From positions 1-64,000 of the forward strand of contig NZ_CP131133.1 in NCBI RefSeq assembly GCF_033705735.1: a stretch of DNA of 64,000 nt, written 5' to 3'. The DNA comes from Shinella zoogloeoides. Its GTDB lineage: Bacteria > Pseudomonadota > Alphaproteobacteria > Rhizobiales > Rhizobiaceae. The notes below the pieces were generated by a model. The model made no database searches. It saw only the letters and a program-made list of their open reading frames with translations, and had not been told where the DNA came from. The first letter of the stretch is position 1, and every line of letters begins with the position of its first letter. The position numbers were made by a program, and so were the translations under genes. Of the stretch, positions 1-64,000 are shown one piece after another.

Positions 1-2
1 TG

Positions 3-452
3 TGGGGCAGAGTGACGTCGTCTCGCAATGGGCGCAACGCCGACGTCTTGCGGAAAAGGCCAATCAGAGCGGGCTTGCCAGAACGCCATCGGCTCATGAC
101 CACCGCGCGCGATGATCTTGCAAAGTCTGAAGCAATCTTGGTCGCGGCGATCGAAGTGAACGTCCCGGAGCTTGTAGTCGCCCGCACGGCCATCGGTGAC
201 TTCCAGCCCATGATCCGCTCGAAAACAGCGCGAAGGCTCGACAAGTGGCTGGAAGCCGCTAGACAAAGCCTGATCGGATCGTTTGCCGGCGGCGTCGAAA
301 AGGACCTCAACGCTCTGAGAAACGCGATCATTTCACCGTGGCCAAATGGACAAACGGAAGGTCAGATCACACGCCTGAAGCTCATCAAACGCCAGATGTA
401 CGGAAGAGCAAAGCTTGATCCGCTGCAAGCGCGATTGATCGGCGCCTCGTAG
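3..452 (+). pseudogene. ISL3-family transposase, C-terminal part
   Basis: The reading frame is already open at the window edge, so the N-terminus lies outside. The last 60 residues carry the ISL3-type ending: a segment reading SPWPNGQTEGQITRLKLIKR followed by QMYGRAKLDPLQARL, which matches the conserved end of ISL3/IS204/IS1001 DDE transposases including the final catalytic Glu. Nothing upstream of this conserved block can be judged. It abuts IS630 debris directly, so the element is probably incomplete. It could still be intact if the missing part lies to the left of the window. Confidence 0.7.
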
Positions 453-541
453 GAACCGCATGTCAGCAAATGTGCGTCAGAGCCCGCTTTTGGGGAGTAT
501 TGATCCGGTGATGACAGCGGCGCCCTGGCCTCGAAGCGCTT

Positions 542-1215
542 CTGGCGGCGCGTCGTCATCTCCCCCTCGAGCAGAAGGGTGTTCCTCAACCGGCGCGGCA
601 TCACGTTCAAAAAAAGACGGCGCACGCCTCAGAGCAGCAGCGCCCCGATGTGCTGCACCGTCGCATCGTCTGGTTCGATAGCCAGCTCGATCTCGATCCT
701 GAGAGACTGATATTCATCGACGAGACCGCTGCCTCCACGAAGATGGCGCGGCTGCTAGGGCGAGCGCCTTGCGGCAAGCGATGCGGGCGGCCGTTCCCCA
801 CGGCCATTGGAAGACGACCACGTTCACCGCTGGCCTGCGCCTGGACGGCATAGCCACGCCGATGCTGCTCGATGGCCCTATGAACGGTCCGACCTTCCTT
901 GCCTATGCCGAGCAGGTTCTCGCACCCGAGCTTCGCCCCGGCGATATCGTGGTCATGGACAATTTGACGACCCACAGGATTAGCGGCGTGCGCGAGGCGA
1001 TCGAGAAGGTCGGAGTCCGGCTTTTGTTCCCGCCGCCATACTCGCCGGATTTGAACCCAATCGAAATGGCCTTCTCGAAGCTCAAGGCTCTCCTGAGAAT
1101 GGCCGCCGCAAGGACCATCGACGAACTCTGGGCCGTCGTGGCCGATTGCCTCTCAGCCTTCAGCGCCGACGAATGCCGACATTACTTCAAGGCCGCCGGA
1201 TATAACCAGGAATAA
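542..1215 (+). pseudogene. IS630-family transposase, truncated and frameshifted
   Basis: Two frames together make an IS630-type DDE transposase. From about 602 the frame reads KKTAHASEQQRPDVLHRR and continues to [20 protein letters not shown], holding the first Asp. Near position 777 it shifts by one base into the frame 769-1215, which holds the second Asp in VVMDNLTTH and the third acidic residue in [10 protein letters not shown]. The N-terminal helix-turn-helix half is missing or scrambled upstream of 542. The element is dead unless the shift is programmed, and I see no slippery run there. Confidence 0.78.
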
Positions 1216-1319
1216 GTAGAATCTGCTCTAGTAATATTCCATAAGCTTATCGAAATTTATCACAAAGCGGACATCTCAAGAAGTCGAGAATATCTTCTTC
1301 TCAGAAAGAAGATACAACG

Positions 1320-1724
1320 TCACATTGTTGAATGCGCGATCAAAGCAATCCCCAAGCCTGCTATAATGACAAGCAAGAGGGTCAGAGCAACGACGTCGAA
1401 AGACATTTTGCGGAAACCGGCCTTTTCGAGGCGCGATATTTCGGCCGCCAACAAATTAGTATCATCAAATTTATAATTAACGATTCTGTCGTCAAAAATA
1501 AGGGCTATACTGTCATCGCCAAACCCAATCGCATAGCTGTTCGGTTTCGCATAGTGATTAACTAGGGTATTCTGGTAGGTGATGACAGGTCGCAGCTCAA
1601 AGGGCAGCCAATCTTTTTCGCGCTGTGTGAATAGATTGGAAGAAATCGCGCTACCCAAACGCGCGATGTGACCCAGCTTTCCTGGTATTGCTTGACCTAG
1701 TGTTACAGGCATGGATTCTTGCAA
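1320..1724 (-). CDS. hypothetical membrane-anchored protein
   Basis: A 134-residue reading frame without a recognised domain. The last 30 residues are a strong hydrophobic segment (VVALTLLLVIIAGLGIALIA) with only a few residues after it, the layout of a C-terminally anchored protein. The preceding 100 residues are soluble and mixed in character (KDWLPFELRPVITYQNT and onward). The surrounding DNA, about 1.2-1.9 kb, is clearly more AT-rich than its neighbours, suggesting separate origin. It lies alone between transposase remnants. The gene may be real or a leftover; no function is proposed. Confidence 0.45.
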   Translation of the reverse strand: MQESMPVTLGQAIPGKLGHIARLGSAISSNLFTQREKDWLPFELRPVITYQNTLVNHYAKPNSYAIGFGDDSIALIFDDRIVNYKFDDTNLLAAEISRLEKAGFRKMSFDVVALTLLLVIIAGLGIALIAHSTM

Positions 1725-1945
1725 CCATATCGTTAGATTGTCATATGATTTTCATGTATGTAGTCTCGGCTGTCAATCCTCCCACGCAAAATCGGCGATC
1801 GCCCAGCTTTCGCGAAAAATTGTCCATATAGAGGCCTCGAAATACGGCTGAATTGGTGATCGGCGGCGCAGCCTGATGGCTGTTAAAGGTGGCTCGGTTT
1901 GTTTGAACAGTTTCGGGCGTTTTGCTAGGTGGATTTCCGCTCCGA

Positions 1946-2474
1946 TTATGCCGCCACCATCATCTGTGCCAGCGCGTTGAAGGAAGCCTGATCCGGCGTC
2001 TGCCGGTCAAGGGATGAATGTGGACGTCGAATCCAGAAGTTCTTTTTCGATAGCCATGTGATGATTCGCGCCTTTTCATCATCATGGCCCCCGGCACAGA
2101 ATTCCTGACACTCCCTCGCAACAGCCCATGTGTCACGGTTTTTCACGGGGTTGAACGCCTCCAATAAGCAGTCGGCAAACCCCCTCCGGCGGCCGTAGTA
2201 GCACAACCTGTTTCTACCGCGCACAGGCGAAACAATGCCGTGATAGGATATCTCGCTCCTCGGTGACGCGAGCCAGTTTCTTCTTCAGCCGCCTGTTCTC
2301 CTCGGCCTCGTCGTTGCCCTTGGCGTTCGACGCAGCAAACTTCTTCTTCCATTCGTAGAGCGAATGCTGGCTGACGCCGAGACGCTGCGAAACCTCCGCA
2401 ACCGGATAGCCTCGCTCCGTGATCTGGCGCACAGCGTCACGCTTAAATTCTTCGGTGAAATTCGATTCGCTCAT
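1946..2474 (-). pseudogene. IS3-type orfA joined to an unrelated orfB tail
   Basis: On the minus strand, 2214-2474 encodes the helix-turn-helix OrfA of an IS3-type element (starts MSESNFTEEFKRDAVRQITE), almost the same as the OrfA at 56566-56835. The normal ending ILKKAAAYFARD is degraded to ILSRHCFACAR and the matching OrfB is absent. Instead the next 280 bases end in a different IS3-type OrfB tail (RRPHSSLDRQTPDQASFN) at 1946-2060. So this is a chimera of two insertion sequences with an internal deletion. Confidence 0.7.
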
Positions 2475-2505
2475 GATGCTACTCCTGCCTCAAAACTAGG
2501 AAAGA

Positions 2506-2533
2506 AGGCGTCTACAAATCTCGGGGCTATTCA
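2506..2533. repeat. terminal inverted repeat of the IS3-type remnant
   Basis: The sequence gcgtctacaaatctcggggc followed by tattca matches the outer end of the intact IS3-type copy at 56868-56894 with one difference. It marks where that element ends. The last three bases, read on the minus strand, also serve as the stop codon of the neighbouring binding-protein fragment, so the insertion replaced that gene's own last codons or stop. Confidence 0.75.
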
Positions 2534-2941
2534 AGCTTCGCCGAAGCACTTTTTGTAGATTGCGTGATAGCGGCCGTCGGCGCGTATCTCTTGCAGCGTG
2601 TTGTTGACCCCGGCGACCAGCTCGCTGTTCTTGGGGAACGCGATCCCGACATCGAAGCGATCACCGACCGACTGTTTCAGAACCCGCGCGCTGTCCGCCC
2701 CATCGGTCTGCGCGAAATAAGCCAGCGTCCGATAGTCGTAGATGACCGAGTCGACATGGCCGGCCTGGAACTCTAGCAGACTGTTGGCGACGTTCGGCAT
2801 CAGCGTGACCTTGGTGGTTGGAATGTTGTCCCGCACCCACAGGGCAGCGGCGCTGCCGCTCTCAGTGGCGACGCTCTTGCCATCGAGGTCGTCGGGTCCC
2901 TGAATGGATTCGTCATCATTATGGGCCAGAACGTCGCCGCG
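2531..2941 (-). pseudogene. amino-acid ABC transporter substrate-binding protein, C-terminal fragment
   Basis: The frame carries the second lobe of a polar amino-acid periplasmic binding protein: a stretch starting LAHNDDESIQGPDDLDGKSV, then NVANSLLEFQAGHVDSVIYD, and ending GRYHAIYKKCFGEA. It aligns without gaps over about 135 residues with the complete protein at 62121-62852, which reads NLTNSFLEFQAGRVDAVIYD in the same place. Signal peptide and first lobe are missing; homology is lost near 2941. The stop codon is supplied by an IS end. It cannot function as a binding protein. Confidence 0.82.
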
Positions 2942-3136
2942 ACAGGTCGGGCAGGTGTCACGGATGGATAAGACAAGGGCTCCCGCAACTCATCAACCCG
3001 ACGGGCCAGGGTCGCGCGTGCAGGTATCACGTCACAGTCAGCTGGGAAAAAATGCCTGAATTTTGTGCAATCCCTCGACGCCCCCCAACTCAGGGCGCGG
3101 CGCATTCACCGCTTGCGGCGCGCCCTGAGCCCGCCC
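2942..3136. other. non-coding junction, no gene seen
   Basis: About 200 bases between the broken binding-protein gene and the racemase-like gene. No convincing reading frame, promoter or repeat was found. It probably contains the deletion or recombination scar that removed the front half of the binding-protein gene. Confidence 0.4.
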
Positions 3137-3826
3137 TCAGACAAGCCCGAGACGTTTGCGAATGACCGACAGGATGGCGCTGTTACTGGTCACGACCGGA
3201 ACTCCAAAGGCGTCCTCCAGCAGCGGCATGGCCTCCAACGCGCGGAAATTCGTGCAGGAGACAAGCAGCGAATCGAAGTCGTGTCCGGCAAGGCTGTCCT
3301 TGGCAAAGCGCAGGATATCATCGGGCGTGGGGTCCGACAGGGTGACGTTGTCGCTGATGCCCATCCCGGCGGCAACGGCGATCTGGCGCGTCTCGGTCGC
3401 GGCCGCGTTGGCTACCGAGGTCGTCAACTCTTCAACATAGGGCGTCAGGACGGCCAGCTTGCGCCCGCCGGTTAGGTCCAGCTCCTCGCCGACGGCGCTG
3501 AGAACGCCGATCCCCGGCGCATTCGCCATCTCGCCCAGTTCACGACAGATCCGCAGGTCGTATTCCGTTCCGAACAGCGACCCGGCCGAGGTGCAGCCGA
3601 AGACCAGAAGATCGGGATTCAGCGTGCCCAGATCTTTGGCGGCCTTGGGCGCGTACTGCTCGACCATCTCGATTTCCGCGCTGCGGGTCGTCTCTACCAT
3701 ATACATGCGGGCGGTGTGGACAGTGCACTGCCCTTGCAGTCCACGATTGAAGTCGGCTTCCATAACCGTATTCGACGACGGCACCATCAGGGCGACGCGG
3801 GGCAGGCGGGAAGAAGGGCGATTCAT
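3137..3826 (-). CDS. Asp/Glu racemase superfamily protein, maleate isomerase-like
   Basis: A 229-residue protein of the Asp/Glu racemase superfamily, closest in pattern to maleate cis-trans isomerase and arylmalonate decarboxylase. It begins with the PSSNTVMEADF loop typical of that branch. Both halves carry a candidate catalytic cysteine: FGCTSAGSLFG near residue 77 and VSCTNFRALE near residue 190. Length is normal (about 230-250). The ATG at 3826 is preferred because GGAGA lies at suitable distance upstream; a TTG twelve bases earlier is the alternative. It is transcribed away from the catabolic operon starting at 4047, and the two share a 220-base intergenic region. The likely role is isomerisation of a small unsaturated dicarboxylate or an amide precursor, inferred from family only. 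Confidence 0.75.
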   Translation of the reverse strand: MNRPSSRLPRVALMVPSSNTVMEADFNRGLQGQCTVHTARMYMVETTRSAEIEMVEQYAPKAAKDLGTLNPDLLVFGCTSAGSLFGTEYDLRICRELGEMANAPGIGVLSAVGEELDLTGGRKLAVLTPYVEELTTSVANAAATETRQIAVAAGMGISDNVTLSDPTPDDILRFAKDSLAGHDFDSLLVSCTNFRALEAMPLLEDAFGVPVVTSNSAILSVIRKRLGLV

Positions 3827-3902
3827 AGGGGTCTCCAAGCGGCAGTTGCCTCTGCGCGGACAGGATCAGCCGTCATCGAGGCCAGATCACATCTCCACCT
3901 TA

Positions 3903-3914
3903 AATGTCAGACAG
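3903..3914. promoter_or_regulatory. operator-like word between divergent catabolic genes
   Basis: AATGTCAGACAG lies between the racemase-like gene and the dehydroquinase-like operon. It matches ten of twelve bases of AATGTAAGACAA, which occurs upstream of the 59922 gene and again, inverted, at 61869-61880 upstream of the transporter. It is a plausible shared regulator site; a single half-site of this length can occur by chance. Confidence 0.35.
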
Positions 3915-4046
3915 TCATAATGTATGTTCTTCCTCTTGTCAAGTTCGGCAGACTTGCCTAGAGTCGGGATGCGGCGGCCCGTTCCGGGTGGAGCGACGGC
4001 CCCGATCAATGCAGCGAACTGGCGCAGGGCGCCGAGGGATAATGCC

Positions 4047-4550
4047 ATGGATCTTAAAAAGCTCAGGAATGGAGATACCAAATGGAGGATCGTGGTCCTC
4101 GGGGGGCCGAATCTTGGTCCGCAAATGCAGCAGATCGGAAATCTCGAGGATCTGCTTCAGGGCTGGGCTGCTGATCTCGGCATCGAGGTCGAGCATTTCC
4201 GCTCGAACCACGAAGGCAAACTGCTGGAATTCGTCCATGAGGCGCGCGAGCGTGCGGATGCGTTTCTGGTCAATCCGGGCGGTCTGGTTCGCGTCGGCGA
4301 ATCGCTGCGTCACACGCTGAAGGATTCGAAAAAGCCCTGCGCCGAGATCCACATGGACAATGCCGAGCTGAACAAGAAGTCGATCTTCTCGGACAGCGTG
4401 CTGTCGATCTTCTCGGGCTTCGGCCCCTCGACCTATCTCGGCGCGCTGACGGCGCTGACGCTGGCGCTGGATGAGCCGAGTTTCCTGCATCCGCAGGGCG
4501 ACAGCCCCTATAACCGTGCGCATGGCGCGCCCCGTTCGCTTTATCAGTGA
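4047..4550 (+). CDS. type II dehydroquinase-like protein, lid residues lost
   Basis: A 167-residue protein of the type II 3-dehydroquinate dehydratase fold: VVLGGPNLGPQ at the start, HFRSNHEGKLLEFVHEA, FLVNPGG and AEIHMDN with the histidine of the catalytic triad region. The flexible lid that normally carries Arg and Tyr (GxREPxIYG) is replaced by QMQQIGN, so the classical catalytic tyrosine is absent. The ATG at 4047 follows a GAGG at nine bases. The gene sits eleven bases before a second, better conserved homologue and heads a likely operon with a molybdenum hydroxylase. No shikimate-pathway gene is near, so a dehydration or hydration step in catabolism is more likely than aromatic amino-acid synthesis. 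Confidence 0.72.
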   Translation: MDLKKLRNGDTKWRIVVLGGPNLGPQMQQIGNLEDLLQGWAADLGIEVEHFRSNHEGKLLEFVHEARERADAFLVNPGGLVRVGESLRHTLKDSKKPCAEIHMDNAELNKKSIFSDSVLSIFSGFGPSTYLGALTALTLALDEPSFLHPQGDSPYNRAHGAPRSLYQ

Positions 4551-4560
4551 GGACCCCGGC

Positions 4561-5019
4561 ATGAGCGAGAAAACCCTGCGCATCGGCCTGCTGAACGGTC
4601 TGAACATGACTAGCCTCGGCAAGCGCGACAAGAACATCTACGGCATCATCGGCTCCCTGCAGGAGCTGGAGGATCTGGTGTCCGAGGCCGGCAAGGGCCT
4701 TGGCGTCGAGGTGGTGCCCTTCCATTCGAACCATGAGGGCGACCTGGTCGATTTCATCGAGGAACACGATGAGATCGACGCCTGGATGATCAATCCGGGC
4801 GGCCTTTGGGCCTTTGGCGAGCCGACGAAATTGGCGCTGCATCAAAGCGGCAAGCCCTTCGTCGAGGTGCATTTCGCCAATATCTTCGCCACCGGCCACG
4901 ATTCGGTGTTCACCTCGGTCGCGACCGGCACCGTCATGGGCTTCCGGCACTTCGGCTATCTCGGCGCGCTGGTCGCGCTGGTCGAAGAGCTCAAGGCCGG
5001 CCGCGACAAGGCCGCCTGA
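4561..5019 (+). CDS. type II dehydroquinase-like protein, catalytic residues kept
   Basis: A 152-residue paralogue of the preceding gene, of normal length for type II dehydroquinases (about 145-155). It keeps the lid as LGKRDKNIYG, with Arg and Tyr, plus FHSNHEGDLVDFIEEH, MINPGG and VEVHFANIF with the catalytic His. The ATG at 4561 starts ten bases after the stop of the first copy, so the two are surely cotranscribed and may form a mixed oligomer in which only this subunit is fully active. The family normally forms dodecamers. After the stop, a short GC-rich hairpin (5033-5048) separates it from the next gene. The actual substrate is unknown. Confidence 0.75.
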   Translation: MSEKTLRIGLLNGLNMTSLGKRDKNIYGIIGSLQELEDLVSEAGKGLGVEVVPFHSNHEGDLVDFIEEHDEIDAWMINPGGLWAFGEPTKLALHQSGKPFVEVHFANIFATGHDSVFTSVATGTVMGFRHFGYLGALVALVEELKAGRDKAA

Positions 5020-5032
5020 CGACAGGCAGGTC

Positions 5033-5048
5033 GCCCGGAAACGGGCGG
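5033..5048 (+). other. short GC-rich intercistronic hairpin
   Basis: CGCCCG, GAAA, CGGGCG forms a tight stem with a GNRA-type loop between the dehydroquinase-like gene and the FAD-subunit gene. No T-run follows, so it is more likely a processing or stability element than a terminator. Confidence 0.4.
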
Positions 5049-5093
5049 CCCCTCTCCGCCCGCATTTCTGACTTCTCCGGGGTCACGCCAGCT

Positions 5094-5957
5094 ATGACGA
5101 CAGAAACCACCCTTCCCTATGCCAAGCCGCGCAGCCTGTCGGACGCCGTCGCGCTGATCGGCGGCGATGACGTCTGCCTGCTGGCCGGGGGCACCGATCT
5201 GGTCATCATGCGGGCCGAGGGCATGATCGCCGCCGAACGCATCGTCGACCTGAAGGGCATCGCGGGCCTCGACAGTGTCGAAATGGCCGAGGACAGCATC
5301 GCCATCGGCGCCTGCACCCGGCTGGACCCGCTGGCGCAGCGCGCGCCCTTCCCGGCCAATGCGATCCGCGATGGCGCGGCACTGGTCGGCAGCTGGCAGA
5401 CCCGGGCGCGCGCCACCATCGGCGGCAATATCTGCCGTGCCTCGCCGGCGGCCGATACGCTCTGTGGATTGCTGGCGCTGGACTGTCAGCTGGAGCTGGC
5501 CTCGGCCTCGGGCACGCGGCGTGTTCCGGCGGCGGAGTTCTTTACCGGCCCCGGCCGCACCGTCATGCGCCGTGATGAGCTGCTGGCGCGGATCATCATG
5601 CCCCGGCGACCCGGCGGCTCAGCCTATCAGCGATTCACCTATCGCAATGCCATGGATCTGTCGGTCGCTGGCGTCGCCGTGCATCTGGCGATGCGGGACG
5701 GGCGCTGCACCGAGGCGCGCGTCGCCATCGGCGCCTGCGGACCCAAGCCGATCCTTGTCCCGGATGCGGCGGCCGCGCTGGTCGGATCCCCGGTGGACGC
5801 GACCGCCGTCCAGGCCGCCGCGCAGGCGGTCATCGCCGCCGCAACCCCGATCGACGACGTGCGCGGTACGCGCAAGCACCGTCTGCATGTCCTTCGTCCC
5901 CTCACCTACCGCGTCACCGAACTGGCGCGGGCACGGGCAATGGAGCAGCAGCCATGA
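5094..5957 (+). CDS. molybdenum hydroxylase, FAD-binding (medium) subunit
   Basis: A 287-residue medium subunit of the xanthine dehydrogenase / CO dehydrogenase family, which passes electrons from the iron-sulfur subunit to FAD. The FAD-binding signature is visible as LAGGTDLVIMRAEG near residue 35 and ARATIGGNICRASPAADT near residue 105. Length matches the usual 280-290. The ATG at 5094 is chosen because it is the first one compatible with the family N-terminus; the open frame upstream overlaps the previous gene. The stop overlaps the start of the iron-sulfur subunit gene (ATGA), so translation is coupled. Gene order medium, small, large is typical of CO dehydrogenase-like and nicotinate dehydrogenase-like operons. 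Confidence 0.9.
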   Translation: MTTETTLPYAKPRSLSDAVALIGGDDVCLLAGGTDLVIMRAEGMIAAERIVDLKGIAGLDSVEMAEDSIAIGACTRLDPLAQRAPFPANAIRDGAALVGSWQTRARATIGGNICRASPAADTLCGLLALDCQLELASASGTRRVPAAEFFTGPGRTVMRRDELLARIIMPRRPGGSAYQRFTYRNAMDLSVAGVAVHLAMRDGRCTEARVAIGACGPKPILVPDAAAALVGSPVDATAVQAAAQAVIAAATPIDDVRGTRKHRLHVLRPLTYRVTELARARAMEQQP

Positions 5958-6436
5958 CCACCATCGCAATGCAGATCAACGGCAAGGACCGTCAGGCCGA
6001 GGCAGATACCGAGACCCGGCTGATCGACGTGCTGCGCTATGAGTTCGGGCTGACCGGCACCAAACTGGGCTGCGCCACCGGCGATTGCGGCGCCTGCACG
6101 GTAGTCATGGACGGGCGGGCGGTGAACTCGTGCCTCGTCTATGCCTGCGAATGCGACGGCGCCCGGATCGAGACCATCGAGGGCGTGACGGAGACCCCGG
6201 TCGGCAAGGTGATCGTCGAGGAGATGATCGAGGCTGACGGCGCGCAATGTGGCTTTTGCACCCCCGGCATCGTCGTCACTGCCTGCGCGCTGCTTCGCGA
6301 ACAGGGCGACGCTGCGCTGAGCGATGACCAGATCGCCACCGCTCTGGCCGGGAACCTGTGCCGCTGCACCGGCTATCTGCCGATCAGGCAGGCCATGCGC
6401 CGCGCCGCCGACCAGCTTGCCACGGAGGCCCGCTGA
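5954..6436 (+). CDS. molybdenum hydroxylase, [2Fe-2S] (small) subunit
   Basis: A 160-residue two-cluster ferredoxin-like subunit. The plant-type cluster ligands are in LGCATGDCGACTV with a further Cys in VNSCLVYA; the second cluster ligands are in CGFCTPG and LCRCTGY. Family length is about 150-170. It overlaps the FAD gene by four bases and the large-subunit gene by one base (TGATG), so the three subunits are made in step. The usual reaction is hydroxylation of a carbon next to a ring nitrogen, with water as oxygen source. Confidence 0.93.
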   Translation: MTTIAMQINGKDRQAEADTETRLIDVLRYEFGLTGTKLGCATGDCGACTVVMDGRAVNSCLVYACECDGARIETIEGVTETPVGKVIVEEMIEADGAQCGFCTPGIVVTACALLREQGDAALSDDQIATALAGNLCRCTGYLPIRQAMRRAADQLATEAR

Positions 6437-8691
6437 TGAACGTGCTGGGAACGAAACTGACGCGCCGCGATTCACGGGTGCGCGTCACCGGGGCGATCAA
6501 ATACACCGAGGATATCATCCTGCGCGGCATGCTCTATGCGGTGCTGGTGCGCTCAACCGTGGCGGCGGGGCGGATCATCCGCATCGGCGTGGATGCCGCC
6601 CGGCAGGCGCCGGGGGTCGAGGCGGTGCTAACCGCCGCCGATGTCCCGGCCGGCGGCTATGGTAACTATCTGCACGACCAGCCGATCTTTGCCCGCGAGG
6701 CGGTCTGCTATGTAGGCGAGCCGGTGGCGATGATCGCGGCGACCAGCCTTGCCGCCGCCCGACGTGCCGCAAAGCTGGTCGCGGTCGAGATCGACCCGAC
6801 GCCTTTTGTCGTCGATCTTGCCGCCGCCGCAGAACCCGACGCGCCGGCGGTCCATGCCGGTAAGCCGAACGTGCTGGACACCGCCCGCATCCTGCGGGGC
6901 GATCCGGATGCCGTCTTCCGCGACGCCTTCAAGGTCATCACCACGAAAATCGAGACCCACCGCGTCCATCAGGGCTATCTTGAGCCGCGCGGCGTCGTCG
7001 CCATGCCCGAAGGCGAAGGGCTGTCGCTGATCATGAGCACGCAGCAGCCCTTTGGCGTGCGCATGGTTCTGGCCGAGCTGTTCGGCATTCCGATCAGCCG
7101 GATCGAGATCAAGGTGCCGGCGGTCGGCGGCGGTTTCGGCGGCAAGCTGCATGTCGGCTTTGCCCCGCATGTCGCGGCGATGGCGCTGGCCACGGGCCGC
7201 CCGATTCAGCTGATCTGCGAACGCGGCGAGGATATGCGCACCGGCAGCCCGCGCGAAAACTCGGTGGTGGAAATGGCCACCGCCATCGACGCCGAGGGCC
7301 GCTTTCTGGCCCGCCGCTGCGACATCCTGCTGGATTCGGGCGCCTATGCGCTGGACATCCAGTCGCTGAACTCGATGGCGGCATTTTACGCGACCGGCCC
7401 CTATTACATCGAAAATCTCGATCTGAGATCGCGGGCGGTCTATACCCATACCTGCCCGACGGGTTCCTTCCGGGGGCCCACGGGGCCGCAGCTGGTCTAT
7501 GCCAATGAGACCCATATCAACGACATCGCCGAGGCGCTTGGCCTTGACCCGAACGAGCTGCGGCGGCGCAACTTCATCACCAAGGGCCAGCGCGGCCCCG
7601 GGGGTGAGGAAATCACCGCCGAGGTGACGGTCGCCGAATGCATGGAACGGGTCGCCGCGCGGCTGGCCGAATTCCGGGCCGAGACGCCCACCGACACCCG
7701 CCCGCGTGGCTATGGTCTGGCCTGCACCTGGTGGTCGACGCTGGGCACGCCCTCCTCGGCCATGGTCGAGCTGCATGACGATGGCAGCGCCACCCTGTCC
7801 TCGGGGGGCACGGAAATCGGCACCAGCGTCATCTCGACCACGCTGCCGGCGATGGTGGCCGAGGTACTGGGCATCGACCCGGAGCGGGTGACGCTGAACA
7901 ATGGCAGCACGCGGGATGCGCCCTTTGAATCCGGCTCGCGCGGCAGCCGGACGTTGTTCTCGACCGGCAATGCCACGCTGAACGCGGTCAATCAGATCGT
8001 CGATCAGATCAAGGAAGAGGCATCCGAACTCTTGGGCGTCGCTCGGGAGAATCTGGTGCTGCGCGATGGCCGGGTCCAGGCGCTGGCGCCCTCGAACGCC
8101 TCGCTGCCGCTGCCCGAGGTGATCGCCTCGGCCAAGATGCGGACGGGGCCGGTGGTCGCCTCGGGGCGGTATCGGGCGAAACAGGTCGAGGTGTCGGGGT
8201 CCACGCTGGACGGCGCCCGCATGGCCCGTCTGGGCGAGCCGACCTTTCATTGCCACGGCGTCGAGATCGCGCTGGATCTGGACACTGGCCGGGTCGAGGT
8301 GCTGCGCTTTGTCGCCGCGCATGACATCGGCCGGGTGCTGAACCCGGTCGCGGCGCGCGGTCAGGTCGAGGGCGGCGTGGTGCAGGGCATCGGCTATGCG
8401 CTGTACGAAAACCTTGAAATCGACAAGACTGGCGCGATCCGCAACGGCAATTTCCACGACTATCGGATGCCGACGATCAAGGACATTCCGGCCTCGATCG
8501 AGACGATCTTTATCGAGAACGCCTCGGAAACCGGCCCCTTCGGCGCTAAGGGCATCGGTGAGCCGCCGGTCATCATCCCCGCCGCCGCCATCGGCTCGGC
8601 CATCCGCGACATGCTGGGGCGGCAGCCGATGAAGCTGCCCTTCGCCGCCGCCGCCATGGCGACATTCCTGGACGAGCCGGAGGCGGATTGA
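6436..8691 (+). CDS. molybdenum hydroxylase, molybdopterin-binding (large) subunit
   Basis: A 751-residue catalytic subunit of the xanthine dehydrogenase family. Visible features are the N-terminal AldOxase-type segment (VTGAIKYTEDI), the pterin-binding glycine loop VGGGFGGKLH near residue 230, FRGPTGPQ near residue 350, and GAKGIGEPPV close to the C-terminus, which contains the conserved active-site glutamate. Length is normal (about 750-790). The ATG at 6436 overlaps the previous stop. The surrounding genes (dehydroquinase-like, aldehyde dehydrogenase, decarboxylase-like, and elsewhere an enamidase-like gene) suggest an N-heterocyclic acid such as a pyridine carboxylate as substrate rather than xanthine. 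That assignment is inference. Confidence 0.88.
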   Translation: MNVLGTKLTRRDSRVRVTGAIKYTEDIILRGMLYAVLVRSTVAAGRIIRIGVDAARQAPGVEAVLTAADVPAGGYGNYLHDQPIFAREAVCYVGEPVAMIAATSLAAARRAAKLVAVEIDPTPFVVDLAAAAEPDAPAVHAGKPNVLDTARILRGDPDAVFRDAFKVITTKIETHRVHQGYLEPRGVVAMPEGEGLSLIMSTQQPFGVRMVLAELFGIPISRIEIKVPAVGGGFGGKLHVGFAPHVAAMALATGRPIQLICERGEDMRTGSPRENSVVEMATAIDAEGRFLARRCDILLDSGAYALDIQSLNSMAAFYATGPYYIENLDLRSRAVYTHTCPTGSFRGPTGPQLVYANETHINDIAEALGLDPNELRRRNFITKGQRGPGGEEITAEVTVAECMERVAARLAEFRAETPTDTRPRGYGLACTWWSTLGTPSSAMVELHDDGSATLSSGGTEIGTSVISTTLPAMVAEVLGIDPERVTLNNGSTRDAPFESGSRGSRTLFSTGNATLNAVNQIVDQIKEEASELLGVARENLVLRDGRVQALAPSNASLPLPEVIASAKMRTGPVVASGRYRAKQVEVSGSTLDGARMARLGEPTFHCHGVEIALDLDTGRVEVLRFVAAHDIGRVLNPVAARGQVEGGVVQGIGYALYENLEIDKTGAIRNGNFHDYRMPTIKDIPASIETIFIENASETGPFGAKGIGEPPVIIPAAAIGSAIRDMLGRQPMKLPFAAAAMATFLDEPEAD

Positions 8692-8747
8692 CCGCCCGGC
8701 CCGCGCCGAACCTTTCTTTCCTGAAAACCTGCCCCGGAGGGCCGATC

Positions 8748-10193
8748 ATGCTGCAACTTTCCGACCCGTCTCTGCTGCGTTCCGAATGTCTAGTGAACGG
8801 CGGCTGGTCCGGCAGCCGCGCCGGCGGGATGATCGCGGTGACGAACCCGGCTGACGGCAGCGTGGTCGGAAATGTGCCCAGCTTTGGCGGCGACGAAATC
8901 GCACCCATCATTGCCTGTGCCGCCGCCGCGCAGCGCAAATGGGCCGCCGAACCCGCCAAGACCCGCGCGGCGGTGCTGCGGCGCTGGTTCGATCTGATGG
9001 TCGAAAACGCCGATGACATCGCGCGGATCATGACCTCGGAACAGGGCAAGCCGCTGGCCGAGGCCAAGGGCGAGGTGCTTTACGCGGCGTCCTTCATCGA
9101 ATGGTTCTCGGAAGAGGCCAAGCGCGTCTATGGCGAGACGATCCCGGCGCCGCGCGCCGATCAGCGGCTGACGGTGCTGAAACAGCCCATCGGGGTGACG
9201 GCGGCGATCACGCCCTGGAACTTTCCGGCGGCGATGATCACCCGCAAGGCGGCCCCGGCGCTGGCGGCGGGCTGCGCGATGATCGTGCGCCCCGCCGATC
9301 TGACGCCGCTGACCGCGCTGGCGCTTGGCGTGCTGGCCGAACGCGCCGGGGTGCCGGCCGGGGTTTTGCAGATTGTGACCGGCCCGGCGACGAAGATCGG
9401 CGCGGTGCTGACCGCCAGCGATACGGTGCGCAAGCTGTCCTTCACCGGCTCGACCGAGGTCGGGCGGCTGCTGATGGCGCAATGCGCGCCGACCATCAAA
9501 AAGGTCAGCCTGGAACTGGGCGGCAACGCGCCCTTCATCGTCTTTGACGACGCCGATCTGGATGCGGCGGTCGAGGGGGCGATGCTCTCGAAATTCCGCA
9601 ATGCCGGCCAGACCTGCGTCTGCGCCAACCGGATTCTGGTGCAGCGCGGTGTGGTCGAGGCCTTTTCGGACAAGCTGGCGGCATTGGTCGCGGCGCTGAA
9701 GATCGGCAACGGTCTGGAGCAGGGCACCGAGATCGGCCCGCTGATCGAGGAAAAGGCGCTGGCCAAGGTCGAGGAACACATCGCCGATGCCGTCGCTAAG
9801 GGCGCCCGTCTGGTGCAGGGCGGCGAACGGCGCGGCGGCCTCTTCATCACCCCGGCCGTGGTCACCGGTGTGACGCCCGACATGCGGGTCGCGCAAGAGG
9901 AGACCTTTGGCCCGCTGGCGCCGATCTTCGCCTTCGACACCGAGGAGGAGGCGCTGTACATGGCCAATGACACCATCTTCGGCCTTGCCGCCTATTTCTA
10001 CACCCGAGACCACAGCCGCATGGTCCGGGTCAGCGAGGGGCTGGAATATGGCATGGTCGGGCACAACACCGGGCTGATCTCGAACGAGGTGGCGCCGTTC
10101 GGCGGCGTCAAGCAGTCCGGTCTGGGCCGCGAGGGCTCGCATCACGGCATGGAAGATTACCTTGAGCTGAAATACGTCTGTTCGGCGATCTGA
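8748..10193 (+). CDS. gabD: NAD(P)-dependent succinate-semialdehyde-type aldehyde dehydrogenase
   Basis: A 481-residue aldehyde dehydrogenase with the SSADH-type N-terminus (LSDPSLLRSECLVNGGW). The catalytic glutamate is in LELGGNAPF (about residue 255) and the nucleophilic cysteine in FRNAGQTCVCANR (about residue 289); PWNFP is also present. At the cofactor-binding position where the family has VKPA, this protein reads VRPADLTP, a Lys to Arg change. The ATG at 8748 follows GGAGG at eight bases. It lies 56 bases after the hydroxylase and is likely in the same operon. Enamidase-type ring opening yields a semialdehyde acid, so oxidation of such a product is a sensible role. The exact substrate may not be succinate semialdehyde. 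Confidence 0.85.
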   Translation: MLQLSDPSLLRSECLVNGGWSGSRAGGMIAVTNPADGSVVGNVPSFGGDEIAPIIACAAAAQRKWAAEPAKTRAAVLRRWFDLMVENADDIARIMTSEQGKPLAEAKGEVLYAASFIEWFSEEAKRVYGETIPAPRADQRLTVLKQPIGVTAAITPWNFPAAMITRKAAPALAAGCAMIVRPADLTPLTALALGVLAERAGVPAGVLQIVTGPATKIGAVLTASDTVRKLSFTGSTEVGRLLMAQCAPTIKKVSLELGGNAPFIVFDDADLDAAVEGAMLSKFRNAGQTCVCANRILVQRGVVEAFSDKLAALVAALKIGNGLEQGTEIGPLIEEKALAKVEEHIADAVAKGARLVQGGERRGGLFITPAVVTGVTPDMRVAQEETFGPLAPIFAFDTEEEALYMANDTIFGLAAYFYTRDHSRMVRVSEGLEYGMVGHNTGLISNEVAPFGGVKQSGLGREGSHHGMEDYLELKYVCSAI

Positions 10194-10223
10194 CCGGACA
10201 GGACAGCAGGAAAGGCCGTGCCG

Positions 10224-10634
10224 ATGACCGAACCCACGAAAAAACCCGATGGCACCCCCGCCGGCGACCGCTTCGACGCCGGGTTGCAGACCCGGCGTGA
10301 GGTTCTGGGCGATGCCTATGTCGATGCCTCGGTGCTGAAGGCCACGGACTATAACTGGCCGATGCAGCAGTTTGTCACCGAATATTGCTGGAACGAGGTC
10401 TGGAACCGCCCCGGCCTTAGCCGCCGCGACCGTTCGATCCTGAATCTGGGCATGATCTCGGCGCTTGGCCGCAGTCACGAGCTGAAGCTGCATATCCGTG
10501 GCGCGATCAACAACGGCCTGACCAAGGACGAGATCCGCGAGATCATGCTGCAGATCGCGGTCTATTGCGGGGTTCCGGCGGGGGTCGACAGCTTTCGCAC
10601 CACGCAAGAGCTGTTTGCCGAGATGGGGATCTAG
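10224..10634 (+). CDS. carboxymuconolactone decarboxylase family protein
   Basis: A 136-residue protein of the CMD/AhpD-like fold, with the gamma-carboxymuconolactone decarboxylase pattern: GDAYVDASVLKATDYNWPMQ, WNRPGLSRRDRSILNLGMIS and LKLHIRGAINNGLTKDEIRE, ending in YCGVPAGVDSFR. It resembles PcaC in length and motifs. A cysteine-based peroxidase motif (CxxC) of AhpD is absent, which favours the decarboxylase branch. The ATG at 10224 is preferred over GTG at 10218 because AGGAAAGG is at eight bases. It is the last gene of the operon; the DNA right after it is IS debris, so genes may have been lost downstream. Confidence 0.8.
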   Translation: MTEPTKKPDGTPAGDRFDAGLQTRREVLGDAYVDASVLKATDYNWPMQQFVTEYCWNEVWNRPGLSRRDRSILNLGMISALGRSHELKLHIRGAINNGLTKDEIREIMLQIAVYCGVPAGVDSFRTTQELFAEMGI

Positions 10635-10711
10635 AGGCCAACTGAAAATTATGTTGAGTAATTTCAGATGGTTATGATTCTCTGCGGTTTGCGAAGACTA
10701 TGGAAGATCGG

Positions 10712-11166
10712 ATGGCCTGGACTGAAACCACTCGAGAGCAATATGATCGAAGGCACCTGCGCTATGTAAGCGACTGCACGAACGAGGAATAGGCGTTGAT
10801 CGAACCCTTCATGCCCTCGCCGAGCAAGGTCGGACGGCCGCGCAAATGGCCGATGCGCGAGGTATGGGAGGCGATCCAATATATCGCGACGGCAGGCTGC
10901 CAGTGGGTAATGCTGCCGAAGGATTTTCCGCCCTTCACGACGGTCCAGCACTATTTCTACCGGCTACGCGACAGCGGCATGCTCGACATCATCAACGAAA
11001 CGCTGGTCATGTCGGCGCGGCTTGTGGCGGGTCGAGCGGCGGAGCCGACCGCCGGAGTGATCGACAGCCAGAGCGTCAAGACGACCGAGGCGGGCGGCCG
11101 CGCGGCTTCGATGCGGGCAAGAAGATCAAGGGCCGAAGCGCCATATCCTCACCGACATTGAGGGCA
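10712..11166 (+). pseudogene. IS5-family transposase, stop codon and frameshift
   Basis: The N-terminal DUF4096-type domain of an IS5-group transposase (GRPRKWPMREVWEAIQYIAT, CQWVMLPKDFPP) followed by the first Asp region VIDSQSVKTTEAGG. The frame starts at 10712, meets an in-frame TAG at 10790-10792, and shifts frame near 11098 before the GKKIKGR segment. Homology stops near 11166, where other IS material begins. Inactive. Confidence 0.8.
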
Positions 11167-11234
11167 ACATGGAGGGGTGTGGCTTTGAAGGTGTCTCCGT
11201 GATTCCATCCCTTTTGGCGTTTCGTCTGAGCGGG

Positions 11235-11424
11235 CTATCTGTTTGCTCCCGGCATTTGCCGGAGCGGATTAAGGGTGAGCGGCTCGGGTTGAGAGGACCA
11301 CGGCTTGCAGATGAATTTGTAAAGGGTGAGGCCTTTGAGGGTTTTGAGCCTGCGAGCGAAGTTGTAGGCTGCGACGAAGTCGGCGAGCTGTTGCCGGAGC
11401 TGGTCGTAGCTCTCGTAGTAGAAG
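11235..11424 (-). pseudogene. IS481-family transposase C-terminal fragment
   Basis: Minus-strand translation gives YYESYDQLRQQLADFVAAYN, then FARRLKTLKGLTLYKFICK and FTLNP-like residues before the stop, the conserved end of IS481 transposases. The rest of the gene is missing; it joins an IS3-type tail in the opposite orientation at about 11430. Confidence 0.75.
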
Positions 11425-11434
11425 AGCTGAAGAA

Positions 11435-11521
11435 GTCTACAATGCCAAGCGGCTGCACTCGGCCCTTGGCTATAGATCACCAGCAGAATTTGAAACCCAA
11501 CTCGCCCAGCAGGTGGCTTAG
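11435..11521 (+). pseudogene. IS3-family orfB tail
   Basis: Twenty-eight codons reading VYNAKRLHSALGYRSPAEFE and then a stop at 11519-11521, the typical end of an IS3-type OrfB after its catalytic Glu. It is a scrap between two other IS fragments. It belongs to a different IS3 subgroup from the complete copy at 55.7 kb. Confidence 0.7.
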
Positions 11522-11627
11522 TTTGACGCGCCCCGTGGTCCAACCCGAGGGACTCACTCCAAAGAAAGCCGCGCTCCTGTCGCGGCGGTTGGAGTATGAA
11601 GGCCGTGAGGCGTTTCGTCTGATCTAG

Positions 11628-13068
11628 CACTACTTTGGCAGATTTGGTTTGTCGGTTTCTGGGAGTAACCTTTCACAGTGCGGACATCGCAGGGGTGGAG
11701 GTCGTGCGAAGAGATCGAGAATGGCTTGCCTGATGGCGGGCATGCTCGGTTGTGGCGGTGGACCTGAGACTCTTTTTTTTCCGTCCTGCTGCTTTGAGGC
11801 GGCGGGATTGGAGGAAGGCATAGGCGATCATCGTCATCAAGGCATGTCGGTGTAACCCCGTCCAGGATCGGCCTTCGAAATGGTCGAGCCCAAGCTCTTC
11901 CTTGAGTTGCTGGTGCGCCTGTTCACAGATCCATCTGGCCTTGATGGCAGCGGCGAGCATCCTGATGGTGGCATCGGCCGGCAGATTCGACACATAGTAT
12001 TTCTGCTCTCCGGTGGAGCGCCGCTCGCCGACGAGCCATACTTCATCGCCCGGCATGGCCTGGACGCGGCCGTCGTGCATCCGGTGCCTGTGGCCATCGG
12101 CAAGTCGGACACGGCGGGCGGCGAAGCGACAGGACAGCCGGCCTTTCGTGCCCTGTCGCCAACTGACCTTTCGCCATTTCTCATCGGCCAGCATCGCCTC
12201 GGCGGAAACCGCAGACCGGTCGGGAATGTGATACTTGCGGCGCCTTCCGGTTTCGGCGACGGGGAAGGTTAATGCGACGTCGGCCGAGTAGACGTTCTGG
12301 CGTCGCGACAGACCAACTGCCCATTTGAGGCCGCGCTCGCTCAAAGCCTGACGGAAAGGTCCGCTCGATCCATAGCCTGAATCGGCAAGGACACAGCCGA
12401 AACGCACGCCGGAGGTGATGACACGGTCGATCTCCTCGATGGCGATCTCCGGCTTTGTCAGAGCGATCTGCCGATGCTTCGGCACGCCGGCCCGCGCCAT
12501 GCGCTCGGGATCGTCCGTCCAGGTCTCTGGCAGGAACAACCGCAGCCCCACCATCACCGGCACCTCGCGCGATGCCAGCGTCACCGAAACCAGAGACTGG
12601 CAGTTGGCAGTCTTCCCGAGCGCGGAGGCGTATTGTGGCGCAACGCCAACTGAGTGACGTCCTTTCTTCGGCAATGCGGTGTCGTCGATGATCAGCCAGG
12701 CACTGTCGCCGCCGACCAGTTTGTCGGCTTCGACGAGAAGCGCTGCTTCGAGCGGGGCTGCATCCCAAACGCCACTGCCGATGAAATGATGCAACTGGTC
12801 ATAGCTCACGGTGTCGGTACGTGCCGCCATCGGCTGGATGCTCTTGCGATCCCCAGGGCCGACCAGCCCCGCGACATAGGCCGGGCACATCCGTGCTCGC
12901 GTCTTGTGTCGCAGCGCCGCCGAAAACGGCGTAAGCCAGTGCTCCAGGTCAGCTTGCCAGTTCTTGTCCATGGCCGGCCCCTCCAAAAGCCGACCTCCTA
13001 TGAATCATCGAAAACCCGCCTTGTGAATCGCAAAAATCCTCATGTGCTAAAAATATGCCAAAGTAGTG
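11628..13068 (-). mobile_element. complete IS701-type insertion sequence
   Basis: The ends are perfect 13-base inverted repeats, CACTACTTTGGCA at 11628-11640 and TGCCAAAGTAGTG at 13056-13068. They are flanked on both sides by CTAG (11624-11627 and 13069-13072), the four-base duplication expected of the IS701 family. The 1441-base element holds one transposase gene. The right CTAG is also the start of the terminal sequence of an IS427-type element, so this IS landed exactly in the CTAG at that element's tip. Confidence 0.92.
11673..12971 (-). CDS. IS701-family transposase
   Basis: A 432-residue DDE transposase. It starts MDKNWQADLEHWLTPF and has the IS701-type first Asp in AWLIIDDTALPKKGRHSVGV, the second in VLADSGYGSSGPF and the C-terminal Glu in HQQLKEELGLDHFEGRSW. 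The last roughly 30 residues do not look like the family. A one-base shift inside a run of eight adenines on the coding strand (11773-11780) would restore the usual tail (PQPSMPAIRQAILDLFARPP, then RCPHCER) ending at 11630 inside the terminal repeat. So either a frameshift mutation or slippage governs the C-terminus. ATG at 12971 is chosen from the family N-terminus. Confidence 0.85.
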   Translation of the reverse strand: MDKNWQADLEHWLTPFSAALRHKTRARMCPAYVAGLVGPGDRKSIQPMAARTDTVSYDQLHHFIGSGVWDAAPLEAALLVEADKLVGGDSAWLIIDDTALPKKGRHSVGVAPQYASALGKTANCQSLVSVTLASREVPVMVGLRLFLPETWTDDPERMARAGVPKHRQIALTKPEIAIEEIDRVITSGVRFGCVLADSGYGSSGPFRQALSERGLKWAVGLSRRQNVYSADVALTFPVAETGRRRKYHIPDRSAVSAEAMLADEKWRKVSWRQGTKGRLSCRFAARRVRLADGHRHRMHDGRVQAMPGDEVWLVGERRSTGEQKYYVSNLPADATIRMLAAAIKARWICEQAHQQLKEELGLDHFEGRSWTGLHRHALMTMIAYAFLQSRRLKAAGRKKKSLRSTATTEHARHQASHSRSLRTTSTPAMSAL

Positions 13069-13082
13069 CTAGGCTCAGGACT
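13069..13082. repeat. left terminal sequence of an IS427-type element
   Basis: CTAGGCTCAGGAC is the reverse complement of GTCCTGAGCCTAG at 19127-19139, the other end of the IS427-type element. The two ends are now 6 kb apart because an IS1111-type element and a RIT element were inserted between them. Confidence 0.7.
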
Positions 13083-13352
13083 TCTGTGGTTGCCGCCCGT
13101 GATGCAAGAGGGTTTCTGACCTTCTGAACTGGTGATCGAATGCGGTCTTCTGTCAGGCCTTGATTGCGGCGCTTTCGAAGGCCGCTGGCCGGTATGGTGA
13201 TCCGCGGGTCAGGTCCAAATCTCATTGCCGAGCTCAAGTGGCTCGGAGTCCTGAACTGGTTTTCCTGATCCAGATCTGTTCGATCATTTTGCCCATTCGG
13301 GTCGCCGCCTTCTCACACCCCTTTCATCCAGCCTGCCTGGGTTTGCCTCACA
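13083..13352. other. non-coding 3' region of the IS1111-type element
   Basis: About 270 bases after the stop codon of the IS1111/IS110-type transposase, with no reading frame of note. IS1111-group elements carry a structured RNA gene in the long 3' non-coding end that guides target choice, and the 5' side here is only about 75 bases. This is therefore the place to look for it. I have not folded it, so the RNA itself is not claimed. Confidence 0.4.
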
Positions 13353-14133
13353 TTAGGCAGCCATGACCGGCATCGGATTCTTGTAGTCCTCGTTCTTTGT
13401 CAGCATGGCCCAGATCTGACGCGCCATCTTGTTGGCCAGCGCAATGGCGACCAGCATGCGCGGCTTTCGGGCCATCAAGCGAGCCAGCCATGAGCTTTCC
13501 GGGATCGACTTGCGTCCCATCCAGTTCAATCGCGACATGGCGCCAATGATCAGCATCTGCCGGATGTCGGCTTGGCCGGCCTTGGAGACCCGCCCGAGCC
13601 GCTCCTTACCGCCTGATGAAAACTGTCGCGGCACCAATCCAAGCCAGGCCGCAAAGGCACGGCCATTGTGGAAGCACGCCATGTCAGGCGCAAAGGTCTC
13701 CACGGCCATCGCCACCAGGGGGCCGATACCTGGCATGGTCTGCAATCGCTTCGATACCGGTGTGGCGGCTGCGAGTTCCTTGATCTTTGCTGTCTTCGTA
13801 TCAATCCAGCCATTGAGCACAGCGATCTGCTCGAGCATCGCTACGCACTCCTCGCGCATCAAAGTCGGCAGATCGCTGTTGGGCGCCTCCAGGATCGCGC
13901 GGATGGGGCCGACTTGCTGGATGCCCTGAGGGATAACGTGCCCGAACTCATACAAAGCCGCCCGCAAGGCGTTCACCGTCTCTGTCCGCTGACGCACAAG
14001 GCGCTGGCGTGATCGATACAGGATCGCAGCGCTTTGCTGAGACTCGCTTTTGGGCTCAACAAAGCGCATCTCGGGCCGCTGGGCCGCCACCACAATCGCC
14101 TCAGCATCGGCTGCGTCGTTCTTCTGGCGCTTC
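13353..14133 (-). pseudogene. IS1111/IS110-type transposase, C-terminal piece
   Basis: About 260 residues beginning KRQKNDAADAEAIVVAAQRP and including the transposase-20 domain LQTMPGIGPLVAMAVETFAP, the serine region RQFSSGGKERLGRVSKAGQA and DIRQMLIIGAMS. The first 90 residues of the same protein are encoded 3.8 kb away at 17973-18226; a RIT element separates them exactly after the RYVRPFVK motif. The gene is broken and cannot give a full DEDD transposase. Confidence 0.88.
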
Positions 14134-14135
14134 AC

Positions 14136-14190
14136 TAATCACGAGGTCGTCGTAATGCGGAGGAGCGCGGCCTGATCGGCGGATTTTCGC
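14136..14190. repeat. RIT left inverted repeat, 55 bases
   Basis: Starts TAATCACGAGGTCGTCGTAA and ends GGCGGATTTTCGC; identical over 55 bases to the reverse complement of 17891-17945. Two flanking bases (AC on the left, GT on the right) extend the match to 57. Confidence 0.95.
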
Positions 14191-14219
14191 CGTTCTTGTC
14201 GATGTTCCTCCGCATTATT

Positions 14220-15224
14220 TCAGAGTGTGTCGAGCCAGGCGAGCACGCTGGCATCGCGCTTCCAGGATGGCTGGCTGCCGGGTGTGGCTGGAACGGCGAC
14301 CTTTTCCAGGGCTTTCCGCTTCGTTTCCAGATTGGCCCTGGCATAGTGGTTGGTCGTGTCGAGGCTGACATGACCGAGCCAGCTTCGGATGACCGTAATG
14401 TCGACGCCGGCCGAGATGAGGTGCACGGCGGTGGCGTGCCGGAAGGCGTGTGGCGTTACGTGCTTGGCACGCAGCGTTGGCATGGTTTCGGCCGCCGCCT
14501 TCACGTAGGCGGCGAGCTTGAACCGGACCCCGGAGGCGCTGAGCGGCTCGCCATAGCGGTTGACGAACAGCCGCTGGTCGGGCGCCCGTGGTTGCCGTTC
14601 AAGCAGTTTCCGCAGCAACATCACGGTTTCTGGCCAGAGCGGACAGATACGTTCCTTCCGTCCCTTACCGGTCAAACGCACGCAACTCGGGCTTTCGAAC
14701 CGGATTGCTTCTGGGCAAAGGTCGAGCGCTTCCTGTATTCGTGCGCCGCTGTTGTAGAGGAACGAGAGCAGCGCATGATCCCGCATGCCCTCAATGGTCG
14801 AACGATCTGGCTGAGCGAGGATCGCCGTCACTTCCGCCGGATCCAGATAGCTCGGTTCCGACACCGGAGCGCGCTTGATCGGTATGTTGAGGATTTCCAC
14901 GCATTGCGCGATCGATCCAGGATCCCTTGTGGCCACGAAGTGGAAGAAGCTGCGGATCGCCGCAAGCCGGCAGTTGCGCGTGCCGATCGTACCGCCACGG
15001 TCATGTTCGGCGTGACTGAGGAACGCGGCGACCTCGCTGGCGGCCAGATCGGCCAGCGTGATCATAGCCACCTTCTTCCCAGTACGCTGGGCGACGAACC
15101 GGAGCAACAACCGCCAGGTATCGCGGTATGATCGGACTGTATGGATGGATGCGTTGCGCTGCTCGACCAGCCATTCGTAGAAGAACGCGCGCAGCAGGGC
15201 CGGGAACCGGTCAACCTTGCTCAT
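14220..15224 (-). CDS. RIT tyrosine recombinase C
   Basis: A 334-residue tyrosine recombinase, third gene of the trio. The N-terminal SAM-like DNA-binding domain is followed by the catalytic domain with the first Arg in LYNSGARIQEAL, HAFRHATAVHL (His-x-x-Arg box) and WLGHVSLDTTNHYA with the presumed nucleophile Tyr. The ATG at 15224 is preferred over an upstream start at 15254 because it gives the same ATGA overlap with the previous gene that the other pair shows. It is a close relative of the recombinase at 57015-58031. In RIT elements all three recombinases are kept together and presumed to act as one complex. Confidence 0.9.
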   Translation of the reverse strand: MSKVDRFPALLRAFFYEWLVEQRNASIHTVRSYRDTWRLLLRFVAQRTGKKVAMITLADLAASEVAAFLSHAEHDRGGTIGTRNCRLAAIRSFFHFVATRDPGSIAQCVEILNIPIKRAPVSEPSYLDPAEVTAILAQPDRSTIEGMRDHALLSFLYNSGARIQEALDLCPEAIRFESPSCVRLTGKGRKERICPLWPETVMLLRKLLERQPRAPDQRLFVNRYGEPLSASGVRFKLAAYVKAAAETMPTLRAKHVTPHAFRHATAVHLISAGVDITVIRSWLGHVSLDTTNHYARANLETKRKALEKVAVPATPGSQPSWKRDASVLAWLDTL

Positions 15225-16588
15225 GGCCGCATCTCCTGCCCCATGCTGAGGCACGGTGCGCCAACTGCCCGGAACCGCTCATTCGCGTAATGCAGCAGCT
15301 CCTGCGTGACGGTGATGTAGACCAATGTAGAGTTGATATCCCTATGGCCGAGATAGGTCGCGAGGAACGGCAGGCGATCCTGCGGGTTGATGCCCGTCCG
15401 GTACCATTCCAGGATTCTGTTCACGACCATCGAGTGGCGCAGGTCATGAACGCGAGGGCCCGCTTTTCCTCGCAATGGCTTCAACCCAGCGCGACGTATG
15501 ACGTCAGAGAGCAACCACGTGATCATTTCCGGCGTGTAGTGACCGTCGCCTCGCTCGTGCCAGAACAAGCCGGAGCGCGCGTCCTGTGATCCACCGGCAC
15601 GACGCCGTGCATCGACGTAGGCGCGAAGCTCGACTACAACGCTGTCGGGAAGCGGCAGTATCCGAGTCTTGAAGAACTTGGTCTGCCGGACGGTTACCGT
15701 ACCGTCCCGCAGGTCAACGTCACCAAGATCGAGCCGGGCAAGCTCGCCGCGCCGCAAGCCTGCGCAATAGGCCAGCAGCAGCATTGTGTACATGCTCAGC
15801 GGCCGAAGCGGCACCCGTGGAGACGGATAGGTGCGGGCAACCTCGAGCATCCGCCGCACGTCGGCAGGCGAGTAGATATGAGCCTTTCGCCATTGCCTGG
15901 CCGCCTCCTTCCTCGGTCTCGGGTCCGGTCGCCGCACAGGTATCGACGGGTCGCGGTGACGAAGGATTTTCGCAAAGACGCGTTTGAGCTTTTCGCATTC
16001 CTCCACTTGGTGACGCGTGACATTCGTTGCCGCCCATCGATCAACCATGGCGCTCAGCGGTTCGGCCTCCGGTCCCGGATGCAGCTGCAGGAACCGGTCG
16101 AACCGCAAGAGCAACAGGGGCTGCGAAGTGTATTTGTATCCTCTGCGCCGCATCATCGCGACATGCTCAGCCATCATTTCGCCCAGCACGCTGCCGAACG
16201 GCCTGGGCTGGCGCAGTTCGGCGAGAGCCTGTTCCGGATCCCGCGACGCCAATGCCCGCCAGATGGGCATGCACTGCTTGATATTGCACGCATCTCGCAG
16301 AGCGGTGACGGGATTGCGTTCGATCGCGCCGATTTCCACCAGGCGTTCGAGGAACCGGTCAATGATGCGGGTGCGGTGTAGCCGCGTCGTCGCTGCCCAG
16401 CATTCGGCCGATTTACGCAGCCACGCAATCAGCACTTCCTGACCGAGTGCATCGTAACGTTCGGCCACATCCTGGAAGCCATGCAGGACCTGCCGATAAC
16501 AGGCTCGGCTTTTCATGCTGTGCAGATCAAGGATCGCGACATGGCGGTCAATGATCGCGCGGTCGGGATCGGGCCAGCGGGCGGTCAT
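15221..16588 (-). CDS. RIT tyrosine recombinase B
   Basis: A 455-residue tyrosine recombinase, the longest of the trio as is usual. The catalytic domain shows YCAGLRRGELARLDLGDVDL with the first Arg, VHDLRHSMVVNRIL as the His-x-x-Arg box, and TYLGHRDINSTLVYITV with the final His and Tyr. It overlaps the genes on both sides by four bases. Its C-terminal layout is the same as that of the recombinase part of the chimeric ORF at 58028. Confidence 0.9.
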   Translation of the reverse strand: MTARWPDPDRAIIDRHVAILDLHSMKSRACYRQVLHGFQDVAERYDALGQEVLIAWLRKSAECWAATTRLHRTRIIDRFLERLVEIGAIERNPVTALRDACNIKQCMPIWRALASRDPEQALAELRQPRPFGSVLGEMMAEHVAMMRRRGYKYTSQPLLLLRFDRFLQLHPGPEAEPLSAMVDRWAATNVTRHQVEECEKLKRVFAKILRHRDPSIPVRRPDPRPRKEAARQWRKAHIYSPADVRRMLEVARTYPSPRVPLRPLSMYTMLLLAYCAGLRRGELARLDLGDVDLRDGTVTVRQTKFFKTRILPLPDSVVVELRAYVDARRRAGGSQDARSGLFWHERGDGHYTPEMITWLLSDVIRRAGLKPLRGKAGPRVHDLRHSMVVNRILEWYRTGINPQDRLPFLATYLGHRDINSTLVYITVTQELLHYANERFRAVGAPCLSMGQEMRP

Positions 16589-17814
16589 GCCAGCACCTCC
16601 ATTCCCGGCACGTCAAGCGCAATGGCCCTGAGGTCCTCGGTGGCGAGCTTGAGGTAGGGAGCCGTCGATCCCGTCGAACGGTGCCCCAGCACGTCGCCGA
16701 TGACCTTTTGAGGCACCGCGACCCGCAACATCTCAACAGCGCGCGCATGGCGGAAGATATGGGGTCCACACTTACCAGGCGGTTGGACACCAGCGTCACG
16801 GAGCCACCGGCGAACCACGCTGTAAAGCTTGTCGAGCTTGCGATAGGGCGCGCGCGTGCGGAGGAAGATTTCCCTGGCGTCCGTCACGGGCCGCCCGGAA
16901 CGCAGATAAGCAAGCAACGCTTCACCGACCGGCTCCATCAGGGGCAGCGATGTGCTGGCCCGCGTCTTGTGGTGGCGAACATGGATGGCTTCCGTCCGCC
17001 AGTCGATGTCCTCGATCCGCAGATTGCGGATCTCTCCAGACCGTAGCCCATATGTTGCAAGGAGTTGCAGGATTGCATGGTCCCGCAGCCCCGCTGGCGT
17101 CTTGTCCGCCCTCGCGGTTTCCAGCACCGCGGCGATCTGGTCTCGCTCCAGGATTGAGGGCACTCCTTCATATGCATAAAGCGTCGGAGCTATCACATGC
17201 CCTGACAGGTCCGTTGTGACGCGACCCGTGATGTGGAGATATCGCAGCAGCGAGCGAAGCCGCTCTGCGACAGACTTCAGCGAGCAGCGCGTCAGTTTCG
17301 GCGCGCGCAGATCCATGTAACGGTCTACGTCAACGACGCTCAGCCCCGCCAAGCCGCCGCTTCCGTAATCGATCTGCCAGGCAAGAAAGTTCCGGGCTTC
17401 CCACATCAGCGCTGCGACGCTGGAGCGAGCCAACCCGCGTTCCTCACGCAGCCAGATTTCGTATTCGTCACAAACTGCAAATCGGGCCACATCGGCCGCG
17501 CAGATAGGCTCGATTGCTGGCGGCCATTGACCGTGAGCAAGTCGCAACAGCGCATGAATTCCGGAGCGCGGAACCTCGTGCCAGCGTGCGCCGGGACGTC
17601 GACCACGCTCCTTTTCGAACTTTACGATCGCGTGCCGCAGGTATTGCTCTACCTGCACGTCGATCACGTCTGCGACCAGGATGCCCCGCTGTCCCAGATA
17701 ATCGAGAAATCCAGATGCGTAGGTGCAGTAATTCCTCACCACGACCGGGCTGTATCGCTGACTGATAAGGGAGGAATTGAGTGCGGCAATTAGTTCGTGA
17801 CGGATATAGGGCAT
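16585..17814 (-). CDS. RIT tyrosine recombinase A
   Basis: A 409-residue tyrosine recombinase, first gene of the trio. It has the catalytic Arg in TYGLRSGEIRNLRIEDIDW, the box HIFRHARAVEML and VLGHRSTGSTAPYLKLA with the likely nucleophilic Tyr. It starts about 75 bases inside the right inverted repeat, so the promoter for all three genes must lie in that short stretch or in the repeat itself. Confidence 0.9.
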   Translation of the reverse strand: MPYIRHELIAALNSSLISQRYSPVVVRNYCTYASGFLDYLGQRGILVADVIDVQVEQYLRHAIVKFEKERGRRPGARWHEVPRSGIHALLRLAHGQWPPAIEPICAADVARFAVCDEYEIWLREERGLARSSVAALMWEARNFLAWQIDYGSGGLAGLSVVDVDRYMDLRAPKLTRCSLKSVAERLRSLLRYLHITGRVTTDLSGHVIAPTLYAYEGVPSILERDQIAAVLETARADKTPAGLRDHAILQLLATYGLRSGEIRNLRIEDIDWRTEAIHVRHHKTRASTSLPLMEPVGEALLAYLRSGRPVTDAREIFLRTRAPYRKLDKLYSVVRRWLRDAGVQPPGKCGPHIFRHARAVEMLRVAVPQKVIGDVLGHRSTGSTAPYLKLATEDLRAIALDVPGMEVLA

Positions 17815-17890
17815 TGGCGAGTCCTCTGTTGGTCGATTGACCCGCAGAGGTTCGGCACCGAATAATGCAAAGCAAGCCGATCGGAAAACA

Positions 17891-17945
17891 GCGAAAATCC
17901 GCCGATCAGGCCGCGCTCCTCCGCATTACGACGACCTCGTGATTA
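17891..17945. repeat. RIT right inverted repeat, 55 bases
   Basis: Ends ACGACGACCTCGTGATTA; identical as a reverse complement to 14136-14190. It lies just upstream of the first recombinase gene. Confidence 0.95.
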
Positions 17946-17977
17946 GTCAAGTTATGGCGAGGTGAGCATAACTTGAC
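17946..17977. repeat. stem-loop at the right RIT junction
   Basis: GTCAAGTTATG and CATAACTTGAC form an 11-base perfect inverted repeat around GCGAGGTGAG. It sits between the RIT right repeat and the resumed IS1111 coding sequence (AAACGGGCGG on the plus strand). The left junction has only CTTCAC in the corresponding place. Confidence 0.8.
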
Positions 17978-18226
17978 AAACGGGCGGACGTAGCGCGGCG
18001 CGATCAGCCTGACCTCGTGGCCAAATCCGCTCAACACACGGGACCAGTAATGGGCGCTACCGCACGCCTCCATTACGATCGCGGCGGCCGGATGTCGGGC
18101 CATAAGCGTGCGAAATGCCTGCCGCGAAAGCTTGCGTTGAAACTGAACCTCGCCGTTCATCGACGCCCCGTGAACCTGAAAAACAGACTTTGCCAGATCC
18201 ACGCCAATCATCGTATCGATACTCAT
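17973..18226 (-). pseudogene. IS1111/IS110-type transposase, N-terminal piece
   Basis: The frame begins MSIDTMIGVDLAKSVFQVHG, the RuvC-like DEDD start with its first Asp, and continues to RLIAPRYVRPFVK, after which the RIT element interrupts it. Together with 13353-14133 it makes one normal-length protein of about 345 residues. A second copy of the start of this gene lies at 59083-59179. Confidence 0.88.
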
Positions 18227-18301
18227 GGTCGCCGTCCTCTCCGTTCGTAGCTTGAACCAACGCTACGCTGGCACAGCTTGATGCCGTCAGGGAGGGCGGC
18301 A

Positions 18302-19139
18302 ACCACCCCATCTCATTGATCAAAGCCAGAAGATGACGGCGGCTGCGATGCAAATTGCCGAGAAAAAGGTGTGCGCACAGCGGTCGTAGCGCGTCGCAAT
18401 GCGCCGCCAGTCCTTGAGCTTGGCGAACAGGTTTTCGACCTTGTGGCGCTGACGGTAGAGGACCTTGTCGTAGGCGAAGGGTGTCTTGCGGCTCTTCGAT
18501 GACGGGATGCACGGCTCGATGCCTCTGGCTTCGAGTTCCTGGCGGAACCAGCTGCTGTCATATCCGCGATCGGCAATCAGGTGATCGGCGGGAGGCAGGG
18601 CGTCGAGCACGAGACGTGCGCCCTTATGATCGCTCATCTGACCTTCTGACAGAAGCAGGATGATCGGCCGGCCGTCTCCGTCACATACGGTGTGGAGCTT
18701 TGAGTTCAGCCCGCCCTTGGTTCGCCCGATACGACGGGGAACATCCCCTTTTTAAGCAGGCTCGCCGCTGTGCGGTGGGCCTTCAGATGCGTCGCGTCGA
18801 TCATGATGCGCTCCGGCTTCGGCCCCGCGCCGGCGAGCCCGGCGAAGATGCGGTCGAACACGCCCAGCCGGCTCCAGCGGATGAAGCGGTTGTAGAGTGT
18901 CTTGTGCGGACCGTAGCCCGGCGGCGCGTCCTTCCACTGGAGACCGTTGCGGATCACGTAGACGATTCCGCTCACCACCCGCCGATCGTCGACCCGCGCA
19001 ACGCCATGCGAAAGCGGGAAATGCGGCGATATCCGCGCCATCTGGCGCTCGCTCAGCAAAAACAAATCACCCATCACCGCCTCCTTCTCGGAAGCCGTGA
19101 ATCACATCTCAAATCAAATTAATAGGTCCTGAGCCTAGG
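18302..19139 (-). mobile_element. IS5-family element, IS427 group, interrupted near its left end
   Basis: Contains the two overlapping frames of an IS427-type transposase and the terminal sequence GGTCCTGAGCCTAG at 19126-19139. The other terminus is at 13069-13082, with an IS1111-type element lodged about 15 bases inside it. Its position between the IS and the RIT element shows the order of insertion: IS427 first, then IS1111, then RIT. Confidence 0.75.
18320..19077 (-). CDS. IS427-type transposase in two frames (orfA and orfB)
   Basis: OrfA (18706-19077, starts MMGDLFLLSERQMARISPHF) holds DDRRVVSGIVYVIRNGLQWK and the first Asp in RIMIDATHLK. OrfB (to 18320) holds HLIADRGYDSSWFRQELEAR with the second Asp and YRQRHKVENLFAKLKDWRRI with the Glu. 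The two frames meet near 18750, where the coding strand has AAAAAGGGG; IS427-group elements normally make the full transposase by frameshifting at such a run. Nothing else looks broken, so the protein could still be made even though the element's left end is disrupted. Confidence 0.78.
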
Positions 19140-19349
19140 GGAGAGGTGCGGATGGATTCTAGAAATGCCCACGTCGAACGTGTCCGGCGCTCCGTGAGCA
19201 GCGGTGAGGCCTTGCTCTCTGTATATGCCGCATCCTGGTCACGCTGCTCACTTTTGCATGGGCTTGACCCGGCGGAGAGCAGGCCGCCAATTCTGATCGA
19301 TAAGGAGCGGCTCGATTATGCGCGGAACCGTTCGGCCGAGCTATCGTCG

Positions 19350-19492
19350 GTCACTTGCTTCTTTCGGAGCAGCTCTGCCAATGCGCCCGGATCCGATTTC
19401 GCCTTGCCCTCGAAGATCAACCTGCCAGTTTCATCGACTACGCAGACAGCAGTTTCCCGCTGCGACACATCCAGGCCAACATTGTGTTTCAT
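19350..19492 (-). pseudogene. IS110-family transposase N-terminal fragment
   Basis: Minus-strand reading gives [20 protein letters not shown] followed by [20 protein letters not shown], the DEDD N-terminus of a different IS110 member from the one at 17973. It ends without the remaining domains. Confidence 0.75.
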
Positions 19493-19566
19493 CGAAATCT
19501 CCTTCGAAAGCTGGGAGGGGGCATTGAATGTCTTTCAAGGAACGAAGGCGAGCAATTACGTCATCG

Positions 19567-19749
19567 TTACGACGCCGATTGATAGCCTGTCGCACCCTCA
19601 AGGAGCTGGACTTTCCACTGTTTGATCTGGTTGGCATGCACGTCGAACTGCTGGGACAATTCCACCAGCGTCTGCTCGCCCCGGACGGCGGCCAGAGCCA
19701 CCTTTGCCTTGAAAGCCGGGCTGTGGTTACGGCGCCGTCGTCTCGTCAT
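19567..19749 (-). pseudogene. IS3-family orfA fragment
   Basis: Sixty residues starting MTRRRRRNHSPAFKAKVALA with the helix-turn-helix HANQIKQWKVQLLEGA. The leucine-zipper end and OrfB are missing. It lies between other scraps and the end of virB11. Confidence 0.7.
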
Positions 19750-19892
19750 GGTAATCTGTTCCCGGCATCTAAGCCGAAGTCAGGCAGAAATTCCACTTAT
19801 CCTAGCTGTGCAGATTTTCCGAGCCACCTCACTCACTCGCTCAAGGTTGTCCGGTAGCCGAAATCGAAGCGCTTATGTTATGGAACTTCAGC

Positions 19893-20900
19893 TCAGATGC
19901 CACCGGCTGACCGCTTGCCGAAATACACTTCAGACGCTCGAAACATCCCGCTGCATCTTTTACATTGAATGACAATATCTATCGATGCCTTCAATAAGTT
20001 CAGAATCTCCATGCGTTCAATATCGCTGCCTGCCTCCGACTCTTTTATAAGAAGTGCCAATTGCTCAAATGCTAGACTCACGGAATCAGCGTGGACGGTT
20101 GTGATTGAACCTGGGTGGCCCGAATTGACGTTTCGAACATAATGGAAGGCAGTTCCATCACGAAGTTCCTGCATAAGTATGCGATCAGGGCGCATCCGGA
20201 GACTGGATTCAAGCAACTCCTTTGGCCCTGCATGGGATAGGCCTTTACGATCCTTCGAATAGAACAATCGCACATGGTTCGGTTGAGGGATGACAAGCTC
20301 TGGCGTATCCTCGATCGAAATGATCCGCTCGTCCTCTGGAATGTGTTTGATCAAGGCTTTGGAGAGAGTTGTTTTCGCCGATCCCGTCGCCCCCGAAATT
20401 ATGATGTTCTTCCGGGAGACCACCGCCCGTCGCAAGAACTCCTTGATCTGACCCGTGCGGTAGAGACTGCGCAGCTCACCATCGTCGTTTGGAGCACCTA
20501 CCTCGCCGGTTTGGATGCCTGCGAAAAACTGTCTTTTCTCCAGATCGTCGAGGGAGAAGTCGACGGACGACGGCTTTCGGATCGTGATGCTCACCGTGCC
20601 TTTCAGCGTTGCAGGAGGGATGACAATCTGGATCCGCTCGTTGCCAGGAAGAGTAGACGATAGGATGGGTCGGCGTTCGTCGATGGATTGATGCGAAAAG
20701 CTGGCGACAGCCCGGGCAAGGCGCATGAGTTTGTCGAAGGAAAGCTCCGGAAGATCATGGGTCCGCCACCCACCGGGTCCTTCCGTCAGCACCTGCCCGG
20801 GCTGATTTACGATCACCTCGTAGAGCGAGGAATCCTGCAGGAACGCCGAAAACGGCTTCAGCAGCTCACGAACGACTGCAGCGTCCTGCGCTTCCATCAT
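19893..20900 (-). CDS. virB11: VirB11 traffic ATPase of a type IV secretion system
   Basis: A 335-residue hexameric secretion ATPase. The N-terminal domain ends near residue 150; the RecA-like core has the P-loop IISGATGSAKTTLSKAL, the Asp box ISIEDTPELVIP, the Walker B region RPDRILMQELRDGTAFHYV and the His box SGHPGSITTVHAD. The P-loop reads GATGSAKT where the family has GATGSGKT, an Ala in place of the glycine just before the lysine, so full ATPase activity is uncertain. Length is normal. It is the last gene of the virB operon, ten bases after virB10, and its 3' side borders IS debris. Confidence 0.92.
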   Translation of the reverse strand: MMEAQDAAVVRELLKPFSAFLQDSSLYEVIVNQPGQVLTEGPGGWRTHDLPELSFDKLMRLARAVASFSHQSIDERRPILSSTLPGNERIQIVIPPATLKGTVSITIRKPSSVDFSLDDLEKRQFFAGIQTGEVGAPNDDGELRSLYRTGQIKEFLRRAVVSRKNIIISGATGSAKTTLSKALIKHIPEDERIISIEDTPELVIPQPNHVRLFYSKDRKGLSHAGPKELLESSLRMRPDRILMQELRDGTAFHYVRNVNSGHPGSITTVHADSVSLAFEQLALLIKESEAGSDIERMEILNLLKASIDIVIQCKRCSGMFRASEVYFGKRSAGGI

Positions 20901-20909
20901 CGCCCTGCC

Positions 20910-22082
20910 CTACTTCGTTACCAGCTTCGAGCCGGGCGCGAAATCCCCCAGCACCGCTCGATCGAGAATGCGATTCCTCGGCTCCGTTACACGCAAGCGA
21001 TAGATCCCGGAGAAATCCAGATCGCGAGCGACGAAAATGGAGACGAGTTCGCCTTGGTGCTTGTTCAGCGTTGGCGGGATGTTGATGGATTGCTCGACGG
21101 CGATCGCGGCAGCCTGCTGCCCCGCGCTGGTCGTGTTTTGCGCATCGACGTCACTATCCTGCAGCCGGCTGTTCGCGTAGCTGGTCGCATCGCCGACAAT
21201 GGAGAGCAGCAAGGCACTGCCGAACCGTTCCCACCAGTGCGTATCCACATAGCCCTCGACGCCGGCGCGGCCGAGCGCATCGGTCGCGGGAGACGCAAGC
21301 GTGACGATCACCCCCTTCGGCGTCTTGGCGCGGTTCCATAGGACGAACAGCCGCTTCTGCCCCCGTTGCAGCCCGCCCCGATATTCACCCACGACCTGGG
21401 TGCCCTTTTCCATGAGAACGACCCTGCCGTTGTCCGAAAGCACGTCTCGATTGATCACACAACTGGTGAACCCGGGCTGGTCGGACGCCAGGGCAGTTTC
21501 AAGCACGCAGGGGATCGATGTCCCCATCGCGACAATGAAGTCGCGATTGCCAAGTGTGCCGGCACGAGAACCTTCGAGCTTCGTCGGTCGCAACAGGCCA
21601 TCAAACCGCTGCTGATCGCTGTTCTGCTGGTTCTGGCTCATCATGTTGTCGTCGAGGGGCAGGAAATTGCTGTTCGCGCTCGTCTCCGAGCTATCCGCCT
21701 CGCGGCGCTGCGTGGCATTCTTCTGGCTGCCGCTGAAGGCCATGACCGGCGCCCGACGGGCGGAGTCGAGCAATTCATCCTTCTCCTCGGCGACAGGTTC
21801 CACAACCGGCGTCGGGAGCTTCACTTCCGGGACCGTCTGCTCCGGCTCGACCTTCTCCTTGGCTGCCTCGAATGGTGTTGTTTGACGGATGACAATGCGT
21901 TCCGGCTGTGCGTTGTCGTCTTTGGCCTTCTTACCGGTTGTCGACCAGAGAGCGAACCCGACGAATGCCACGACCGCGAGTGCCACCGCACCTCGCTTCA
22001 GGACGGGGCTGTTGTCGATGCGCCGACCTGTCACCGTTTCGGCCCGCTCACCGGGAATGCGGGTTTCATCTTCCTGGGTCAT
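20910..22082 (-). CDS. virB10: VirB10 type IV secretion core-complex protein
   Basis: A 390-residue inner-membrane protein that spans the envelope. A single transmembrane segment near residues 33-50 (GAVALAVVAFVGFALWS) is followed by a proline-rich stretch with VEPEQTVPEVKLPTPVVEPV. The C-terminal beta-barrel domain begins around FIVAMGTSIPCVLETALASD and includes ALLLSIVGDATSY, the antenna-like helix region. ATG at 22082 is favoured; a start ten codons earlier would overlap virB9. It partners with VirB7 and VirB9 to make the outer-membrane pore. Confidence 0.92.
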   Translation of the reverse strand: MTQEDETRIPGERAETVTGRRIDNSPVLKRGAVALAVVAFVGFALWSTTGKKAKDDNAQPERIVIRQTTPFEAAKEKVEPEQTVPEVKLPTPVVEPVAEEKDELLDSARRAPVMAFSGSQKNATQRREADSSETSANSNFLPLDDNMMSQNQQNSDQQRFDGLLRPTKLEGSRAGTLGNRDFIVAMGTSIPCVLETALASDQPGFTSCVINRDVLSDNGRVVLMEKGTQVVGEYRGGLQRGQKRLFVLWNRAKTPKGVIVTLASPATDALGRAGVEGYVDTHWWERFGSALLLSIVGDATSYANSRLQDSDVDAQNTTSAGQQAAAIAVEQSINIPPTLNKHQGELVSIFVARDLDFSGIYRLRVTEPRNRILDRAVLGDFAPGSKLVTK

Positions 22083-22095
22083 AGCCTCCCCTTCC

Positions 22096-22950
22096 CTACT
22101 GATCCGCGCCATCGGGCTTCACGATGCGCTCGACCGACGGCGAGGTCGTGTTGGTGTCCGGATTGATGCCGACGCGGTCGTAGGCCTCATTGAAGACGCA
22201 CAGCACGTCCTTGCCGCGGCGCAGGATGAACTTTCGGCTGATGGCGTGAACCAACACCAGGTTGCCGTCGACGGATTTGGGAACCAGGCTCTCGGAGCCA
22301 TCGGAGTTCTCCATGTAGATGGCGGGCATCTCCTGATTGCCCGCAAAGACGAAGGTCGTAACCTTGCCGTTGTCATAGACGCTCTGAGGCTCCAGCGCCT
22401 GCGATCCCTGTGCTGAATAGCGCCAGTTGCGCGGTCCGTAGGCTTCATGAAGCGCAAGCACATTGTCGGCTTCCTTCGCCTGGTTCGCGAGCGCGCGGGC
22501 CGCGGCCTGTCGTCGGCGCAGTTCAGCCTCGTCACCGGGATAGCGGAACTTCACATAGAAGTAGGTATTCTGCCCGACTTCGACGGAGCCGTCGCGGACG
22601 GTGAGCTCCATCTGGTAGCTGCGCGTCGATCCGTCCCGGCGCGTCGTCACCACGGAAATGTTCGTGACCGGCTGATGCTCGCGTGGCTTCAGGAACAGAA
22701 TGTTGCCGGCCGGCGCAACCTCCCAGGCGACGCTATTGCCGAGCGCAACATGGGCGATCTCCTCGTCGGCCGCGAACTCTACCTGCACGGAGGAACGCAA
22801 TGTGCCGACGATCCTGGTAATGTTGTAGGGTTGGAAGTTCACGAACCTGACACGACTGTCCTGTGACGCGCCGCGTGGGATATCGAGCGCAAAGGCCGTG
22901 GTGGCGGACCCTACAAGGAGGGCCGCGGCGAAGATGACCTTGTGATTCAA
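22096..22950 (-). CDS. virB9: VirB9 type IV secretion core-complex protein
   Basis: A 284-residue periplasmic protein with an N-terminal signal peptide (KVIFAAALLVGSATTAFALD). The VirB9/CagX domain shows VWEVAPAGNILFLKPREH-like residues, QMELTVRDGS and the C-terminal TFVFAGNQEMPAIYMENSDG followed by LVHAISRKFILRRG. The start is a TTG at 22950: GGAGG lies seven bases upstream, the TTG overlaps the virB8 stop (TTGA), and the signal peptide begins right there. The long upstream extension of the frame would run through virB8 and is not real. Confidence 0.9.
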   Translation of the reverse strand: MNHKVIFAAALLVGSATTAFALDIPRGASQDSRVRFVNFQPYNITRIVGTLRSSVQVEFAADEEIAHVALGNSVAWEVAPAGNILFLKPREHQPVTNISVVTTRRDGSTRSYQMELTVRDGSVEVGQNTYFYVKFRYPGDEAELRRRQAAARALANQAKEADNVLALHEAYGPRNWRYSAQGSQALEPQSVYDNGKVTTFVFAGNQEMPAIYMENSDGSESLVPKSVDGNLVLVHAISRKFILRRGKDVLCVFNEAYDRVGINPDTNTTSPSVERIVKPDGADQ

Positions 22951-23618
22951 TTGATTGCCTCCGGGTCGGCGCGGTATTCGCTGACCGCGAAGCCGAGGGG
23001 GTTCACCAGCCGGTCCGTCGAAGACATCGGGGCATTGGCATAGGAATAGGTGAGTGTCGCGACCCAATGGGACGTGCGAACCTCGTCGCCACGGGTGATG
23101 GTCCGCATGTAGCGAACAGAGACCACGTTCTGATTGATCAGCGAGATCGAGGCGATGTTGATCCTTGCCGTTGCGGCGCGGCCGTAAGTGTTCTGCGGGG
23201 ATTCCGAGTTGCTCCCGCGATAGATGGCGTAGAATCGGGCCTGCTCGGCTTGCGTCGACAAAAGCGCGATCGTGCGGAAGTTCTCCTGCGCCTCGCTCCA
23301 CACATAGCCTTCGCGCGCGCGGACATATTTGGCCGCGAAGTATTTGGTCACGGCCTCGTCATAGGTTCCGGCCGTGGAAGTCAGCGCCGACACCACATCG
23401 ACGATGCCCGTCGAATTATCAACGCGCACGACGAAGGGCTCTACGGTCTTCAACGGCGTAAGGCCAGCGACCGCGAAGACGGAAACGCCTGCGATGACGC
23501 CGGCGGCGATGGCAATCGACCAGGCGATCCGGTTCGACCGCTCGATCTGCATCATGCGATCCTGGTCGAAGCGTCGGGCCCTCTCGAAGTAGCTCTTGAG
23601 ATTGTCAGTCGAGACCAT
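22947..23618 (-). CDS. virB8: VirB8 type IV secretion inner-membrane protein
   Basis: A 223-residue protein with one transmembrane segment at residues 36-56 (IAWSIAIAAGVIAGVSVFAV) and a periplasmic NTF2-like domain (EPFVVRVDNSTGIVDVVSAL, then YGRAATARINIASISLINQN, then SHWVATLTYSYANAPMS). It nucleates the secretion channel. ATG at 23618 lies five bases from the end of the small lipoprotein gene; the open frame upstream of it is not needed. Confidence 0.92.
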   Translation of the reverse strand: MVSTDNLKSYFERARRFDQDRMMQIERSNRIAWSIAIAAGVIAGVSVFAVAGLTPLKTVEPFVVRVDNSTGIVDVVSALTSTAGTYDEAVTKYFAAKYVRAREGYVWSEAQENFRTIALLSTQAEQARFYAIYRGSNSESPQNTYGRAATARINIASISLINQNVVSVRYMRTITRGDEVRTSHWVATLTYSYANAPMSSTDRLVNPLGFAVSEYRADPEAIN

Positions 23619-23622
23619 GCCG

Positions 23623-23889
23623 TCACCCCGCGCAACGGCGATGCGAGCCGCCGATATCAAGGTGGGCGAAAGCGGCCGGTTCCCTGCCCTCCTCGGCATA
23701 CGGCGTGGCCGAGGTCGAAGATCGCCGATCCGACGGCTGGCGCTTCAACGTGGTGTCGCCTTCCCATTCCCACATCGCGCGGTTCAACGGCCGGCGGGAG
23801 TAGCCGTCGCACTTGGGGAGCGGATAGGTCAGCGAAGCGCACCCTCCGAGTGCGACAAGCATGGCAAGGAATACGGTGGTCTTGATCAT
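23623..23889 (-). CDS. VirB7-like small lipoprotein
   Basis: An 88-residue protein with a classical lipoprotein signal: MIKTTVFLAMLVALGGCASL, lipobox LGGC. Position between virB6 and virB8 is that of virB7, whose lipoprotein product anchors the core complex to the outer membrane. Sequence similarity outside the lipobox cannot be judged, so the VirB7 role rests on location and signal peptide. Confidence 0.72.
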   Translation of the reverse strand: MIKTTVFLAMLVALGGCASLTYPLPKCDGYSRRPLNRAMWEWEGDTTLKRQPSDRRSSTSATPYAEEGREPAAFAHLDIGGSHRRCAG

Positions 23890-23922
23890 TTGGATGGGCC
23901 TTTTCTTATTATTGAGCGGCGC

Positions 23923-24858
23923 TCATGCACCAGCGCTTCTTGAGCCGAACGCACTGCCAGCGAAGCGCGCGCCGCGACCGACCATTCGACCTGCGTAGCG
24001 GGTCCCCCTGGCGAGCATGCCCTCGTGCGCATCGCGTGCGGCGCCGTAGCCGTAGGCCAGGGTCGCGCCGCCGGATGCCAGCGCCGAGGCGATCGCCGGC
24101 AGCTGATAGAAGACATAGAGGGCAGCGATGCCGATGGCGCAGAGGGCGATCGGACGCATCAGCACATCGGTGTAGGCGTCGATGGCCGTGAAGGTGGAAT
24201 CGAGGCACGAGATCAGCAGCGCGCCGACAGCCACGACGAGGACCTGAAGGATGACGAAATTGGCGAGCTGCCCGATCCAGGCCTCGGTGAAGCGGCGCGT
24301 CGACTGGAACATGGCGAGCGCGATGAAGATCGGACCGATGGCCAGCACAATAGCGAGCGCCAGCCGCGCGTAAAGCGAAACGACATAACCGATGCCCGCG
24401 ACCAGAAAGCTGACCCCGATCACCATCATGCCGCCCACGCCCGTGACGATATCGACGGGCCATGACGCGCGTGACCAGATGTCGGTTGCCGAAGCCTGGC
24501 CCTTGTCGAGGAGACTGTCGAACGTGCTGGCACTGGGCGTTGTGCCGGTGTTCAGTGCTTGCGCGATCTCGCGCGGCAGGATGTCGAAGAAGACGTTCGT
24601 GACATAAGTCTGGTACTCACCGGCGCTTTTCACCAGCATCACGATGATCGCCAGCTTCATCGCCCGGAACGCAAATTCAAGGACCGGATCCTGAACGGAA
24701 CCACGCAGCACAAGATAGCCATACAGAACCACGTAAAGCGTCACGGCTGCCGTCAGCGGGCCAGTCACCCATTCGGTGATGTTCGAGGTGCCTTCGGATA
24801 CGAACGTCTCCAACGGCGTCTTGAATTGCCCATCAATGAACTCGAACACCTGATACAT
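23923..24858 (-). CDS. virB6: VirB6/TrbL-type polytopic membrane protein
   Basis: A 311-residue protein with five or more transmembrane segments, for example LTAAVTLYVVLYGYLVLRG and MMVIGVSFLVAGIGYVVSLY, and the tryptophan-containing loop FTEAWIGQLANFVILQVLVV of the VirB6 family. The last 40 residues are a glycine- and arginine-rich cytoplasmic tail. ATG at 24858 is chosen because MYQVFEFIDGQF is the usual start region; it lies five bases after the eexN-like gene. It forms part of the inner-membrane channel. Confidence 0.9.
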   Translation of the reverse strand: MYQVFEFIDGQFKTPLETFVSEGTSNITEWVTGPLTAAVTLYVVLYGYLVLRGSVQDPVLEFAFRAMKLAIIVMLVKSAGEYQTYVTNVFFDILPREIAQALNTGTTPSASTFDSLLDKGQASATDIWSRASWPVDIVTGVGGMMVIGVSFLVAGIGYVVSLYARLALAIVLAIGPIFIALAMFQSTRRFTEAWIGQLANFVILQVLVVAVGALLISCLDSTFTAIDAYTDVLMRPIALCAIGIAALYVFYQLPAIASALASGGATLAYGYGAARDAHEGMLARGTRYAGRMVGRGARFAGSAFGSRSAGA

Positions 24859-24862
24859 GGCT

Positions 24863-25096
24863 TCAGCCTCCCAACGCCTTGCGCATTTTCTCAAGGCGGA
24901 GCTCGCCATCGGCCGCTTCCGCGTTCTGGCAGTTGGCCGTCTCGTGCAGCTCGCCCGGGTTGTTCCTGCACTCGGCCATGATCCTGGACAGCAGCGCCTC
25001 GTCGGCGGTCAACTGGTCGACGGTATATGGTTGCTCGGTTTTCTCGGAGCAGGCCGCGATGAGAAGGAGCGCTGCAAGGATGGTAAACCGTCTCAT
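24863..25096 (-). CDS. entry-exclusion lipoprotein (EexN/TrbK type)
   Basis: A 77-residue lipoprotein: MRRFTILAALLLIAACSEKT with lipobox IAAC. The mature part has the hallmark of the EexN/TrbK family: a paired-cysteine segment ECRNNPGELHETANCQNAEA. Such proteins sit in the envelope of plasmid-bearing cells and block entry of the same plasmid type. The gene lies between virB5 and virB6, the standard place for eexN in conjugative virB operons, and overlaps virB5 by four bases. Its presence argues that this system serves conjugation and not effector secretion. Confidence 0.82.
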   Translation of the reverse strand: MRRFTILAALLLIAACSEKTEQPYTVDQLTADEALLSRIMAECRNNPGELHETANCQNAEAADGELRLEKMRKALGG

Positions 25097-25791
25097 TGCA
25101 GCGCCGCCTTCATCGCATCCATGCGCTGACGCCAGTCCTCGGCCTTGCGCTGTTCGTCGACCTGGTTCTGCGCCTGCTGCACCATGCGCAGACCTTCCAT
25201 CCGCAGCACGTCGGATTGGAGAAACGCCTGTTCAGCTTGCAACCGTGCCTGAAGGTCGGCGATTTCCTTGGCATCGCTTGCCGTCGAAATCTTCTCGCGA
25301 AGCTGGTCGATCCCGTCGATGCGCTTCGTGGCCGCATCGTAAATCTGCTGTCCAAGGCTCATCTGGCCCGCGTTCTTGTTCTGCACACGCGCGAGTTCCT
25401 TGGCATAGAAATCGTCGGCGTCGGTGCGATAGGTGGAGTTGCCCTCCAGGAACTTCGAGGCGGAATCCTTGAATACGCCGGTGCCTTCGCCCTTCAGCAA
25501 TCCTTCGATCGCCGCGAAGTCCGATGGAAGGGCCTTGCGGATCGACGGATCGTTGAGCACGCTCGCCACATCAGCCATGTCGGTCAGCTTGTTGAGCGAA
25601 CCGTAGAGCTGCTGGGCCTGCTCGATCTGCTGATGAAGAGCCTCGAGCTGCGACTTTAGTTGCGCGATGCTTTCGATCTGCTTCAGGATCGCCGTCTGGT
25701 CGATCACGGGAATCCCCTGCCCTGCCGCGCCGCCTGCGGAAAGGATGAGCACGGCTGCAAGCGCCACGCCGCGGAGTCGATAAGATGCCAT
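25093..25791 (-). CDS. virB5: VirB5 minor pilus protein
   Basis: A 232-residue exported protein with a signal peptide ending AAGQG (residues 1-25) and long amphipathic helices (QIESIAQLKSQLEALHQQIE; DLQARLQAEQAFLQSDVLRM). This is the VirB5/TrbJ helical-bundle pattern. It overlaps virB4 by one or more bases at its start and the lipoprotein gene at its end. VirB5 sits at the pilus tip and helps contact with recipient cells. Confidence 0.88.
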   Translation of the reverse strand: MASYRLRGVALAAVLILSAGGAAGQGIPVIDQTAILKQIESIAQLKSQLEALHQQIEQAQQLYGSLNKLTDMADVASVLNDPSIRKALPSDFAAIEGLLKGEGTGVFKDSASKFLEGNSTYRTDADDFYAKELARVQNKNAGQMSLGQQIYDAATKRIDGIDQLREKISTASDAKEIADLQARLQAEQAFLQSDVLRMEGLRMVQQAQNQVDEQRKAEDWRQRMDAMKAALQ

Positions 25792-28172
25792 CAGCTTGCA
25801 CTCCTTCTCGCTTGAAAAACGGGTAGCCAGTCCTTCGGGTCGTTCCCGACTTCGGCGCGGATCGCGTCGAGCAGCTCGACATTGGCCGTCCGGCCCGAAA
25901 GGATCGCGAGTTCGTCGGCGAAGCCGTTGAGGTTCAGTTCGGCGACGACGCTATTATGTCCCTGCTTCAACACGAACCTCCGGCTCTCGACGGACAGTTC
26001 CCTCGCAATCAGTTCGTACTCACGCTCGGTGAGCTTGAACCCTTCGACATAGTCGGAATGGTTGCCGCGGGAGTTGGGTAGGAAGATCTGCGTCGGGCAT
26101 TGCTCGACGATCGTATGCGCGATCGGCGAGATCAGCGCGTCACGCGGGCTTTGCGTGGCAAACAGCATAAGGCCGTTCTGCTTACGGATCGTCTTCAGTT
26201 TGTTCTGTGCGATGTCACGGAACCCTTCGTCCTGCAGCGCCTTCCAGAATTCGTCGATGACGATGATGATCCGACGGCCGTCGATCAGCTGCTCGACGCG
26301 GTGGAAGAGATACGCCATCAGCGGGGTGCGGATTTCCTCATTGTCGAGGAAGTCCGTCATGTCGTAGCCGATGAACTTGCCGTTGCCGCCCAGATCGCCG
26401 AAACCAATGTCTTCGATCACGTTGTCGAAGACCCAGCCAAGTGGCCCTCCCCTCTCCCAACGCCGCAGCCGGGCCGCAATCCCTTCAAGGTCCGTGTTGT
26501 TGAGGAAGGTACGAAGTGCGCCGATCGTCCGCTGCTCCGTCGGCAGATCGGCAAGCCCGTCGATGGCGCCGGCGATATCGCGTAACTCGGTGACGCTCAG
26601 TTCACGCGAGCCGGAACCGACAAGCTTTCCGACCCAACGGGTCAGGAAGACCTTGTTCTCCGGTGTGAGGTCGAGGGCCTTGAGGGGAGCGCAGCCGGTG
26701 GGCGTGCCATTCTTGAGGGGAAGATAGGTGCCGCCGGCGGCGCGGACATAAAGATCCGCGCCGCGGTCCTTGTCGAAGAACACAACATGGGGGTCGTGTT
26801 TTTCGAGCTGCGACAGCAGGAAATTGAGGATCACGGTCTTGCCGGCGCCGGACGGGCCGCACATGAACGTGTTGCCGAGATCTCCATAGTGGAGATTGAA
26901 GTAGTAGGGCGACCCAGATGCGGTCTTGAGCAAAGCGACGGCCGGTCCCCACTCGTTGCCGTCTTTCTGTCCGATGGGATAGGAATGGAATGGCGACAGC
27001 GCTGCGAAGTTGCGAGAGGTGATCGCCCCCGATCGCGCGCGGTAGCGGAAATTGCCGGGCAGCTGTGCCCACCAAGCCGCTTCAAGACCGAGATCCTCGC
27101 GCGCTACGACCGCGCCGCCGTTCGTAAGGCTGGCACGGGCCTTGGCGAGATTGTCCGTCAACTCCTTGACGGTGGCCGCGAAGACAGCAAGCGCCAGGTG
27201 ATGCTCGCCGAGCACAAAGCGGTTCGACTCGAGATCGTCCATCGCATCGTCGAGCTCATCGATCTGCGAGGCGGCCTTGTCGCCGCTGCTGACCAACTGG
27301 TTCTGCTTACGACCCATGATGACGCGGGCATCCGCCTTCGAGGCGAAGCAGAAGGACTGGGACAGGATCAGTTCGAAGGGACTGGTCAGCACGCCATCCA
27401 GCATCCCCGTCCTGGTGCGGGCGGGATATTCCTTGATGCTCAACATGCCGGCGAACCGGCTTTCCGCCTCGTGGCGGATTTCGATCGTCTCGCGGGCGAT
27501 GATGACACGGTCGGAATAGATCGCCGAGGAAATCCGACCCTCGGTCAACGGGACAGGTTCGCGTCGGCCGCCGACCAACTGGTGAAGCACCTCGCTCGGT
27601 TCGGAAAACAGGATCCCATCATGATCGTAGAGGGAGAGCACGCGCGGCTCGAAGCGTTTCAGGCCTGCCACGACGTCGACGAGTTTGTCCTGAAGCTGCT
27701 TCAGCGCCTCCTCGTCCAGTTCGATGCCGGAACGGCTTCGCTGTCGCAGTCGAGATAGAAGCTTCGCGGCCTTGTCCGCCGGATCGCGCGCCGGCGACCA
27801 GAGGACGGTGAGGAAGAGGTCGTTGCGGAACAGGTCTTCGCGGACCATGCGCTCGCGATACTTCTCGTTGAGCGCGGCCGAAAAAGGTGTTGCGAACGTT
27901 CCGTCTGGATAATCACGATCGCGACGCCGAATGAGATGAGTCCACAAGGCAAGCCGTTCATCCGCGATATTGCGATAGAGCGTGTTCAGATCGCGATGCA
28001 GCGCGTTGAGGTCGAGGACATCGGCAGTCTCGAAGGACACGCCTTCCAGCGCCACCATGACCATCAGCGTGCGGGCGTCGAGCGCGATGGTGGTCTCATC
28101 GACATGCCGCACATAGGGAATGAAGGTTTCCGGTGTGAGCTCGCGAGATCGGAGAGTTGCGACGCTAGGCAT
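25791..28172 (-). CDS. virB4: VirB4 (fused or standard) secretion ATPase
   Basis: A 793-residue conjugation ATPase. The N-terminal CagE/TrbE/VirB domain is followed by the P-loop FMCGPSGAGKTVILNFLLSQ, the Walker B region RIIIVIDEFWKALQDEGFRD and the RAS box-like LMLFATQSPRDALIS. Length is typical (790-820). ATG at 28172 is preferred to one at 28190 because AAAGGGA precedes it; it overlaps the end of virB3 by eight bases. It energises pilus assembly and substrate transfer from the cytoplasmic face. Confidence 0.93.
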   Translation of the reverse strand: MPSVATLRSRELTPETFIPYVRHVDETTIALDARTLMVMVALEGVSFETADVLDLNALHRDLNTLYRNIADERLALWTHLIRRRDRDYPDGTFATPFSAALNEKYRERMVREDLFRNDLFLTVLWSPARDPADKAAKLLSRLRQRSRSGIELDEEALKQLQDKLVDVVAGLKRFEPRVLSLYDHDGILFSEPSEVLHQLVGGRREPVPLTEGRISSAIYSDRVIIARETIEIRHEAESRFAGMLSIKEYPARTRTGMLDGVLTSPFELILSQSFCFASKADARVIMGRKQNQLVSSGDKAASQIDELDDAMDDLESNRFVLGEHHLALAVFAATVKELTDNLAKARASLTNGGAVVAREDLGLEAAWWAQLPGNFRYRARSGAITSRNFAALSPFHSYPIGQKDGNEWGPAVALLKTASGSPYYFNLHYGDLGNTFMCGPSGAGKTVILNFLLSQLEKHDPHVVFFDKDRGADLYVRAAGGTYLPLKNGTPTGCAPLKALDLTPENKVFLTRWVGKLVGSGSRELSVTELRDIAGAIDGLADLPTEQRTIGALRTFLNNTDLEGIAARLRRWERGGPLGWVFDNVIEDIGFGDLGGNGKFIGYDMTDFLDNEEIRTPLMAYLFHRVEQLIDGRRIIIVIDEFWKALQDEGFRDIAQNKLKTIRKQNGLMLFATQSPRDALISPIAHTIVEQCPTQIFLPNSRGNHSDYVEGFKLTEREYELIARELSVESRRFVLKQGHNSVVAELNLNGFADELAILSGRTANVELLDAIRAEVGNDPKDWLPVFQARRSAS

Positions 28173-28506
28173 ATCCGAGGTCCCTTTCATCGAAGCGCCG
28201 AACAAGCTTCAGCGGTGAAAGTGTGGCTCCGCCCCAATAGGTGCCGTTTCGGGTCCGGCCGCGCGTTTCCACCCAGGCCACGAGGATCCGGAACATGTTG
28301 TGGTCGTGTTTGACCAGCGCCCGGAACACGAAATGAAAGACGACGCCGACGAGCGCATAGGCGACCGAGCCCGCCGCGAGGTAGAAGATCGTGGTCGCCA
28401 TGACGTTGATGCCCATGGCCTCCATCGTCACGCCCGCGATCATCGCCGGGCGCGTGCAAGCGATGAACAGGGTGTCCTCCTCAAGCTCGGGTCGCGTGGT
28501 CGCCAT
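28165..28506 (-). CDS. virB3: VirB3 inner-membrane protein
   Basis: A 113-residue protein with the VirB3 pattern: EEDTLFIACTRPAMIAGVTM, a hydrophobic hairpin around residues 25-60 (IFYLAAGSVAYALVGVVFHF) and the cytoplasmic tail with HDHNMFRILVAWVETRGRTR. ATG at 28506 is five bases from virB2. It works with VirB4 in pilus assembly. Confidence 0.9.
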   Translation of the reverse strand: MATTRPELEEDTLFIACTRPAMIAGVTMEAMGINVMATTIFYLAAGSVAYALVGVVFHFVFRALVKHDHNMFRILVAWVETRGRTRNGTYWGGATLSPLKLVRRFDERDLGYA

Positions 28507-28511
28507 GGGGG

Positions 28512-28811
28512 TCAGCTCCCGATGATCGTGCTGACGAGTTCCGAGGAACCGGCAATCACGCCGATGCCGACGATCCAGTAGCCCGCGCGGCGCAAATCCA
28601 TGTAGCCAAACATCCAGGCGAGCGCGATCAGGATCACCGCGATCGTGGCGAACAGCCTGAAGATGTTGCCCTGCAAAAGATCGACGACGTTTTGGAGGAT
28701 GGTCTCGATGCCGGCGGCCTGCGCAAAAGCCGGCTCGACAAGCATCGCCGCCACGGCGAATGCCATCGCAGACGGGGCCGCAAATGCGCGGATACGGGAA
28801 CTGAAAGTCAT
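28512..28811 (-). CDS. virB2: VirB2 major pilin
   Basis: A 99-residue pro-pilin. A long signal peptide ends near AFAQA (residues 1-32); the mature part has two hydrophobic helices separated by a short loop (FRLFATIAVILIALAWMFGY, then GYWIVGIGVIAGSSELV). This is the usual VirB2 layout. It overlaps virB1 by four bases. Confidence 0.9.
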   Translation of the reverse strand: MTFSSRIRAFAAPSAMAFAVAAMLVEPAFAQAAGIETILQNVVDLLQGNIFRLFATIAVILIALAWMFGYMDLRRAGYWIVGIGVIAGSSELVSTIIGS

Positions 28812-29506
28812 TCACTCTGCTCCAATTGATTGTTCTGAAACACCAGGACGGACGACCCGCGCCAGCTGTTGAAGACGTCCCATGTGGGCGTGGAAGCGAC
28901 CGTGGTGGATGTCTGCTCGGAGTTCTCGGCAACCACCTCTGCGACGACGTCGGCCGGGGCGGTGGCGACAGGATCGTCGGTCCCCCTCCCCTCTCCCGTA
29001 TCCGGGATCGTCAATCGGGCGATGGTCGGGCCGAGCCGTTTGATCTCGCGGCGAACCTGGTCGTCGTAGTTGACCATCGCGCCGACGGAGGGATCGTCGC
29101 GGCCGTAATAGGACTGGAGCATCACCTGTTCAGCCCTGGCAGGATCCGCGCCCGCCTTGACGGCAAGACGGTAGTATCGATCGAGCAGCGTGGCCGTGGC
29201 CTGCAGATTGAGGCAAGGATCGAAAGCGTCGGCGATCGAGAGCTTCAGCTTCTGGAGTTCTTCCACCCCGATCCCGCCGAGACCAAGCTGGATGTCGTGA
29301 TGCTCGGCCACCAGTGACGTGGCAATTTCGATCGCCTCAGCCTTCGATGCCGGCTGCGCCTTGAGTGGCCGGCCGCTGTTGATTCGAATGTTGAAAGGCG
29401 CGAAACGGCTTTCGAGACTGACGATGCCCGCCAGTGTTTCGGACGCAACAAAGGGTGCGCAGGTTTGCGCAAGATCGAGAAAAGCAATGGGCATGCCTAG
29501 AACCAA
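28808..29506 (-). CDS. virB1: VirB1 lytic transglycosylase
   Basis: A 232-residue protein with a soluble lysozyme-like SLT fold: catalytic Glu in VSLESRFAPFNIRIN, then LVAEHHDIQLGLGGIGVEEL and LNLQATATLLDRYYR. It opens peptidoglycan locally for the secretion channel. The tail after residue 165 is low-complexity and Ala/Val-rich. A typical signal peptide is not obvious; the first residues are MVLGMPIAFLDLAQTCAPFV. It heads the classical virB genes and overlaps the upstream gene by ten bases. Confidence 0.88.
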   Translation of the reverse strand: MVLGMPIAFLDLAQTCAPFVASETLAGIVSLESRFAPFNIRINSGRPLKAQPASKAEAIEIATSLVAEHHDIQLGLGGIGVEELQKLKLSIADAFDPCLNLQATATLLDRYYRLAVKAGADPARAEQVMLQSYYGRDDPSVGAMVNYDDQVRREIKRLGPTIARLTIPDTGEGRGTDDPVATAPADVVAEVVAENSEQTSTTVASTPTWDVFNSWRGSSVLVFQNNQLEQSE

Positions 29507-30039
29507 ACCCTTTGCTTGCCGACGCCATCGATCGTCACATCGATGTATCGAGGTTTCTCACGGACCAGGGGACGGCTGATGGTGTAGGCCATGCACTGAT
29601 ACCGGCCATCGATTTGCTGCCAATGTGGCGAGATGATCATGGAGCTATTAGCCCCGCCGGCATTGTCGCGGTCGCGCCGGCAAAAACTGTCGCTCACCGG
29701 CTGCATCGACGTCGACACGCATGTTCCGTCACGCCCGCGTGGACCATAGCCCGCTGAGAGGCGGTAGCCATCGTTGCAATAGTAAGGTTCGTATCGAGGG
29801 CGTGAGCTTTGGAAGCCAACGCCGTTGCAAGTCGGGAAAGAACGTCCCTTGGCGAGCCATCTCCAAAGCTTCTGGATAGGCGGGCGGCACTCGGTGTGTT
29901 GTGTCGGGCCGCCAGGATTGGATAGGCACAGGATAACCTGGCAACCCCACTCGTCGGCACGAGCAACTTGTCCAGAACTCAGATATAGTGAACTGAACCC
30001 AAACGCCGCTATGACCGTTCGAAAGAAAAGGCTCTTCAT
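29497..30039 (-). CDS. conserved secreted protein of the virB operon
   Basis: A 180-residue protein with a signal peptide (residues 1-28, ending ARADEW) and at least six cysteines (WGCQVILCLSNPGGPTQ, ECRPPIQKLW, FPTCNGVGF, YYCNDGYRL, GTCVSTSM, FCRRDRD), pointing to a disulfide-rich periplasmic or surface protein. It overlaps virB1, so it belongs to the operon as first gene. The WGCQVILCLSNPGGPT signature is one I associate with proteins near alphaproteobacterial conjugation genes; the function is not known to me. Confidence 0.65.
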   Translation of the reverse strand: MKSLFFRTVIAAFGFSSLYLSSGQVARADEWGCQVILCLSNPGGPTQHTECRPPIQKLWRWLAKGRSFPTCNGVGFQSSRPRYEPYYCNDGYRLSAGYGPRGRDGTCVSTSMQPVSDSFCRRDRDNAGGANSSMIISPHWQQIDGRYQCMAYTISRPLVREKPRYIDVTIDGVGKQRVWF

Positions 30040-30134
30040 GCCCCCTACCCTCCGATTGAAATTTCGTTGGACGGGATGCGAAGAATCGTCTCGCCCTAAC
30101 GCTCATACTATGCAAATAATAGATAGTTAAATCG

Positions 30135-30491
30135 ATGGCAAGCAAATTGAGTGACGGATGGCAAAGCCAGGCGCTATCGGCCTTCGCCGTGCGTGAGATT
30201 CTCGAAAAACCGCTTGAAGACGAGACGGCGCAGTCTCGGATCAAGCAGATCGGCGTGTTGAACATCCTTTATATGATGCACCTGGCTGGCGAAGCATTAA
30301 CCCTCTCAAATATCATCAAATTTACCGGAATGACCCGAGGCGGTGTCGTCGAGACGATGGACTTGCTCGTTGCGCGCGGAGTGCTCGTTGAAACGCTTGG
30401 AAAGAACTCAATGGGTCGCGGAACGGCCAGACAGTTTGCGCTGTCTCCGACGGTTTTTGCATTGCTTCGAGCTGGAGCCAACGGCAGCTAG
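30135..30491 (+). CDS. small winged-helix regulator, divergent from virB
   Basis: A 118-residue protein with a MarR/winged-helix-like pattern: IGVLNILYMMHLAGEALTLS, NIIKFTGMTRGGVVETMDLL, VARGVLVETLGKNSMGRGTA. It faces the virB operon across a 95-base gap containing the AT-rich stretch around 30100-30125. A role as local regulator of the conjugation operon is likely from position only. Confidence 0.68.
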   Translation: MASKLSDGWQSQALSAFAVREILEKPLEDETAQSRIKQIGVLNILYMMHLAGEALTLSNIIKFTGMTRGGVVETMDLLVARGVLVETLGKNSMGRGTARQFALSPTVFALLRAGANGS

Positions 30492-30743
30492 TTCGATTTA
30501 ACTCATTAAATTACGCCGTTATTCCTGCGAAGGTAATGGCGAGGGGGAGAATCACGCTTCATCCGTTGGCGCTTGACGTCTCGAACAAGTGAGTCGCGAT
30601 GAAAAGCCACTTGGATGGACGCCGTACGTGCTCACGACAGGTTATCGACTCTTTTTTGTTCGACCACCATGAGGAGCGTGGAACTCACCAAGTGGTTTGA
30701 TTCATTGGGTATTTGCAGCGTTCGGAGCCGACGACGTTTAGAC

Positions 30744-30760
30744 GTTAACCTTCTGTTAAC
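30744..30760. promoter_or_regulatory. paired GTTAAC boxes upstream of repA
   Basis: GTTAAC, CTTCT, GTTAAC form a 17-base direct and inverted repeat about 90 bases before repA in an otherwise gene-free 350-base stretch (30492-30847). RepA-RepB autoregulate repABC operons by binding near this position, so it is a candidate operator. The rest of the gap shows nothing recognisable. Confidence 0.4.
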
Positions 30761-30847
30761 CAATTAAGATTTGACCGGCCGCCGGAATCGGGCAATCGTC
30801 GGCGACGTTTTTTCAGCGATTGTCAGTTTTTTTCCGTCGAGAGCGAT

Positions 30848-32071
30848 ATGCCCGCTGCTGCAGCCACCAAACCTCCTATCGAGGAGTCCGTCTCGAAGAT
30901 TACGCGTCACTCGCATTTGCTTGCGGCGCAGCTTCAGACGCTCCGTTCTCAGATGTATCCGCCCGAGGCAAAGAAGACTCTCAAAACCTTCACTTCCCGT
31001 GAAGCGGCGATGATGGTTGGCATCGCAGAATCGACCCTGAGACAGATGTCTCTTGATGGAGAGAGCGCTGCCCCGGAGCTACACGGCAAGGATAACCGTC
31101 GCCGCGCCTACACCCTCGCTCAGATTAATGAGATTCGCGAGCATCTTGCCAAAAAGCGGCCGAAAGAAGCACTGGACTTTCTTCCGCGTCGGCGGGCAGG
31201 TGAAAAGCTTCAGATCGTGGCCGTGGCTAATTTTAAGGGCGGGTCGGCCAAGACCACGACGACTGTTCATCTTGCACATTTCCTTGCCTTACAAGGTCTG
31301 CGCGTCCTTGCGATTGATCTTGATCCGCAGGCATCTCTGTCAACGATGTTCGGGTACCAGCCGGAGATCGACGTCGAAGATAACCAGACTGTCTACGGTG
31401 CGATTCGCTACGATGAAGGGCAGCGTGTTCCGCTCGCGAGCGTGATCCGCAAGACCTATTTCGAAGGTATCGACCTTGTCCCAGGCAATCTGGAGCTCAT
31501 GGAATACGAGCACGAGACCCCTCAGGCTATCGCGCGCGGTGACGGCCGCGGGGAAGGCATGTTCTTCCGCCGGCTTGGATCCGTCATCGCCAGCGTTGAA
31601 GACGACTATGACGTGGTGCTTATCGATGCTCCCCCACAACTCGGCTATCTGACGCTTGGTGCGCTTTATGCGGCGAGCGCCCTCCTTGTCACTGTCCATC
31701 CTGCGATGCTCGACGTCTCGAGCATGAACCAGTTCCTCAAGATGACCAGCGACATTCTCCAGGTCATTGAGGAAAATGGTGGTCATCTGCATCACGATTT
31801 CATCCGCTATGTGTTGACGCGTCACGACCCGAATGACGTTCCCCAGGTTAATATCGTTGCGCTTCTTCGCTCCCTCTTCGGCGAGGATGTGCTCGCACCT
31901 GTCGTCGTGGAAACAACCGCGATTGCGAGTGCGGGATTGGAGAAGAAGAGCCTTTATGAGATGGCGCGGGGTACGGTTGGAAGAGACACGCTCAATCGCG
32001 CGTTGGAATCGGTAGACAGCGTCAACCAGGAGATTTTGAACCACCTCAAGCAGGTATGGGGTCGGACATGA
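30848..32071 (+). CDS. repA: RepA, ParA-type partition ATPase of a repABC replicon
   Basis: A 407-residue ParA-family ATPase. The N-terminal region contains a helix-turn-helix (SREAAMMVGIAESTLRQMSL) typical of type Ia ParA and RepA. The deviant Walker A is NFKGGSAKTTTTVHLAHFLA near residue 128; switch residues follow at IDLDPQASLSTMFGYQPEID and VVLIDAPPQLGYLTLGALYA. It drives plasmid segregation and represses its own operon with RepB. It is followed by repB with an ATGA overlap. ATG at 30848 gives the family's usual length. Confidence 0.95.
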   Translation: MPAAAATKPPIEESVSKITRHSHLLAAQLQTLRSQMYPPEAKKTLKTFTSREAAMMVGIAESTLRQMSLDGESAAPELHGKDNRRRAYTLAQINEIREHLAKKRPKEALDFLPRRRAGEKLQIVAVANFKGGSAKTTTTVHLAHFLALQGLRVLAIDLDPQASLSTMFGYQPEIDVEDNQTVYGAIRYDEGQRVPLASVIRKTYFEGIDLVPGNLELMEYEHETPQAIARGDGRGEGMFFRRLGSVIASVEDDYDVVLIDAPPQLGYLTLGALYAASALLVTVHPAMLDVSSMNQFLKMTSDILQVIEENGGHLHHDFIRYVLTRHDPNDVPQVNIVALLRSLFGEDVLAPVVVETTAIASAGLEKKSLYEMARGTVGRDTLNRALESVDSVNQEILNHLKQVWGRT

Positions 32072-33123
32072 CGAACGCGAAGGATCGGTCCAACCGGATG
32101 AAGAGCCTTTTCGCGAGTGTGAATCGCGAAGAGTTGGAAAAGCATATCCCCTCCCCCGCCGGTACAACTGTTCGACCAGCCACATCCGGTAGCATGTCGG
32201 GTGCAGTGAAGTCGATGCAGCAGACTTTCTCAGCAGTTGAGGCCGAAAACGAACGGTTGCGAGCGCAGCTTCAATCGGGCGCTAGCGCGGTCGAACTCGA
32301 TCCGGCGAGTGTCGTACCCGCATTTGTTCGGGACCGGATGGACTTCGAGGAGAACCCGGAATTCGCTGGATTTGTCGAAGGCATTCGCCGAGAAGGTCAG
32401 AAACTTCCTATTCTGGTTCGTCCCCTTCTCGACCATCCTGGCCAGTATCAGATCGCCTATGGGCACCGACGCCATCGCGCCTGCCAGATCATAGGCATTC
32501 CTGTTCGTGCGATTGTCATGGAGATGACGGACGAAGAGCTCGTTGTCGCCCAAGGGATTGAAAACGCCGAGCGTGAGAATCCTTCGTTCATCGAGCAGGC
32601 GTTGTACGCATCCGATCTCAAAAAGCGTGGCTTTTCTCGTGAGACGATTGCAAGGGCGCTGGGACGCAACGAAGAAAAGGGGCTCGCCTATATTTCGATG
32701 TTGACGGCGACCGCCGACGCGGTTCCCGAAGCACTTGCACGCCGGATCGGCCCAGCGCCCGCGACCGGGCGCCCCAAATGGGAAAAGCTTGGCGCCTTTT
32801 TCAAAGATCAGAAGCTCCCGTCGGATACGAATTCCGCCCTAAACGGCTTGGTTGGTTCGGAGAAGTTTCGGGCGCTTGCTTCGGATGAGCGGTTCACCGC
32901 GGTGATGCGAGTACTGGACAGGTCGTCACGACCAACCAACGCATCGGAGTCGGCCGAAATCGATCTCGGCCATGGGGTGGTCGTGACGACAAAGCGGACA
33001 GCCAAGGCGATGCAGATTTCAATTCCTCACGCGCCCGCCGCCGGGCTTTCGACTTGGCTTGTCGAGCGTCTGCCGGCGCTATTGGAAGAATTCAAACGTT
33101 CGGAGCGAGGCGAAGAGCAATGA
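32068..33123 (+). CDS. repB: RepB, ParB-type centromere-binding protein
   Basis: A 351-residue ParB-family protein: KILVRPLLDHPGQYQIAYGHRRHRAC-like box II (seen here as LPILVRPLLDHPGQYQIAYG then HRRHRACQIIG), the ERENPSFIEQALYASDLKKR segment and the helix-turn-helix FSRETIARALGRNEEKGLAY. It binds parS-like palindromes, here probably those after repC. The ATG at 32068 overlaps the repA stop and is preferred to one at 32056. Confidence 0.94.
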   Translation: MTNAKDRSNRMKSLFASVNREELEKHIPSPAGTTVRPATSGSMSGAVKSMQQTFSAVEAENERLRAQLQSGASAVELDPASVVPAFVRDRMDFEENPEFAGFVEGIRREGQKLPILVRPLLDHPGQYQIAYGHRRHRACQIIGIPVRAIVMEMTDEELVVAQGIENAERENPSFIEQALYASDLKKRGFSRETIARALGRNEEKGLAYISMLTATADAVPEALARRIGPAPATGRPKWEKLGAFFKDQKLPSDTNSALNGLVGSEKFRALASDERFTAVMRVLDRSSRPTNASESAEIDLGHGVVVTTKRTAKAMQISIPHAPAAGLSTWLVERLPALLEEFKRSERGEEQ

Positions 33124-33137
33124 ACTAAGCCCTGTAA

Positions 33138-33174
33138 GGAAAAGGGCTCACCGACTGCAATCGGCAAGCCCTTT
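33138..33174 (-). terminator. rho-independent terminator of the antisense RNA
   Basis: The arms at 33166-33174 and 33141-33149 (GGGCT pairing with AGCCC, plus an inner GCCGA/TCGG extension) form a strong stem, followed on the minus strand by four T residues at 33143-33140. Confidence 0.8.
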
Positions 33175-33222
33175 GATCCGTGGCCAACAGAACGATCCCG
33201 TTCCGTCAGCATCAGTCGTAGC
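33138..33222 (-). ncRNA. antisense RNA (ctRNA) between repB and repC
   Basis: On the minus strand, TTGATT (33252-33257) and TAGAAT (33229-33234) are spaced by exactly 17 bases, a good promoter. About 50-80 bases downstream, AAGGGCTTGCCGATTGCAG pairs with TCGGTGAGCCCTT and is followed by TTTTCC, a rho-independent terminator. repABC plasmids encode a small countertranscribed RNA here that controls RepC synthesis and incompatibility. Ends are estimated from the promoter and terminator. Confidence 0.85.
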
Positions 33223-33360
33223 AAACTGATTCTAGGACGAGGCGCTGATACAATCAAGCCCTGGGCTCAAGCCTCGGCTCGATATTTTGCGCCTGTTTTG
33301 TTGGCTAGACATCAACTCACCTGTTGGAGCCGCGGTCGCTTGGTCGCGGGATGGTCAGCT

Positions 33361-34644
33361 ATGGTCCGAGGAACTGAGATCGCGTCCTTCAGACGCGTTA
33401 CACCTGCAATACTCGCGAGCGCTCGGCTCGCAATGGCAAATGATATCCCCGAGTCTACGAAGGCGGAGGTAGCAATCCTCCTGAAGAAGGCAGCACCGAT
33501 CCTCGGGATCGATGGTTCGACCTACCATATCATGGATATCCTCATCGGGCTGTCGCGTGCTGATGATTGGGCGGGGACGAACCGCCCGATCGTGGCAATC
33601 TCCAACGCGAAGCTCGCCGAGTACACGGGTCGCTCGGAGCGGCAGGTGACACGCTGCATTCGGCGCCTCGTGGAGGCTGGCGTCATCGCATATCGGGACA
33701 GCCCGACGGGTCGCCGTTTTGTATATCGCGACAAGGACGGAGACATCTCGAAGGGCTATGGCCTGGATTTCACGCCGGCGAGAGTGCGGCTGCATGAATT
33801 GAAGACACTTGTCGAGGACTTCCAGGCTCGGCTGAACAGCGAGCAGGAGGCCCGAAGGATCGTCAGCAGGACGTCGCGCGCCATCGTTGACGCATGTGCA
33901 GCATACCCTGAACACGCTGAGGCCTGGCACAGCGAACTGCAAGGCCTGAAGGAACTAGGGTTAGACAAGGAAGGGGAAGCGGAAGCACTGGAGGCTATGC
34001 ACGCCCGGATCATTCTCGCGGTGACAGAAGAGTATGTTCCGCACAAAATGTCGGGCGAGGGTGACATCAGCGTCACGTCTATTATTTATACAACCCCTCA
34101 AAACTCTCTTGAATGTAAGAAAAAGTGGGCTCGCTCTAACGAGCGAGAACTTAAAACAAAATTCTCCGGCCGCACAGCGGCCGGAACATCAACCGAAAGA
34201 AAGTCTGGCGCAGTTCAACCCGAAAGCCATCCCCCCGTTCGGAAGAAATCTGCCGGCACGGTAGACGAAATCCAATCCCAGGTCCTAGCGTCCGTGTCGG
34301 TTGGCCTTGTTAGATCTGCCTGCCGCCAGGCATGCGAGATGGTAGGGACGGAAATTCGCAGTTGGCCTGAGCTTGCTGCCGCGGCCTCTACAATGCGTCT
34401 CATGATTGGTTTATCCGAGGCTGGATGGCTGGATGGAACGGCGAGGGTCGGCCGCTTTGCAGCCGCCGCGATTCTTGCCACAGTGCTTGAGAAGGCCGCC
34501 CGATCGCCGGATCAAATTACGAGTCCAGGAGGTTATTTCCGGGCAATGATCGATCGCGCTGTCGAAGGGAACCTGCATCTGGAGAAGAGCTTGTTCGGAT
34601 TGGCGGACGGCGTCATCAAACAGACAGGTGAGAGGCCCGCATAA
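33361..34644 (+). CDS. repC: RepC replication initiator
   Basis: A 427-residue plasmid initiator. The N-terminal region reads FRRVTPAILASARLAMANDI and is followed by a winged-helix domain (ISNAKLAEYTGRSERQVTRC, then IRRLVEAGVIAYRDSPTGRR, then KGYGLDFTPARVRLHELK). The C-terminal domain is around VGTEIRSWPELAAAASTMRL. In repABC plasmids the origin lies inside repC, near the AT-rich stretch; here 34080-34150 is the AT-rich part. The ATG at 33361 is chosen because the family's conserved N-terminus begins right after it; an upstream start at 33298 would add 21 unusual residues. Confidence 0.9.
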   Translation: MVRGTEIASFRRVTPAILASARLAMANDIPESTKAEVAILLKKAAPILGIDGSTYHIMDILIGLSRADDWAGTNRPIVAISNAKLAEYTGRSERQVTRCIRRLVEAGVIAYRDSPTGRRFVYRDKDGDISKGYGLDFTPARVRLHELKTLVEDFQARLNSEQEARRIVSRTSRAIVDACAAYPEHAEAWHSELQGLKELGLDKEGEAEALEAMHARIILAVTEEYVPHKMSGEGDISVTSIIYTTPQNSLECKKKWARSNERELKTKFSGRTAAGTSTERKSGAVQPESHPPVRKKSAGTVDEIQSQVLASVSVGLVRSACRQACEMVGTEIRSWPELAAAASTMRLMIGLSEAGWLDGTARVGRFAAAAILATVLEKAARSPDQITSPGGYFRAMIDRAVEGNLHLEKSLFGLADGVIKQTGERPA

Positions 34645-34656
34645 CGGATCGTTCGG

Positions 34657-34674
34657 GAGTCACAGCTGTGACTC
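34657..34674. promoter_or_regulatory. parS-like centromere site 1
   Basis: GAGTCACAGCTGTGACTC is a perfect 18-base palindrome thirteen bases after the repC stop. Its core TCACAGCTGTGA is the core of known repABC parS sites (GTTCACAGCTGTGAAC), with the outermost bases changed. Confidence 0.8.
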
Positions 34675-34778
34675 TTTGGGGCGAGAAGCCCGAGAAAGAT
34701 AAAGTGCGGCGGCTCACAGGGCTGACCGTTCTGGGAATGGAATAATGCTATTTGATTCAATGGGATATTTGACCGACA

Positions 34779-34790
34779 TCACAACTGTGA
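34779..34790. promoter_or_regulatory. parS-like centromere site 2
   Basis: TCACAACTGTGA differs from site 1 by one central base and is framed by GACCG and CGGTC, which themselves pair. It lies 105 bases downstream of site 1 and before the Toprim-like gene. Confidence 0.6.
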
Positions 34791-34841
34791 CGGTCAGTAC
34801 GGGGTCTCTTGTCTCCCCGATTGGATTTTCAGGGGGACCCC

Positions 34842-35732
34842 ATGCCGCATTATGACGTCGAAAGGCTTAAAGCGGAGGTGTCGTGCGCGGCGCTATTGGA
34901 AAGCGCTGGCTGGATGGTTGATTTGCGCGAGAGTACACCAAAGGCGACCAAGTATCGTCGTGGGGAAGGAGAGGTCATCATTGTGGTTCACCGCGGGCGA
35001 GGGTGGTTCGATCCGACATCGGAGGCCAAAGGCGACGTCTTGTCATTGGCACAGCATCTTGGTGCTGTCGATTTCGGCTCGGCGCTGAAGCTGATCGCCG
35101 GCCTCGTCGGATTTCAACCTGTCGAGCCGGCGTGGCAGCGTCGGTCGAAGTCCACTTCGCTTACAGCGATCGCGAGGCGTTGGTCTCAAAGACCATGGTT
35201 GGCCTATGGATCCGCCGCCTGGGTATATCTCACGTCCGAACGCGCTATCCCGGAGAACACTCTCGTGCGAGCCGTTACGGCTGGCAAACTCAAGGAAGGC
35301 CCTCGGGGCTCCATTTGGGCAGCCCATACCAACTCCTCAGATACGGTAACGGGATGGGAGGAGCGCGGGCCCGTGTGGAGAGGCTTCTCCAATGGGGGGA
35401 CGAAGGCGCTTTTTGTTATCGGCAACGATGATGCGTTACGCCTTTGCGTGACGGAAGCGGCGATAGATGCGCTGAGCCTCGCCGCCATTGAGGATTGGCG
35501 TGACGACACTAAGTACGTGAGTACCGGTGGAGGCTGGTCTCCTGCGACAGCCGACCGAATTGCGGCTCTTGCTGCCCGACCTGGCACTCGCCTAGTGGCA
35601 GCATGTGATGGAAACGACCAAGGTGATGTCTACGCAGCGCGATTGAGGGGTGCTGCCGAGACGGCGGGGGCGACTTTCCTGAGGTTGTGGCCTGAAGCTG
35701 AGGATTGGAATGATCAGCTACGGCAGAGGTGA
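34842..35732 (+). CDS. DUF3991/Toprim-like domain protein
   Basis: A 296-residue protein of the kind often carried by alphaproteobacterial plasmids. The N-terminal half contains a zinc-finger-free primase-like start (YDVERLKAEVSCAALLESAG), followed by DUF3991. The C-terminal Toprim-like part has the acidic motif RLCVTEAAIDALSLAAIE and VAACDGNDQGDVYAARLRGA. RBS AGGGGGAC precedes the ATG at 34842. Roles in DNA metabolism of the plasmid (primer or relaxosome-related) are possible; none is demonstrated. Confidence 0.75.
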   Translation: MPHYDVERLKAEVSCAALLESAGWMVDLRESTPKATKYRRGEGEVIIVVHRGRGWFDPTSEAKGDVLSLAQHLGAVDFGSALKLIAGLVGFQPVEPAWQRRSKSTSLTAIARRWSQRPWLAYGSAAWVYLTSERAIPENTLVRAVTAGKLKEGPRGSIWAAHTNSSDTVTGWEERGPVWRGFSNGGTKALFVIGNDDALRLCVTEAAIDALSLAAIEDWRDDTKYVSTGGGWSPATADRIAALAARPGTRLVAACDGNDQGDVYAARLRGAAETAGATFLRLWPEAEDWNDQLRQR

Positions 35733-36322
35733 GATAGATTGAATTGAGCCACAGGAGGACGATTCTGGCGGATGCGCCAACGCTAAACGGGATGATCGAC
35801 AACGGCCCGAAGGCAGAGACCACTGCCACATCTGTAGTGGTGGTATCCTTGTTGTTGAGATAAGTAAGCTACGGTCCCGCCTCGTACAGGGCTCCAGTCC
35901 GGTCTTAGTCCCGACACCTTGCATCCCGACGTAAATTCGATCTTCGACTACCTCGACGATATCGTGCGATCGCGAACATGCCGCTTAGTTGAAGCCGTCA
36001 CCGATTAAGCGCGTGCACCTCTCACCGTCAGAACCATTCACGGAAGCGCGATCGTCTGCCATCGCGTCGACAAGCAGCGTCGCGCGAACGTGGAACGTCC
36101 TAACCATTCCATCGCCGTGTAGATACTGGTTATGTCGCTGGCAACGACATATAGCCTGAATGTGTCGATGGAAGCGGGTTTAGTCGACATATCCCGATGA
36201 TCAGCGCACCCTTTGTTCAAAGGGTGCGCACGCAGACAACCGATCGTTTGTGAACGTTTCTCGATGCTCCTAGCAGGTCATGGAGCGGGAACGGGCGTAG
36301 GGCGTTTCCAAGCATTTTCCAA
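35733..36322. other. gene-free stretch after the plasmid backbone
   Basis: About 590 bases without a convincing gene. A short in-frame run around 35905-36008 (DTLHPDVNSIFDYLDDIVRS and onward to a stop) may be the tail of a lost gene. No repeats or tRNA were recognised. It marks the border between replication genes and the transporter/regulator cargo. Confidence 0.4.
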
Positions 36323-37495
36323 TCACTCCGCCATTGCCAGTGATTGCTCGCCGCTGGCGCTCAGCTTTGCCAGCACCGCGAGCGCTAGCGCCACCAGTGA
36401 TAGGACGGCTCCAGCCCAGTTCGGCGAAGTTAGGCCGAACCCGGCGGCGATGGTAGCGCCGCCGACCCAGGCTCCGATTGCGTTTCCGAGATTGAACATG
36501 CCTATATTCACAGACGCCGCCATGGTCGGTGCGCCGGCCCGACTGGCACGGTCCATCACCAGTTTCTGGATGGGCGAAACGGTGGCGAAGCCGAAGGCCG
36601 CCATGAGGAAGACAGAGGCTGAGGCGACGGTGCCACTTTCGGCGCCAAACCAGAACAGGAAGAGTACGGCGGCTTGGGCCGCAAGTGTCACGAAGAGCGT
36701 ACCGAACAGCGCTCGATCCGCGAAGCGCCCACCGATCCAGTTGCCGACGGCCAAGCCGAGGCCGAAGAGGATCATCAGCCGGGCGACGGCCGCCTCCGAG
36801 AATCCTGCCTGCTCGATCATCATTGGAGCGATATAGGTGATCGAGGTGAAGAAGGCGGCGGGACCGAATATAGTGATCCCCATGGCGAGCAGCACTTGAG
36901 AATCGGTGAAGGCGCGCAACTCTTCCCGCAGTGCGATTGCTTTCCCCGGTTCCATACGCGGCACCAGCGCCGCTACACTTACCACGGTCACCAGGCCGAT
37001 CCCCGCGATGAGCCAGAACACGAGCCGCCAATCGTAGACCTGCGCGAGCCAAGTGCCTGCGGGAACGCCGAAGAGGTTCGCGAGTGTGAGGCCGGAGAAC
37101 ATAAAGGCAATCGCGCTTGCTTGCCGGCCCGGTGCCACAAGCGAGGCCGCGATAATCGAGCCGATGCCGAAGAAGGCGCCGTGATTGAACGAGGTTATGA
37201 TCCGTCCCACGAGGGCGATCGACAGCGTCGGCGCAAGGGCGGTGATCACATTGCCTAGCGTGAAGATGCCTGCAAGTCCGATCAACATGATCTTTCGGGG
37301 CATCCTGGCACCCAACACGGTCAGGACCGGCGCGCCCACAAAGACGCCGAGGGCATAGGTAGTAGCCATCAGGCCGGCTGTCGGTATATCGACATCGAAG
37401 CTTCGCGCAATCTGCGGAAGAATGCCGGCGATGATGAATTCGGTGAGACCGATACCGAAAGCGCCGACTGCCAGCGCGAATAGGGCCAAAGGCAT
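36323..37495 (-). CDS. MFS transporter, DHA1 type (AraJ/YdhP-like)
   Basis: A 390-residue major-facilitator exporter with twelve predicted helices. The N-terminus MPLALFALAVGAFGIGLTEF and the motif-A loop GARMPRKIMLIGLAGIFTLG are typical of DHA1 sugar or drug exporters of the AraJ/YdhP branch; the central cytoplasmic loop lies near EPGKAIALREELRAF. ATG at 37495 is chosen by homology. It is divergently arranged with an Lrp-type regulator; a palindrome lies between them. The substrate is unknown; amino acids, sugars or drugs are possible. Confidence 0.87.
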   Translation of the reverse strand: MPLALFALAVGAFGIGLTEFIIAGILPQIARSFDVDIPTAGLMATTYALGVFVGAPVLTVLGARMPRKIMLIGLAGIFTLGNVITALAPTLSIALVGRIITSFNHGAFFGIGSIIAASLVAPGRQASAIAFMFSGLTLANLFGVPAGTWLAQVYDWRLVFWLIAGIGLVTVVSVAALVPRMEPGKAIALREELRAFTDSQVLLAMGITIFGPAAFFTSITYIAPMMIEQAGFSEAAVARLMILFGLGLAVGNWIGGRFADRALFGTLFVTLAAQAAVLFLFWFGAESGTVASASVFLMAAFGFATVSPIQKLVMDRASRAGAPTMAASVNIGMFNLGNAIGAWVGGATIAAGFGLTSPNWAGAVLSLVALALAVLAKLSASGEQSLAMAE

Positions 37496-37524
37496 TGCAG
37501 AAACTCCATATGTGCTATTATTAT

Positions 37525-37539
37525 CCGAATGGCATTCGG
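37525..37539. promoter_or_regulatory. palindromic operator between MFS and Lrp genes
   Basis: CCGAATGGCATTCGG has seven-base perfect arms around one centre base, in the 89-base gap between the divergent start codons. It is well placed for the neighbouring Lrp-type regulator. Confidence 0.6.
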
Positions 37540-37584
37540 TAAGAGCGGACATATGATGCGCCCGTGTTCGGAGATAAAGCGGCA

Positions 37585-38085
37585 ATGGCTTCGACAGAGA
37601 AAGAAACAGATGCTGTTCGGCAGACCAGACACCAGCCGGCAGAACTCGACGCGATCGACCGAAAAATATTAGGGGCGCTCTCGGAGAATGCCTCGCGCAG
37701 TTATGCCGACCTGAGCAAGATCGTGAATCTTTCGGCGCCCGCCGTGCATGACCGCGTGAAGCGCCTCAAGCGCGACGGCGTCATCAAGGGAACCGTTGCA
37801 CGGCTTGACGGCTGCAAGCTGGGCCGCACTCTTTTGACCTTCCTGGTGATCGATACGAGCAGCTACAATGCGACACGCGAACTGCTGAAGTTCATCAGGC
37901 GGCCGGAGGTCGAGGAGCTCCACACCGTCGCCGGTGACGGGTGCGTTCTTGTAAAAGTCCGGGCTGCGGATACGGAGTCGCTCGAGACGTTCCTTATGGA
38001 GATCCAGAGCCTGGAGGGCGTCCGGTCCGTGCGTAGCTACATCGCGCTTTCCACGTTCCTCGAGCGCGGTCCATCGCCGGATTGA
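37585..38085 (+). CDS. Lrp/AsnC-family transcriptional regulator
   Basis: A 166-residue regulator. The helix-turn-helix is in LDAIDRKILGALSENASRSY, then ADLSKIVNLSAPAVHDRVKR, then LKRDGVIKG; the C-terminal RAM domain follows (LTFLVIDTSSYN, EELHTVAGDGCVLVKVRAAD). A short extra N-terminal tail of about 25 residues precedes the first helix. ATG at 37585 has GGAG upstream. It most likely controls the divergent MFS gene in response to a small molecule, typically an amino acid. Confidence 0.9.
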   Translation: MASTEKETDAVRQTRHQPAELDAIDRKILGALSENASRSYADLSKIVNLSAPAVHDRVKRLKRDGVIKGTVARLDGCKLGRTLLTFLVIDTSSYNATRELLKFIRRPEVEELHTVAGDGCVLVKVRAADTESLETFLMEIQSLEGVRSVRSYIALSTFLERGPSPD

Positions 38086-38134
38086 CCCGGTCCCTTCGCC
38101 GCATTTTTCTTTCCTATGATGCTGGCTGCGGGCG

Positions 38135-39034
38135 TTACCGCCGGAGGACGATGAACCCGGCGAGCGGGATGAGCACAATACCGACGATGGAGGCAGCGTC
38201 GAGCCGCTCAGAGAAGAACACGACGCCCCAGACGACCGCGAAAGCGAGGTAGGAAAAGTCCCAGGTCGAGATGAGGGCGGGCGGCCCCAACTGATACGCC
38301 ACGGCAGTTCCGACGCTGCCGATCAGCATCGTCATGCTCAAGAGGAGGATCAGTGGCCATGGGATATCTCCCGCCGAAAGCCAGTTCCCTGCAAGCGCGC
38401 CTGCCTCTCCGATCCATAAGTTGGCCAATCCCGCAAGGCCTCCCAGAACGAGAGCCAGCAGGTTGAACAGGAGCGCGAGAACGAAAGGATTTTCACCGCG
38501 ATTGCGGGTGCGGGTCAGCACCATAGCAATTGCATAGAGAATGGCTGCGGCGAGGGGCATCAGCGTGTGCATGGTCAAATCGCCCGCCTGCGGTTTCATC
38601 ATCAGAAGCACGCCGCCGAATCCGAGCACGAGGCCGAGCCAGCCCTTGGCCCCCATACGCTCCCTGATCCAGACGGCGGAGAACAGGGTGATGAAGATTG
38701 GGATCGTATAGTAGACAGCCGCCACCATGGAGAGATCGAGATGCGGCAGCGAGGCATAGTAGAGCAGCAGGCTGGAAAGAAGCAGCGCGCTGCGCAAGAC
38801 GCTCCAGCGGAGATGGATTGGCCGCAGGGAGATCTGCGGAAGCCGCCATCTCAGCATGATCAGCATCGGCAAAGTGATGCAGGATCGCAGGACGATGAAC
38901 TGCGACAGCGGCATGTCCGCGATCGTGACTTTTATGATCGCATCGGCGATGGACAGCGTCAGGTCGGTCACGACCATCACCGAAACCGCGAGAGCCACCC
39001 TGTCCGACTTCGGCGCTACATCACTGATCGACAT
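38135..39034 (-). CDS. DMT-superfamily (EamA) transporter
   Basis: A 299-residue ten-helix transporter with two EamA repeats: VTDLTLSIADAIIKVTIADM in the first and AISLIL-like PLAAAILYAIAMVLTRTRNR in the second. It ends AGFIVLRR. Such proteins export amino acids or other metabolites. ATG at 39034 has GGGAG upstream; six residues more are possible. It is paired with a divergent LysR regulator. Confidence 0.87.
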   Translation of the reverse strand: MSISDVAPKSDRVALAVSVMVVTDLTLSIADAIIKVTIADMPLSQFIVLRSCITLPMLIMLRWRLPQISLRPIHLRWSVLRSALLLSSLLLYYASLPHLDLSMVAAVYYTIPIFITLFSAVWIRERMGAKGWLGLVLGFGGVLLMMKPQAGDLTMHTLMPLAAAILYAIAMVLTRTRNRGENPFVLALLFNLLALVLGGLAGLANLWIGEAGALAGNWLSAGDIPWPLILLLSMTMLIGSVGTAVAYQLGPPALISTWDFSYLAFAVVWGVVFFSERLDAASIVGIVLIPLAGFIVLRR

Positions 39035-39107
39035 TCTGCGCTCCCTTGCCATGCCTGAACGGTATTGCGCCGAGTCGCCTCCAGCAATCGGAACTATATG
39101 GAAATTC

Positions 39108-39125
39108 TGTCCGCAATGACGGACA
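39108..39125. promoter_or_regulatory. inverted repeat between DMT and LysR genes
   Basis: TGTCCG, CAATGA, CGGACA forms an 18-base dyad that fits the T-N11-A pattern bound by LysR-type regulators. It lies 28 bases upstream of the LysR gene and opposite the DMT transporter. Confidence 0.6.
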
Positions 39126-39153
39126 ATGAAGGAGCGTCGCTGAGGGAGGTGCA

Positions 39154-40050
39154 ATGGTGGACAGTGCGGACGACATGATCCTTCTGGCCGAGGTCGCTGA
39201 AACCGGCGGCTTCTCGCGCGCCGGCGAGCGGATCGGCATGCCAAAGTCCACGGTCAGCCAGCGTATTGCCCAGCTGGAGGAACGCCTCGGTCTCAGGCTG
39301 CTCAACCGCTCGACACGTCACGTCAGCCTCACCGAAGCCGGGCAGGTCTATCTGGACTATTGCCGCCGGGTTCGTGCCGAGGCGTCGGCCGCGGCGGTGG
39401 CGATGAGGAATCTAAAGGAGCAGCCGGTCGGGACGCTGAGGATCACCTGTCCCGAGATTACCGCCAGCCATTTCATGCCGGGGTTTCTGGAGAGCTTCGC
39501 CAAGGACTTCCCCCAGATCGCCGTCGAGTTGCTCGCCACAAACCGGCACCTGGACATCATCCAAGAATGCATAGATTTTGCCTTCCGAGTAGGGCGGGCC
39601 ACGGGGCAGGGGCTTATTCTCCGCAGAATCTCCTCGATCCGCCGAGCGCTTGTTGCCGCTCCGGCCTATATCGCACGGAACGGGCCGGTCAGGGATACTG
39701 ACGATCTGCTGCGTCATCGATGCCTCCTGCATGATGCCCAACGAGAATGGTCTTTCTCATTCGGCGATGAGCGCCGTACTCTCCGCCCGGCGGCTGGCGC
39801 GATCTCGGACTCGATGGGCTTCCTCCTGCACTCCGCCATCGCCGGCGGCGGAATTACCCTCTTGCCTGCCTATGCCTGCGAGCCGGCATTGGCGTCGGGC
39901 CGTCTCGTCGAACTGCTCCCTGATTGGGAAATTCCGCCGTACGAGATGGCCCTGATCGTCCCCGACCGAAACAACCAATCCAAAGCGCAGGCTGCGTTTC
40001 GCAGCTTTGTGCAAGGTTTCGACTTCACAGCGTTCGCCGGCAGAAGATAG
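39154..40050 (+). CDS. LysR-family transcriptional regulator
   Basis: A 298-residue regulator. The winged helix-turn-helix occupies residues 1-62 (MILLAEVAETGGFSRAGERI, then GMPKSTVSQRIAQLEERLGL, then RLLNRSTRHVSLTEAG). The effector-binding domain follows (GTLRITCPEITASHFMPGFL; FAFRVGRATGQGLILRRISS). This is the CrgA-like branch often paired with exporters. It is divergent from the DMT transporter and probably controls it through the dyad at 39108. Confidence 0.92.
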   Translation: MVDSADDMILLAEVAETGGFSRAGERIGMPKSTVSQRIAQLEERLGLRLLNRSTRHVSLTEAGQVYLDYCRRVRAEASAAAVAMRNLKEQPVGTLRITCPEITASHFMPGFLESFAKDFPQIAVELLATNRHLDIIQECIDFAFRVGRATGQGLILRRISSIRRALVAAPAYIARNGPVRDTDDLLRHRCLLHDAQREWSFSFGDERRTLRPAAGAISDSMGFLLHSAIAGGGITLLPAYACEPALASGRLVELLPDWEIPPYEMALIVPDRNNQSKAQAAFRSFVQGFDFTAFAGRR

Positions 40051-40327
40051 GAGCCCACCCAGGTGACGGCGGCATGCCGCATCGCAACGGGTCCACGTCA
40101 TGGTCGCGCGGCCCCCGGTGAAATTGTCATGGAAAGGATCGCGGTAGGCTTTCATCGGCCAGGCATCAGTCGGCGCCGAGCCAAAAAGACGGCGGACGTT
40201 TGGTGCTCACGGTCTCATCCCACACAGGGGGAGGGCCGACGGTCACTTTCGCCCGCATAGTCTGGAAACAGGTTGGACGTTCGGTCGCGTCGCTGTAGGA
40301 CTGATCGCGGAAAAGGTTGGGCCTTGC
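40051..40327. other. gene-free stretch
   Basis: Nearly 280 bases with no recognised gene, repeat or terminator between the LysR gene and the DUF6283 gene. Confidence 0.4.
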
Positions 40328-40687
40328 ATGAATTGGAAATTGAAGCGCGTTCGGCAGTGTGACAAGTGCCCCTGGAAGGTCTCGACGGACCCTCACGATA
40401 TTCCGAATGGCTATGACGAAGTTCGACATGCCGCCCTCACTACGACGATCGCGGCGCCGGGGAGTCTAACCGGGACCGGCCGTGCTATGGCATGCCACGA
40501 GCACCCCGTTGGCGAGGAAGCACACTGCGTCGGCTGGCTGATGAATCAGCTTGGGCCTGGAAACAACATTCCCCTGCGCCTGAAGGTGCGATCCTGCGAA
40601 AACATCGACGCCGTCGTTTTGGACGGCCCGCAGCACGAGACCTTCGCGGAGACCTTGCCGAAGGGCAGGGGGTCACCCTCCGAATAG
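40328..40687 (+). CDS. DUF6283 family protein
   Basis: A 119-residue protein with the cysteine-rich start of the DUF6283 family (RQCDKCPWKVSTDPHDIPNG) and later MACHEHPVGEEAHCVGWLMN, a set of Cys and His residues that look metal-binding. It is found on plasmids and phages of this bacterial group. Function unknown to me. It is transcribed toward the integrase gene, with 18 bases between the ends. Confidence 0.7.
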   Translation: MNWKLKRVRQCDKCPWKVSTDPHDIPNGYDEVRHAALTTTIAAPGSLTGTGRAMACHEHPVGEEAHCVGWLMNQLGPGNNIPLRLKVRSCENIDAVVLDGPQHETFAETLPKGRGSPSE

Positions 40688-40705
40688 CGCTTAACTATGG
40701 AACGA

Positions 40706-41851
40706 CTACAGCCCGGCGGCCTTGGTCAGGTTGACGCGAAACCGGTCGCGGCGACGCTGGTAACGGCGGGTCATTTCGGCTGAAGCGTGGCCGAGTTGCT
40801 TTTGCACATGACGCTCGTCGACCTCGGCTGAAGAAGCGAGGCCAGCACGCAGCGAGTGCCCGGCGAACTTTTGCTCTCGTTCCGCTTCGGATAGATCGCC
40901 GCGCACGCCGGCGGCAAGTGCTGTCTTCTTAACGAGCCGCGCCACTTCCTGGTCATTGAGGCGATCCGGCCCAACATTCTTGCCCTGGCCGGTCACGCGG
41001 CGGAAGAGGGGACCTTTGGCGAGCTTGGCGAACTTGATCCAGGTTTCCAGCGCCGCGACAGGGCAGGTGGCGTCTGAAGAGCCCCGGCCGACATCGACCT
41101 CGCGCCAGCCGGTTTTCCCACGCAAGGTCAGAAGCGCCCCCTTGTCGAAGATTTCGATCCAGCCGCGGCCGTCTTCCGTCTGGTCGCGGCCAAGATCGAG
41201 TCCGGTGATTTCCGAGCGACGCAAGCCGCCAGCGAAGCCGATGAGCAACATAGCTCGGTCGCGCAACCCACGCAGGCTGCCCCGGTCGAGCGTTTCGAGC
41301 ATGGCGATCAGGTCTTCCGGCAGGATGGCTTCCTTCTGCCGGGGCGGGGCGGCGTGGCGATTGCGGATGCCGGCCATGACGGTGGCGATCGCCCGGTCCT
41401 TGCGCTCCAGCGGCATGCCGCGCTGCGCGCAATTCCAGCCGATCGCTGCCAGCCGGCGCTCGATGGTCGAGACACTGTTGGGTTTTCCGCCGCGCTCGGC
41501 CGAACCGGACGCGCAGGCGGTAATGTAGAGCCCGACGACCTGCGGATCAGGGGGGAGGGGAGACAGGTTCTGGCGCCGGCACCAGGCGGAAAAATGCTTC
41601 CAATCGGAGGCGTAGGCCTTCCGCGTGTTGGCGGAGCTGGCGGCCGCGACGTAGCCGCGCGCGCGATCGGTAAGGTCCTGCAGATGCGCCGGCAGGCTTG
41701 TGCTCGCTTCGGCGAGAGGGGAGGGGAGACCGGCCGATACCTCGCTGGCGGAAATGCCGTCGGCCGCCGGCGTGCTGTACGGCGGCGCAGGGTTCTCCGA
41801 AGCATGAAATTCGCTGTTTGTCAGTTGACCGGTTTTGATGGAACAGCACAT
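40706..41851 (-). CDS. tyrosine-type site-specific integrase
   Basis: A 381-residue integrase. The N-terminal SAM-like domain includes ANTRKAYASDWKHFSAWCRR; the catalytic domain has the first Arg in GFAGGLRRSEITGLDL, the box FAGHSLRAGLASSAEV, and QKQLGHASAEMTRRYQRR with the Tyr. The first 70 residues are low-complexity. The first eleven codons lie beyond a possible transposon end at 41819, so the natural start of the gene may have been replaced by the insertion. It points away from tniA. Confidence 0.85.
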   Translation of the reverse strand: MCCSIKTGQLTNSEFHASENPAPPYSTPAADGISASEVSAGLPSPLAEASTSLPAHLQDLTDRARGYVAAASSANTRKAYASDWKHFSAWCRRQNLSPLPPDPQVVGLYITACASGSAERGGKPNSVSTIERRLAAIGWNCAQRGMPLERKDRAIATVMAGIRNRHAAPPRQKEAILPEDLIAMLETLDRGSLRGLRDRAMLLIGFAGGLRRSEITGLDLGRDQTEDGRGWIEIFDKGALLTLRGKTGWREVDVGRGSSDATCPVAALETWIKFAKLAKGPLFRRVTGQGKNVGPDRLNDQEVARLVKKTALAAGVRGDLSEAEREQKFAGHSLRAGLASSAEVDERHVQKQLGHASAEMTRRYQRRRDRFRVNLTKAAGL

Positions 41852-41904
41852 TCAATGTTTTCAATAGCATAAACGATTCAGTTTTGCGAGACGGATTCAC
41901 TTTT

Positions 41905-41950
41905 CGTGGGACTACGTTACAATCCTGATTCGGAAATAGTGGGACTACGT
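41905..41950. repeat. left-end repeats, two copies
   Basis: CGTGGGACTACGT at 41905-41917 and GGAAATAGTGGGACTACGT at 41932-41950, both pointing toward tniA. These look like binding sites for the TniA transposase. Confidence 0.7.
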
Positions 41951-41974
41951 TCGCAACCTTCTCGTAGTATAGCT

Positions 41975-43573
41975 ATGGATCGCAACGAGGCCAATGAGCG
42001 GGAATGGCAGACGGCGCTTGCACGAGCCGCTGTGCTACGCCGCTTGCCGCAACGACCGAGCCGAGACGAAATCGCCGACGCGATGGCTGAGTTGGGAGTC
42101 GGCCGGACGACGCTATTTCGCTGGTTGAAGAGTTTCCGGGAAGACGAGCGGATCGCGGTCCTGATCGAACGCAAGCCGGGTCGGCGACCGGGGATCGATG
42201 CTTTCGAACCGGAACTGAAGGTGCTGGTCGATGAAGCCATCCGGACGTTCTATGCCACGCCGGAACGGCCGAGCCTGACGCGGCTGTGGAAGCGCATCGT
42301 CGCCGAGTGTCGGCATAGCGGTTTGACGCCGCCAGCGATCAGACGGTTGAAGGCCTATCTTAAGACCTACGATGCGGAAGCGCTGATGCGTCGGCGTGAA
42401 GGAAAGGCGCGGACAGAGGCGCAATTCCTGGCCCTGCCTGGCGAGTTTTCCGCGCAGCATCCACTGCAGATCGTCCAGATCGACCATACCAAGGTCGATG
42501 TGACGGTGGTCGATCCGATTGAACGACAGCCGATCGGCCGACCTATTCTGACGATTGCCATCGATGTCTGCACGCGCATGGTGCTGGGGTTCTACCTCTC
42601 CCTGGAGGCACCTTCGGTGACCTCGGTGGCGCTATGCCTGACGCATGCGATCATTGATAAGACACGCTGGCTTCAGGATCGTGGAATTCCGCTCAAATGG
42701 CCAGCGAGCGGCTTGCCCGAGTGTATCCATGTCGACAACGGCGCCGAATTCCACGCCCGTGCGTTCAAGCGGGGCTGCGACGACCACAACATCGTCGTCT
42801 CTTATCGGCCGCCAGGAACGCCCCGATTTGGCGGCCATGTCGAACGCCTGATTGGCACGATGATGGGGGCGGTGCATCTGCTGCCCGGCACGCACTTCTC
42901 CAACGTGCTGGAGCGGGGCGACTACGATCCCGAGGTGCGGGCCGTGATGACGATGCGTGAGCTCGAGGCCTGGCTGGCGCTGGAGATCATCGCCTACCAT
43001 ACCGACCTGCATCGCGGCATCGGCCGCCCGCCGGTGGCGGCCTGGAACGAAGCCGTATCGGCGCGGCCTGTGCGGCAGGTGCGTGATCCGCTTGCCTTTC
43101 TGATCGATTTTCTGCCGTTCGAGCCGCGAGTGCTGCGGCGGACCGGCATCCACATCCACAACATCTGCTATTGGTCGGATGGTTTCGCGCCCTGGATCGG
43201 CCGGTGCGACGACAAGGTTCTGGTCAAATATGACCCGAGGGATCTGCACCAGGTGTTCGTCAAGTTGGATGGAAACTATCTGATGGCGCCGACGCGCAAT
43301 CCCGGACGTCCCGCCATCACGCTGTGGGAACAGAAGGCGGCGTTGCGCGTGCAGCGAGCCCGCGGCCGCAGCGAAATCGACGAGGAGACGATCTTCCAGA
43401 CGATCGCCGCGCAACGTGCCTTGGTCGACCATGCGACGCGGGAGACTTTGCAAACGCGCCGACTGCGCGCGCGGCGGGCGCATCTGTTGGCAAAGCCGGC
43501 GCTGCCGGCCAGCGCGCCGGCGGACGAACCGGTGATCGCCTTGCCACATTTTCCAGTGGAGGTATGGGAATGA
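41975..43573 (+). CDS. tniA: TniA transposase (Mu/Tn5053 DDE type)
   Basis: A 532-residue DDE transposase. An N-terminal helix-turn-helix (EIADAMAELGVGRTTLFRWL) leads to the rve catalytic core with Asp in HPLQIVQIDHTKVDVTVVDP, Asp in CIHVDNGAEFHARAFKRGCD and Glu in GTPRFGGHVERLIGTMMG. The Mu-transposase C-terminal domain follows (YWSDGFAPWIGRCDDKVLVK). ATG at 41975 is chosen; the open frame extends 69 bases upstream but only over repeats. It overlaps tniB by four bases. Confidence 0.92.
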   Translation: MDRNEANEREWQTALARAAVLRRLPQRPSRDEIADAMAELGVGRTTLFRWLKSFREDERIAVLIERKPGRRPGIDAFEPELKVLVDEAIRTFYATPERPSLTRLWKRIVAECRHSGLTPPAIRRLKAYLKTYDAEALMRRREGKARTEAQFLALPGEFSAQHPLQIVQIDHTKVDVTVVDPIERQPIGRPILTIAIDVCTRMVLGFYLSLEAPSVTSVALCLTHAIIDKTRWLQDRGIPLKWPASGLPECIHVDNGAEFHARAFKRGCDDHNIVVSYRPPGTPRFGGHVERLIGTMMGAVHLLPGTHFSNVLERGDYDPEVRAVMTMRELEAWLALEIIAYHTDLHRGIGRPPVAAWNEAVSARPVRQVRDPLAFLIDFLPFEPRVLRRTGIHIHNICYWSDGFAPWIGRCDDKVLVKYDPRDLHQVFVKLDGNYLMAPTRNPGRPAITLWEQKAALRVQRARGRSEIDEETIFQTIAAQRALVDHATRETLQTRRLRARRAHLLAKPALPASAPADEPVIALPHFPVEVWE

Positions 43574-44448
43574 CGGCCTATGCGCACCTCGATCCCGCCG
43601 TTCGGGCCCATGTCGACCTGCCCGAGCGCGAGCGTATCGAGCATATCCGGGTGGATCGGTGGGTTAATTATCCGCGTGCCCGACAGGCGCTCGACAAGCT
43701 CGAGGAACTGCTCTTGTTTCCCAAACGCGCGCGCATGCCCAATCTGCTGATCTTCGGCGCGTCGGGCATGGGCAAGACAATGATCATCGAGAAGTTCGTA
43801 CGGGCTCATCCGCCGCGCTTCGACGAGACCATCGGCATCCATCACCGGCCTGTCATCGCCGTGCAGATGGTCGCCTCACCGGACGAGGGACGTTTTTATC
43901 ACCGCCTGCTTTCGGTAATCGGCGCGCCGCCGCCGACGCGCGCTACGCTTGGGCAGCTCGAAACGCAGGCACTGCGACTGCTGCAGGAAATCGCGCCGCG
44001 CATGCTGGTTATCGACGAGGTCCAGAATCTGATCGCCGGCACCTACCGCGAGCAGCGCCGGATGCTCAATCTGCTGCGCTTCCTCGGCAACGAGTTGCGG
44101 ATCCCACTGATCTGCCTCGGCTCGCACGAGGCGCGCGATGCGATCCGGGGCGACGCCCACCTCAACAGCCGCTTCGAGCCCTACGGTCTGCCACCGTGGC
44201 GGCACGACGACGACTTTCACGGGCTGATTGGCGGGCTGCTATGCTCGTTGCCGCTGCGTTTCCCGTCCGAGCTGACGGATAGCGCACTCAAACGGCTCGT
44301 GGAGATCAATGGCGGCATCACGGCCTCGATCTTCCGGATGGTGATTGATCTCGCCACGGACGCCATTCTCACCGGAACCGAACGGATCACGCCGACCGCG
44401 ATCCTCGATCACCGCGTTGCCGCGCCGACGACCTTCGCTGCGGCCTGA
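43570..44448 (+). CDS. tniB: TniB ATP-binding transposition regulator
   Basis: A 292-residue AAA+ protein. Walker A is LIFGASGMGKTMIIEKFVRA near residue 58; Walker B is APRMLVIDEVQNLIAG. It resembles TnsC/TniB, which selects targets and activates TniA. It starts inside tniA and ends three bases before tniQ. Confidence 0.93.
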   Translation: MTAYAHLDPAVRAHVDLPERERIEHIRVDRWVNYPRARQALDKLEELLLFPKRARMPNLLIFGASGMGKTMIIEKFVRAHPPRFDETIGIHHRPVIAVQMVASPDEGRFYHRLLSVIGAPPPTRATLGQLETQALRLLQEIAPRMLVIDEVQNLIAGTYREQRRMLNLLRFLGNELRIPLICLGSHEARDAIRGDAHLNSRFEPYGLPPWRHDDDFHGLIGGLLCSLPLRFPSELTDSALKRLVEINGGITASIFRMVIDLATDAILTGTERITPTAILDHRVAAPTTFAAA

Positions 44449-44454
44449 GCCGTG

Positions 44455-45462
44455 ATGGGGGAGGGGAGGGCGCCGCTGCCGATCGTGCCGCCGCCCTTTC
44501 CGGACGAACGGCTGAGTTCCTGGCTCGAGCGGATCGCCGATGTCTATCTGGTTTCCCGGGAAGGGCTGCAAAGGCATGTCGGCTGGGTTCGGCCCGCGCT
44601 GCAGCTCGAGAGGGAACCCGTGCAGAACGACCTCAAGCGCATCGCCGCCGCAACGAGCAGTTCGGTCCAACGCCTGCTCGCCATGACCTTCCATGACGCG
44701 CCGGCGCGCTATCGCGACCTCCTTCTCTTGGATTCCCAGGCATTTTGCCCGGGCTGCTCGCGCGGCATGCAACGACCGCAACGTCTCAGATCCTGGGCGT
44801 TCGCTTTTTCCTTCTGGTGCGAGCGACATCGTCAACCGCTTGTCAGCTGCAACACACGCGGCGCCAGTGCTCTGGGCGACTATTGGATCGCCCGTCAGGG
44901 TGCGCAAATCCTCCATCGCTGGGCAATGGGAGGGGATTCCGACACACTGTCCGTCAGCGCGATTTTATCGTTGCTGCTGTCGCCGGTGCGCGAAGCGTCG
45001 CCTGCGGCGCCGTGGGAACTGGCCGGCTTGCCATTCTCGTGTCAGCACGAGCCATCCATCCGATCGCAGCGCTTCCGACGCCCTGCCTTGACGGTCGTGG
45101 TGCCGGAATTCCGGGTCGCTGTGCCGATCTATGAGCAGCAACTGCCTTCAGCCATCAGCGATTTGCCGGACACGTCAGGGGCGGAGCGGTACGGGCTTGC
45201 GATCGGCGTTGCCCGCGTCCTGCAGGATCCGGCCGACGCCATCGTTCGCATCTTGGAAGCTTCCGACGAGTTCGGCCGAAAGAAAGTCACGGCGCTGATC
45301 GACCGGTGGCCGACTGCAATCCGCAGCGCTGTCGATCGCCGCGCGCCTTGCACCCGCAGGCGAGGGGAGGGCGCAAGAGCAGCGACCAGTCCCCGCGTCA
45401 ACCGTTCGCGGGTTCGTGCACCTTCAGCCCGAGATCCCGGGCGCGATCAAGCAGATGCTTGA
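44455..45462 (+). CDS. tniQ: TniQ, C-terminally altered
   Basis: A 335-residue TniQ-domain protein: PPPFPDERLSSWLERIADVY, FCPGCSRGMQRPQRLRSWAF and FSFWCERHRQPLVSC with the zinc-ligand cysteines and histidine. TniQ proteins of this family are usually about 400 residues. The last 40 residues (RRAPCTRRRGEGARAATSPR) are Arg-rich and overlap the opposite-strand recombinase remnant, so the true end was probably lost. ATG at 44455 or GTG at 44452. Confidence 0.8.
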   Translation: MGEGRAPLPIVPPPFPDERLSSWLERIADVYLVSREGLQRHVGWVRPALQLEREPVQNDLKRIAAATSSSVQRLLAMTFHDAPARYRDLLLLDSQAFCPGCSRGMQRPQRLRSWAFAFSFWCERHRQPLVSCNTRGASALGDYWIARQGAQILHRWAMGGDSDTLSVSAILSLLLSPVREASPAAPWELAGLPFSCQHEPSIRSQRFRRPALTVVVPEFRVAVPIYEQQLPSAISDLPDTSGAERYGLAIGVARVLQDPADAIVRILEASDEFGRKKVTALIDRWPTAIRSAVDRRAPCTRRRGEGARAATSPRVNRSRVRAPSARDPGRDQADA

Positions 45463-45735
45463 CCGACGAAGCCGCCCATTTCCAGCCGCCACGCGGGGCC
45501 CGTTCGCGCATCGCCTCGAGTTGCGCCGCGATCGCCCGCAGGCTGAGATGCGGGTCGGCGGTCGCAATACCGGCAACGAGCCTCACCAATCGATCTCGGG
45601 CGGCCGCCGCGGGGCGCGCTGAACAAGCTCGGGCTCGGCGAGGCCCTCGTGCACCAGGCGGCGCACCGATCGGCGCAGGCGCTCGACGGTCCATTTCTGG
45701 CCGCGGCTGTGAGTTTTATCGACCTTCACAGAAGG
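45405..45735 (-). pseudogene. serine recombinase (TniR-like) C-terminal remnant
   Basis: Two minus-strand frames together read THSRGQKWTVERLRRSVRRL, then LVRLVAGIATADPHLSLRAI, then AAQLEAMRERAPRGGWKWAA and SSVKHLLDRARDLGL. This is the DNA-binding end of a resolvase/TniR-like recombinase. The catalytic N-terminus is missing and one frameshift lies near 45590. Confidence 0.72.
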
Positions 45736-45915
45736 CCGTGGAGTGGATTTCCGGGGCTGCGATGATCCAGCGGTCGGAAAACGCGGGAAAACGCGTCCTT
45801 GGCCTTCTGTGGCCGAAACACTGCAAAACAGGCTGTTTTGGTCCGGAGAGCACGATGGACAGCGCCAAGCGTGGTGAATGCTGGATTTAATCGCCTTCCG
45901 ACCACCGGTTGGAGC

Positions 45916-46100
45916 GGAAATCATGAGACTACGTGAATTCGGACCGGAAATCGTGGGACTACGTGACAAACCAACGTTACATCCGGTCGACGTAACGGCC
46001 ACAATAAATACAATAGCTTAGTGGAAACAGGCCCAGGAACTCTGCGCGTAGTCCCGTGAAAACCGACTCGAAAAGGCGGCGAATCCCACGATTTCCGGTC
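45916..46100. repeat. right-end repeats, two direct and two inverted
   Basis: GGAAATCATGAGACTACGTG at 45916-45935 and GGAAATCGTGGGACTACGTG at 45946-45965 point one way; CGTAGTCCCGTGA at 46047-46059 and CCCACGATTTCCGGTC at 46085-46100 point the other. The inverted pair matches what a transposon right end should carry; the direct pair is unexpected there. Confidence 0.65.
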
Positions 46101-46255
46101 TGCTGACAGTCGTGACGCCAATACGAGCGCCAGTGGTCATTTCTCTATGAAAGAAAATAACGAACGATAATGCAATCTTATCCATCATTATAGAGGAAAG
46201 ACAAGCTGTGCGGTTATGTCGATAATGATAGCCTAAACCGCGCACCCGTTATAGG

Positions 46256-47218
46256 ATGGCGGTCATGGATTCGCCCGTCACCCCTCTCGTTCCTGCTCCG
46301 GCGTTCATCGCCGCCCTACCTGGCTGGGCCCTGCCGCGTGGCCGCGAACCGGACGAGATTGCCGCCGCCTTTGCCGCCGGCATCACCTTGAAATCGCTCG
46401 ACGATCTTGTCCGCGCCGCACCCGTCTGGGTCGGCTGCTGGCGGTCTCGTCAGGCCCTGAAATGTGCCGCCGTCGCGGTCCGGCTGATGGGCCGCAGCGA
46501 GGACGAGCCCGCGTTGCGCGACGCCGTTCTGCTGACGGCCGCCGGCGACGATCCCGGCCCGGCCGGCCGCGTGCTTCTGGCCTACAAAAGGTTTTCCACG
46601 CGAAAACCCGGCTTTTCCTCGAAAGCCGTGGCCGAATTGGCCGAACTTCTTGGGCTTGCCTGGGACGAGCGTCTCGCCGCGGCCGTCGATCACGCCGACG
46701 ATGCGCTGCAATCGGGCCACCCGGCGCCGTTCGCCGCGGCGGACCTGGTCACGGCCATCCATGCCGTGCGGCCGGACGCCGAGCCGCTCGCCTGGATGCT
46801 GGCCGATCTGTTGATCGCCGCGCTGCTGAAATGGAATTTTGCCGTGCCGCTGCTGATGGCCGAGCGCTACGGGCCGGCCTTCAAGACTATCGGGGGCAGG
46901 GGCCGTGTGCGCCCGGGGGAGCCGGCCTTCGCCCGCGCCGTCTGCCTTGCCCTCGCCGAGGCAACGGGCGCGGCCCTGCGCACCGCCGGTGAGATCGCCC
47001 GCCGCGCCGAGACGCTGCGCGCCGCAGTGCCAAAGGTCCGGACGAAAGGCGCCGGTACCGTCATCCAGGCCCTGCTTGACGAGGACGCCGTGGCAGCCTC
47101 CGCCCCCGGCATCTCTCTGTCGCGCTGGGCGGCGACCCGGCTGTTCGACCGGCTGGAAGGTTTTGGCGCCGTGCGCGAACTGTCAGGCCGCGCGTCGTTC
47201 CGGATCTATGGATTGTGA
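46256..47218 (+). CDS. DUF1403 family protein
   Basis: A 320-residue protein recognised as DUF1403 by its pattern: [60 protein letters not shown] and a C-terminal helical region ending RASFRIYGL. It occurs on rhizobial-type plasmids beside an ScpB-like gene, as here, with one base between the two. Function unknown to me. Confidence 0.78.
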
Positions 47219-47219
47219 C

Positions 47220-47903
47220 ATGAGCGGACCGGAGGCAGCGGGCAAAACACGGACGTCTCGGACGAAGGACGCAAGCGAACGCTTGTTGGATCGGGAGCTG
47301 GTGGATTTGCCGCCGGACCTGCGCTGGCGCGAATGGATGCTGCGCGTCGAGGCGGTGATCTTTGCCGCGGCCGGGCCGGTCGGCCGCGAGACGCTGGCCC
47401 GTGTCGTCGGCAAGGACTGCAGCATCGACCTCTTGATCGACGACCTGCGCGCGGAGCTGCGGGACCGGCCCTATGAGATCGTCTTCGTCGCCGGCGGCTG
47501 GCAGCACCGAACGCGTTCGGCTTACGCATCCGCGATCCGGGCATCGCAGGCCTCGACGCGGAGCGCGGCGCCGGCGCTGTCCGACTTCGAGGCCATGGTG
47601 CTGATGGCGATCGCCTATTTCCAGCCGATCACCCGCGGCGACCTGTCGAAAATCTTCGGCAAGGAGGTCAGCCGCGATACGATCGCCAGCCTCCGCAACG
47701 CCAACTTCCTCGCTTCCGGCCCGCGCAGCCCGACGCCCGGCGCGCCCTACACCAATGTCACGACAAAACACTTCCTCTCGGCCTTCGGCCTGCAGACGCT
47801 GCGGGATTTGCCGGACATCGAGGCGCTGGAGGATGCGGGGTTGCTCAGCCGAAAAGGTGTGCAGGACGAAGCGTTGGCTGCGGCCGAGTGTGAAGAGGAT
47901 TAG
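47220..47903 (+). CDS. ScpB-like winged-helix protein
   Basis: A 227-residue protein of the SMC-associated ScpB family: LRWREWMLRVEAVIFAAAGP, VGRETLARVVGKDCSIDLLI and the second winged helix LSDFEAMVLMAIAYFQPITR followed by GDLSKIFGKEVSRDTIASLR. ScpB normally dimerises and binds SMC with ScpA, but no scpA or smc is near. The ATG at 47220 directly follows the DUF1403 stop. It is presumably a plasmid-specific paralogue, perhaps concerned with replicon segregation or copy control. Confidence 0.82.
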   Translation: MSGPEAAGKTRTSRTKDASERLLDRELVDLPPDLRWREWMLRVEAVIFAAAGPVGRETLARVVGKDCSIDLLIDDLRAELRDRPYEIVFVAGGWQHRTRSAYASAIRASQASTRSAAPALSDFEAMVLMAIAYFQPITRGDLSKIFGKEVSRDTIASLRNANFLASGPRSPTPGAPYTNVTTKHFLSAFGLQTLRDLPDIEALEDAGLLSRKGVQDEALAAAECEED

Positions 47904-48086
47904 CCGGGTAGCGCACCCGCAGAAGACGTTCTCATGCAACTGTTGATAAAATGCCCTCCTATGTTCGCAAGCTAAAGGTTGGACTCCCAAACACAGCTCC
48001 TTCCGACTAATGCTAGTACGGATTTGGAGTGGAAATGGGATAATGTTCCCGTTGTGTTCGCGCTTTGGAACTGATGGGAGATTTCG

Positions 48087-50030
48087 ATGGCAAAGCCGTA
48101 CGCATCTGAACTGGCCCGGTTGCAGGAGACCCTGCGCTGGGCCTCCTCGACTGACATTGAATCCTTGAGGACTGCAGTAAAGACCGCTGGCCTTTCCCCG
48201 TTGTCAGCCATCGGATCTGGAGGGTCGTTGACGGCCGCACATGCGCTCGCAGCACTGCATCAGTTGTTTACCGGCAAACCTGGCCTGGTTCAAACACCCC
48301 TCGAAGCCGCGAGCGCGAACTTGGATCCCTCCGTCAGTCAGTGGCTTTTGAGCGCTGGAGGAAGTAATGTCGATATCAACGCGGCTGCGGTTTCCCTCAT
48401 TGAAAGAGAACATCGCCAAGTCGCCGTGATGTGTGGCCGGCTCGGCAGCCCGGTTACCGAAATTTGTGAACGTCACCCCTTCGTTGATCTTTTGTTGTTT
48501 CCGCCACCAGCGGGAAAAGACGGTTTCCTTGCGACGAACTCCCTCGTGGGGTTCTCAGCCCTGCTTGCACGCGCATACACTTCAGTCTTCGACCCAATCG
48601 CGTCTTGGGAAGATGTCGCTTCTACAGTGGAGCCATATGCCGACGGAAGCTCAGGCCAGGTTCAAAGTTGGCGAGATTCAGCCAGGGGCCTGTGGGACCG
48701 GGCCACCACCGTGGTGCTGTACGGGCCTTCAACAAAAATCGGGGCAGTCGATCTGGAATCGAAGTTCACAGAAGCGGCGCTCGGTATTGTGCAACTGGCT
48801 GACTATCGAAACTTTGCCCATGGTCGCCATCATTGGATAGCTAAGCGCGGGCAGGAAACTGCCATTCTCGCTTTCATAACAGATGAGGATAGGGCGATCG
48901 CCGAACGAACACTCGCCCTCATTCCAGCGGATGTTCCGATTGCGAAGCTTGAGATCAACGGCCACGGGCCGGCCGCGCTTCTCGGATCTCTCCTGGCTGC
49001 GCTGCACGTTACAGGGTGGGCTGGTCTTGCACGGGGCATAGATCCCGGCCAGCCGGGCGTCCCGGATTTCGGTCGAAAGCTCTATCACCTCAACCTCCCG
49101 AGCAAAGGCCGGAAAAAGGCTCTAGGCGTTTTGGCCAAGAGCGTGAACGCCGCAATCGCGCGCAAAACCGGAGAGTCAATTCGGCGGCTTGACGAACGAA
49201 AGACGCTATCTCATTGGCAGGATGCGTTGACCACCTTTGTTGGACAGTTGGAGTCGACAACCTTTGGGGGTGTCATTCTTGACTACGATGGTACGGTTGT
49301 CGATACGCGACAGCGATTTCAACCAGCCCGTCCTGAGATCGTCGCTGAGTTGGAGAAGATAGCAAGAAGCGACGCCACTCTGGCGATTGCGACCGGACGA
49401 GGAGTTTCAGTCAGGAAAGACTTAAGGACGGTGCTTCCAGAGGAGCTGTGGTCACGAGTTATCATCGGGTACTACAACGGTGCGATGATCGGAACGCTCA
49501 ATGACGATAGCGTGCCCGATGGAACGGATGAAGTATGTCCAGAACTCAAAGACCTGGCTGAAGCCTTTCAAACAAGCGATGAGCTGGCCGGCGCGGCAAA
49601 GCAAACGAACCGACGTTACCAGATCACTTTGGAACCTCGTCAGTTCATGGCCGAGAACCGGCTTTGGGACATTGCCCACCAATTAATCCTCCGCACCGGC
49701 TGCCGGGAAGCCATCGTGACTAGGTCGAGCCATTCGATCGATATCATTGCAAGCGGTGTCAGCAAAACCAATGTCATTCGTCAGGTCCAGGAGCGATTGG
49801 CAGGCCGCCAGGTTCTTACGATCGGTGACCGCGGCCGCTGGCCTGGAAATGACTACGACTTGCTGAATGCTCCCATGGGCCTCAGCGTTGATGAGGTCAG
49901 CGTCGATCCAGCGACCTGCTGGAACCTCGCGGAACCCGGTCAGCGTGGAATAGCTGTTACGCGAAGCTACCTCGCGGCACTCGAAGTAACCGACGGTGGT
50001 TTGCGATTTCGTAAGGGGGCGTTTCGATGA
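48087..50030 (+). CDS. SIS-like plus HAD hydrolase two-domain protein
   Basis: A 647-residue first gene of a five-gene operon. Residues about 1-330 have the pattern of a SIS sugar-phosphate isomerase/binding domain: LSAIGSGGSLTAAHALAALH, SQWLLSAGGSNVDINAAAVS and KIGAVDLESKFTEAALGIVQ. From residue 397 a HAD phosphatase follows: GGVILDYDGTVVDT (motif I with DxDGT), LAIATGRGVS (II), SKTNVIRQV (III) and LTIGDRGRWPGNDYDLL (IV), all intact. RBS GGGAG precedes the ATG. It ends four bases inside the next gene. The combination suggests handling of a phosphorylated sugar or nucleoside. It is not a known housekeeping enzyme as far as I can tell. Confidence 0.72.
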   Translation: MAKPYASELARLQETLRWASSTDIESLRTAVKTAGLSPLSAIGSGGSLTAAHALAALHQLFTGKPGLVQTPLEAASANLDPSVSQWLLSAGGSNVDINAAAVSLIEREHRQVAVMCGRLGSPVTEICERHPFVDLLLFPPPAGKDGFLATNSLVGFSALLARAYTSVFDPIASWEDVASTVEPYADGSSGQVQSWRDSARGLWDRATTVVLYGPSTKIGAVDLESKFTEAALGIVQLADYRNFAHGRHHWIAKRGQETAILAFITDEDRAIAERTLALIPADVPIAKLEINGHGPAALLGSLLAALHVTGWAGLARGIDPGQPGVPDFGRKLYHLNLPSKGRKKALGVLAKSVNAAIARKTGESIRRLDERKTLSHWQDALTTFVGQLESTTFGGVILDYDGTVVDTRQRFQPARPEIVAELEKIARSDATLAIATGRGVSVRKDLRTVLPEELWSRVIIGYYNGAMIGTLNDDSVPDGTDEVCPELKDLAEAFQTSDELAGAAKQTNRRYQITLEPRQFMAENRLWDIAHQLILRTGCREAIVTRSSHSIDIIASGVSKTNVIRQVQERLAGRQVLTIGDRGRWPGNDYDLLNAPMGLSVDEVSVDPATCWNLAEPGQRGIAVTRSYLAALEVTDGGLRFRKGAFR

Positions 50031-51175
50031 ATGAAGATCTCGGCCTCAGGGTTCTCAGCGAAATCATGCAGTGGAGCGATGATGAGGCACGGAAAGAGTT
50101 CGACTGGCTACGCCTGATGGCTCGTCTAAAATATGATGGCTACCGCGACTTTCAGGCCGGAATGCGTTTTATTGAGAGCTTGGCTACTTGGCTCCAGCAG
50201 TTCAAGGCACAGGCAGAGAGAAAGACCGCCTACGATTTCGTTCGCAATGCACTCGTATACATCGGGCCAAGCGAAATGCAGAGGCTAGTCGAGCAGCTGT
50301 ATCCAAAAACGGTACGCGATAGGCTTGTGCGCATGGTTGCGGAGGAGCGTAGCGTCCCCCCGTATCGGGTCTATGCAGACGAAGAAGCAAGGAAGGCGGT
50401 GGAGCGCTTGCGCCGGCAGACTCTCTTCATGGGCCTGAGTGATGGGGCCCGCATTGACGGTCTGCGGCACAGCAATGTCGGATTCCTCACCAACGAGCAG
50501 CTTGTGGTGTCAACACAACTGGACACAGAAAAATGGCAAGACCTTCTCGATAATCTCGAAGAAGGCCTTCAGGAAAAGGACGCCAAATTCAAGCTCGTCT
50601 ACCTGATCGATGATTTCATGGGCACAGGTACGTCCTTTCTTCGGTACAACGAGGGAAAAAAGAAATGGTCGGGAAAGTTGGCGAAGTTCAAGGAATCGAT
50701 CGAACTCGCGAGGAAGAACCTCGATGGAAGAGAGATTTTCGCCGACAACTGGCATCTCTGCATTCATCACTACGTTGCCACGCACGCGGCCTCGGCAGTC
50801 ATCAAAGAACGCGCATCGGCGGCAAAGGCAGCACTGCAGTCAGACGGTTGGGCGTCCGAAGTTCATTTCTCCTTCGGAACGATCCTACCCGAGTCGCTTC
50901 CGATCAACGCTCATGGAAATGGCTTTCAGAGCTTCATTGAATTGACGAAAAGCTATTACGATCCGGCTATCCGTACCAAGCACACTGACGTTGGCGGCGA
51001 AACCCATCTCGGGCTCGGCTACGGCGGCTGCGCCCTTCCGTTAATCCTCGACCACAACACTCCAAACAATTCCGTCGCTCTGCTATGGGCGGAGACCGAC
51101 GGCGGTAAACGTGAGGGGGGTGTGGATGCACCGCCTATGAGCCCCCTGTTTCGGCGCCGGCAAAGACATGTATAG
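50027..51175 (+). CDS. PRTase-like protein (PRTase-CE type)
   Basis: A 382-residue protein with a phosphoribosyltransferase PRPP-loop: LVYLIDDFMGTGTSFLRYNE near residues 190-210, where consecutive acidic residues and the GTGTS loop match type I PRTases. A preceding motif, LFMGLSDGARIDGLRHSNVG, is typical of the branch associated with bacterial conflict systems. The N-terminal 120 residues are helical (FDWLRLMARLKYDGYRDFQA). The C-terminus ends in LGLGYGGCALPLILDHNTPN, a segment shared within this branch. It overlaps the SIS-HAD gene by ATGA, so expression is coupled. Confidence 0.7.
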   Translation: MNEDLGLRVLSEIMQWSDDEARKEFDWLRLMARLKYDGYRDFQAGMRFIESLATWLQQFKAQAERKTAYDFVRNALVYIGPSEMQRLVEQLYPKTVRDRLVRMVAEERSVPPYRVYADEEARKAVERLRRQTLFMGLSDGARIDGLRHSNVGFLTNEQLVVSTQLDTEKWQDLLDNLEEGLQEKDAKFKLVYLIDDFMGTGTSFLRYNEGKKKWSGKLAKFKESIELARKNLDGREIFADNWHLCIHHYVATHAASAVIKERASAAKAALQSDGWASEVHFSFGTILPESLPINAHGNGFQSFIELTKSYYDPAIRTKHTDVGGETHLGLGYGGCALPLILDHNTPNNSVALLWAETDGGKREGGVDAPPMSPLFRRRQRHV

Positions 51176-51182
51176 GTGAGAT

Positions 51183-53102
51183 TTGGTAAACCCGTTTGAG
51201 AAACGCGCAACGGAGTATCTCCAGCAGGACGAGGCGTTTCTGGCAGTCGTGACGCCGGAACCTCTTTCGACGTTCTTCGAGAAGCCAGCCCAGGAGGGGA
51301 GGCTCTACGACCGCCTTGCGATGGTGATTGGAACGCCCGGGAGTGGCAAGACCACACTAGCGCGACTCTTCAAATATTCGACGCTGCGGATCCTTCTGCG
51401 AAACCGTGGATTTGAAACCTATAAGAATCTCATTGATGGACTTTCTGCCTGTCGTGCGATCGCGGACGGGCAACCTGCTGTAATTGGGTGCAGAATTTCG
51501 CTTGAGAGCGAGTATCGGGAATTCTGGGAGTTCCCCTATCCGGACACGCTGAAGGCCTCCCTTACCGTGGCGCTCCTTCAGGCGCGCGCCGTTCTCGCCT
51601 GGCTCCGAGATGCGCAGGCCGCCGGCATTGCGTTGGAAGACATTGACATTGTTGCACGACCTGATGCGGAAGCCGCACTTGAAGCGATCGGGGGAGCCAA
51701 TGGTGTCGGCCTACAGCGGCGAGCGCGTGAGATGGAAACTGCGATCTATGAGATTTCCGCGGCACTGGTGCCTCCGGACATTGATGAGGTTGAACAGAAC
51801 GCCGCTGCAACCGCTTATCGGCCACTGGATGTCATTGACGCGTTTAGCGTGAAGGACGGAAATGACCTCCTTCAGCTCACGCCCCTCGTCGTATTCGATG
51901 ACGCCCACTACCTGCACCCTAGCCAGCTTTTGGCGCTCCAGAGATGGCTCGCCCGTCGGGAGCTTCGCGTTGCACGATGGATCCTTACCCGCTTGGATGC
52001 ACTCGCCCCGGCTGATGTTTTAATCGAAGGGCAGAATGTTTTCGAGGAGGATGAACCTGGGTTGAAGCTCGCCAGAGAGGTGACGACCATCTGGATGCAA
52101 AGCAGCGAGGGCCGCGCCAACCAGCGTCGCGCATTCCGCAAAATGGCAAAGGATATGGCCGGCCGATATCTCAGCCAAATGGAAGTCTTCAATCGGAGGG
52201 GTCTCAATACGCTTGGTGATCTGCTTTCAACTCACGTCGACACGTTGGCGCCGTCCAAGGTGGAGAAACTGGCGAAGAAGGTTGCTGCAACCCAGCGACG
52301 ATACTCAATTACCGCCGAACGTCGGACAATTCTTGAGCGCGAAGTTGGCGACTATCTCGAGAAGGGCGCGGAGAACTCCGAGGATATGAAGCTCTCGCTG
52401 CTCTCCATCCTACTGGAGCGCTACGCGAACAGAACGCCTCAGCGCGGTCTTTTCGAAGATGAACCGGAAGTGGATATGGAGCCCTCGAAGCCGTTGACCG
52501 CAGGCGCAGCAGTGGCCGACGGCGCGAGGATTCATCTCCTCCATCAGTTTGATCGCCCCTACTATTACGGTATCGATGCGCTGTGTGACGCAAGTTCCGA
52601 AAACGCCGAGCAGTTTCTCCACTTGGCTGCGCGGCTCGTTGCGCAATCAGAGACTCAGCTCATTCGGTCGAAGTCGCCGACGCTATCGAGCCAGGTCCAG
52701 CACAATCTGTTGAGAGAACGGGCCGACGAGATGATACGCGGTTGGGATTTCCCGCTTCATCATCTGGTTAGGCGGCTGTCTCAGGGCATCGCTGATCAGT
52801 GCGTCGTCAAGAGCCTTGAGGGGAATGCCCCGTTGAACGGGGGCGCCAACGCTTTCGGGATTCCCCAAGAAGACTTCGACCAGATCCCGAAACTGTACCC
52901 GGACTTGGCGAAGGTGCTGCAGTTCGGAGTTGCGTACAATGCCTTTGTGCTGATCCCCAATCATAGCACGAAAAACCGCAACTGGTGCCTAGTGGAGCTG
53001 TCAGGCGTCTTGCTGATCCGAAACGGCCTGACGCTGAAGAGGGGCGGCTTTCTGGAGCGGCGTGTCGAGGACCTCGTGCGTTTGACTGAAGAGGCTCCGT
53101 GA
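51183..53102 (+). CDS. ORC/CDC6-like P-loop ATPase
   Basis: A 639-residue protein. Walker A is MVIGTPGSGKTTLARLFKYS near residue 46; the likely Walker B is PLVVFDDAHYLHPSQLLALQ near residue 234; a sensor-like region ARWILTRLDALAPADVLI follows. The C-terminal half is helical, with DALCDASSENAEQFLHLAAR, and ends in a winged-helix-like region. The start is a TTG at 51183 with AGGTGAGA just upstream; no ATG occurs before Walker A. It lies seven bases after the PRTase gene and overlaps the next by ATGA. It is probably a sensor or regulator ATPase that controls the other four products. Confidence 0.68.
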   Translation: MVNPFEKRATEYLQQDEAFLAVVTPEPLSTFFEKPAQEGRLYDRLAMVIGTPGSGKTTLARLFKYSTLRILLRNRGFETYKNLIDGLSACRAIADGQPAVIGCRISLESEYREFWEFPYPDTLKASLTVALLQARAVLAWLRDAQAAGIALEDIDIVARPDAEAALEAIGGANGVGLQRRAREMETAIYEISAALVPPDIDEVEQNAAATAYRPLDVIDAFSVKDGNDLLQLTPLVVFDDAHYLHPSQLLALQRWLARRELRVARWILTRLDALAPADVLIEGQNVFEEDEPGLKLAREVTTIWMQSSEGRANQRRAFRKMAKDMAGRYLSQMEVFNRRGLNTLGDLLSTHVDTLAPSKVEKLAKKVAATQRRYSITAERRTILEREVGDYLEKGAENSEDMKLSLLSILLERYANRTPQRGLFEDEPEVDMEPSKPLTAGAAVADGARIHLLHQFDRPYYYGIDALCDASSENAEQFLHLAARLVAQSETQLIRSKSPTLSSQVQHNLLRERADEMIRGWDFPLHHLVRRLSQGIADQCVVKSLEGNAPLNGGANAFGIPQEDFDQIPKLYPDLAKVLQFGVAYNAFVLIPNHSTKNRNWCLVELSGVLLIRNGLTLKRGGFLERRVEDLVRLTEEAP

Positions 53103-54211
53103 TGGCTCGAGATTGGCGATGGGACCCGTGTGTCTCGCATGATGGCATCGAAGCCGAGCGCTTCGTTGCCGAATATTTTCCAGAGGCGCATCGTAAGACG
53201 TTGCTGATTGCTGGGGCCGGATTTGATCCGAGAGCAACCCAGGTCGTGGACCGGTTAGCAACTGGTGGCGCTGACCTCAAAGCGTTGTTCGTACGTGAGA
53301 GCAGACCGAATCCAGACGGCGAGTTGACGCGCCGTGCCGAGGCGAACATCGAGCGGCTGAAGTCCGCTATACCCAATCACGAAATCGTCCCGATCGAGAT
53401 TTTTGGCGCTGACGGCGCGGTTGTCGGAGGGAGGAATGTCGCCGCGGCCGCATCTCGTCAAGATATGGCGTCTGTGACTGATGTCGTCGTCGATATCAGC
53501 GCACTTTCCGTTGGTACCGCATTTCCTCTTATTCGGTACTTCGTTGAACTCATCGATCGAGGAAGGGGACCGAAGAACCTCCATTTGTTCGTAGCGCACG
53601 ACCCTAGTCTCGATTCCCAAATCTCCTCTATCGCAGGCGATGCGCCCGGCTATGTTCACGGTTTTAAGGGTGGACTCACGCTTGACGCTGCGGCCAATGC
53701 AGCCAAACTGTGGCTACCTCAGCTCGCGAAGGGGAGGCGGCAGGCGCTTTCGCGTGTCCATGACTTCGTCGTTCCCCATGATACATGCCCAATCTTGCCG
53801 TTTCCGGCCCGTGACCCTCGGTTGGGCGATATGCTCGCTGAGGAATATATGGTTGAGTTCGAAAGCGCCTGGAAGGTCGATGCCCGCGATGTCGTTTATG
53901 CGGATGAGCAGGACCCATTGCACCTCTACCGAACGATCCTTCGTCTAGACGATCTACGCAAACCAGTGTTTCGCGATGCTGGCGGTTCAATCCTTATTCT
54001 ATCCCCGCTCGGTACGAAGGTCATGTCGCTAGGAGCGCTGATGGCCGCCTTGGAAAGGGATTTACCAGTCGCTTACCTTGAGTCGATAGGGTATGATTTC
54101 AAAGCGTCGGCGGAACGTTCTCTGCCGGCGCCGCATCTCATTCATGTCTGGTTGGAGGGAGACGTTTACCCGCAGCCGCGCCCCAGGCTGAAGAAAGGAC
54201 TGAATCAATGA
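53099..54211 (+). CDS. uncharacterised Rossmann-like protein
   Basis: A 370-residue protein that I do not recognise by name. It begins with a nucleotide-binding-like beta-strand and loop (KTLLIAGAGFDPRATQVVDR, about residues 32-51), has DVVVDISALSVGTAFPLIRY near residue 125, and SILILSPLGTKVMSLGALMA near residue 300, suggesting an alpha/beta enzyme or ligand-binding fold. Its start and stop both overlap neighbours by four bases, so it is an integral member of the operon. There is no transmembrane segment. Confidence 0.6.
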   Translation: MMARDWRWDPCVSHDGIEAERFVAEYFPEAHRKTLLIAGAGFDPRATQVVDRLATGGADLKALFVRESRPNPDGELTRRAEANIERLKSAIPNHEIVPIEIFGADGAVVGGRNVAAAASRQDMASVTDVVVDISALSVGTAFPLIRYFVELIDRGRGPKNLHLFVAHDPSLDSQISSIAGDAPGYVHGFKGGLTLDAAANAAKLWLPQLAKGRRQALSRVHDFVVPHDTCPILPFPARDPRLGDMLAEEYMVEFESAWKVDARDVVYADEQDPLHLYRTILRLDDLRKPVFRDAGGSILILSPLGTKVMSLGALMAALERDLPVAYLESIGYDFKASAERSLPAPHLIHVWLEGDVYPQPRPRLKKGLNQ

Positions 54212-55260
54212 CCACCTTGACCGAAAAGCCCAGCATTTTTGGTACAGGCCTGATCGCACTCGATCTGGTTATTGGCATCGACAGTCATGCGCCAGTCCAT
54301 TCTTGGACCGGTGGTACCTGCGGCAACATCCTTGCGATCATGAGCTATCTTGGCTGGGACGCCTATCCGATCGCCCGTATGAACGGTGACCCTGCTTCGG
54401 AACGGGTCCGTGTTGATCTCGCCCGATGGGGAGTTCATCTCGATTTCACGGACTGCGCCCCGACGGGTCATACGCCAATCATCATACAGCAGATAAAGCG
54501 CGCGCGCGATGGATCCCCGACGCATCGTTTTCTCTGGACATGCCCCCATTGTGGTGAACGTCTGCCAAGCTACCGTCCAGTCACGCAGAATTCTATCGAA
54601 GGCATTCTTCCTGCAATTTCCAATTCGTCCGTCTTCTTCCTTGATCGTGTATCTCGCGCGGCGATCTCTCTCGCGGCTGAGGCGGCACGCTCTGGTGCCG
54701 TTGTCGTCTTCGAGCCTTCGGGAAAGTCCGATGAGAAGCTATTCGAAGAGGCGCTCCAAATTGCTCACGTCGTCAAGTACTCTGATCAGCGACTATCTGA
54801 CGCCGGTGGCGCTATGACGGGCGATCGGGCGACGCTACTTGAGATCCAAACACTGGGTTCGCAGGGACTTCGATATCGGCATCGTTTAGCTGGCGCGTCT
54901 TCTGACTGGACGAACCTCGCTGCCGTGCCCGCCCCTCGGCTAGTAGACACCTGTGGTTCTGGGGACTGGTGTACGGCTGGATTTTTGATGAATGCGGCAT
55001 CAGCGGGTATCCAGGGGCTGAAGCAGATGGGTGAAGCTGATCTCGAAAACGCTTTGCGATATGGGCAAGCTCTCGCTGCTTGGAATTGCGGCTTTGAAGG
55101 CGCTCGCGGTGGGATGTATGCCTTGGACCGGCAAGAGTTTGCGCGACAGATCGATGCGATTCAGTCTGGAAAGCCGGTGCTTCGCATTGTTGAACGGCCG
55201 CAAAGCAGCGAGACCTCTGTTGCATGCCCAGCATGCCCCCGCGAGATTTCTGCAGCGTAA
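54208..55260 (+). CDS. PfkB-family kinase with cysteine knuckles
   Basis: A 350-residue ribokinase-like carbohydrate or nucleoside kinase. GTGLIALDLVIGID opens the fold, SWTGGTCGNILAIMSYLGWD is the substrate-side glycine motif, and LVDTCGSGDWCTAGFLMNAA near residue 246 is the PfkB signature with the catalytic Asp (GSGD). Unusual are FLWTCPHCGERLPS near residue 112 and ACPACP near residue 341, two CxxC pairs that could bind one zinc between them; ordinary PfkB kinases lack these. It ends the operon. Substrate unknown; a PRPP- or nucleoside-related compound fits the neighbours. Confidence 0.8.
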   Translation: MTTLTEKPSIFGTGLIALDLVIGIDSHAPVHSWTGGTCGNILAIMSYLGWDAYPIARMNGDPASERVRVDLARWGVHLDFTDCAPTGHTPIIIQQIKRARDGSPTHRFLWTCPHCGERLPSYRPVTQNSIEGILPAISNSSVFFLDRVSRAAISLAAEAARSGAVVVFEPSGKSDEKLFEEALQIAHVVKYSDQRLSDAGGAMTGDRATLLEIQTLGSQGLRYRHRLAGASSDWTNLAAVPAPRLVDTCGSGDWCTAGFLMNAASAGIQGLKQMGEADLENALRYGQALAAWNCGFEGARGGMYALDRQEFARQIDAIQSGKPVLRIVERPQSSETSVACPACPREISAA

Positions 55261-55675
55261 GACTTCCCGCGTGGGATCGCTACTCACTCGTGCGATAGAG
55301 CGATGGTGCGGCATGCGCGCGTATTCACGATTTTCGTGCGGACATTAATACCACGGTCGTGGGTTCGGATCCCTTCAAGAGCTTTTAGGGAATTGGTAGT
55401 TCGGGTACCGGCCCAGTTGCAGACAATAGCGATACTGCGCTCAACGGCCTCTTCGCACCCGCATTTCGGCCGTTCGATCACCTTCCAGGATTGCTTGAAT
55501 GGGAACAGTCAGCTCAGCAGCCGAATGCCAGAACTGGGTGCAAACGAGCCGAAATTGCCCGACTTGTCCAAAAGGGACAGCGCTTGCGTATTCGACCCCA
55601 GAGACGTTACCGGTCTCAACTTCGGTGGGTTCTTGAACTCAGGCGGCGGGATCCGCTGCTCCAGCTGGTTTAGCC
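55261..55675. other. gene-free stretch before the IS3 element
   Basis: About 410 bases with no convincing coding region. A stretch around 55365 (GGGTTCGGATCCC) looks loosely like a tRNA T-arm but the rest of a tRNA cannot be built. It may be the scar between the operon island and IS material. Confidence 0.4.
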
Positions 55676-55708
55676 TGAATAGCCCCGAGTTTCGTAGACA
55701 CCCCCGGG

Positions 55709-56569
55709 TTAGATTTTCTGCTGCCTCTCGAACTCGACGGGCGACAGCATTCCGTTTCTGACGTGCTTGCGTTTCGGGTTGTAGAACATTTCGATGTAGT
55801 CGAATACGTCCTGGCGAGCTTCATCGCGAGAGCGGTAGACCCTGCGACGTATCCTCTCCCGCTTCAGAAGATTGAAGAAGCTCTCGGCGACCGCATTGTC
55901 ATGGCAGTTGCCGCGTCGGCTCATCGAGTGAACCAGATTGTGGTGCCTGAGGAACGAGGCCCAGTCCATGCTGGTGAACTGCGAACCCTGATCCGAATGA
56001 ATCAGCACTTTGTCCTTCGGCTTTCGCCTCCACACCGCCATGAGCAGAGCCTGCAATACGACGTCCGTGGTCTGTCGGCTCTGCATCGCCCAGCCGATGA
56101 CCCGGCGAGAATAGAGGTCGATGACGACCGCAAGGTAAGCGAAGCCCTCGCAGGTTCGGATGTAGGTGATGTCCGTGACCCAGGCCTTGTCCGGAGCCGC
56201 GACGTCAAATTGCCGGTCGAGTGTGTTGTCGATAGCGACGGCAGGCCTGCCGCCATAGACGCCGGGACGACGTTTGTAGCCGATCTGCGCCTTGATCCCG
56301 GCGAGACGCGTCAGGCGCGCGACCCGGTTCGGGCAGCACATCTCTCCCTGATCGAGAAGGTCGTCGTGCAGCTTGCGATAACCGTAGACCTTGCCGCTCT
56401 CTTCCCATGCCTTCAGGAGCAGATCGGTCTGTCGCTTGTCCTCGTTGGCTCGCCTGCTCAGCGGGTTCTTCAGCCAAGTGTAAAATCCACTCGGGTGAAC
56501 CCGCAGAAGGCGGCACATCGTCCGCACCGAAAACTGCAAGCGATGCAGAGCAATGAACGCGTACTTCAC
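55709..56569 (-). CDS. IS3-family transposase OrfB
   Basis: A 286-residue integrase-core protein: WVTDITYIRTCEGFAYLAVV holds the first Asp, VLIHSDQGSQFTSMDWASFL the second, and GNCHDNAVAESFFNLLKRER the Glu. The N-terminal HTH_21 region reads FSVRTMCRLLRVHPSGFYTW. It overlaps orfA by four bases, and the fused OrfAB is normally made by frameshifting. Confidence 0.93.
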   Translation of the reverse strand: MKYAFIALHRLQFSVRTMCRLLRVHPSGFYTWLKNPLSRRANEDKRQTDLLLKAWEESGKVYGYRKLHDDLLDQGEMCCPNRVARLTRLAGIKAQIGYKRRPGVYGGRPAVAIDNTLDRQFDVAAPDKAWVTDITYIRTCEGFAYLAVVIDLYSRRVIGWAMQSRQTTDVVLQALLMAVWRRKPKDKVLIHSDQGSQFTSMDWASFLRHHNLVHSMSRRGNCHDNAVAESFFNLLKRERIRRRVYRSRDEARQDVFDYIEMFYNPKRKHVRNGMLSPVEFERQQKI

Positions 56570-56835
56570 TTTGCATCCCTGGCGAAATACGCGGCCGCTT
56601 TTTTTAGGATGTCTCGCTCCTCGGTGACGCGAGCCAGTTCCTTCTTCAGCCTCCTGATCTCCTCAGCCTCGTCGTTGTCTTTGCCGTTCGACGCAGCAAA
56701 CTTCTTCTTCCATTCATATAGGGAATGCTGGCTCACACCGAGGCGCTGAGAAACCTCAGCAACCGGATAGCCTCGCTCCGTGATCTGGCGAACCGCGTCA
56801 CGCTTAAACTCTTCGCTGAAATTCGATTTGCTCAT
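56566..56835 (-). CDS. IS3-family transposase OrfA
   Basis: An 89-residue helix-turn-helix protein beginning MSKSNFSEEFKRDAVRQITE, with VSQRLGVSQHSLYEWKKKFA as recognition helix and the leucine-zipper-like IRRLKKELARVTEERDILKK. A run of seven A (coding strand, near 56602) just before the end is a plausible slippery site for OrfAB synthesis. Confidence 0.92.
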   Translation of the reverse strand: MSKSNFSEEFKRDAVRQITERGYPVAEVSQRLGVSQHSLYEWKKKFAASNGKDNDEAEEIRRLKKELARVTEERDILKKAAAYFARDAK

Positions 56836-57014
56836 GATGCTCTTCTTGCCTCAAAATTAGGAAAGAAGGCGTCTACAAATCTTGGGGCTATTCAGTCCAA
56901 ACATTCAGCTTGCCTATTGTTGGGCTCATTATCCAGAGCAACGTTTTATCTGGGGCCACGCGATTCTGACGTCTGGGATCGGCGGAAAGGGTCAGCGTGG
57001 AGCTCGTGATAAAA

Positions 57015-58031
57015 TTATAAGGACCGGAGGTAGGAAAGCAGATCCGGCTTTGGCTTCCAAGGCGTTGTCTTCGCGGGTTCGATGCCGGCGTGCTTCCAAA
57101 AGTTCTGTAGCGCATCGCTCTTCATCTTCAGGTTCGTCGAGATATACCGGTTCGTGGTCGCGATGCTGGAATGCCCAAGATAATCGCGGATCACCGTCAC
57201 GTCGGTGCCCGACTGCAGGAGCGCGACGGCGCAGCTGTGGCGGAAAACGTGAGGAGTGATGCGGTCCCGAGCCAGCCTGGGTCGATCTTGGACGACTGGC
57301 GAGGCATGCTTGGTAAGGATGTATGCAGCTCCATCGCGGGTCAGCGGTTGGCCGTGACGGTTCATGAAAACATGCTGCTGGCCCGCAGCGCCCGACAGGT
57401 TTTGCAGGCGCCGCAACGCGTCGGCCGTCTCGCGCCATAGCGGAACGAGCCGCTCCTTGCGGCCCTTACCACGCAATCGGGCTTGGTGCGGTGGCGTCAG
57501 TTGAAGGTCCTGCCATAGCAGGCCGGTTGCTTCGCTCACTCTGGCGCCGCAATTATAGAGGAAAAGCAGCAGCGTGTAATCGCGCCAGCCGCTGCGGGTC
57601 CGCCGATCGGGATGGGAGATGATGGCCCGCACGTCGGTTGCTTCGAGATAGGTTGCGGGCTTCTGCCTCGCCCGCTTCGACGGGAGCGCCAACACCTGCG
57701 TGTAACGGAGCGCATTGTCGAGATCGTTGCGCAAGAGGTGCTTGAAGAAGCTGCGAAGTGCGGCACGGCGGCAGTTGCGCGTCGCGGTGGAGTTGGATCT
57801 TCCGTCCTCGAGATGATCGAGGAACCCAGCGACGGTGTCGGCGTCGAGATCCTCCAGCACAAGCGCGGCGGCCTCGCGGCCACGACGCTGGGCAACGAAC
57901 TGAAACAGCAGCTTGAGCGTGTCGCGATAGGCGCGCGTCGTATGTGGGCTGGCGCCGCGCTGACGCGGCAAATAGTTGGAGAAGAACGACTCCACCAGAG
58001 CGAACAGCATCTGAGGTCCGACCTTACTCAT
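57015..58031 (-). CDS. RIT-C-like tyrosine recombinase
   Basis: A 338-residue tyrosine recombinase of the same type as the RIT C gene at 14220. The core reads [40 protein letters not shown] and [20 protein letters not shown]. It overlaps the chimeric gene upstream by four bases, as RIT B and C do. A RIT A gene is not present, so this is the remaining half of a second, damaged RIT element. Confidence 0.85.
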
Positions 58032-58828
58032 CGTGGCTGCCTGGCGTGTCGCATATGTTGTTCGAAGCGTGTGCTCGCGAGTTCCAGGAGTTGCGGCGTC
58101 GCCTTCAGATAGACCTCGGTGCCAATGACGTTCTGGTGCCCGAGATAGGCCGAAAGCCAGGGGAGCTTGGCGTGAATGTCAGCACCTTCCTGGGCCCATG
58201 CCGTCAGGCGGTGAACCGCGAACGCATGCCGAAACTCATATGGGCGCGCTCCTACGCGCCCCTGCACTGGCTTGATATCGAGGCGGCGCAGGAGTTTGCG
58301 AATAGCTTCGGACGCAGCGTGGGTAGCCTTGGTCACGTATGGAAAGAGGTAGATGATAGCGAGGCCGCCAGCGATCATCACGTAGGTGAGCGTCGGAACC
58401 CCGATAAGTTCGGGCAACTGGGCCATGAAGATCAGGATCGCAAGTGCGTTGACGAAGCCCGTGATGACCGAGCGGGAGACAAAGCGCATCACGCGGCCAA
58501 GCCTCAGCCATCCCGCGACGATCTGGATGATGCCCATCAGGATGGTGGCGGCGAACAGATACTGAAGACCGTGCTCCTTGACCAACGAGATCATGACAAC
58601 GGCGGTCGCCGCCGTGGCGGCAGAGATCATCCCCGGCCGACCGCCCACGAAGGCAGCCACGCAAGCGATTGCGAAGGAGGCGTAGAGGCCAACCTTCGGA
58701 TCGACGCCTGCGATCACGGAGAAGCCAATTGCTTCCGGGATGAGCGCGAGGGCGACGACGATGCCCGAGAGCACGTCGCCACGGATGTTGGAGAACCACT
58801 CCTGACGGTAGTTTGAAAGAGTTCGCAT
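58028..58828 (-). CDS. chimeric ORF: SulP permease N-terminus fused to RIT-B-like recombinase C-terminus
   Basis: Residues 1-168 are the start of a SulP-family anion permease: [60 protein letters not shown] and [11 protein letters not shown], several transmembrane helices but no STAS domain. From about residue 169 it changes without a stop into a tyrosine recombinase end: [40 protein letters not shown] and [20 protein letters not shown]. The junction is near 58324. Neither half is complete. It probably arose when a RIT-like element inserted into, or deleted into, a permease gene. Whether it is expressed is unknown; ATG at 58828. Confidence 0.8.
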
Positions 58829-58843
58829 GGGAGGTTTTTTCAC

Positions 58844-59082
58844 AGTTGAGGCAACGGGCCGAGCAAAACTCGGTCCTCGAAAATGGAATAGGTTGCGTTG
58901 CTGTGTTGTCTGGCGGATCGGCGGCCAGAAGAGCCACCCGGAGTCTCACCGGGTCCTTGTGGATGACGCTAAGTAGCTCACGCAGTCCAGTTTTGCAATT
59001 ACGTCTCGGTCTGAACCCGCCCGCCACAAAACATAGAACGCGGCGTCAAGGTGCGGGTGTGACACCGCTTACGCTGTGACAG
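58844..59082. other. gene-free stretch upstream of the chimeric ORF
   Basis: About 240 bases with no recognised coding sequence; it should contain the original promoter of the sulfate-permease-like gene. Homology to the IS1111-type element starts at about 59083. Confidence 0.4.
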
Positions 59083-59275
59083 CTTACGTTGAAACTGAAC
59101 CTCGCCGTTCATCGACGCCCCGTGAACCTGGAAAACGGATTTTGCCAGATCCACACCAATCATCGTATCGATACTCATGGTTGCCGTTCTCTCCTTCGTA
59201 GCTTGAACCAAAACTACGCTGGCACATCTTGATGCCGTCAGGGAGGGCGGCAACCACCCCATCTCGTTGATCAGA
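59083..59275 (-). pseudogene. second IS1111-type remnant, 5' end
   Basis: The first 33 codons of the IS1111-type transposase (MSIDTMIGVDLAKSVFQVHG) and its upstream region are nearly identical to 18140-18310. The rest of the gene is absent. On the far side it runs into IS427-type sequence at the same point as the first copy does. Confidence 0.8.
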
Positions 59276-59697
59276 GTCAGAAGATAACGGTTGCAGCGAG
59301 AGCGATGGCGGAGAGGAAGGCCATTGGGCACCTGTCTTATCGCGTGGCGACACGCCGCCAGTCTTTGAGACGCCCGAACATGATTTCGATCCGGTTGCGC
59401 CGTTTGTAGTGACGTTTGTCGTATTTGATAGTCTTGTTGCGGGATTTCCGACCCGGAATGGAGGGCGTGATGCCCTTGTCGCCCAGCGTTTCCAGCGGTT
59501 ATAAAGCGTCTTCGCCGGGCCATACTCCTTCGGCGCATCGCACCACCTGAGCCCGTTGCGGTTGACGAAGATGATGCCGCTCAGAACGCGTCGATCATCA
59601 ACGCGCTGGCGACCATAACAAATTACTCATCAGTCAGGCTCCTGCACGCCCGTCTGAATCACAGCCATTTCTTCAAATCAATGGGTCCTGAGCCTAG
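59276..59697 (-). pseudogene. IS427-type element with internal deletion
   Basis: Minus-strand pieces of orfA (DDRRVLSGIIFVNRNGLRWC, then DAPKEYGPAKTLYNRW) and of orfB (YKRRNRIEIMFGRLKDWRRV, then ATRYDRCPMAFLSAIALAAT) are joined with the middle of the gene missing. The terminal sequence GGTCCTGAGCCTAG lies at 59684-59697. It cuts off the GntR gene next to it. Confidence 0.78.
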
Positions 59698-59826
59698 AAG
59701 CCGTTCGCCAGGCTTGAATACGCCTGTAGTGATGGCTTGGCGAAGTTTCTCCACTGTCTGCTGCGCGGCGATACACGGAAATCCATGGCGGTCGTTCTTG
59801 ACGAGCTCCTCTTTTGCGGAACCCAT
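59698..59826 (-). pseudogene. GntR-family regulator, N-terminal fragment
   Basis: The frame starts at ATG 59826 and reads MGSAKEELVKNDRHGFPCIA then QQTVEKLRQAITTGVFKPGE RL before running into the IS427 end. TVEKLRQAI..G.F.PGERL is the start of the GntR winged-helix. DNA-binding and FCD domains are gone. It is divergent from the 59922 catabolic genes, the usual place for their repressor. Confidence 0.75.
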
Positions 59827-59865
59827 AGATAATTTTGTCTGCTTTGCATCAACTAAGATTGACAG

Positions 59866-59877
59866 AATGTAAGACAA
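59866..59877. promoter_or_regulatory. operator-like word upstream of the DUF1185 gene
   Basis: AATGTAAGACAA lies between the broken GntR gene and the DUF1185 gene. Its exact reverse complement occurs at 61869-61880. The TTGT-n3-ACA core fits FadR/GntR-type operators. Confidence 0.5.
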
Positions 59878-59921
59878 ATGATTATGCTGTCTCAGGCATA
59901 GAGTTTGGGAGATACAAACAC

Positions 59922-60500
59922 ATGGAAAACCTGCGCATCCGCCGGACATACACGATTGTTGAGGACAAGTTCGAAGACGCAGGCCAGCTTGCACCGGTCC
60001 CCGTGCGGAAGGTGGCTGTGGTCACGGTGCTCGAGAATCCCTACGCAGCCGCCGGCTTCGTAAAAGATTTGTCGCCTCTGACCAAGGGCAGCGTCGAACT
60101 GGGTCGGCGCATGGGCGAAATGGCGTTGGCCGCGCTCGGCGAATACACGGCTCAAGGCTATGGAAAAGGCGGGCTGGTAGGCCTCGGCGGCGAGCAAGAG
60201 CACGCCAATGCCTTGCTCACCACCGTGTTCGCCAACCCCATCCGAGAGGCGATCGGAGGTGGCGAGGCCTGGATATCGTCGATGCAGAAGGTGGTTTCGC
60301 CGGGCGCTACGATCGACATCCCTATGAACCACAAGGATGATGTCTATGTTCGGTCCCATTATGAGGGGATGACCATTACATTGCAGGGGACGCCCATGCC
60401 CGACGAAGTAGCGATCATCTTCTGCCTTGTCAGTGGCGGGCGTATCAATGCGCGCGTTGGCGGCCTGACGCATGAGGAAGTGTCGGCTAGGAGCCGGTAG
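59922..60500 (+). CDS. DUF1185 (amino acid synthesis family) protein
   Basis: A 192-residue protein recognised as the DUF1185 family by VRKVAVVTVLENPYAAAGFV, KGGLVGLGGEQEHANALLTT, FANPIREAIGGGEAWISSMQ and HKDDVYVRSHYEGMTITLQG. The family name refers to amino-acid synthesis but the reaction is not established. It is followed by the enamidase-like gene 34 bases on, so it probably acts on the same compound or a ring-opened product. ATG at 59922. Confidence 0.8.
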   Translation: MENLRIRRTYTIVEDKFEDAGQLAPVPVRKVAVVTVLENPYAAAGFVKDLSPLTKGSVELGRRMGEMALAALGEYTAQGYGKGGLVGLGGEQEHANALLTTVFANPIREAIGGGEAWISSMQKVVSPGATIDIPMNHKDDVYVRSHYEGMTITLQGTPMPDEVAIIFCLVSGGRINARVGGLTHEEVSARSR

Positions 60501-60534
60501 ACGATAACACAATGACAGAGGCTTGAGGTGCGCG

Positions 60535-61731
60535 ATGCGGACGGCGATTGTAAATATAGGGCAGATTCTGACCGGCGATATGACAATGCCCTTCATCGAC
60601 GGGGACACGATCATTTCGGCGGATGGCCGGATAGAATCGGTGGGCACGGGCGAGGCGGACAGTGTGAGGGGGTGCGACGTGGTCATTGACGCCAATGGCA
60701 CCATTGCCATTCCCGGCCTCATTGATTCTCATGTGCATGTCACCTTCGGTGACTACACACCCAGACAGAAGACCGTCGGGTTTTTGGAGAGCTATGTCCA
60801 TGGTGGGGTGACGACGGCGATCAGTGCCTCCGAGGTCCATGTGCCAGGCCGTCCCAAGGATGTTACCGGCATCAAGGCCCTCGCCGTGGCAGCTTCTAAG
60901 TGCTTTCAGACCTACAGGCCCGGCGGTATGCGGGTTCATGCCGGCTCACTGATCCTAGAGCCCGGTCTTGTCGATGCTGATTTCGCCGAACTGACGGCGG
61001 CCGGCGTGTGGATGGTCAAGGCCGGTTTCGGTGCCTTCCAGACGCCCTATGACTACGCTCCATTAGTCAAATTGGCACGAGAACACGGCATGGTCTCGAT
61101 GGTCCATACCGGTGGCTCCTCGATCCCTGGCTCATCGGGTATATGGGCGGATCACCTGCTAAAAATCCGACCCGATATTTCCTACCACGTCAACGGTGGC
61201 CCCATCGCCATGCCGGATGAGGATTTCACGCGTCTGGTCAATGAGTCGGAGATGGCCTTGCAGGTCTGCACCGCGGGGAACCTGCGTACCACGCTTCTCG
61301 TCTCAGACCTCCTCGCGGCTGCCGGCCGCTTGGATCGGCTGCTTATCGCTACCGATACCCCTACCGGCAGCGGAATCATGCCACTTGGCATGCTCTATAC
61401 GATCAGCCATCTAACTTCTCTGGGCAATCTGCCGCCCGAAATCGCCATCGCGGCTGCTACCGGCAACAATGCAATCGCCTATCGGCTGAACAACGGCATC
61501 ATCGCGAGTGGGCGTGACGCCGATATTGTCCTGATCGACTCCTGCATGGGCGGCAGCAAATCGGACGCCCTGTCGAGCCTGCGGAACGGCGATGTGCCGG
61601 CAATCGGGGCCGTGATAACCGACGGAGTTCCGCGCTTCGTCGGGCGCAGCCGAAATACGCCGGAAACCATGCGCCGCGTTAGCGTGGCGCGGAGCAATAT
61701 CGTCCAGGATTTCAGCGCGACGAGCCACTGA
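60535..61731 (+). CDS. enamidase-like amidohydrolase
   Basis: A 398-residue metal-dependent amidohydrolase. Zinc ligands: GLIDSHVHVTFGDY (HxH near residue 66), the histidine pair region MVSMVHTGGSSIPGSSG and YHVNGGP, and the catalytic Asp in LLIATDTPTGSGIMPLG. The stretch GDYTPRQKTVGFLESYVHGG and VTTAISASEVHVPGRPKD agree very closely with what I recall of enamidase of nicotinate fermentation (GDYAPRQKT; GGVTTMIS; FPGRPKD), as does SRNTPETMRR at the end. Enamidase opens the ring of a tetrahydro-oxonicotinate and releases ammonia. GAGGTG precedes ATG 60535. Confidence 0.82.
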   Translation: MRTAIVNIGQILTGDMTMPFIDGDTIISADGRIESVGTGEADSVRGCDVVIDANGTIAIPGLIDSHVHVTFGDYTPRQKTVGFLESYVHGGVTTAISASEVHVPGRPKDVTGIKALAVAASKCFQTYRPGGMRVHAGSLILEPGLVDADFAELTAAGVWMVKAGFGAFQTPYDYAPLVKLAREHGMVSMVHTGGSSIPGSSGIWADHLLKIRPDISYHVNGGPIAMPDEDFTRLVNESEMALQVCTAGNLRTTLLVSDLLAAAGRLDRLLIATDTPTGSGIMPLGMLYTISHLTSLGNLPPEIAIAAATGNNAIAYRLNNGIIASGRDADIVLIDSCMGGSKSDALSSLRNGDVPAIGAVITDGVPRFVGRSRNTPETMRRVSVARSNIVQDFSATSH

Positions 61732-61868
61732 TCGCGCTGGTTCTGACAACTGAAATGAATATCGTCTCGGCTCGCTTGATCGTGTGCGGTGATTGCTGTC
61801 GTGTTCCTCATGAAGACCTTATCCCCGCCGCTGAATCGAGAGGCAGCTACATCGTGTTGACAATAAAA

Positions 61869-61880
61869 TTGTCTTACATT
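61869..61880. promoter_or_regulatory. second operator-like word, inverted
   Basis: TTGTCTTACATT is the exact reverse complement of the word at 59866-59877. It lies between the enamidase-like gene and the transporter genes, about 240 bases before the latter. Confidence 0.5.
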
Positions 61881-61969
61881 AAGGCTGAGTCTTGAGTGTC
61901 TCGATAATGTCGACGGAGGGAGGGGCGCTTCGGGAGGACTGTCTAGATCTCAAGGTCTGCCGCGGAAGC

Positions 61970-62040
61970 GGTGGTACATCCGCCACACGGGTAGCTTCCT
62001 AAGGAGGCAGTAACTCAGAGGGGAAATCCTGTGGCGGGTG
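61970..62040 (+). other. structured leader upstream of the transporter
   Basis: CCGCCACA (61980-61987) pairs with TGTGGCGG (62030-62037) over eight bases; inside, GCTTC and GAGGC (61994-62008) form a hairpin. GTGG at 61971 could instead pair with CCAC at 61982-61985, so two states are possible. It may be a regulatory leader RNA or a fragment of a group II intron domain I (GGTGAAGCAATGAGT downstream has that look). No known riboswitch class was recognised. Confidence 0.35.
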
Positions 62041-62120
62041 AAGCAATGAGTGCCGAACGGAAGAGTTCGCATTGACCGTTTCGGAAGTGCATCCAATCAA
62101 CATATAGAGGGAACAAAGCC

Positions 62121-62852
62121 ATGTTGAAATATTTGTCAGCCGCGGTATTCGCAGGTGTCCTAAGCCTGTCGAACGTTCAGGCTCAGGACGCCACGGTCGC
62201 CTTTCTGAGCGATTTGCAGCCATTCGGCTTTATCCAGGATGGTAAGCATATTGGCTTCGATCTGGATCTCTGGGCCGAGATCGCCAAGGATATCGGGGTG
62301 AAGTATGAAGTCGTCTCGATGGATTTCGGGGCGATGATCCCCGCGCTGCAAACCGGTAATATTGATGCCGCGCTGGCTAGCATGTTCGTCAACGACGCGC
62401 GTAAGCAGGTTATCGACTTTTCTGACACCTATTATGTGTCTGCTTATGGTGTGCTGGCGCATAAGGACGACACATCTATTCAGACCGTTGCCGACTTGGC
62501 GGACAAGTCCATCGCCACCGTTACCGGTGGCGAGGCTGCGGACTGGATTTCTAAAAATCTGCCCAATGCCACCATGAGGCTGTTTCCGAACCTGACAAAC
62601 AGTTTCCTGGAATTCCAGGCCGGGCGTGTCGATGCCGTCATCTATGACTATCCTACGCTCGCCTATTATGCCAACACCGACGGTGCAAGCAATGCGCGCG
62701 TACTCGATGAGACCATCGGCGACCAGTCGGACGTCGCCATCGCTTTCCCCAAGGGTAGCGAACTGGTCACGAAGGTGAATGAGAGTCTCGCCAAGATGCG
62801 CAAAGACGGCCGCTACAACGCGCTGCTCGTTAAGTGGTTCGGCAAGAGCTAA
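62121..62852 (+). CDS. amino-acid ABC transporter substrate-binding protein
   Basis: A 243-residue periplasmic binding protein. Signal peptide at residues 1-22 (MLKYLSAAVFAGVLSLSNVQ, cleaved after AQA). The mature part follows the polar amino-acid family: PFGFIQDGKHIGFDLDLWAE, ASMFVNDARKQVIDFSDTYY with the substrate-binding Arg, and NLTNSFLEFQAGRVDAVIYD. It is the full-length relative of the fragment at 2531-2941. It is the first gene of a transporter operon. Given its neighbours, a cyclic or acidic amino-acid-like compound is a fair guess. Confidence 0.92.
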   Translation: MLKYLSAAVFAGVLSLSNVQAQDATVAFLSDLQPFGFIQDGKHIGFDLDLWAEIAKDIGVKYEVVSMDFGAMIPALQTGNIDAALASMFVNDARKQVIDFSDTYYVSAYGVLAHKDDTSIQTVADLADKSIATVTGGEAADWISKNLPNATMRLFPNLTNSFLEFQAGRVDAVIYDYPTLAYYANTDGASNARVLDETIGDQSDVAIAFPKGSELVTKVNESLAKMRKDGRYNALLVKWFGKS

Positions 62853-63006
62853 CCCCGTTCAGAAGCCGGACAGTAGGGGAGTTCGCGATGCTGTCGCGAT
62901 CTGACGAATTTCCTCTACGGCCACGGCAAAATTTCGCTCGGGCCGTGCGCCCAAAGCTTTCCGGCCCGAGTGAGTTGACCCGTGCTAACCCTCAACAAAG
63001 GACGAA

Positions 63007-63666
63007 GTGATGCTTTTCGACTGGGCAACAGTTGTACAGTCGTTGCCCGCGCTGCTCCGCGCGGCAGGAACGACGGTCTGGCTTTCTGTGCTGGCAATCT
63101 TTTTCGGAATGGCACTCGGGACACTCCTCGGCGTGATTCGAGCCTTTGCACCCAGCTATCTTTCCGTCATCGCCCAACTCTATATTGGCCTGATCCGCGG
63201 TACGCCCCTGGTGGTGCAGATCATGTTTTTCTATTTTGCTCTTCCCATGCTGATGGGCATCCGTCTTTCGGCCACGACTGCCGGCCTCATCGCGCTCATC
63301 GCCAATTCGGCGGCGTATCTGGCCGAAATCGTGCGGGGTGGGTTCCTCGCGGTGCCGAAAGGTCTCAAGGAAGCTGGGCTGGCGATGGGTCTGCCGCTTC
63401 ACAAGGTGATTTCCTCCATAATCGCTCCCGTCGCCTTTCGTGGCATGATCCCAGCGCTGGGAAACCAGTTCATCATCGGAGTCAAGGATACGTCGCTGCT
63501 GATCGTGATCGGGGTGGCGGAACTGACCAGAACTGGCCAGGAGATCATGACACAGAATTACCGGGCGGTCGAAATCTGGTTCACTGTGGCCGCCATCTAT
63601 CTGATCATATTGAGCGTCTTGAGCTACAGCCTCCGTTGGGTCGAGCAGAAGGTTAGAATTTCATGA
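63007..63666 (+). CDS. amino-acid ABC transporter permease
   Basis: A 219-residue permease of the His/Glu/Gln/Arg/opine group with five transmembrane helices. It has the conserved start LPALLRAAGTTVWLSVLAIF and the EAA loop EIVRGGFLAVPKGLKEAGLA MGLPLHKV. ATG at 63007; the last four bases overlap the ATPase gene. Confidence 0.93.
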   Translation: MMLFDWATVVQSLPALLRAAGTTVWLSVLAIFFGMALGTLLGVIRAFAPSYLSVIAQLYIGLIRGTPLVVQIMFFYFALPMLMGIRLSATTAGLIALIANSAAYLAEIVRGGFLAVPKGLKEAGLAMGLPLHKVISSIIAPVAFRGMIPALGNQFIIGVKDTSLLIVIGVAELTRTGQEIMTQNYRAVEIWFTVAAIYLIILSVLSYSLRWVEQKVRIS

Positions 63667-64000
63667 GCATGGTGCAATTCTCCGATGTCGTGAAACGCTT
63701 CGGCGACTTCCAAGTCCTCAAGGGGATCAACCTTTCGATTGATCCGGGCGAAATCGTCTTTCTGGTGGGGCCTTCCGGATCGGGAAAATCGACGCTCTTG
63801 CGCTGTATCAACGTGCTCGAAACCATCAATGAAGGCGATCTGGTCGTCGATGGTATCAGCGTGAGGGGCAGCAGGCGGGATATACGCCAGATCCGGCTCG
63901 AAGCGGGCATGGTGTTTCAGCAGTTCAATCTGTTTCCGCATCTGACCGCTCTTGAAAATGTGATGTTCGGCCCGATAAAGGCCAGGGGCGTCTCGCGCGC
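63663..64000 (+). CDS. amino-acid ABC transporter ATPase, cut by window end
   Basis: The first 112 residues of an ABC ATPase: Walker A VFLVGPSGSGKSTLLRCINV, and the Q-loop MVFQQFNLFPHLTALENVMF. Family length is about 245 residues; the signature and Walker B motifs lie beyond the window. It overlaps the permease stop by ATGA. Confidence 0.93.
   Translation, partial: MSMVQFSDVVKRFGDFQVLKGINLSIDPGEIVFLVGPSGSGKSTLLRCINVLETINEGDLVVDGISVRGSRRDIRQIRLEAGMVFQQFNLFPHLTALENVMFGPIKARGVSR

Follow-up and report, generated by a model that had tools for sequence, protein, structure and literature searches.

The question raised by this locus is what is accomplished by five intact open reading frames that lie head to tail on one strand, at 48087-55260, in DNA of Shinella zoogloeoides. 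The window, which is the whole stretch of DNA that was analyzed, covers positions 1 to 64,000 of a contig of 140,013 bases, one of four in a genome of 5.79 Mb. All five genes are on the plus strand, in the order S-R-A-C-K. Gene 1 (S, 48087-50030) encodes a 647-residue SIS-HAD protein with a tandem-SIS-like amino-terminal part and a HAD-IIB phosphatase carboxyl-terminal part. Gene 2 (R, 50027-51175) encodes a 382-residue PRTase-CE phosphoribosyltransferase, the presumed effector, and gene 3 (A, 51183-53102), which begins with TTG, a 639-residue ORC/CDC6-like AAA+ ATPase, the presumed switch. Gene 4 (C, 53099-54211), which begins with GTG, encodes a 370-residue tandem CARF protein, the presumed ligand sensor, and gene 5 (K, 54208-55260) a 350-residue sugar or nucleoside kinase of the PfkB family. 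The original prediction of five intact, tightly coupled genes on the same strand was confirmed. It had also described every junction as an ATGA overlap or a seven-base spacing. This is correct for genes 1/2 and 4/5, which overlap by ATGA, and for genes 2/3, which are separated by a 7-base gap, but genes 3/4 overlap by GTGA.

Gene 4 had 153 relatives in a scan of species genomes, and the best 80 were retained; these 80 are the nearest relatives, found via one conserved motif, and distant CARF6 proteins are under-sampled. In a separate protein search, 7,998 candidates were scored and 1,672 of them were listed as gene 4 relatives. In the best 80 of the 153 loci, K was found in 76, A in 75, S in 73, R in 72 and a gene for a NADAR N-glycosidase in 28, although the gaps may include contig ends. 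When only those loci of the 80 that are flanked on each side by 7 kb or more were considered, all five families were present in 48 of 49 and NADAR in 20 of 49. The sole exception was L056, in which R and A were absent by tblastn and the CARF match began only at residue 121. Since two genes are missing, the CARF protein is shortened and the locus contains no N run, L056 is, to judge by its sequence, a decayed or rearranged copy.

The same association was seen in broader samples. Among 397 genomes of the order, including the window's own, CARF6 was found in five, and the SIS-HAD protein and the ATPase were found in the same five; within the window's own family, this sample contained no further genome with a match. 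Of 398 genomes sampled from the phylum, 7 matched, again including its own, and one of the seven matches was weak and stop-bearing. Two IMG/VR contigs carry versions of the system. The distance matrices of the proteins (38 rows) were correlated at 0.86-0.92 in all ten pairs, a value to which shared descent contributes, as compared with at most 0.23 in 1,000 permutations per pair. The genes are under purifying selection, as indicated by a dN/dS of 0.03-0.06 against one relative. The five genes therefore co-occur elsewhere, as the original prediction required, and the possibility that they are chance neighbors is excluded by the 48 of 49 loci and the identical five of 397 genomes.

The system is sparsely distributed, mobile and often plasmid-borne. 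Gene 4 matched 16 plasmid records. Seven records matched the 7.4 kb block as a whole or in part, and in five of them the match, at 70.7-80.0% DNA identity, extended across 80% or more of the block; the plasmids that carry the block are from Agrobacterium, Rhizobium and Pelagibacterium. Copies also occur on long sequences titled chromosomes (L041, L044 and L045). In the window, genes for TniA-, TniB- and TniQ-like transposition proteins lie upstream of the operon at 41906-45462 and a phage-type integrase lies on the other side at 57015-58031. The reading frames between the operon and the integrase, at 55709-56835, are IS3-like by eye. Relatives of TniA or TniB are also present in the fetched stretches of L009, L023, L029, L067, L073 and L077. 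Directly upstream of the operon, at 46256-47903, are a DUF1403 gene and an overlapping ScpB-like frame. This site may be an insertion hot spot, since relatives of both are present in five other loci (L025, L026, L051, L097 and L103).

Gene content is kept while gene order is reshuffled. In 81 loci, the window and the best 80 of 153, the order S-R-A-C-K was found in 36, and R-A-C-S-K with a NADAR gene facing in 23. S-R-A-C-K with NADAR was seen in L068, L073 and L074, and K-S-R-A-C in L055, L061 and L054, the last of which has two R pieces. The other layouts in this set were partial or odd. Plasmid copies had S-R-A-C-K-NADAR (L014), S-K-R-A-C (L016), S-K-NADAR followed by R-A-C (L021) and NADAR-S-R-A-C (L022), K being absent from the stretch of L022 that was fetched.

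Two plasmids carry two cores each. Rhizobium tumorigenes has one NADAR-S-K set followed by two R-A-C cores, which are 41, 27 and 29% identical in R, A and C, respectively. Sinorhizobium meliloti has one R-A-C-S-K-NADAR unit followed by a second R-A-C, and its cores are 34, 27 and 31% identical, the last gene being cut by the end of the locus. The presence of two divergent cores next to a single S-K-NADAR set suggests that there are two modules, an R-A-C core and an S-K-NADAR module held in common, and thus a plug-in design of sensor and effector. NADAR gave no match in the window's own genome and is therefore not essential. A gene for a patatin-like phospholipase, which matched a PADLOC phospholipase effector at 3.4e-9, is located between the two R. 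tumorigenes cores (L147:19466-21091), and in Rhizobium sp. CB3060 a caspase-family gene adjoins NADAR (L017:13040-14494).

The best-known role of CARF sensors is to read the cyclic oligoadenylates made by CRISPR systems. The product of gene 4 had been called Rossmann-like in the original prediction; the fold type was upheld and could be sharpened to tandem CARF by both profile and structure comparison. Three CARF6 models of PADLOC matched at 1e-35 or better, including PDLC01916 (1e-127) and PDLC01910 (3.6e-94), and no non-CARF family matched at an E value of 1 or better in Pfam or NCBIfam. When the gene 4 model was analyzed with VIA-align, the nine best rows were all CARF proteins, the alignments spanned residues 33-330 of the model and the CARF Rossmann fold was found. 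The 370-residue chain has no effector domain fused to the CARF part. Neither sequence nor profile searches of the PDB gave a useful relative for gene 4. VIA-align 2 was preferred over the Foldseek ranking, in which chloride-cotransporter tails and methyltransferases came up at a TM of about 0.25, and the viral structure library returned mostly methyltransferase and capping-enzyme titles at a TMq of 0.28 or less. In an alignment of 42 rows, D43, R45, E67, R69, D132 and S137 were invariant. E67 and R69 come after a glycine-rich loop, close to where the second strand ends, an arrangement that recalls dinucleotide-binding Rossmann proteins.

Profile searches of the other four proteins, which had been proposed as a check, placed each of them in a family above the Pfam cut-off. 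Gene 1 matched the HAD family PF08282 (1.3e-8). A profile built from 38 relatives also matched the HAD protein BT4131 (2.3e-6) and the SIS entries 2aml (3.5e-4) and 8eol (8.5e-4); the SIS part gave no PDB match with the single sequence and was visible only with this profile. Gene 2 matched PRTase-CE, PF24390, with 67.6 bits against a cut-off of 27, and the retron PRTase family PRTase_III-A of PADLOC at 9.2e-12, and it is presumed to be a PRTase effector. The gene 2 profile found no useful relative in the PDB (best E value 0.51). Gene 3 matched the ORC-CDC6-like family PF24389 at 1.1e-10 (41.3 bits, cut-off 27), and gene 5 matched PfkB, PF00294, at 4.3e-13, with fructokinase 5ey7 found by its profile at 1.6e-15.

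The active-site residues of the enzymes are intact as far as can be seen from the alignments. In gene 1 the HAD residues D399, D401, K560, D581, N588 and D589 are kept in 38 of 38 sequences, as are the Walker A and B residues of gene 3 (G53, G55, K56, T57, D239 and D240) and D247, G250, G252 and D253 of gene 5. In the acidic pair of the PRPP loop of gene 2, D196 is kept in all 38 and D195 in 36, with E in the other two. Two earlier proposals were revised. The idea that a cysteine knuckle makes the kinase an on/off element was rejected, since C112 is present in 38 of 38 aligned sequences but C115 in just 25, so that a zinc knuckle is not a feature of the family. The ATPase had been proposed to sense invasion or stress; the tandem CARF protein is now the likeliest sensor of a small molecule and the ATPase is more likely to be a switch than a sensor.

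A possible source of the ligand of gene 4 was sought in Cas10 and in SMODS cyclases. A single Cas10 profile, PF22335 (palm), was run against 51 carriers, consisting of the window's genome and the genomes of 50 of the 80 loci. It gave no match in the window's own genome, and a role as a type III CRISPR accessory was rejected on this basis. In the 51 carriers, some match was found in 20, a match over the cut-off in 13 and a match above 75 bits in 3. The profile also matched E. coli in the control, and control proteins from GGDEF regions matched weakly, which makes it probable that GGDEF proteins account for the weak matches. SMODS was detected in 13 of 51 carriers, including the window's genome, where a SMODS nucleotidyltransferase on another contig (C2:1280559-1281044, 5.8e-23) indicates that a CBASS-like locus may be present. 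No cyclase, such as a CBASS or Pycsar operon would encode, was found among the five proteins. Since 36 of 51 carriers have neither a strong Cas10 match nor SMODS (28 of 51 when all Cas10 matches over the cut-off are counted), cyclic oligoadenylate is unlikely to be the general ligand, although it may serve in this host, in which SMODS is present.

Ribosyl N-glycosidic bonds and ADP-ribose derivatives are the targets of NADAR domains, according to the available excerpts of PMC9503650. By analogy with this chemistry, and with the Rossmann-like loop features of gene 4, a ribosyl-type ligand is favored for the CARF protein. A more specific proposal is advanced tentatively, with somewhat less than even confidence: that CARF signaling here proceeds without cyclic oligoadenylate, that the sensor responds to a metabolite of phosphoribosyl or ADP-ribosyl type, whose level is set by dedicated SIS-HAD, PfkB and NADAR enzymes, and that one metabolic module serves several divergent PRTase-ATPase-CARF cores in the same cell.

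The locus is a real, mobile multi-gene system that probably functions in immunity against invading DNA. Its best explanation, to which an even chance is assigned, is a mobile conflict system, frequently carried on plasmids and probably directed against phages or plasmids, that consists of two modules, an R-A-C core and a metabolic S-K module that may include NADAR. The tandem CARF protein would bind a nucleotide-type ligand and signal through the ORC/CDC6-like ATPase, which in turn would release or activate the phosphoribosyltransferase. The latter would attack N-glycosidic bonds of free nucleotides or drain PRPP and so bring the invaded cell to growth arrest. The SIS-HAD and PfkB proteins and, in many relatives, the NADAR N-glycosidase would control how much of the ligand, a molecule of phosphoribosyl or ADP-ribosyl type, is present, so that this module would tune or reset the switch. 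The immune role, the action of the PRTase as effector, the class of ligand and the direction of the S-K-NADAR chemistry are what we infer from the families and their arrangement. What is observed is a nearly invariant five-gene unit in which a CARF protein is partnered with sugar-phosphate and N-glycoside enzymes, and one small operon thus bears both on CARF sensing outside CRISPR and on the action of PRTase effectors.

The conflict-system reading is based on published PRTase effectors, on the match of gene 2 to a retron PRTase and on the defense and mobility genes in the flanks. According to the available excerpts of the literature, retrons and an anti-phage DprA-PRTase pair probably employ a PRTase, perhaps of a family other than PRTase-CE, as their effector, which supports the earlier statement of a link between such families and conflict systems. 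The flanking proteins include QatB, QatC, DrmB and DrmC (Qat and DISARM), restriction methylases and a TIR effector, as well as integrases, relaxases and conjugation proteins. The neighbor test compared 140 of 450 flanking proteins with 140 of 258 control proteins, the controls being centered on GGDEF-type genes rather than random; by look, they were mostly housekeeping proteins. At 1e-10, 88 PADLOC families were matched in the flanking set and 10 in the control, and several of the 88 can come from one protein. When proteins were counted among the matches listed (25 of the 88), defense proteins numbered 12 as compared with 5 of 140 each (p 0.13), where the control count leaves out desulfurase-type SspA/DndA and PycC matches. 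Enrichment near defense genes, a further expectation of the original prediction, was thus not significant by protein count.

Several other explanations were considered. It is unlikely that the PRTase, HAD protein and kinase build a messenger that is read by the CARF protein, with the ORC/CDC6-like ATPase acting on DNA as the output. Such a scheme would resemble the proposal for the Ter system, in which PRTase and HAD enzymes make a nucleoside signal (PMC7824862, available excerpts), and it would agree with the intact active sites of all the enzymes and the lack of an encoded cyclase in the operon. However, S and K change position but R stays beside A and C, the two cores that share one S-K-NADAR set fit R better in a sensor-effector core, and the family of R is tied to retron effectors in the published excerpts. 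A metabolic function, the salvage or detoxification of an unusual sugar or ribosylated compound regulated by the CARF-ATPase pair, is improbable. While three of the five genes encode sugar-phosphate-type enzymes and ribosyl N-glycosides are substrates of NADAR relatives (PMC9503650, excerpts), the rarity of the unit, with just 5 carriers among the 397 genomes sampled in the order and 7 among the 398 sampled in the phylum, its own included, argues against it, as do the absence of transporter-annotated genes from the unit in the plasmid loci viewed and the ties of PRTase and CARF families to conflict systems in the excerpts available. An addiction or fertility-inhibition device, that is, a plasmid maintenance or anti-plasmid module that is not anti-phage, is highly improbable, since five or six genes are many for an addiction module and copies are found on chromosome-titled sequences, despite the 16 plasmid records, the conjugation genes among the flanking proteins and the position of the L020 unit between relaxase/coupling-protein genes and a type IV secretion (T4SS) cluster.

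The conflict system favored here has partial counterparts among known systems. The component families have already been named by others in Pfam and PADLOC, and the operon is not claimed to be undescribed. To the CARF6 family (CARF_CARF_CARF in PADLOC-DB), to which gene 4 belongs by its three model matches and its CARF fold, the present analysis adds four fixed partners in the well-flanked loci. CARF6 reportedly originates in a 2020 classification of CARF proteins. PF24390 and PF24389 have neighboring accessions, which suggests that they were described together, and PRTase-CE is said to have been defined in a 2023 paper; the partners found here are SIS-HAD, PfkB, tandem CARF and NADAR. The CARF fold is shared with the type III CRISPR effectors and ring nucleases Can1, Can2, Csm6 and Sso2081, and the tandem arrangement is like that of Can1 (entry 6sce). 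In contrast to those effectors, the gene 4 chain carries no effector domain, and Cas10-palm matches are absent from its own genome and strong in 3 of 51 carriers. A PRTase as probable effector is common to retron type III-A and DprA-PRTase in the excerpts available, but the five genes lack DprA, none of the five proteins matches a reverse transcriptase, and the sensor and switch are different. The operon differs from the Ter system in that Pfam gave no Ter match at an E value of 1 or better for any of the five proteins, and TerB, TerC and TerD gave no match among them in Pfam or NCBIfam. The term PRTase-CE was not found in that part of the literature that was searched, and CARF6 was not found there in this sense, its one use being unrelated.

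The region upstream of gene 1 was also analyzed. A 13-mer, CAACTGTTGATAA, at 47937-47949 on the plus strand, 150 bp upstream of gene 1, is present as an exact copy in the window and in eight close relatives, also upstream of gene 1, and was not found in the more distant loci. At up to two mismatches, 0.45 matches were expected in the window and two were seen, one of them exact. The stretch that precedes it is unconserved in an eight-row alignment, and CAACTGTTGATAA may be an operator. A promoter and terminator scan gave signal at or below chance. In four plasmid copies, a gene annotated RHE_PE00001 or DUF1612 is located just upstream of gene 1 (L009:6747-7859, L011:6660-7766, L023:6711-7859 and L024:6720-7859), and such a gene also adjoins the second core in R. 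tumorigenes (L147:26139-27278). A small Cro/C1-type helix-turn-helix gene adjoins NADAR in L019 (12522-12869), and genes with helix-turn-helix annotation occupy the same position in L013, L021 and L147; this gene is a candidate regulator of the NADAR-bearing version. Elsewhere in the window, an 804-residue reading frame on the minus strand at 25791-28205 has a weak-to-moderate match to PADLOC mad8 (3.1e-11).
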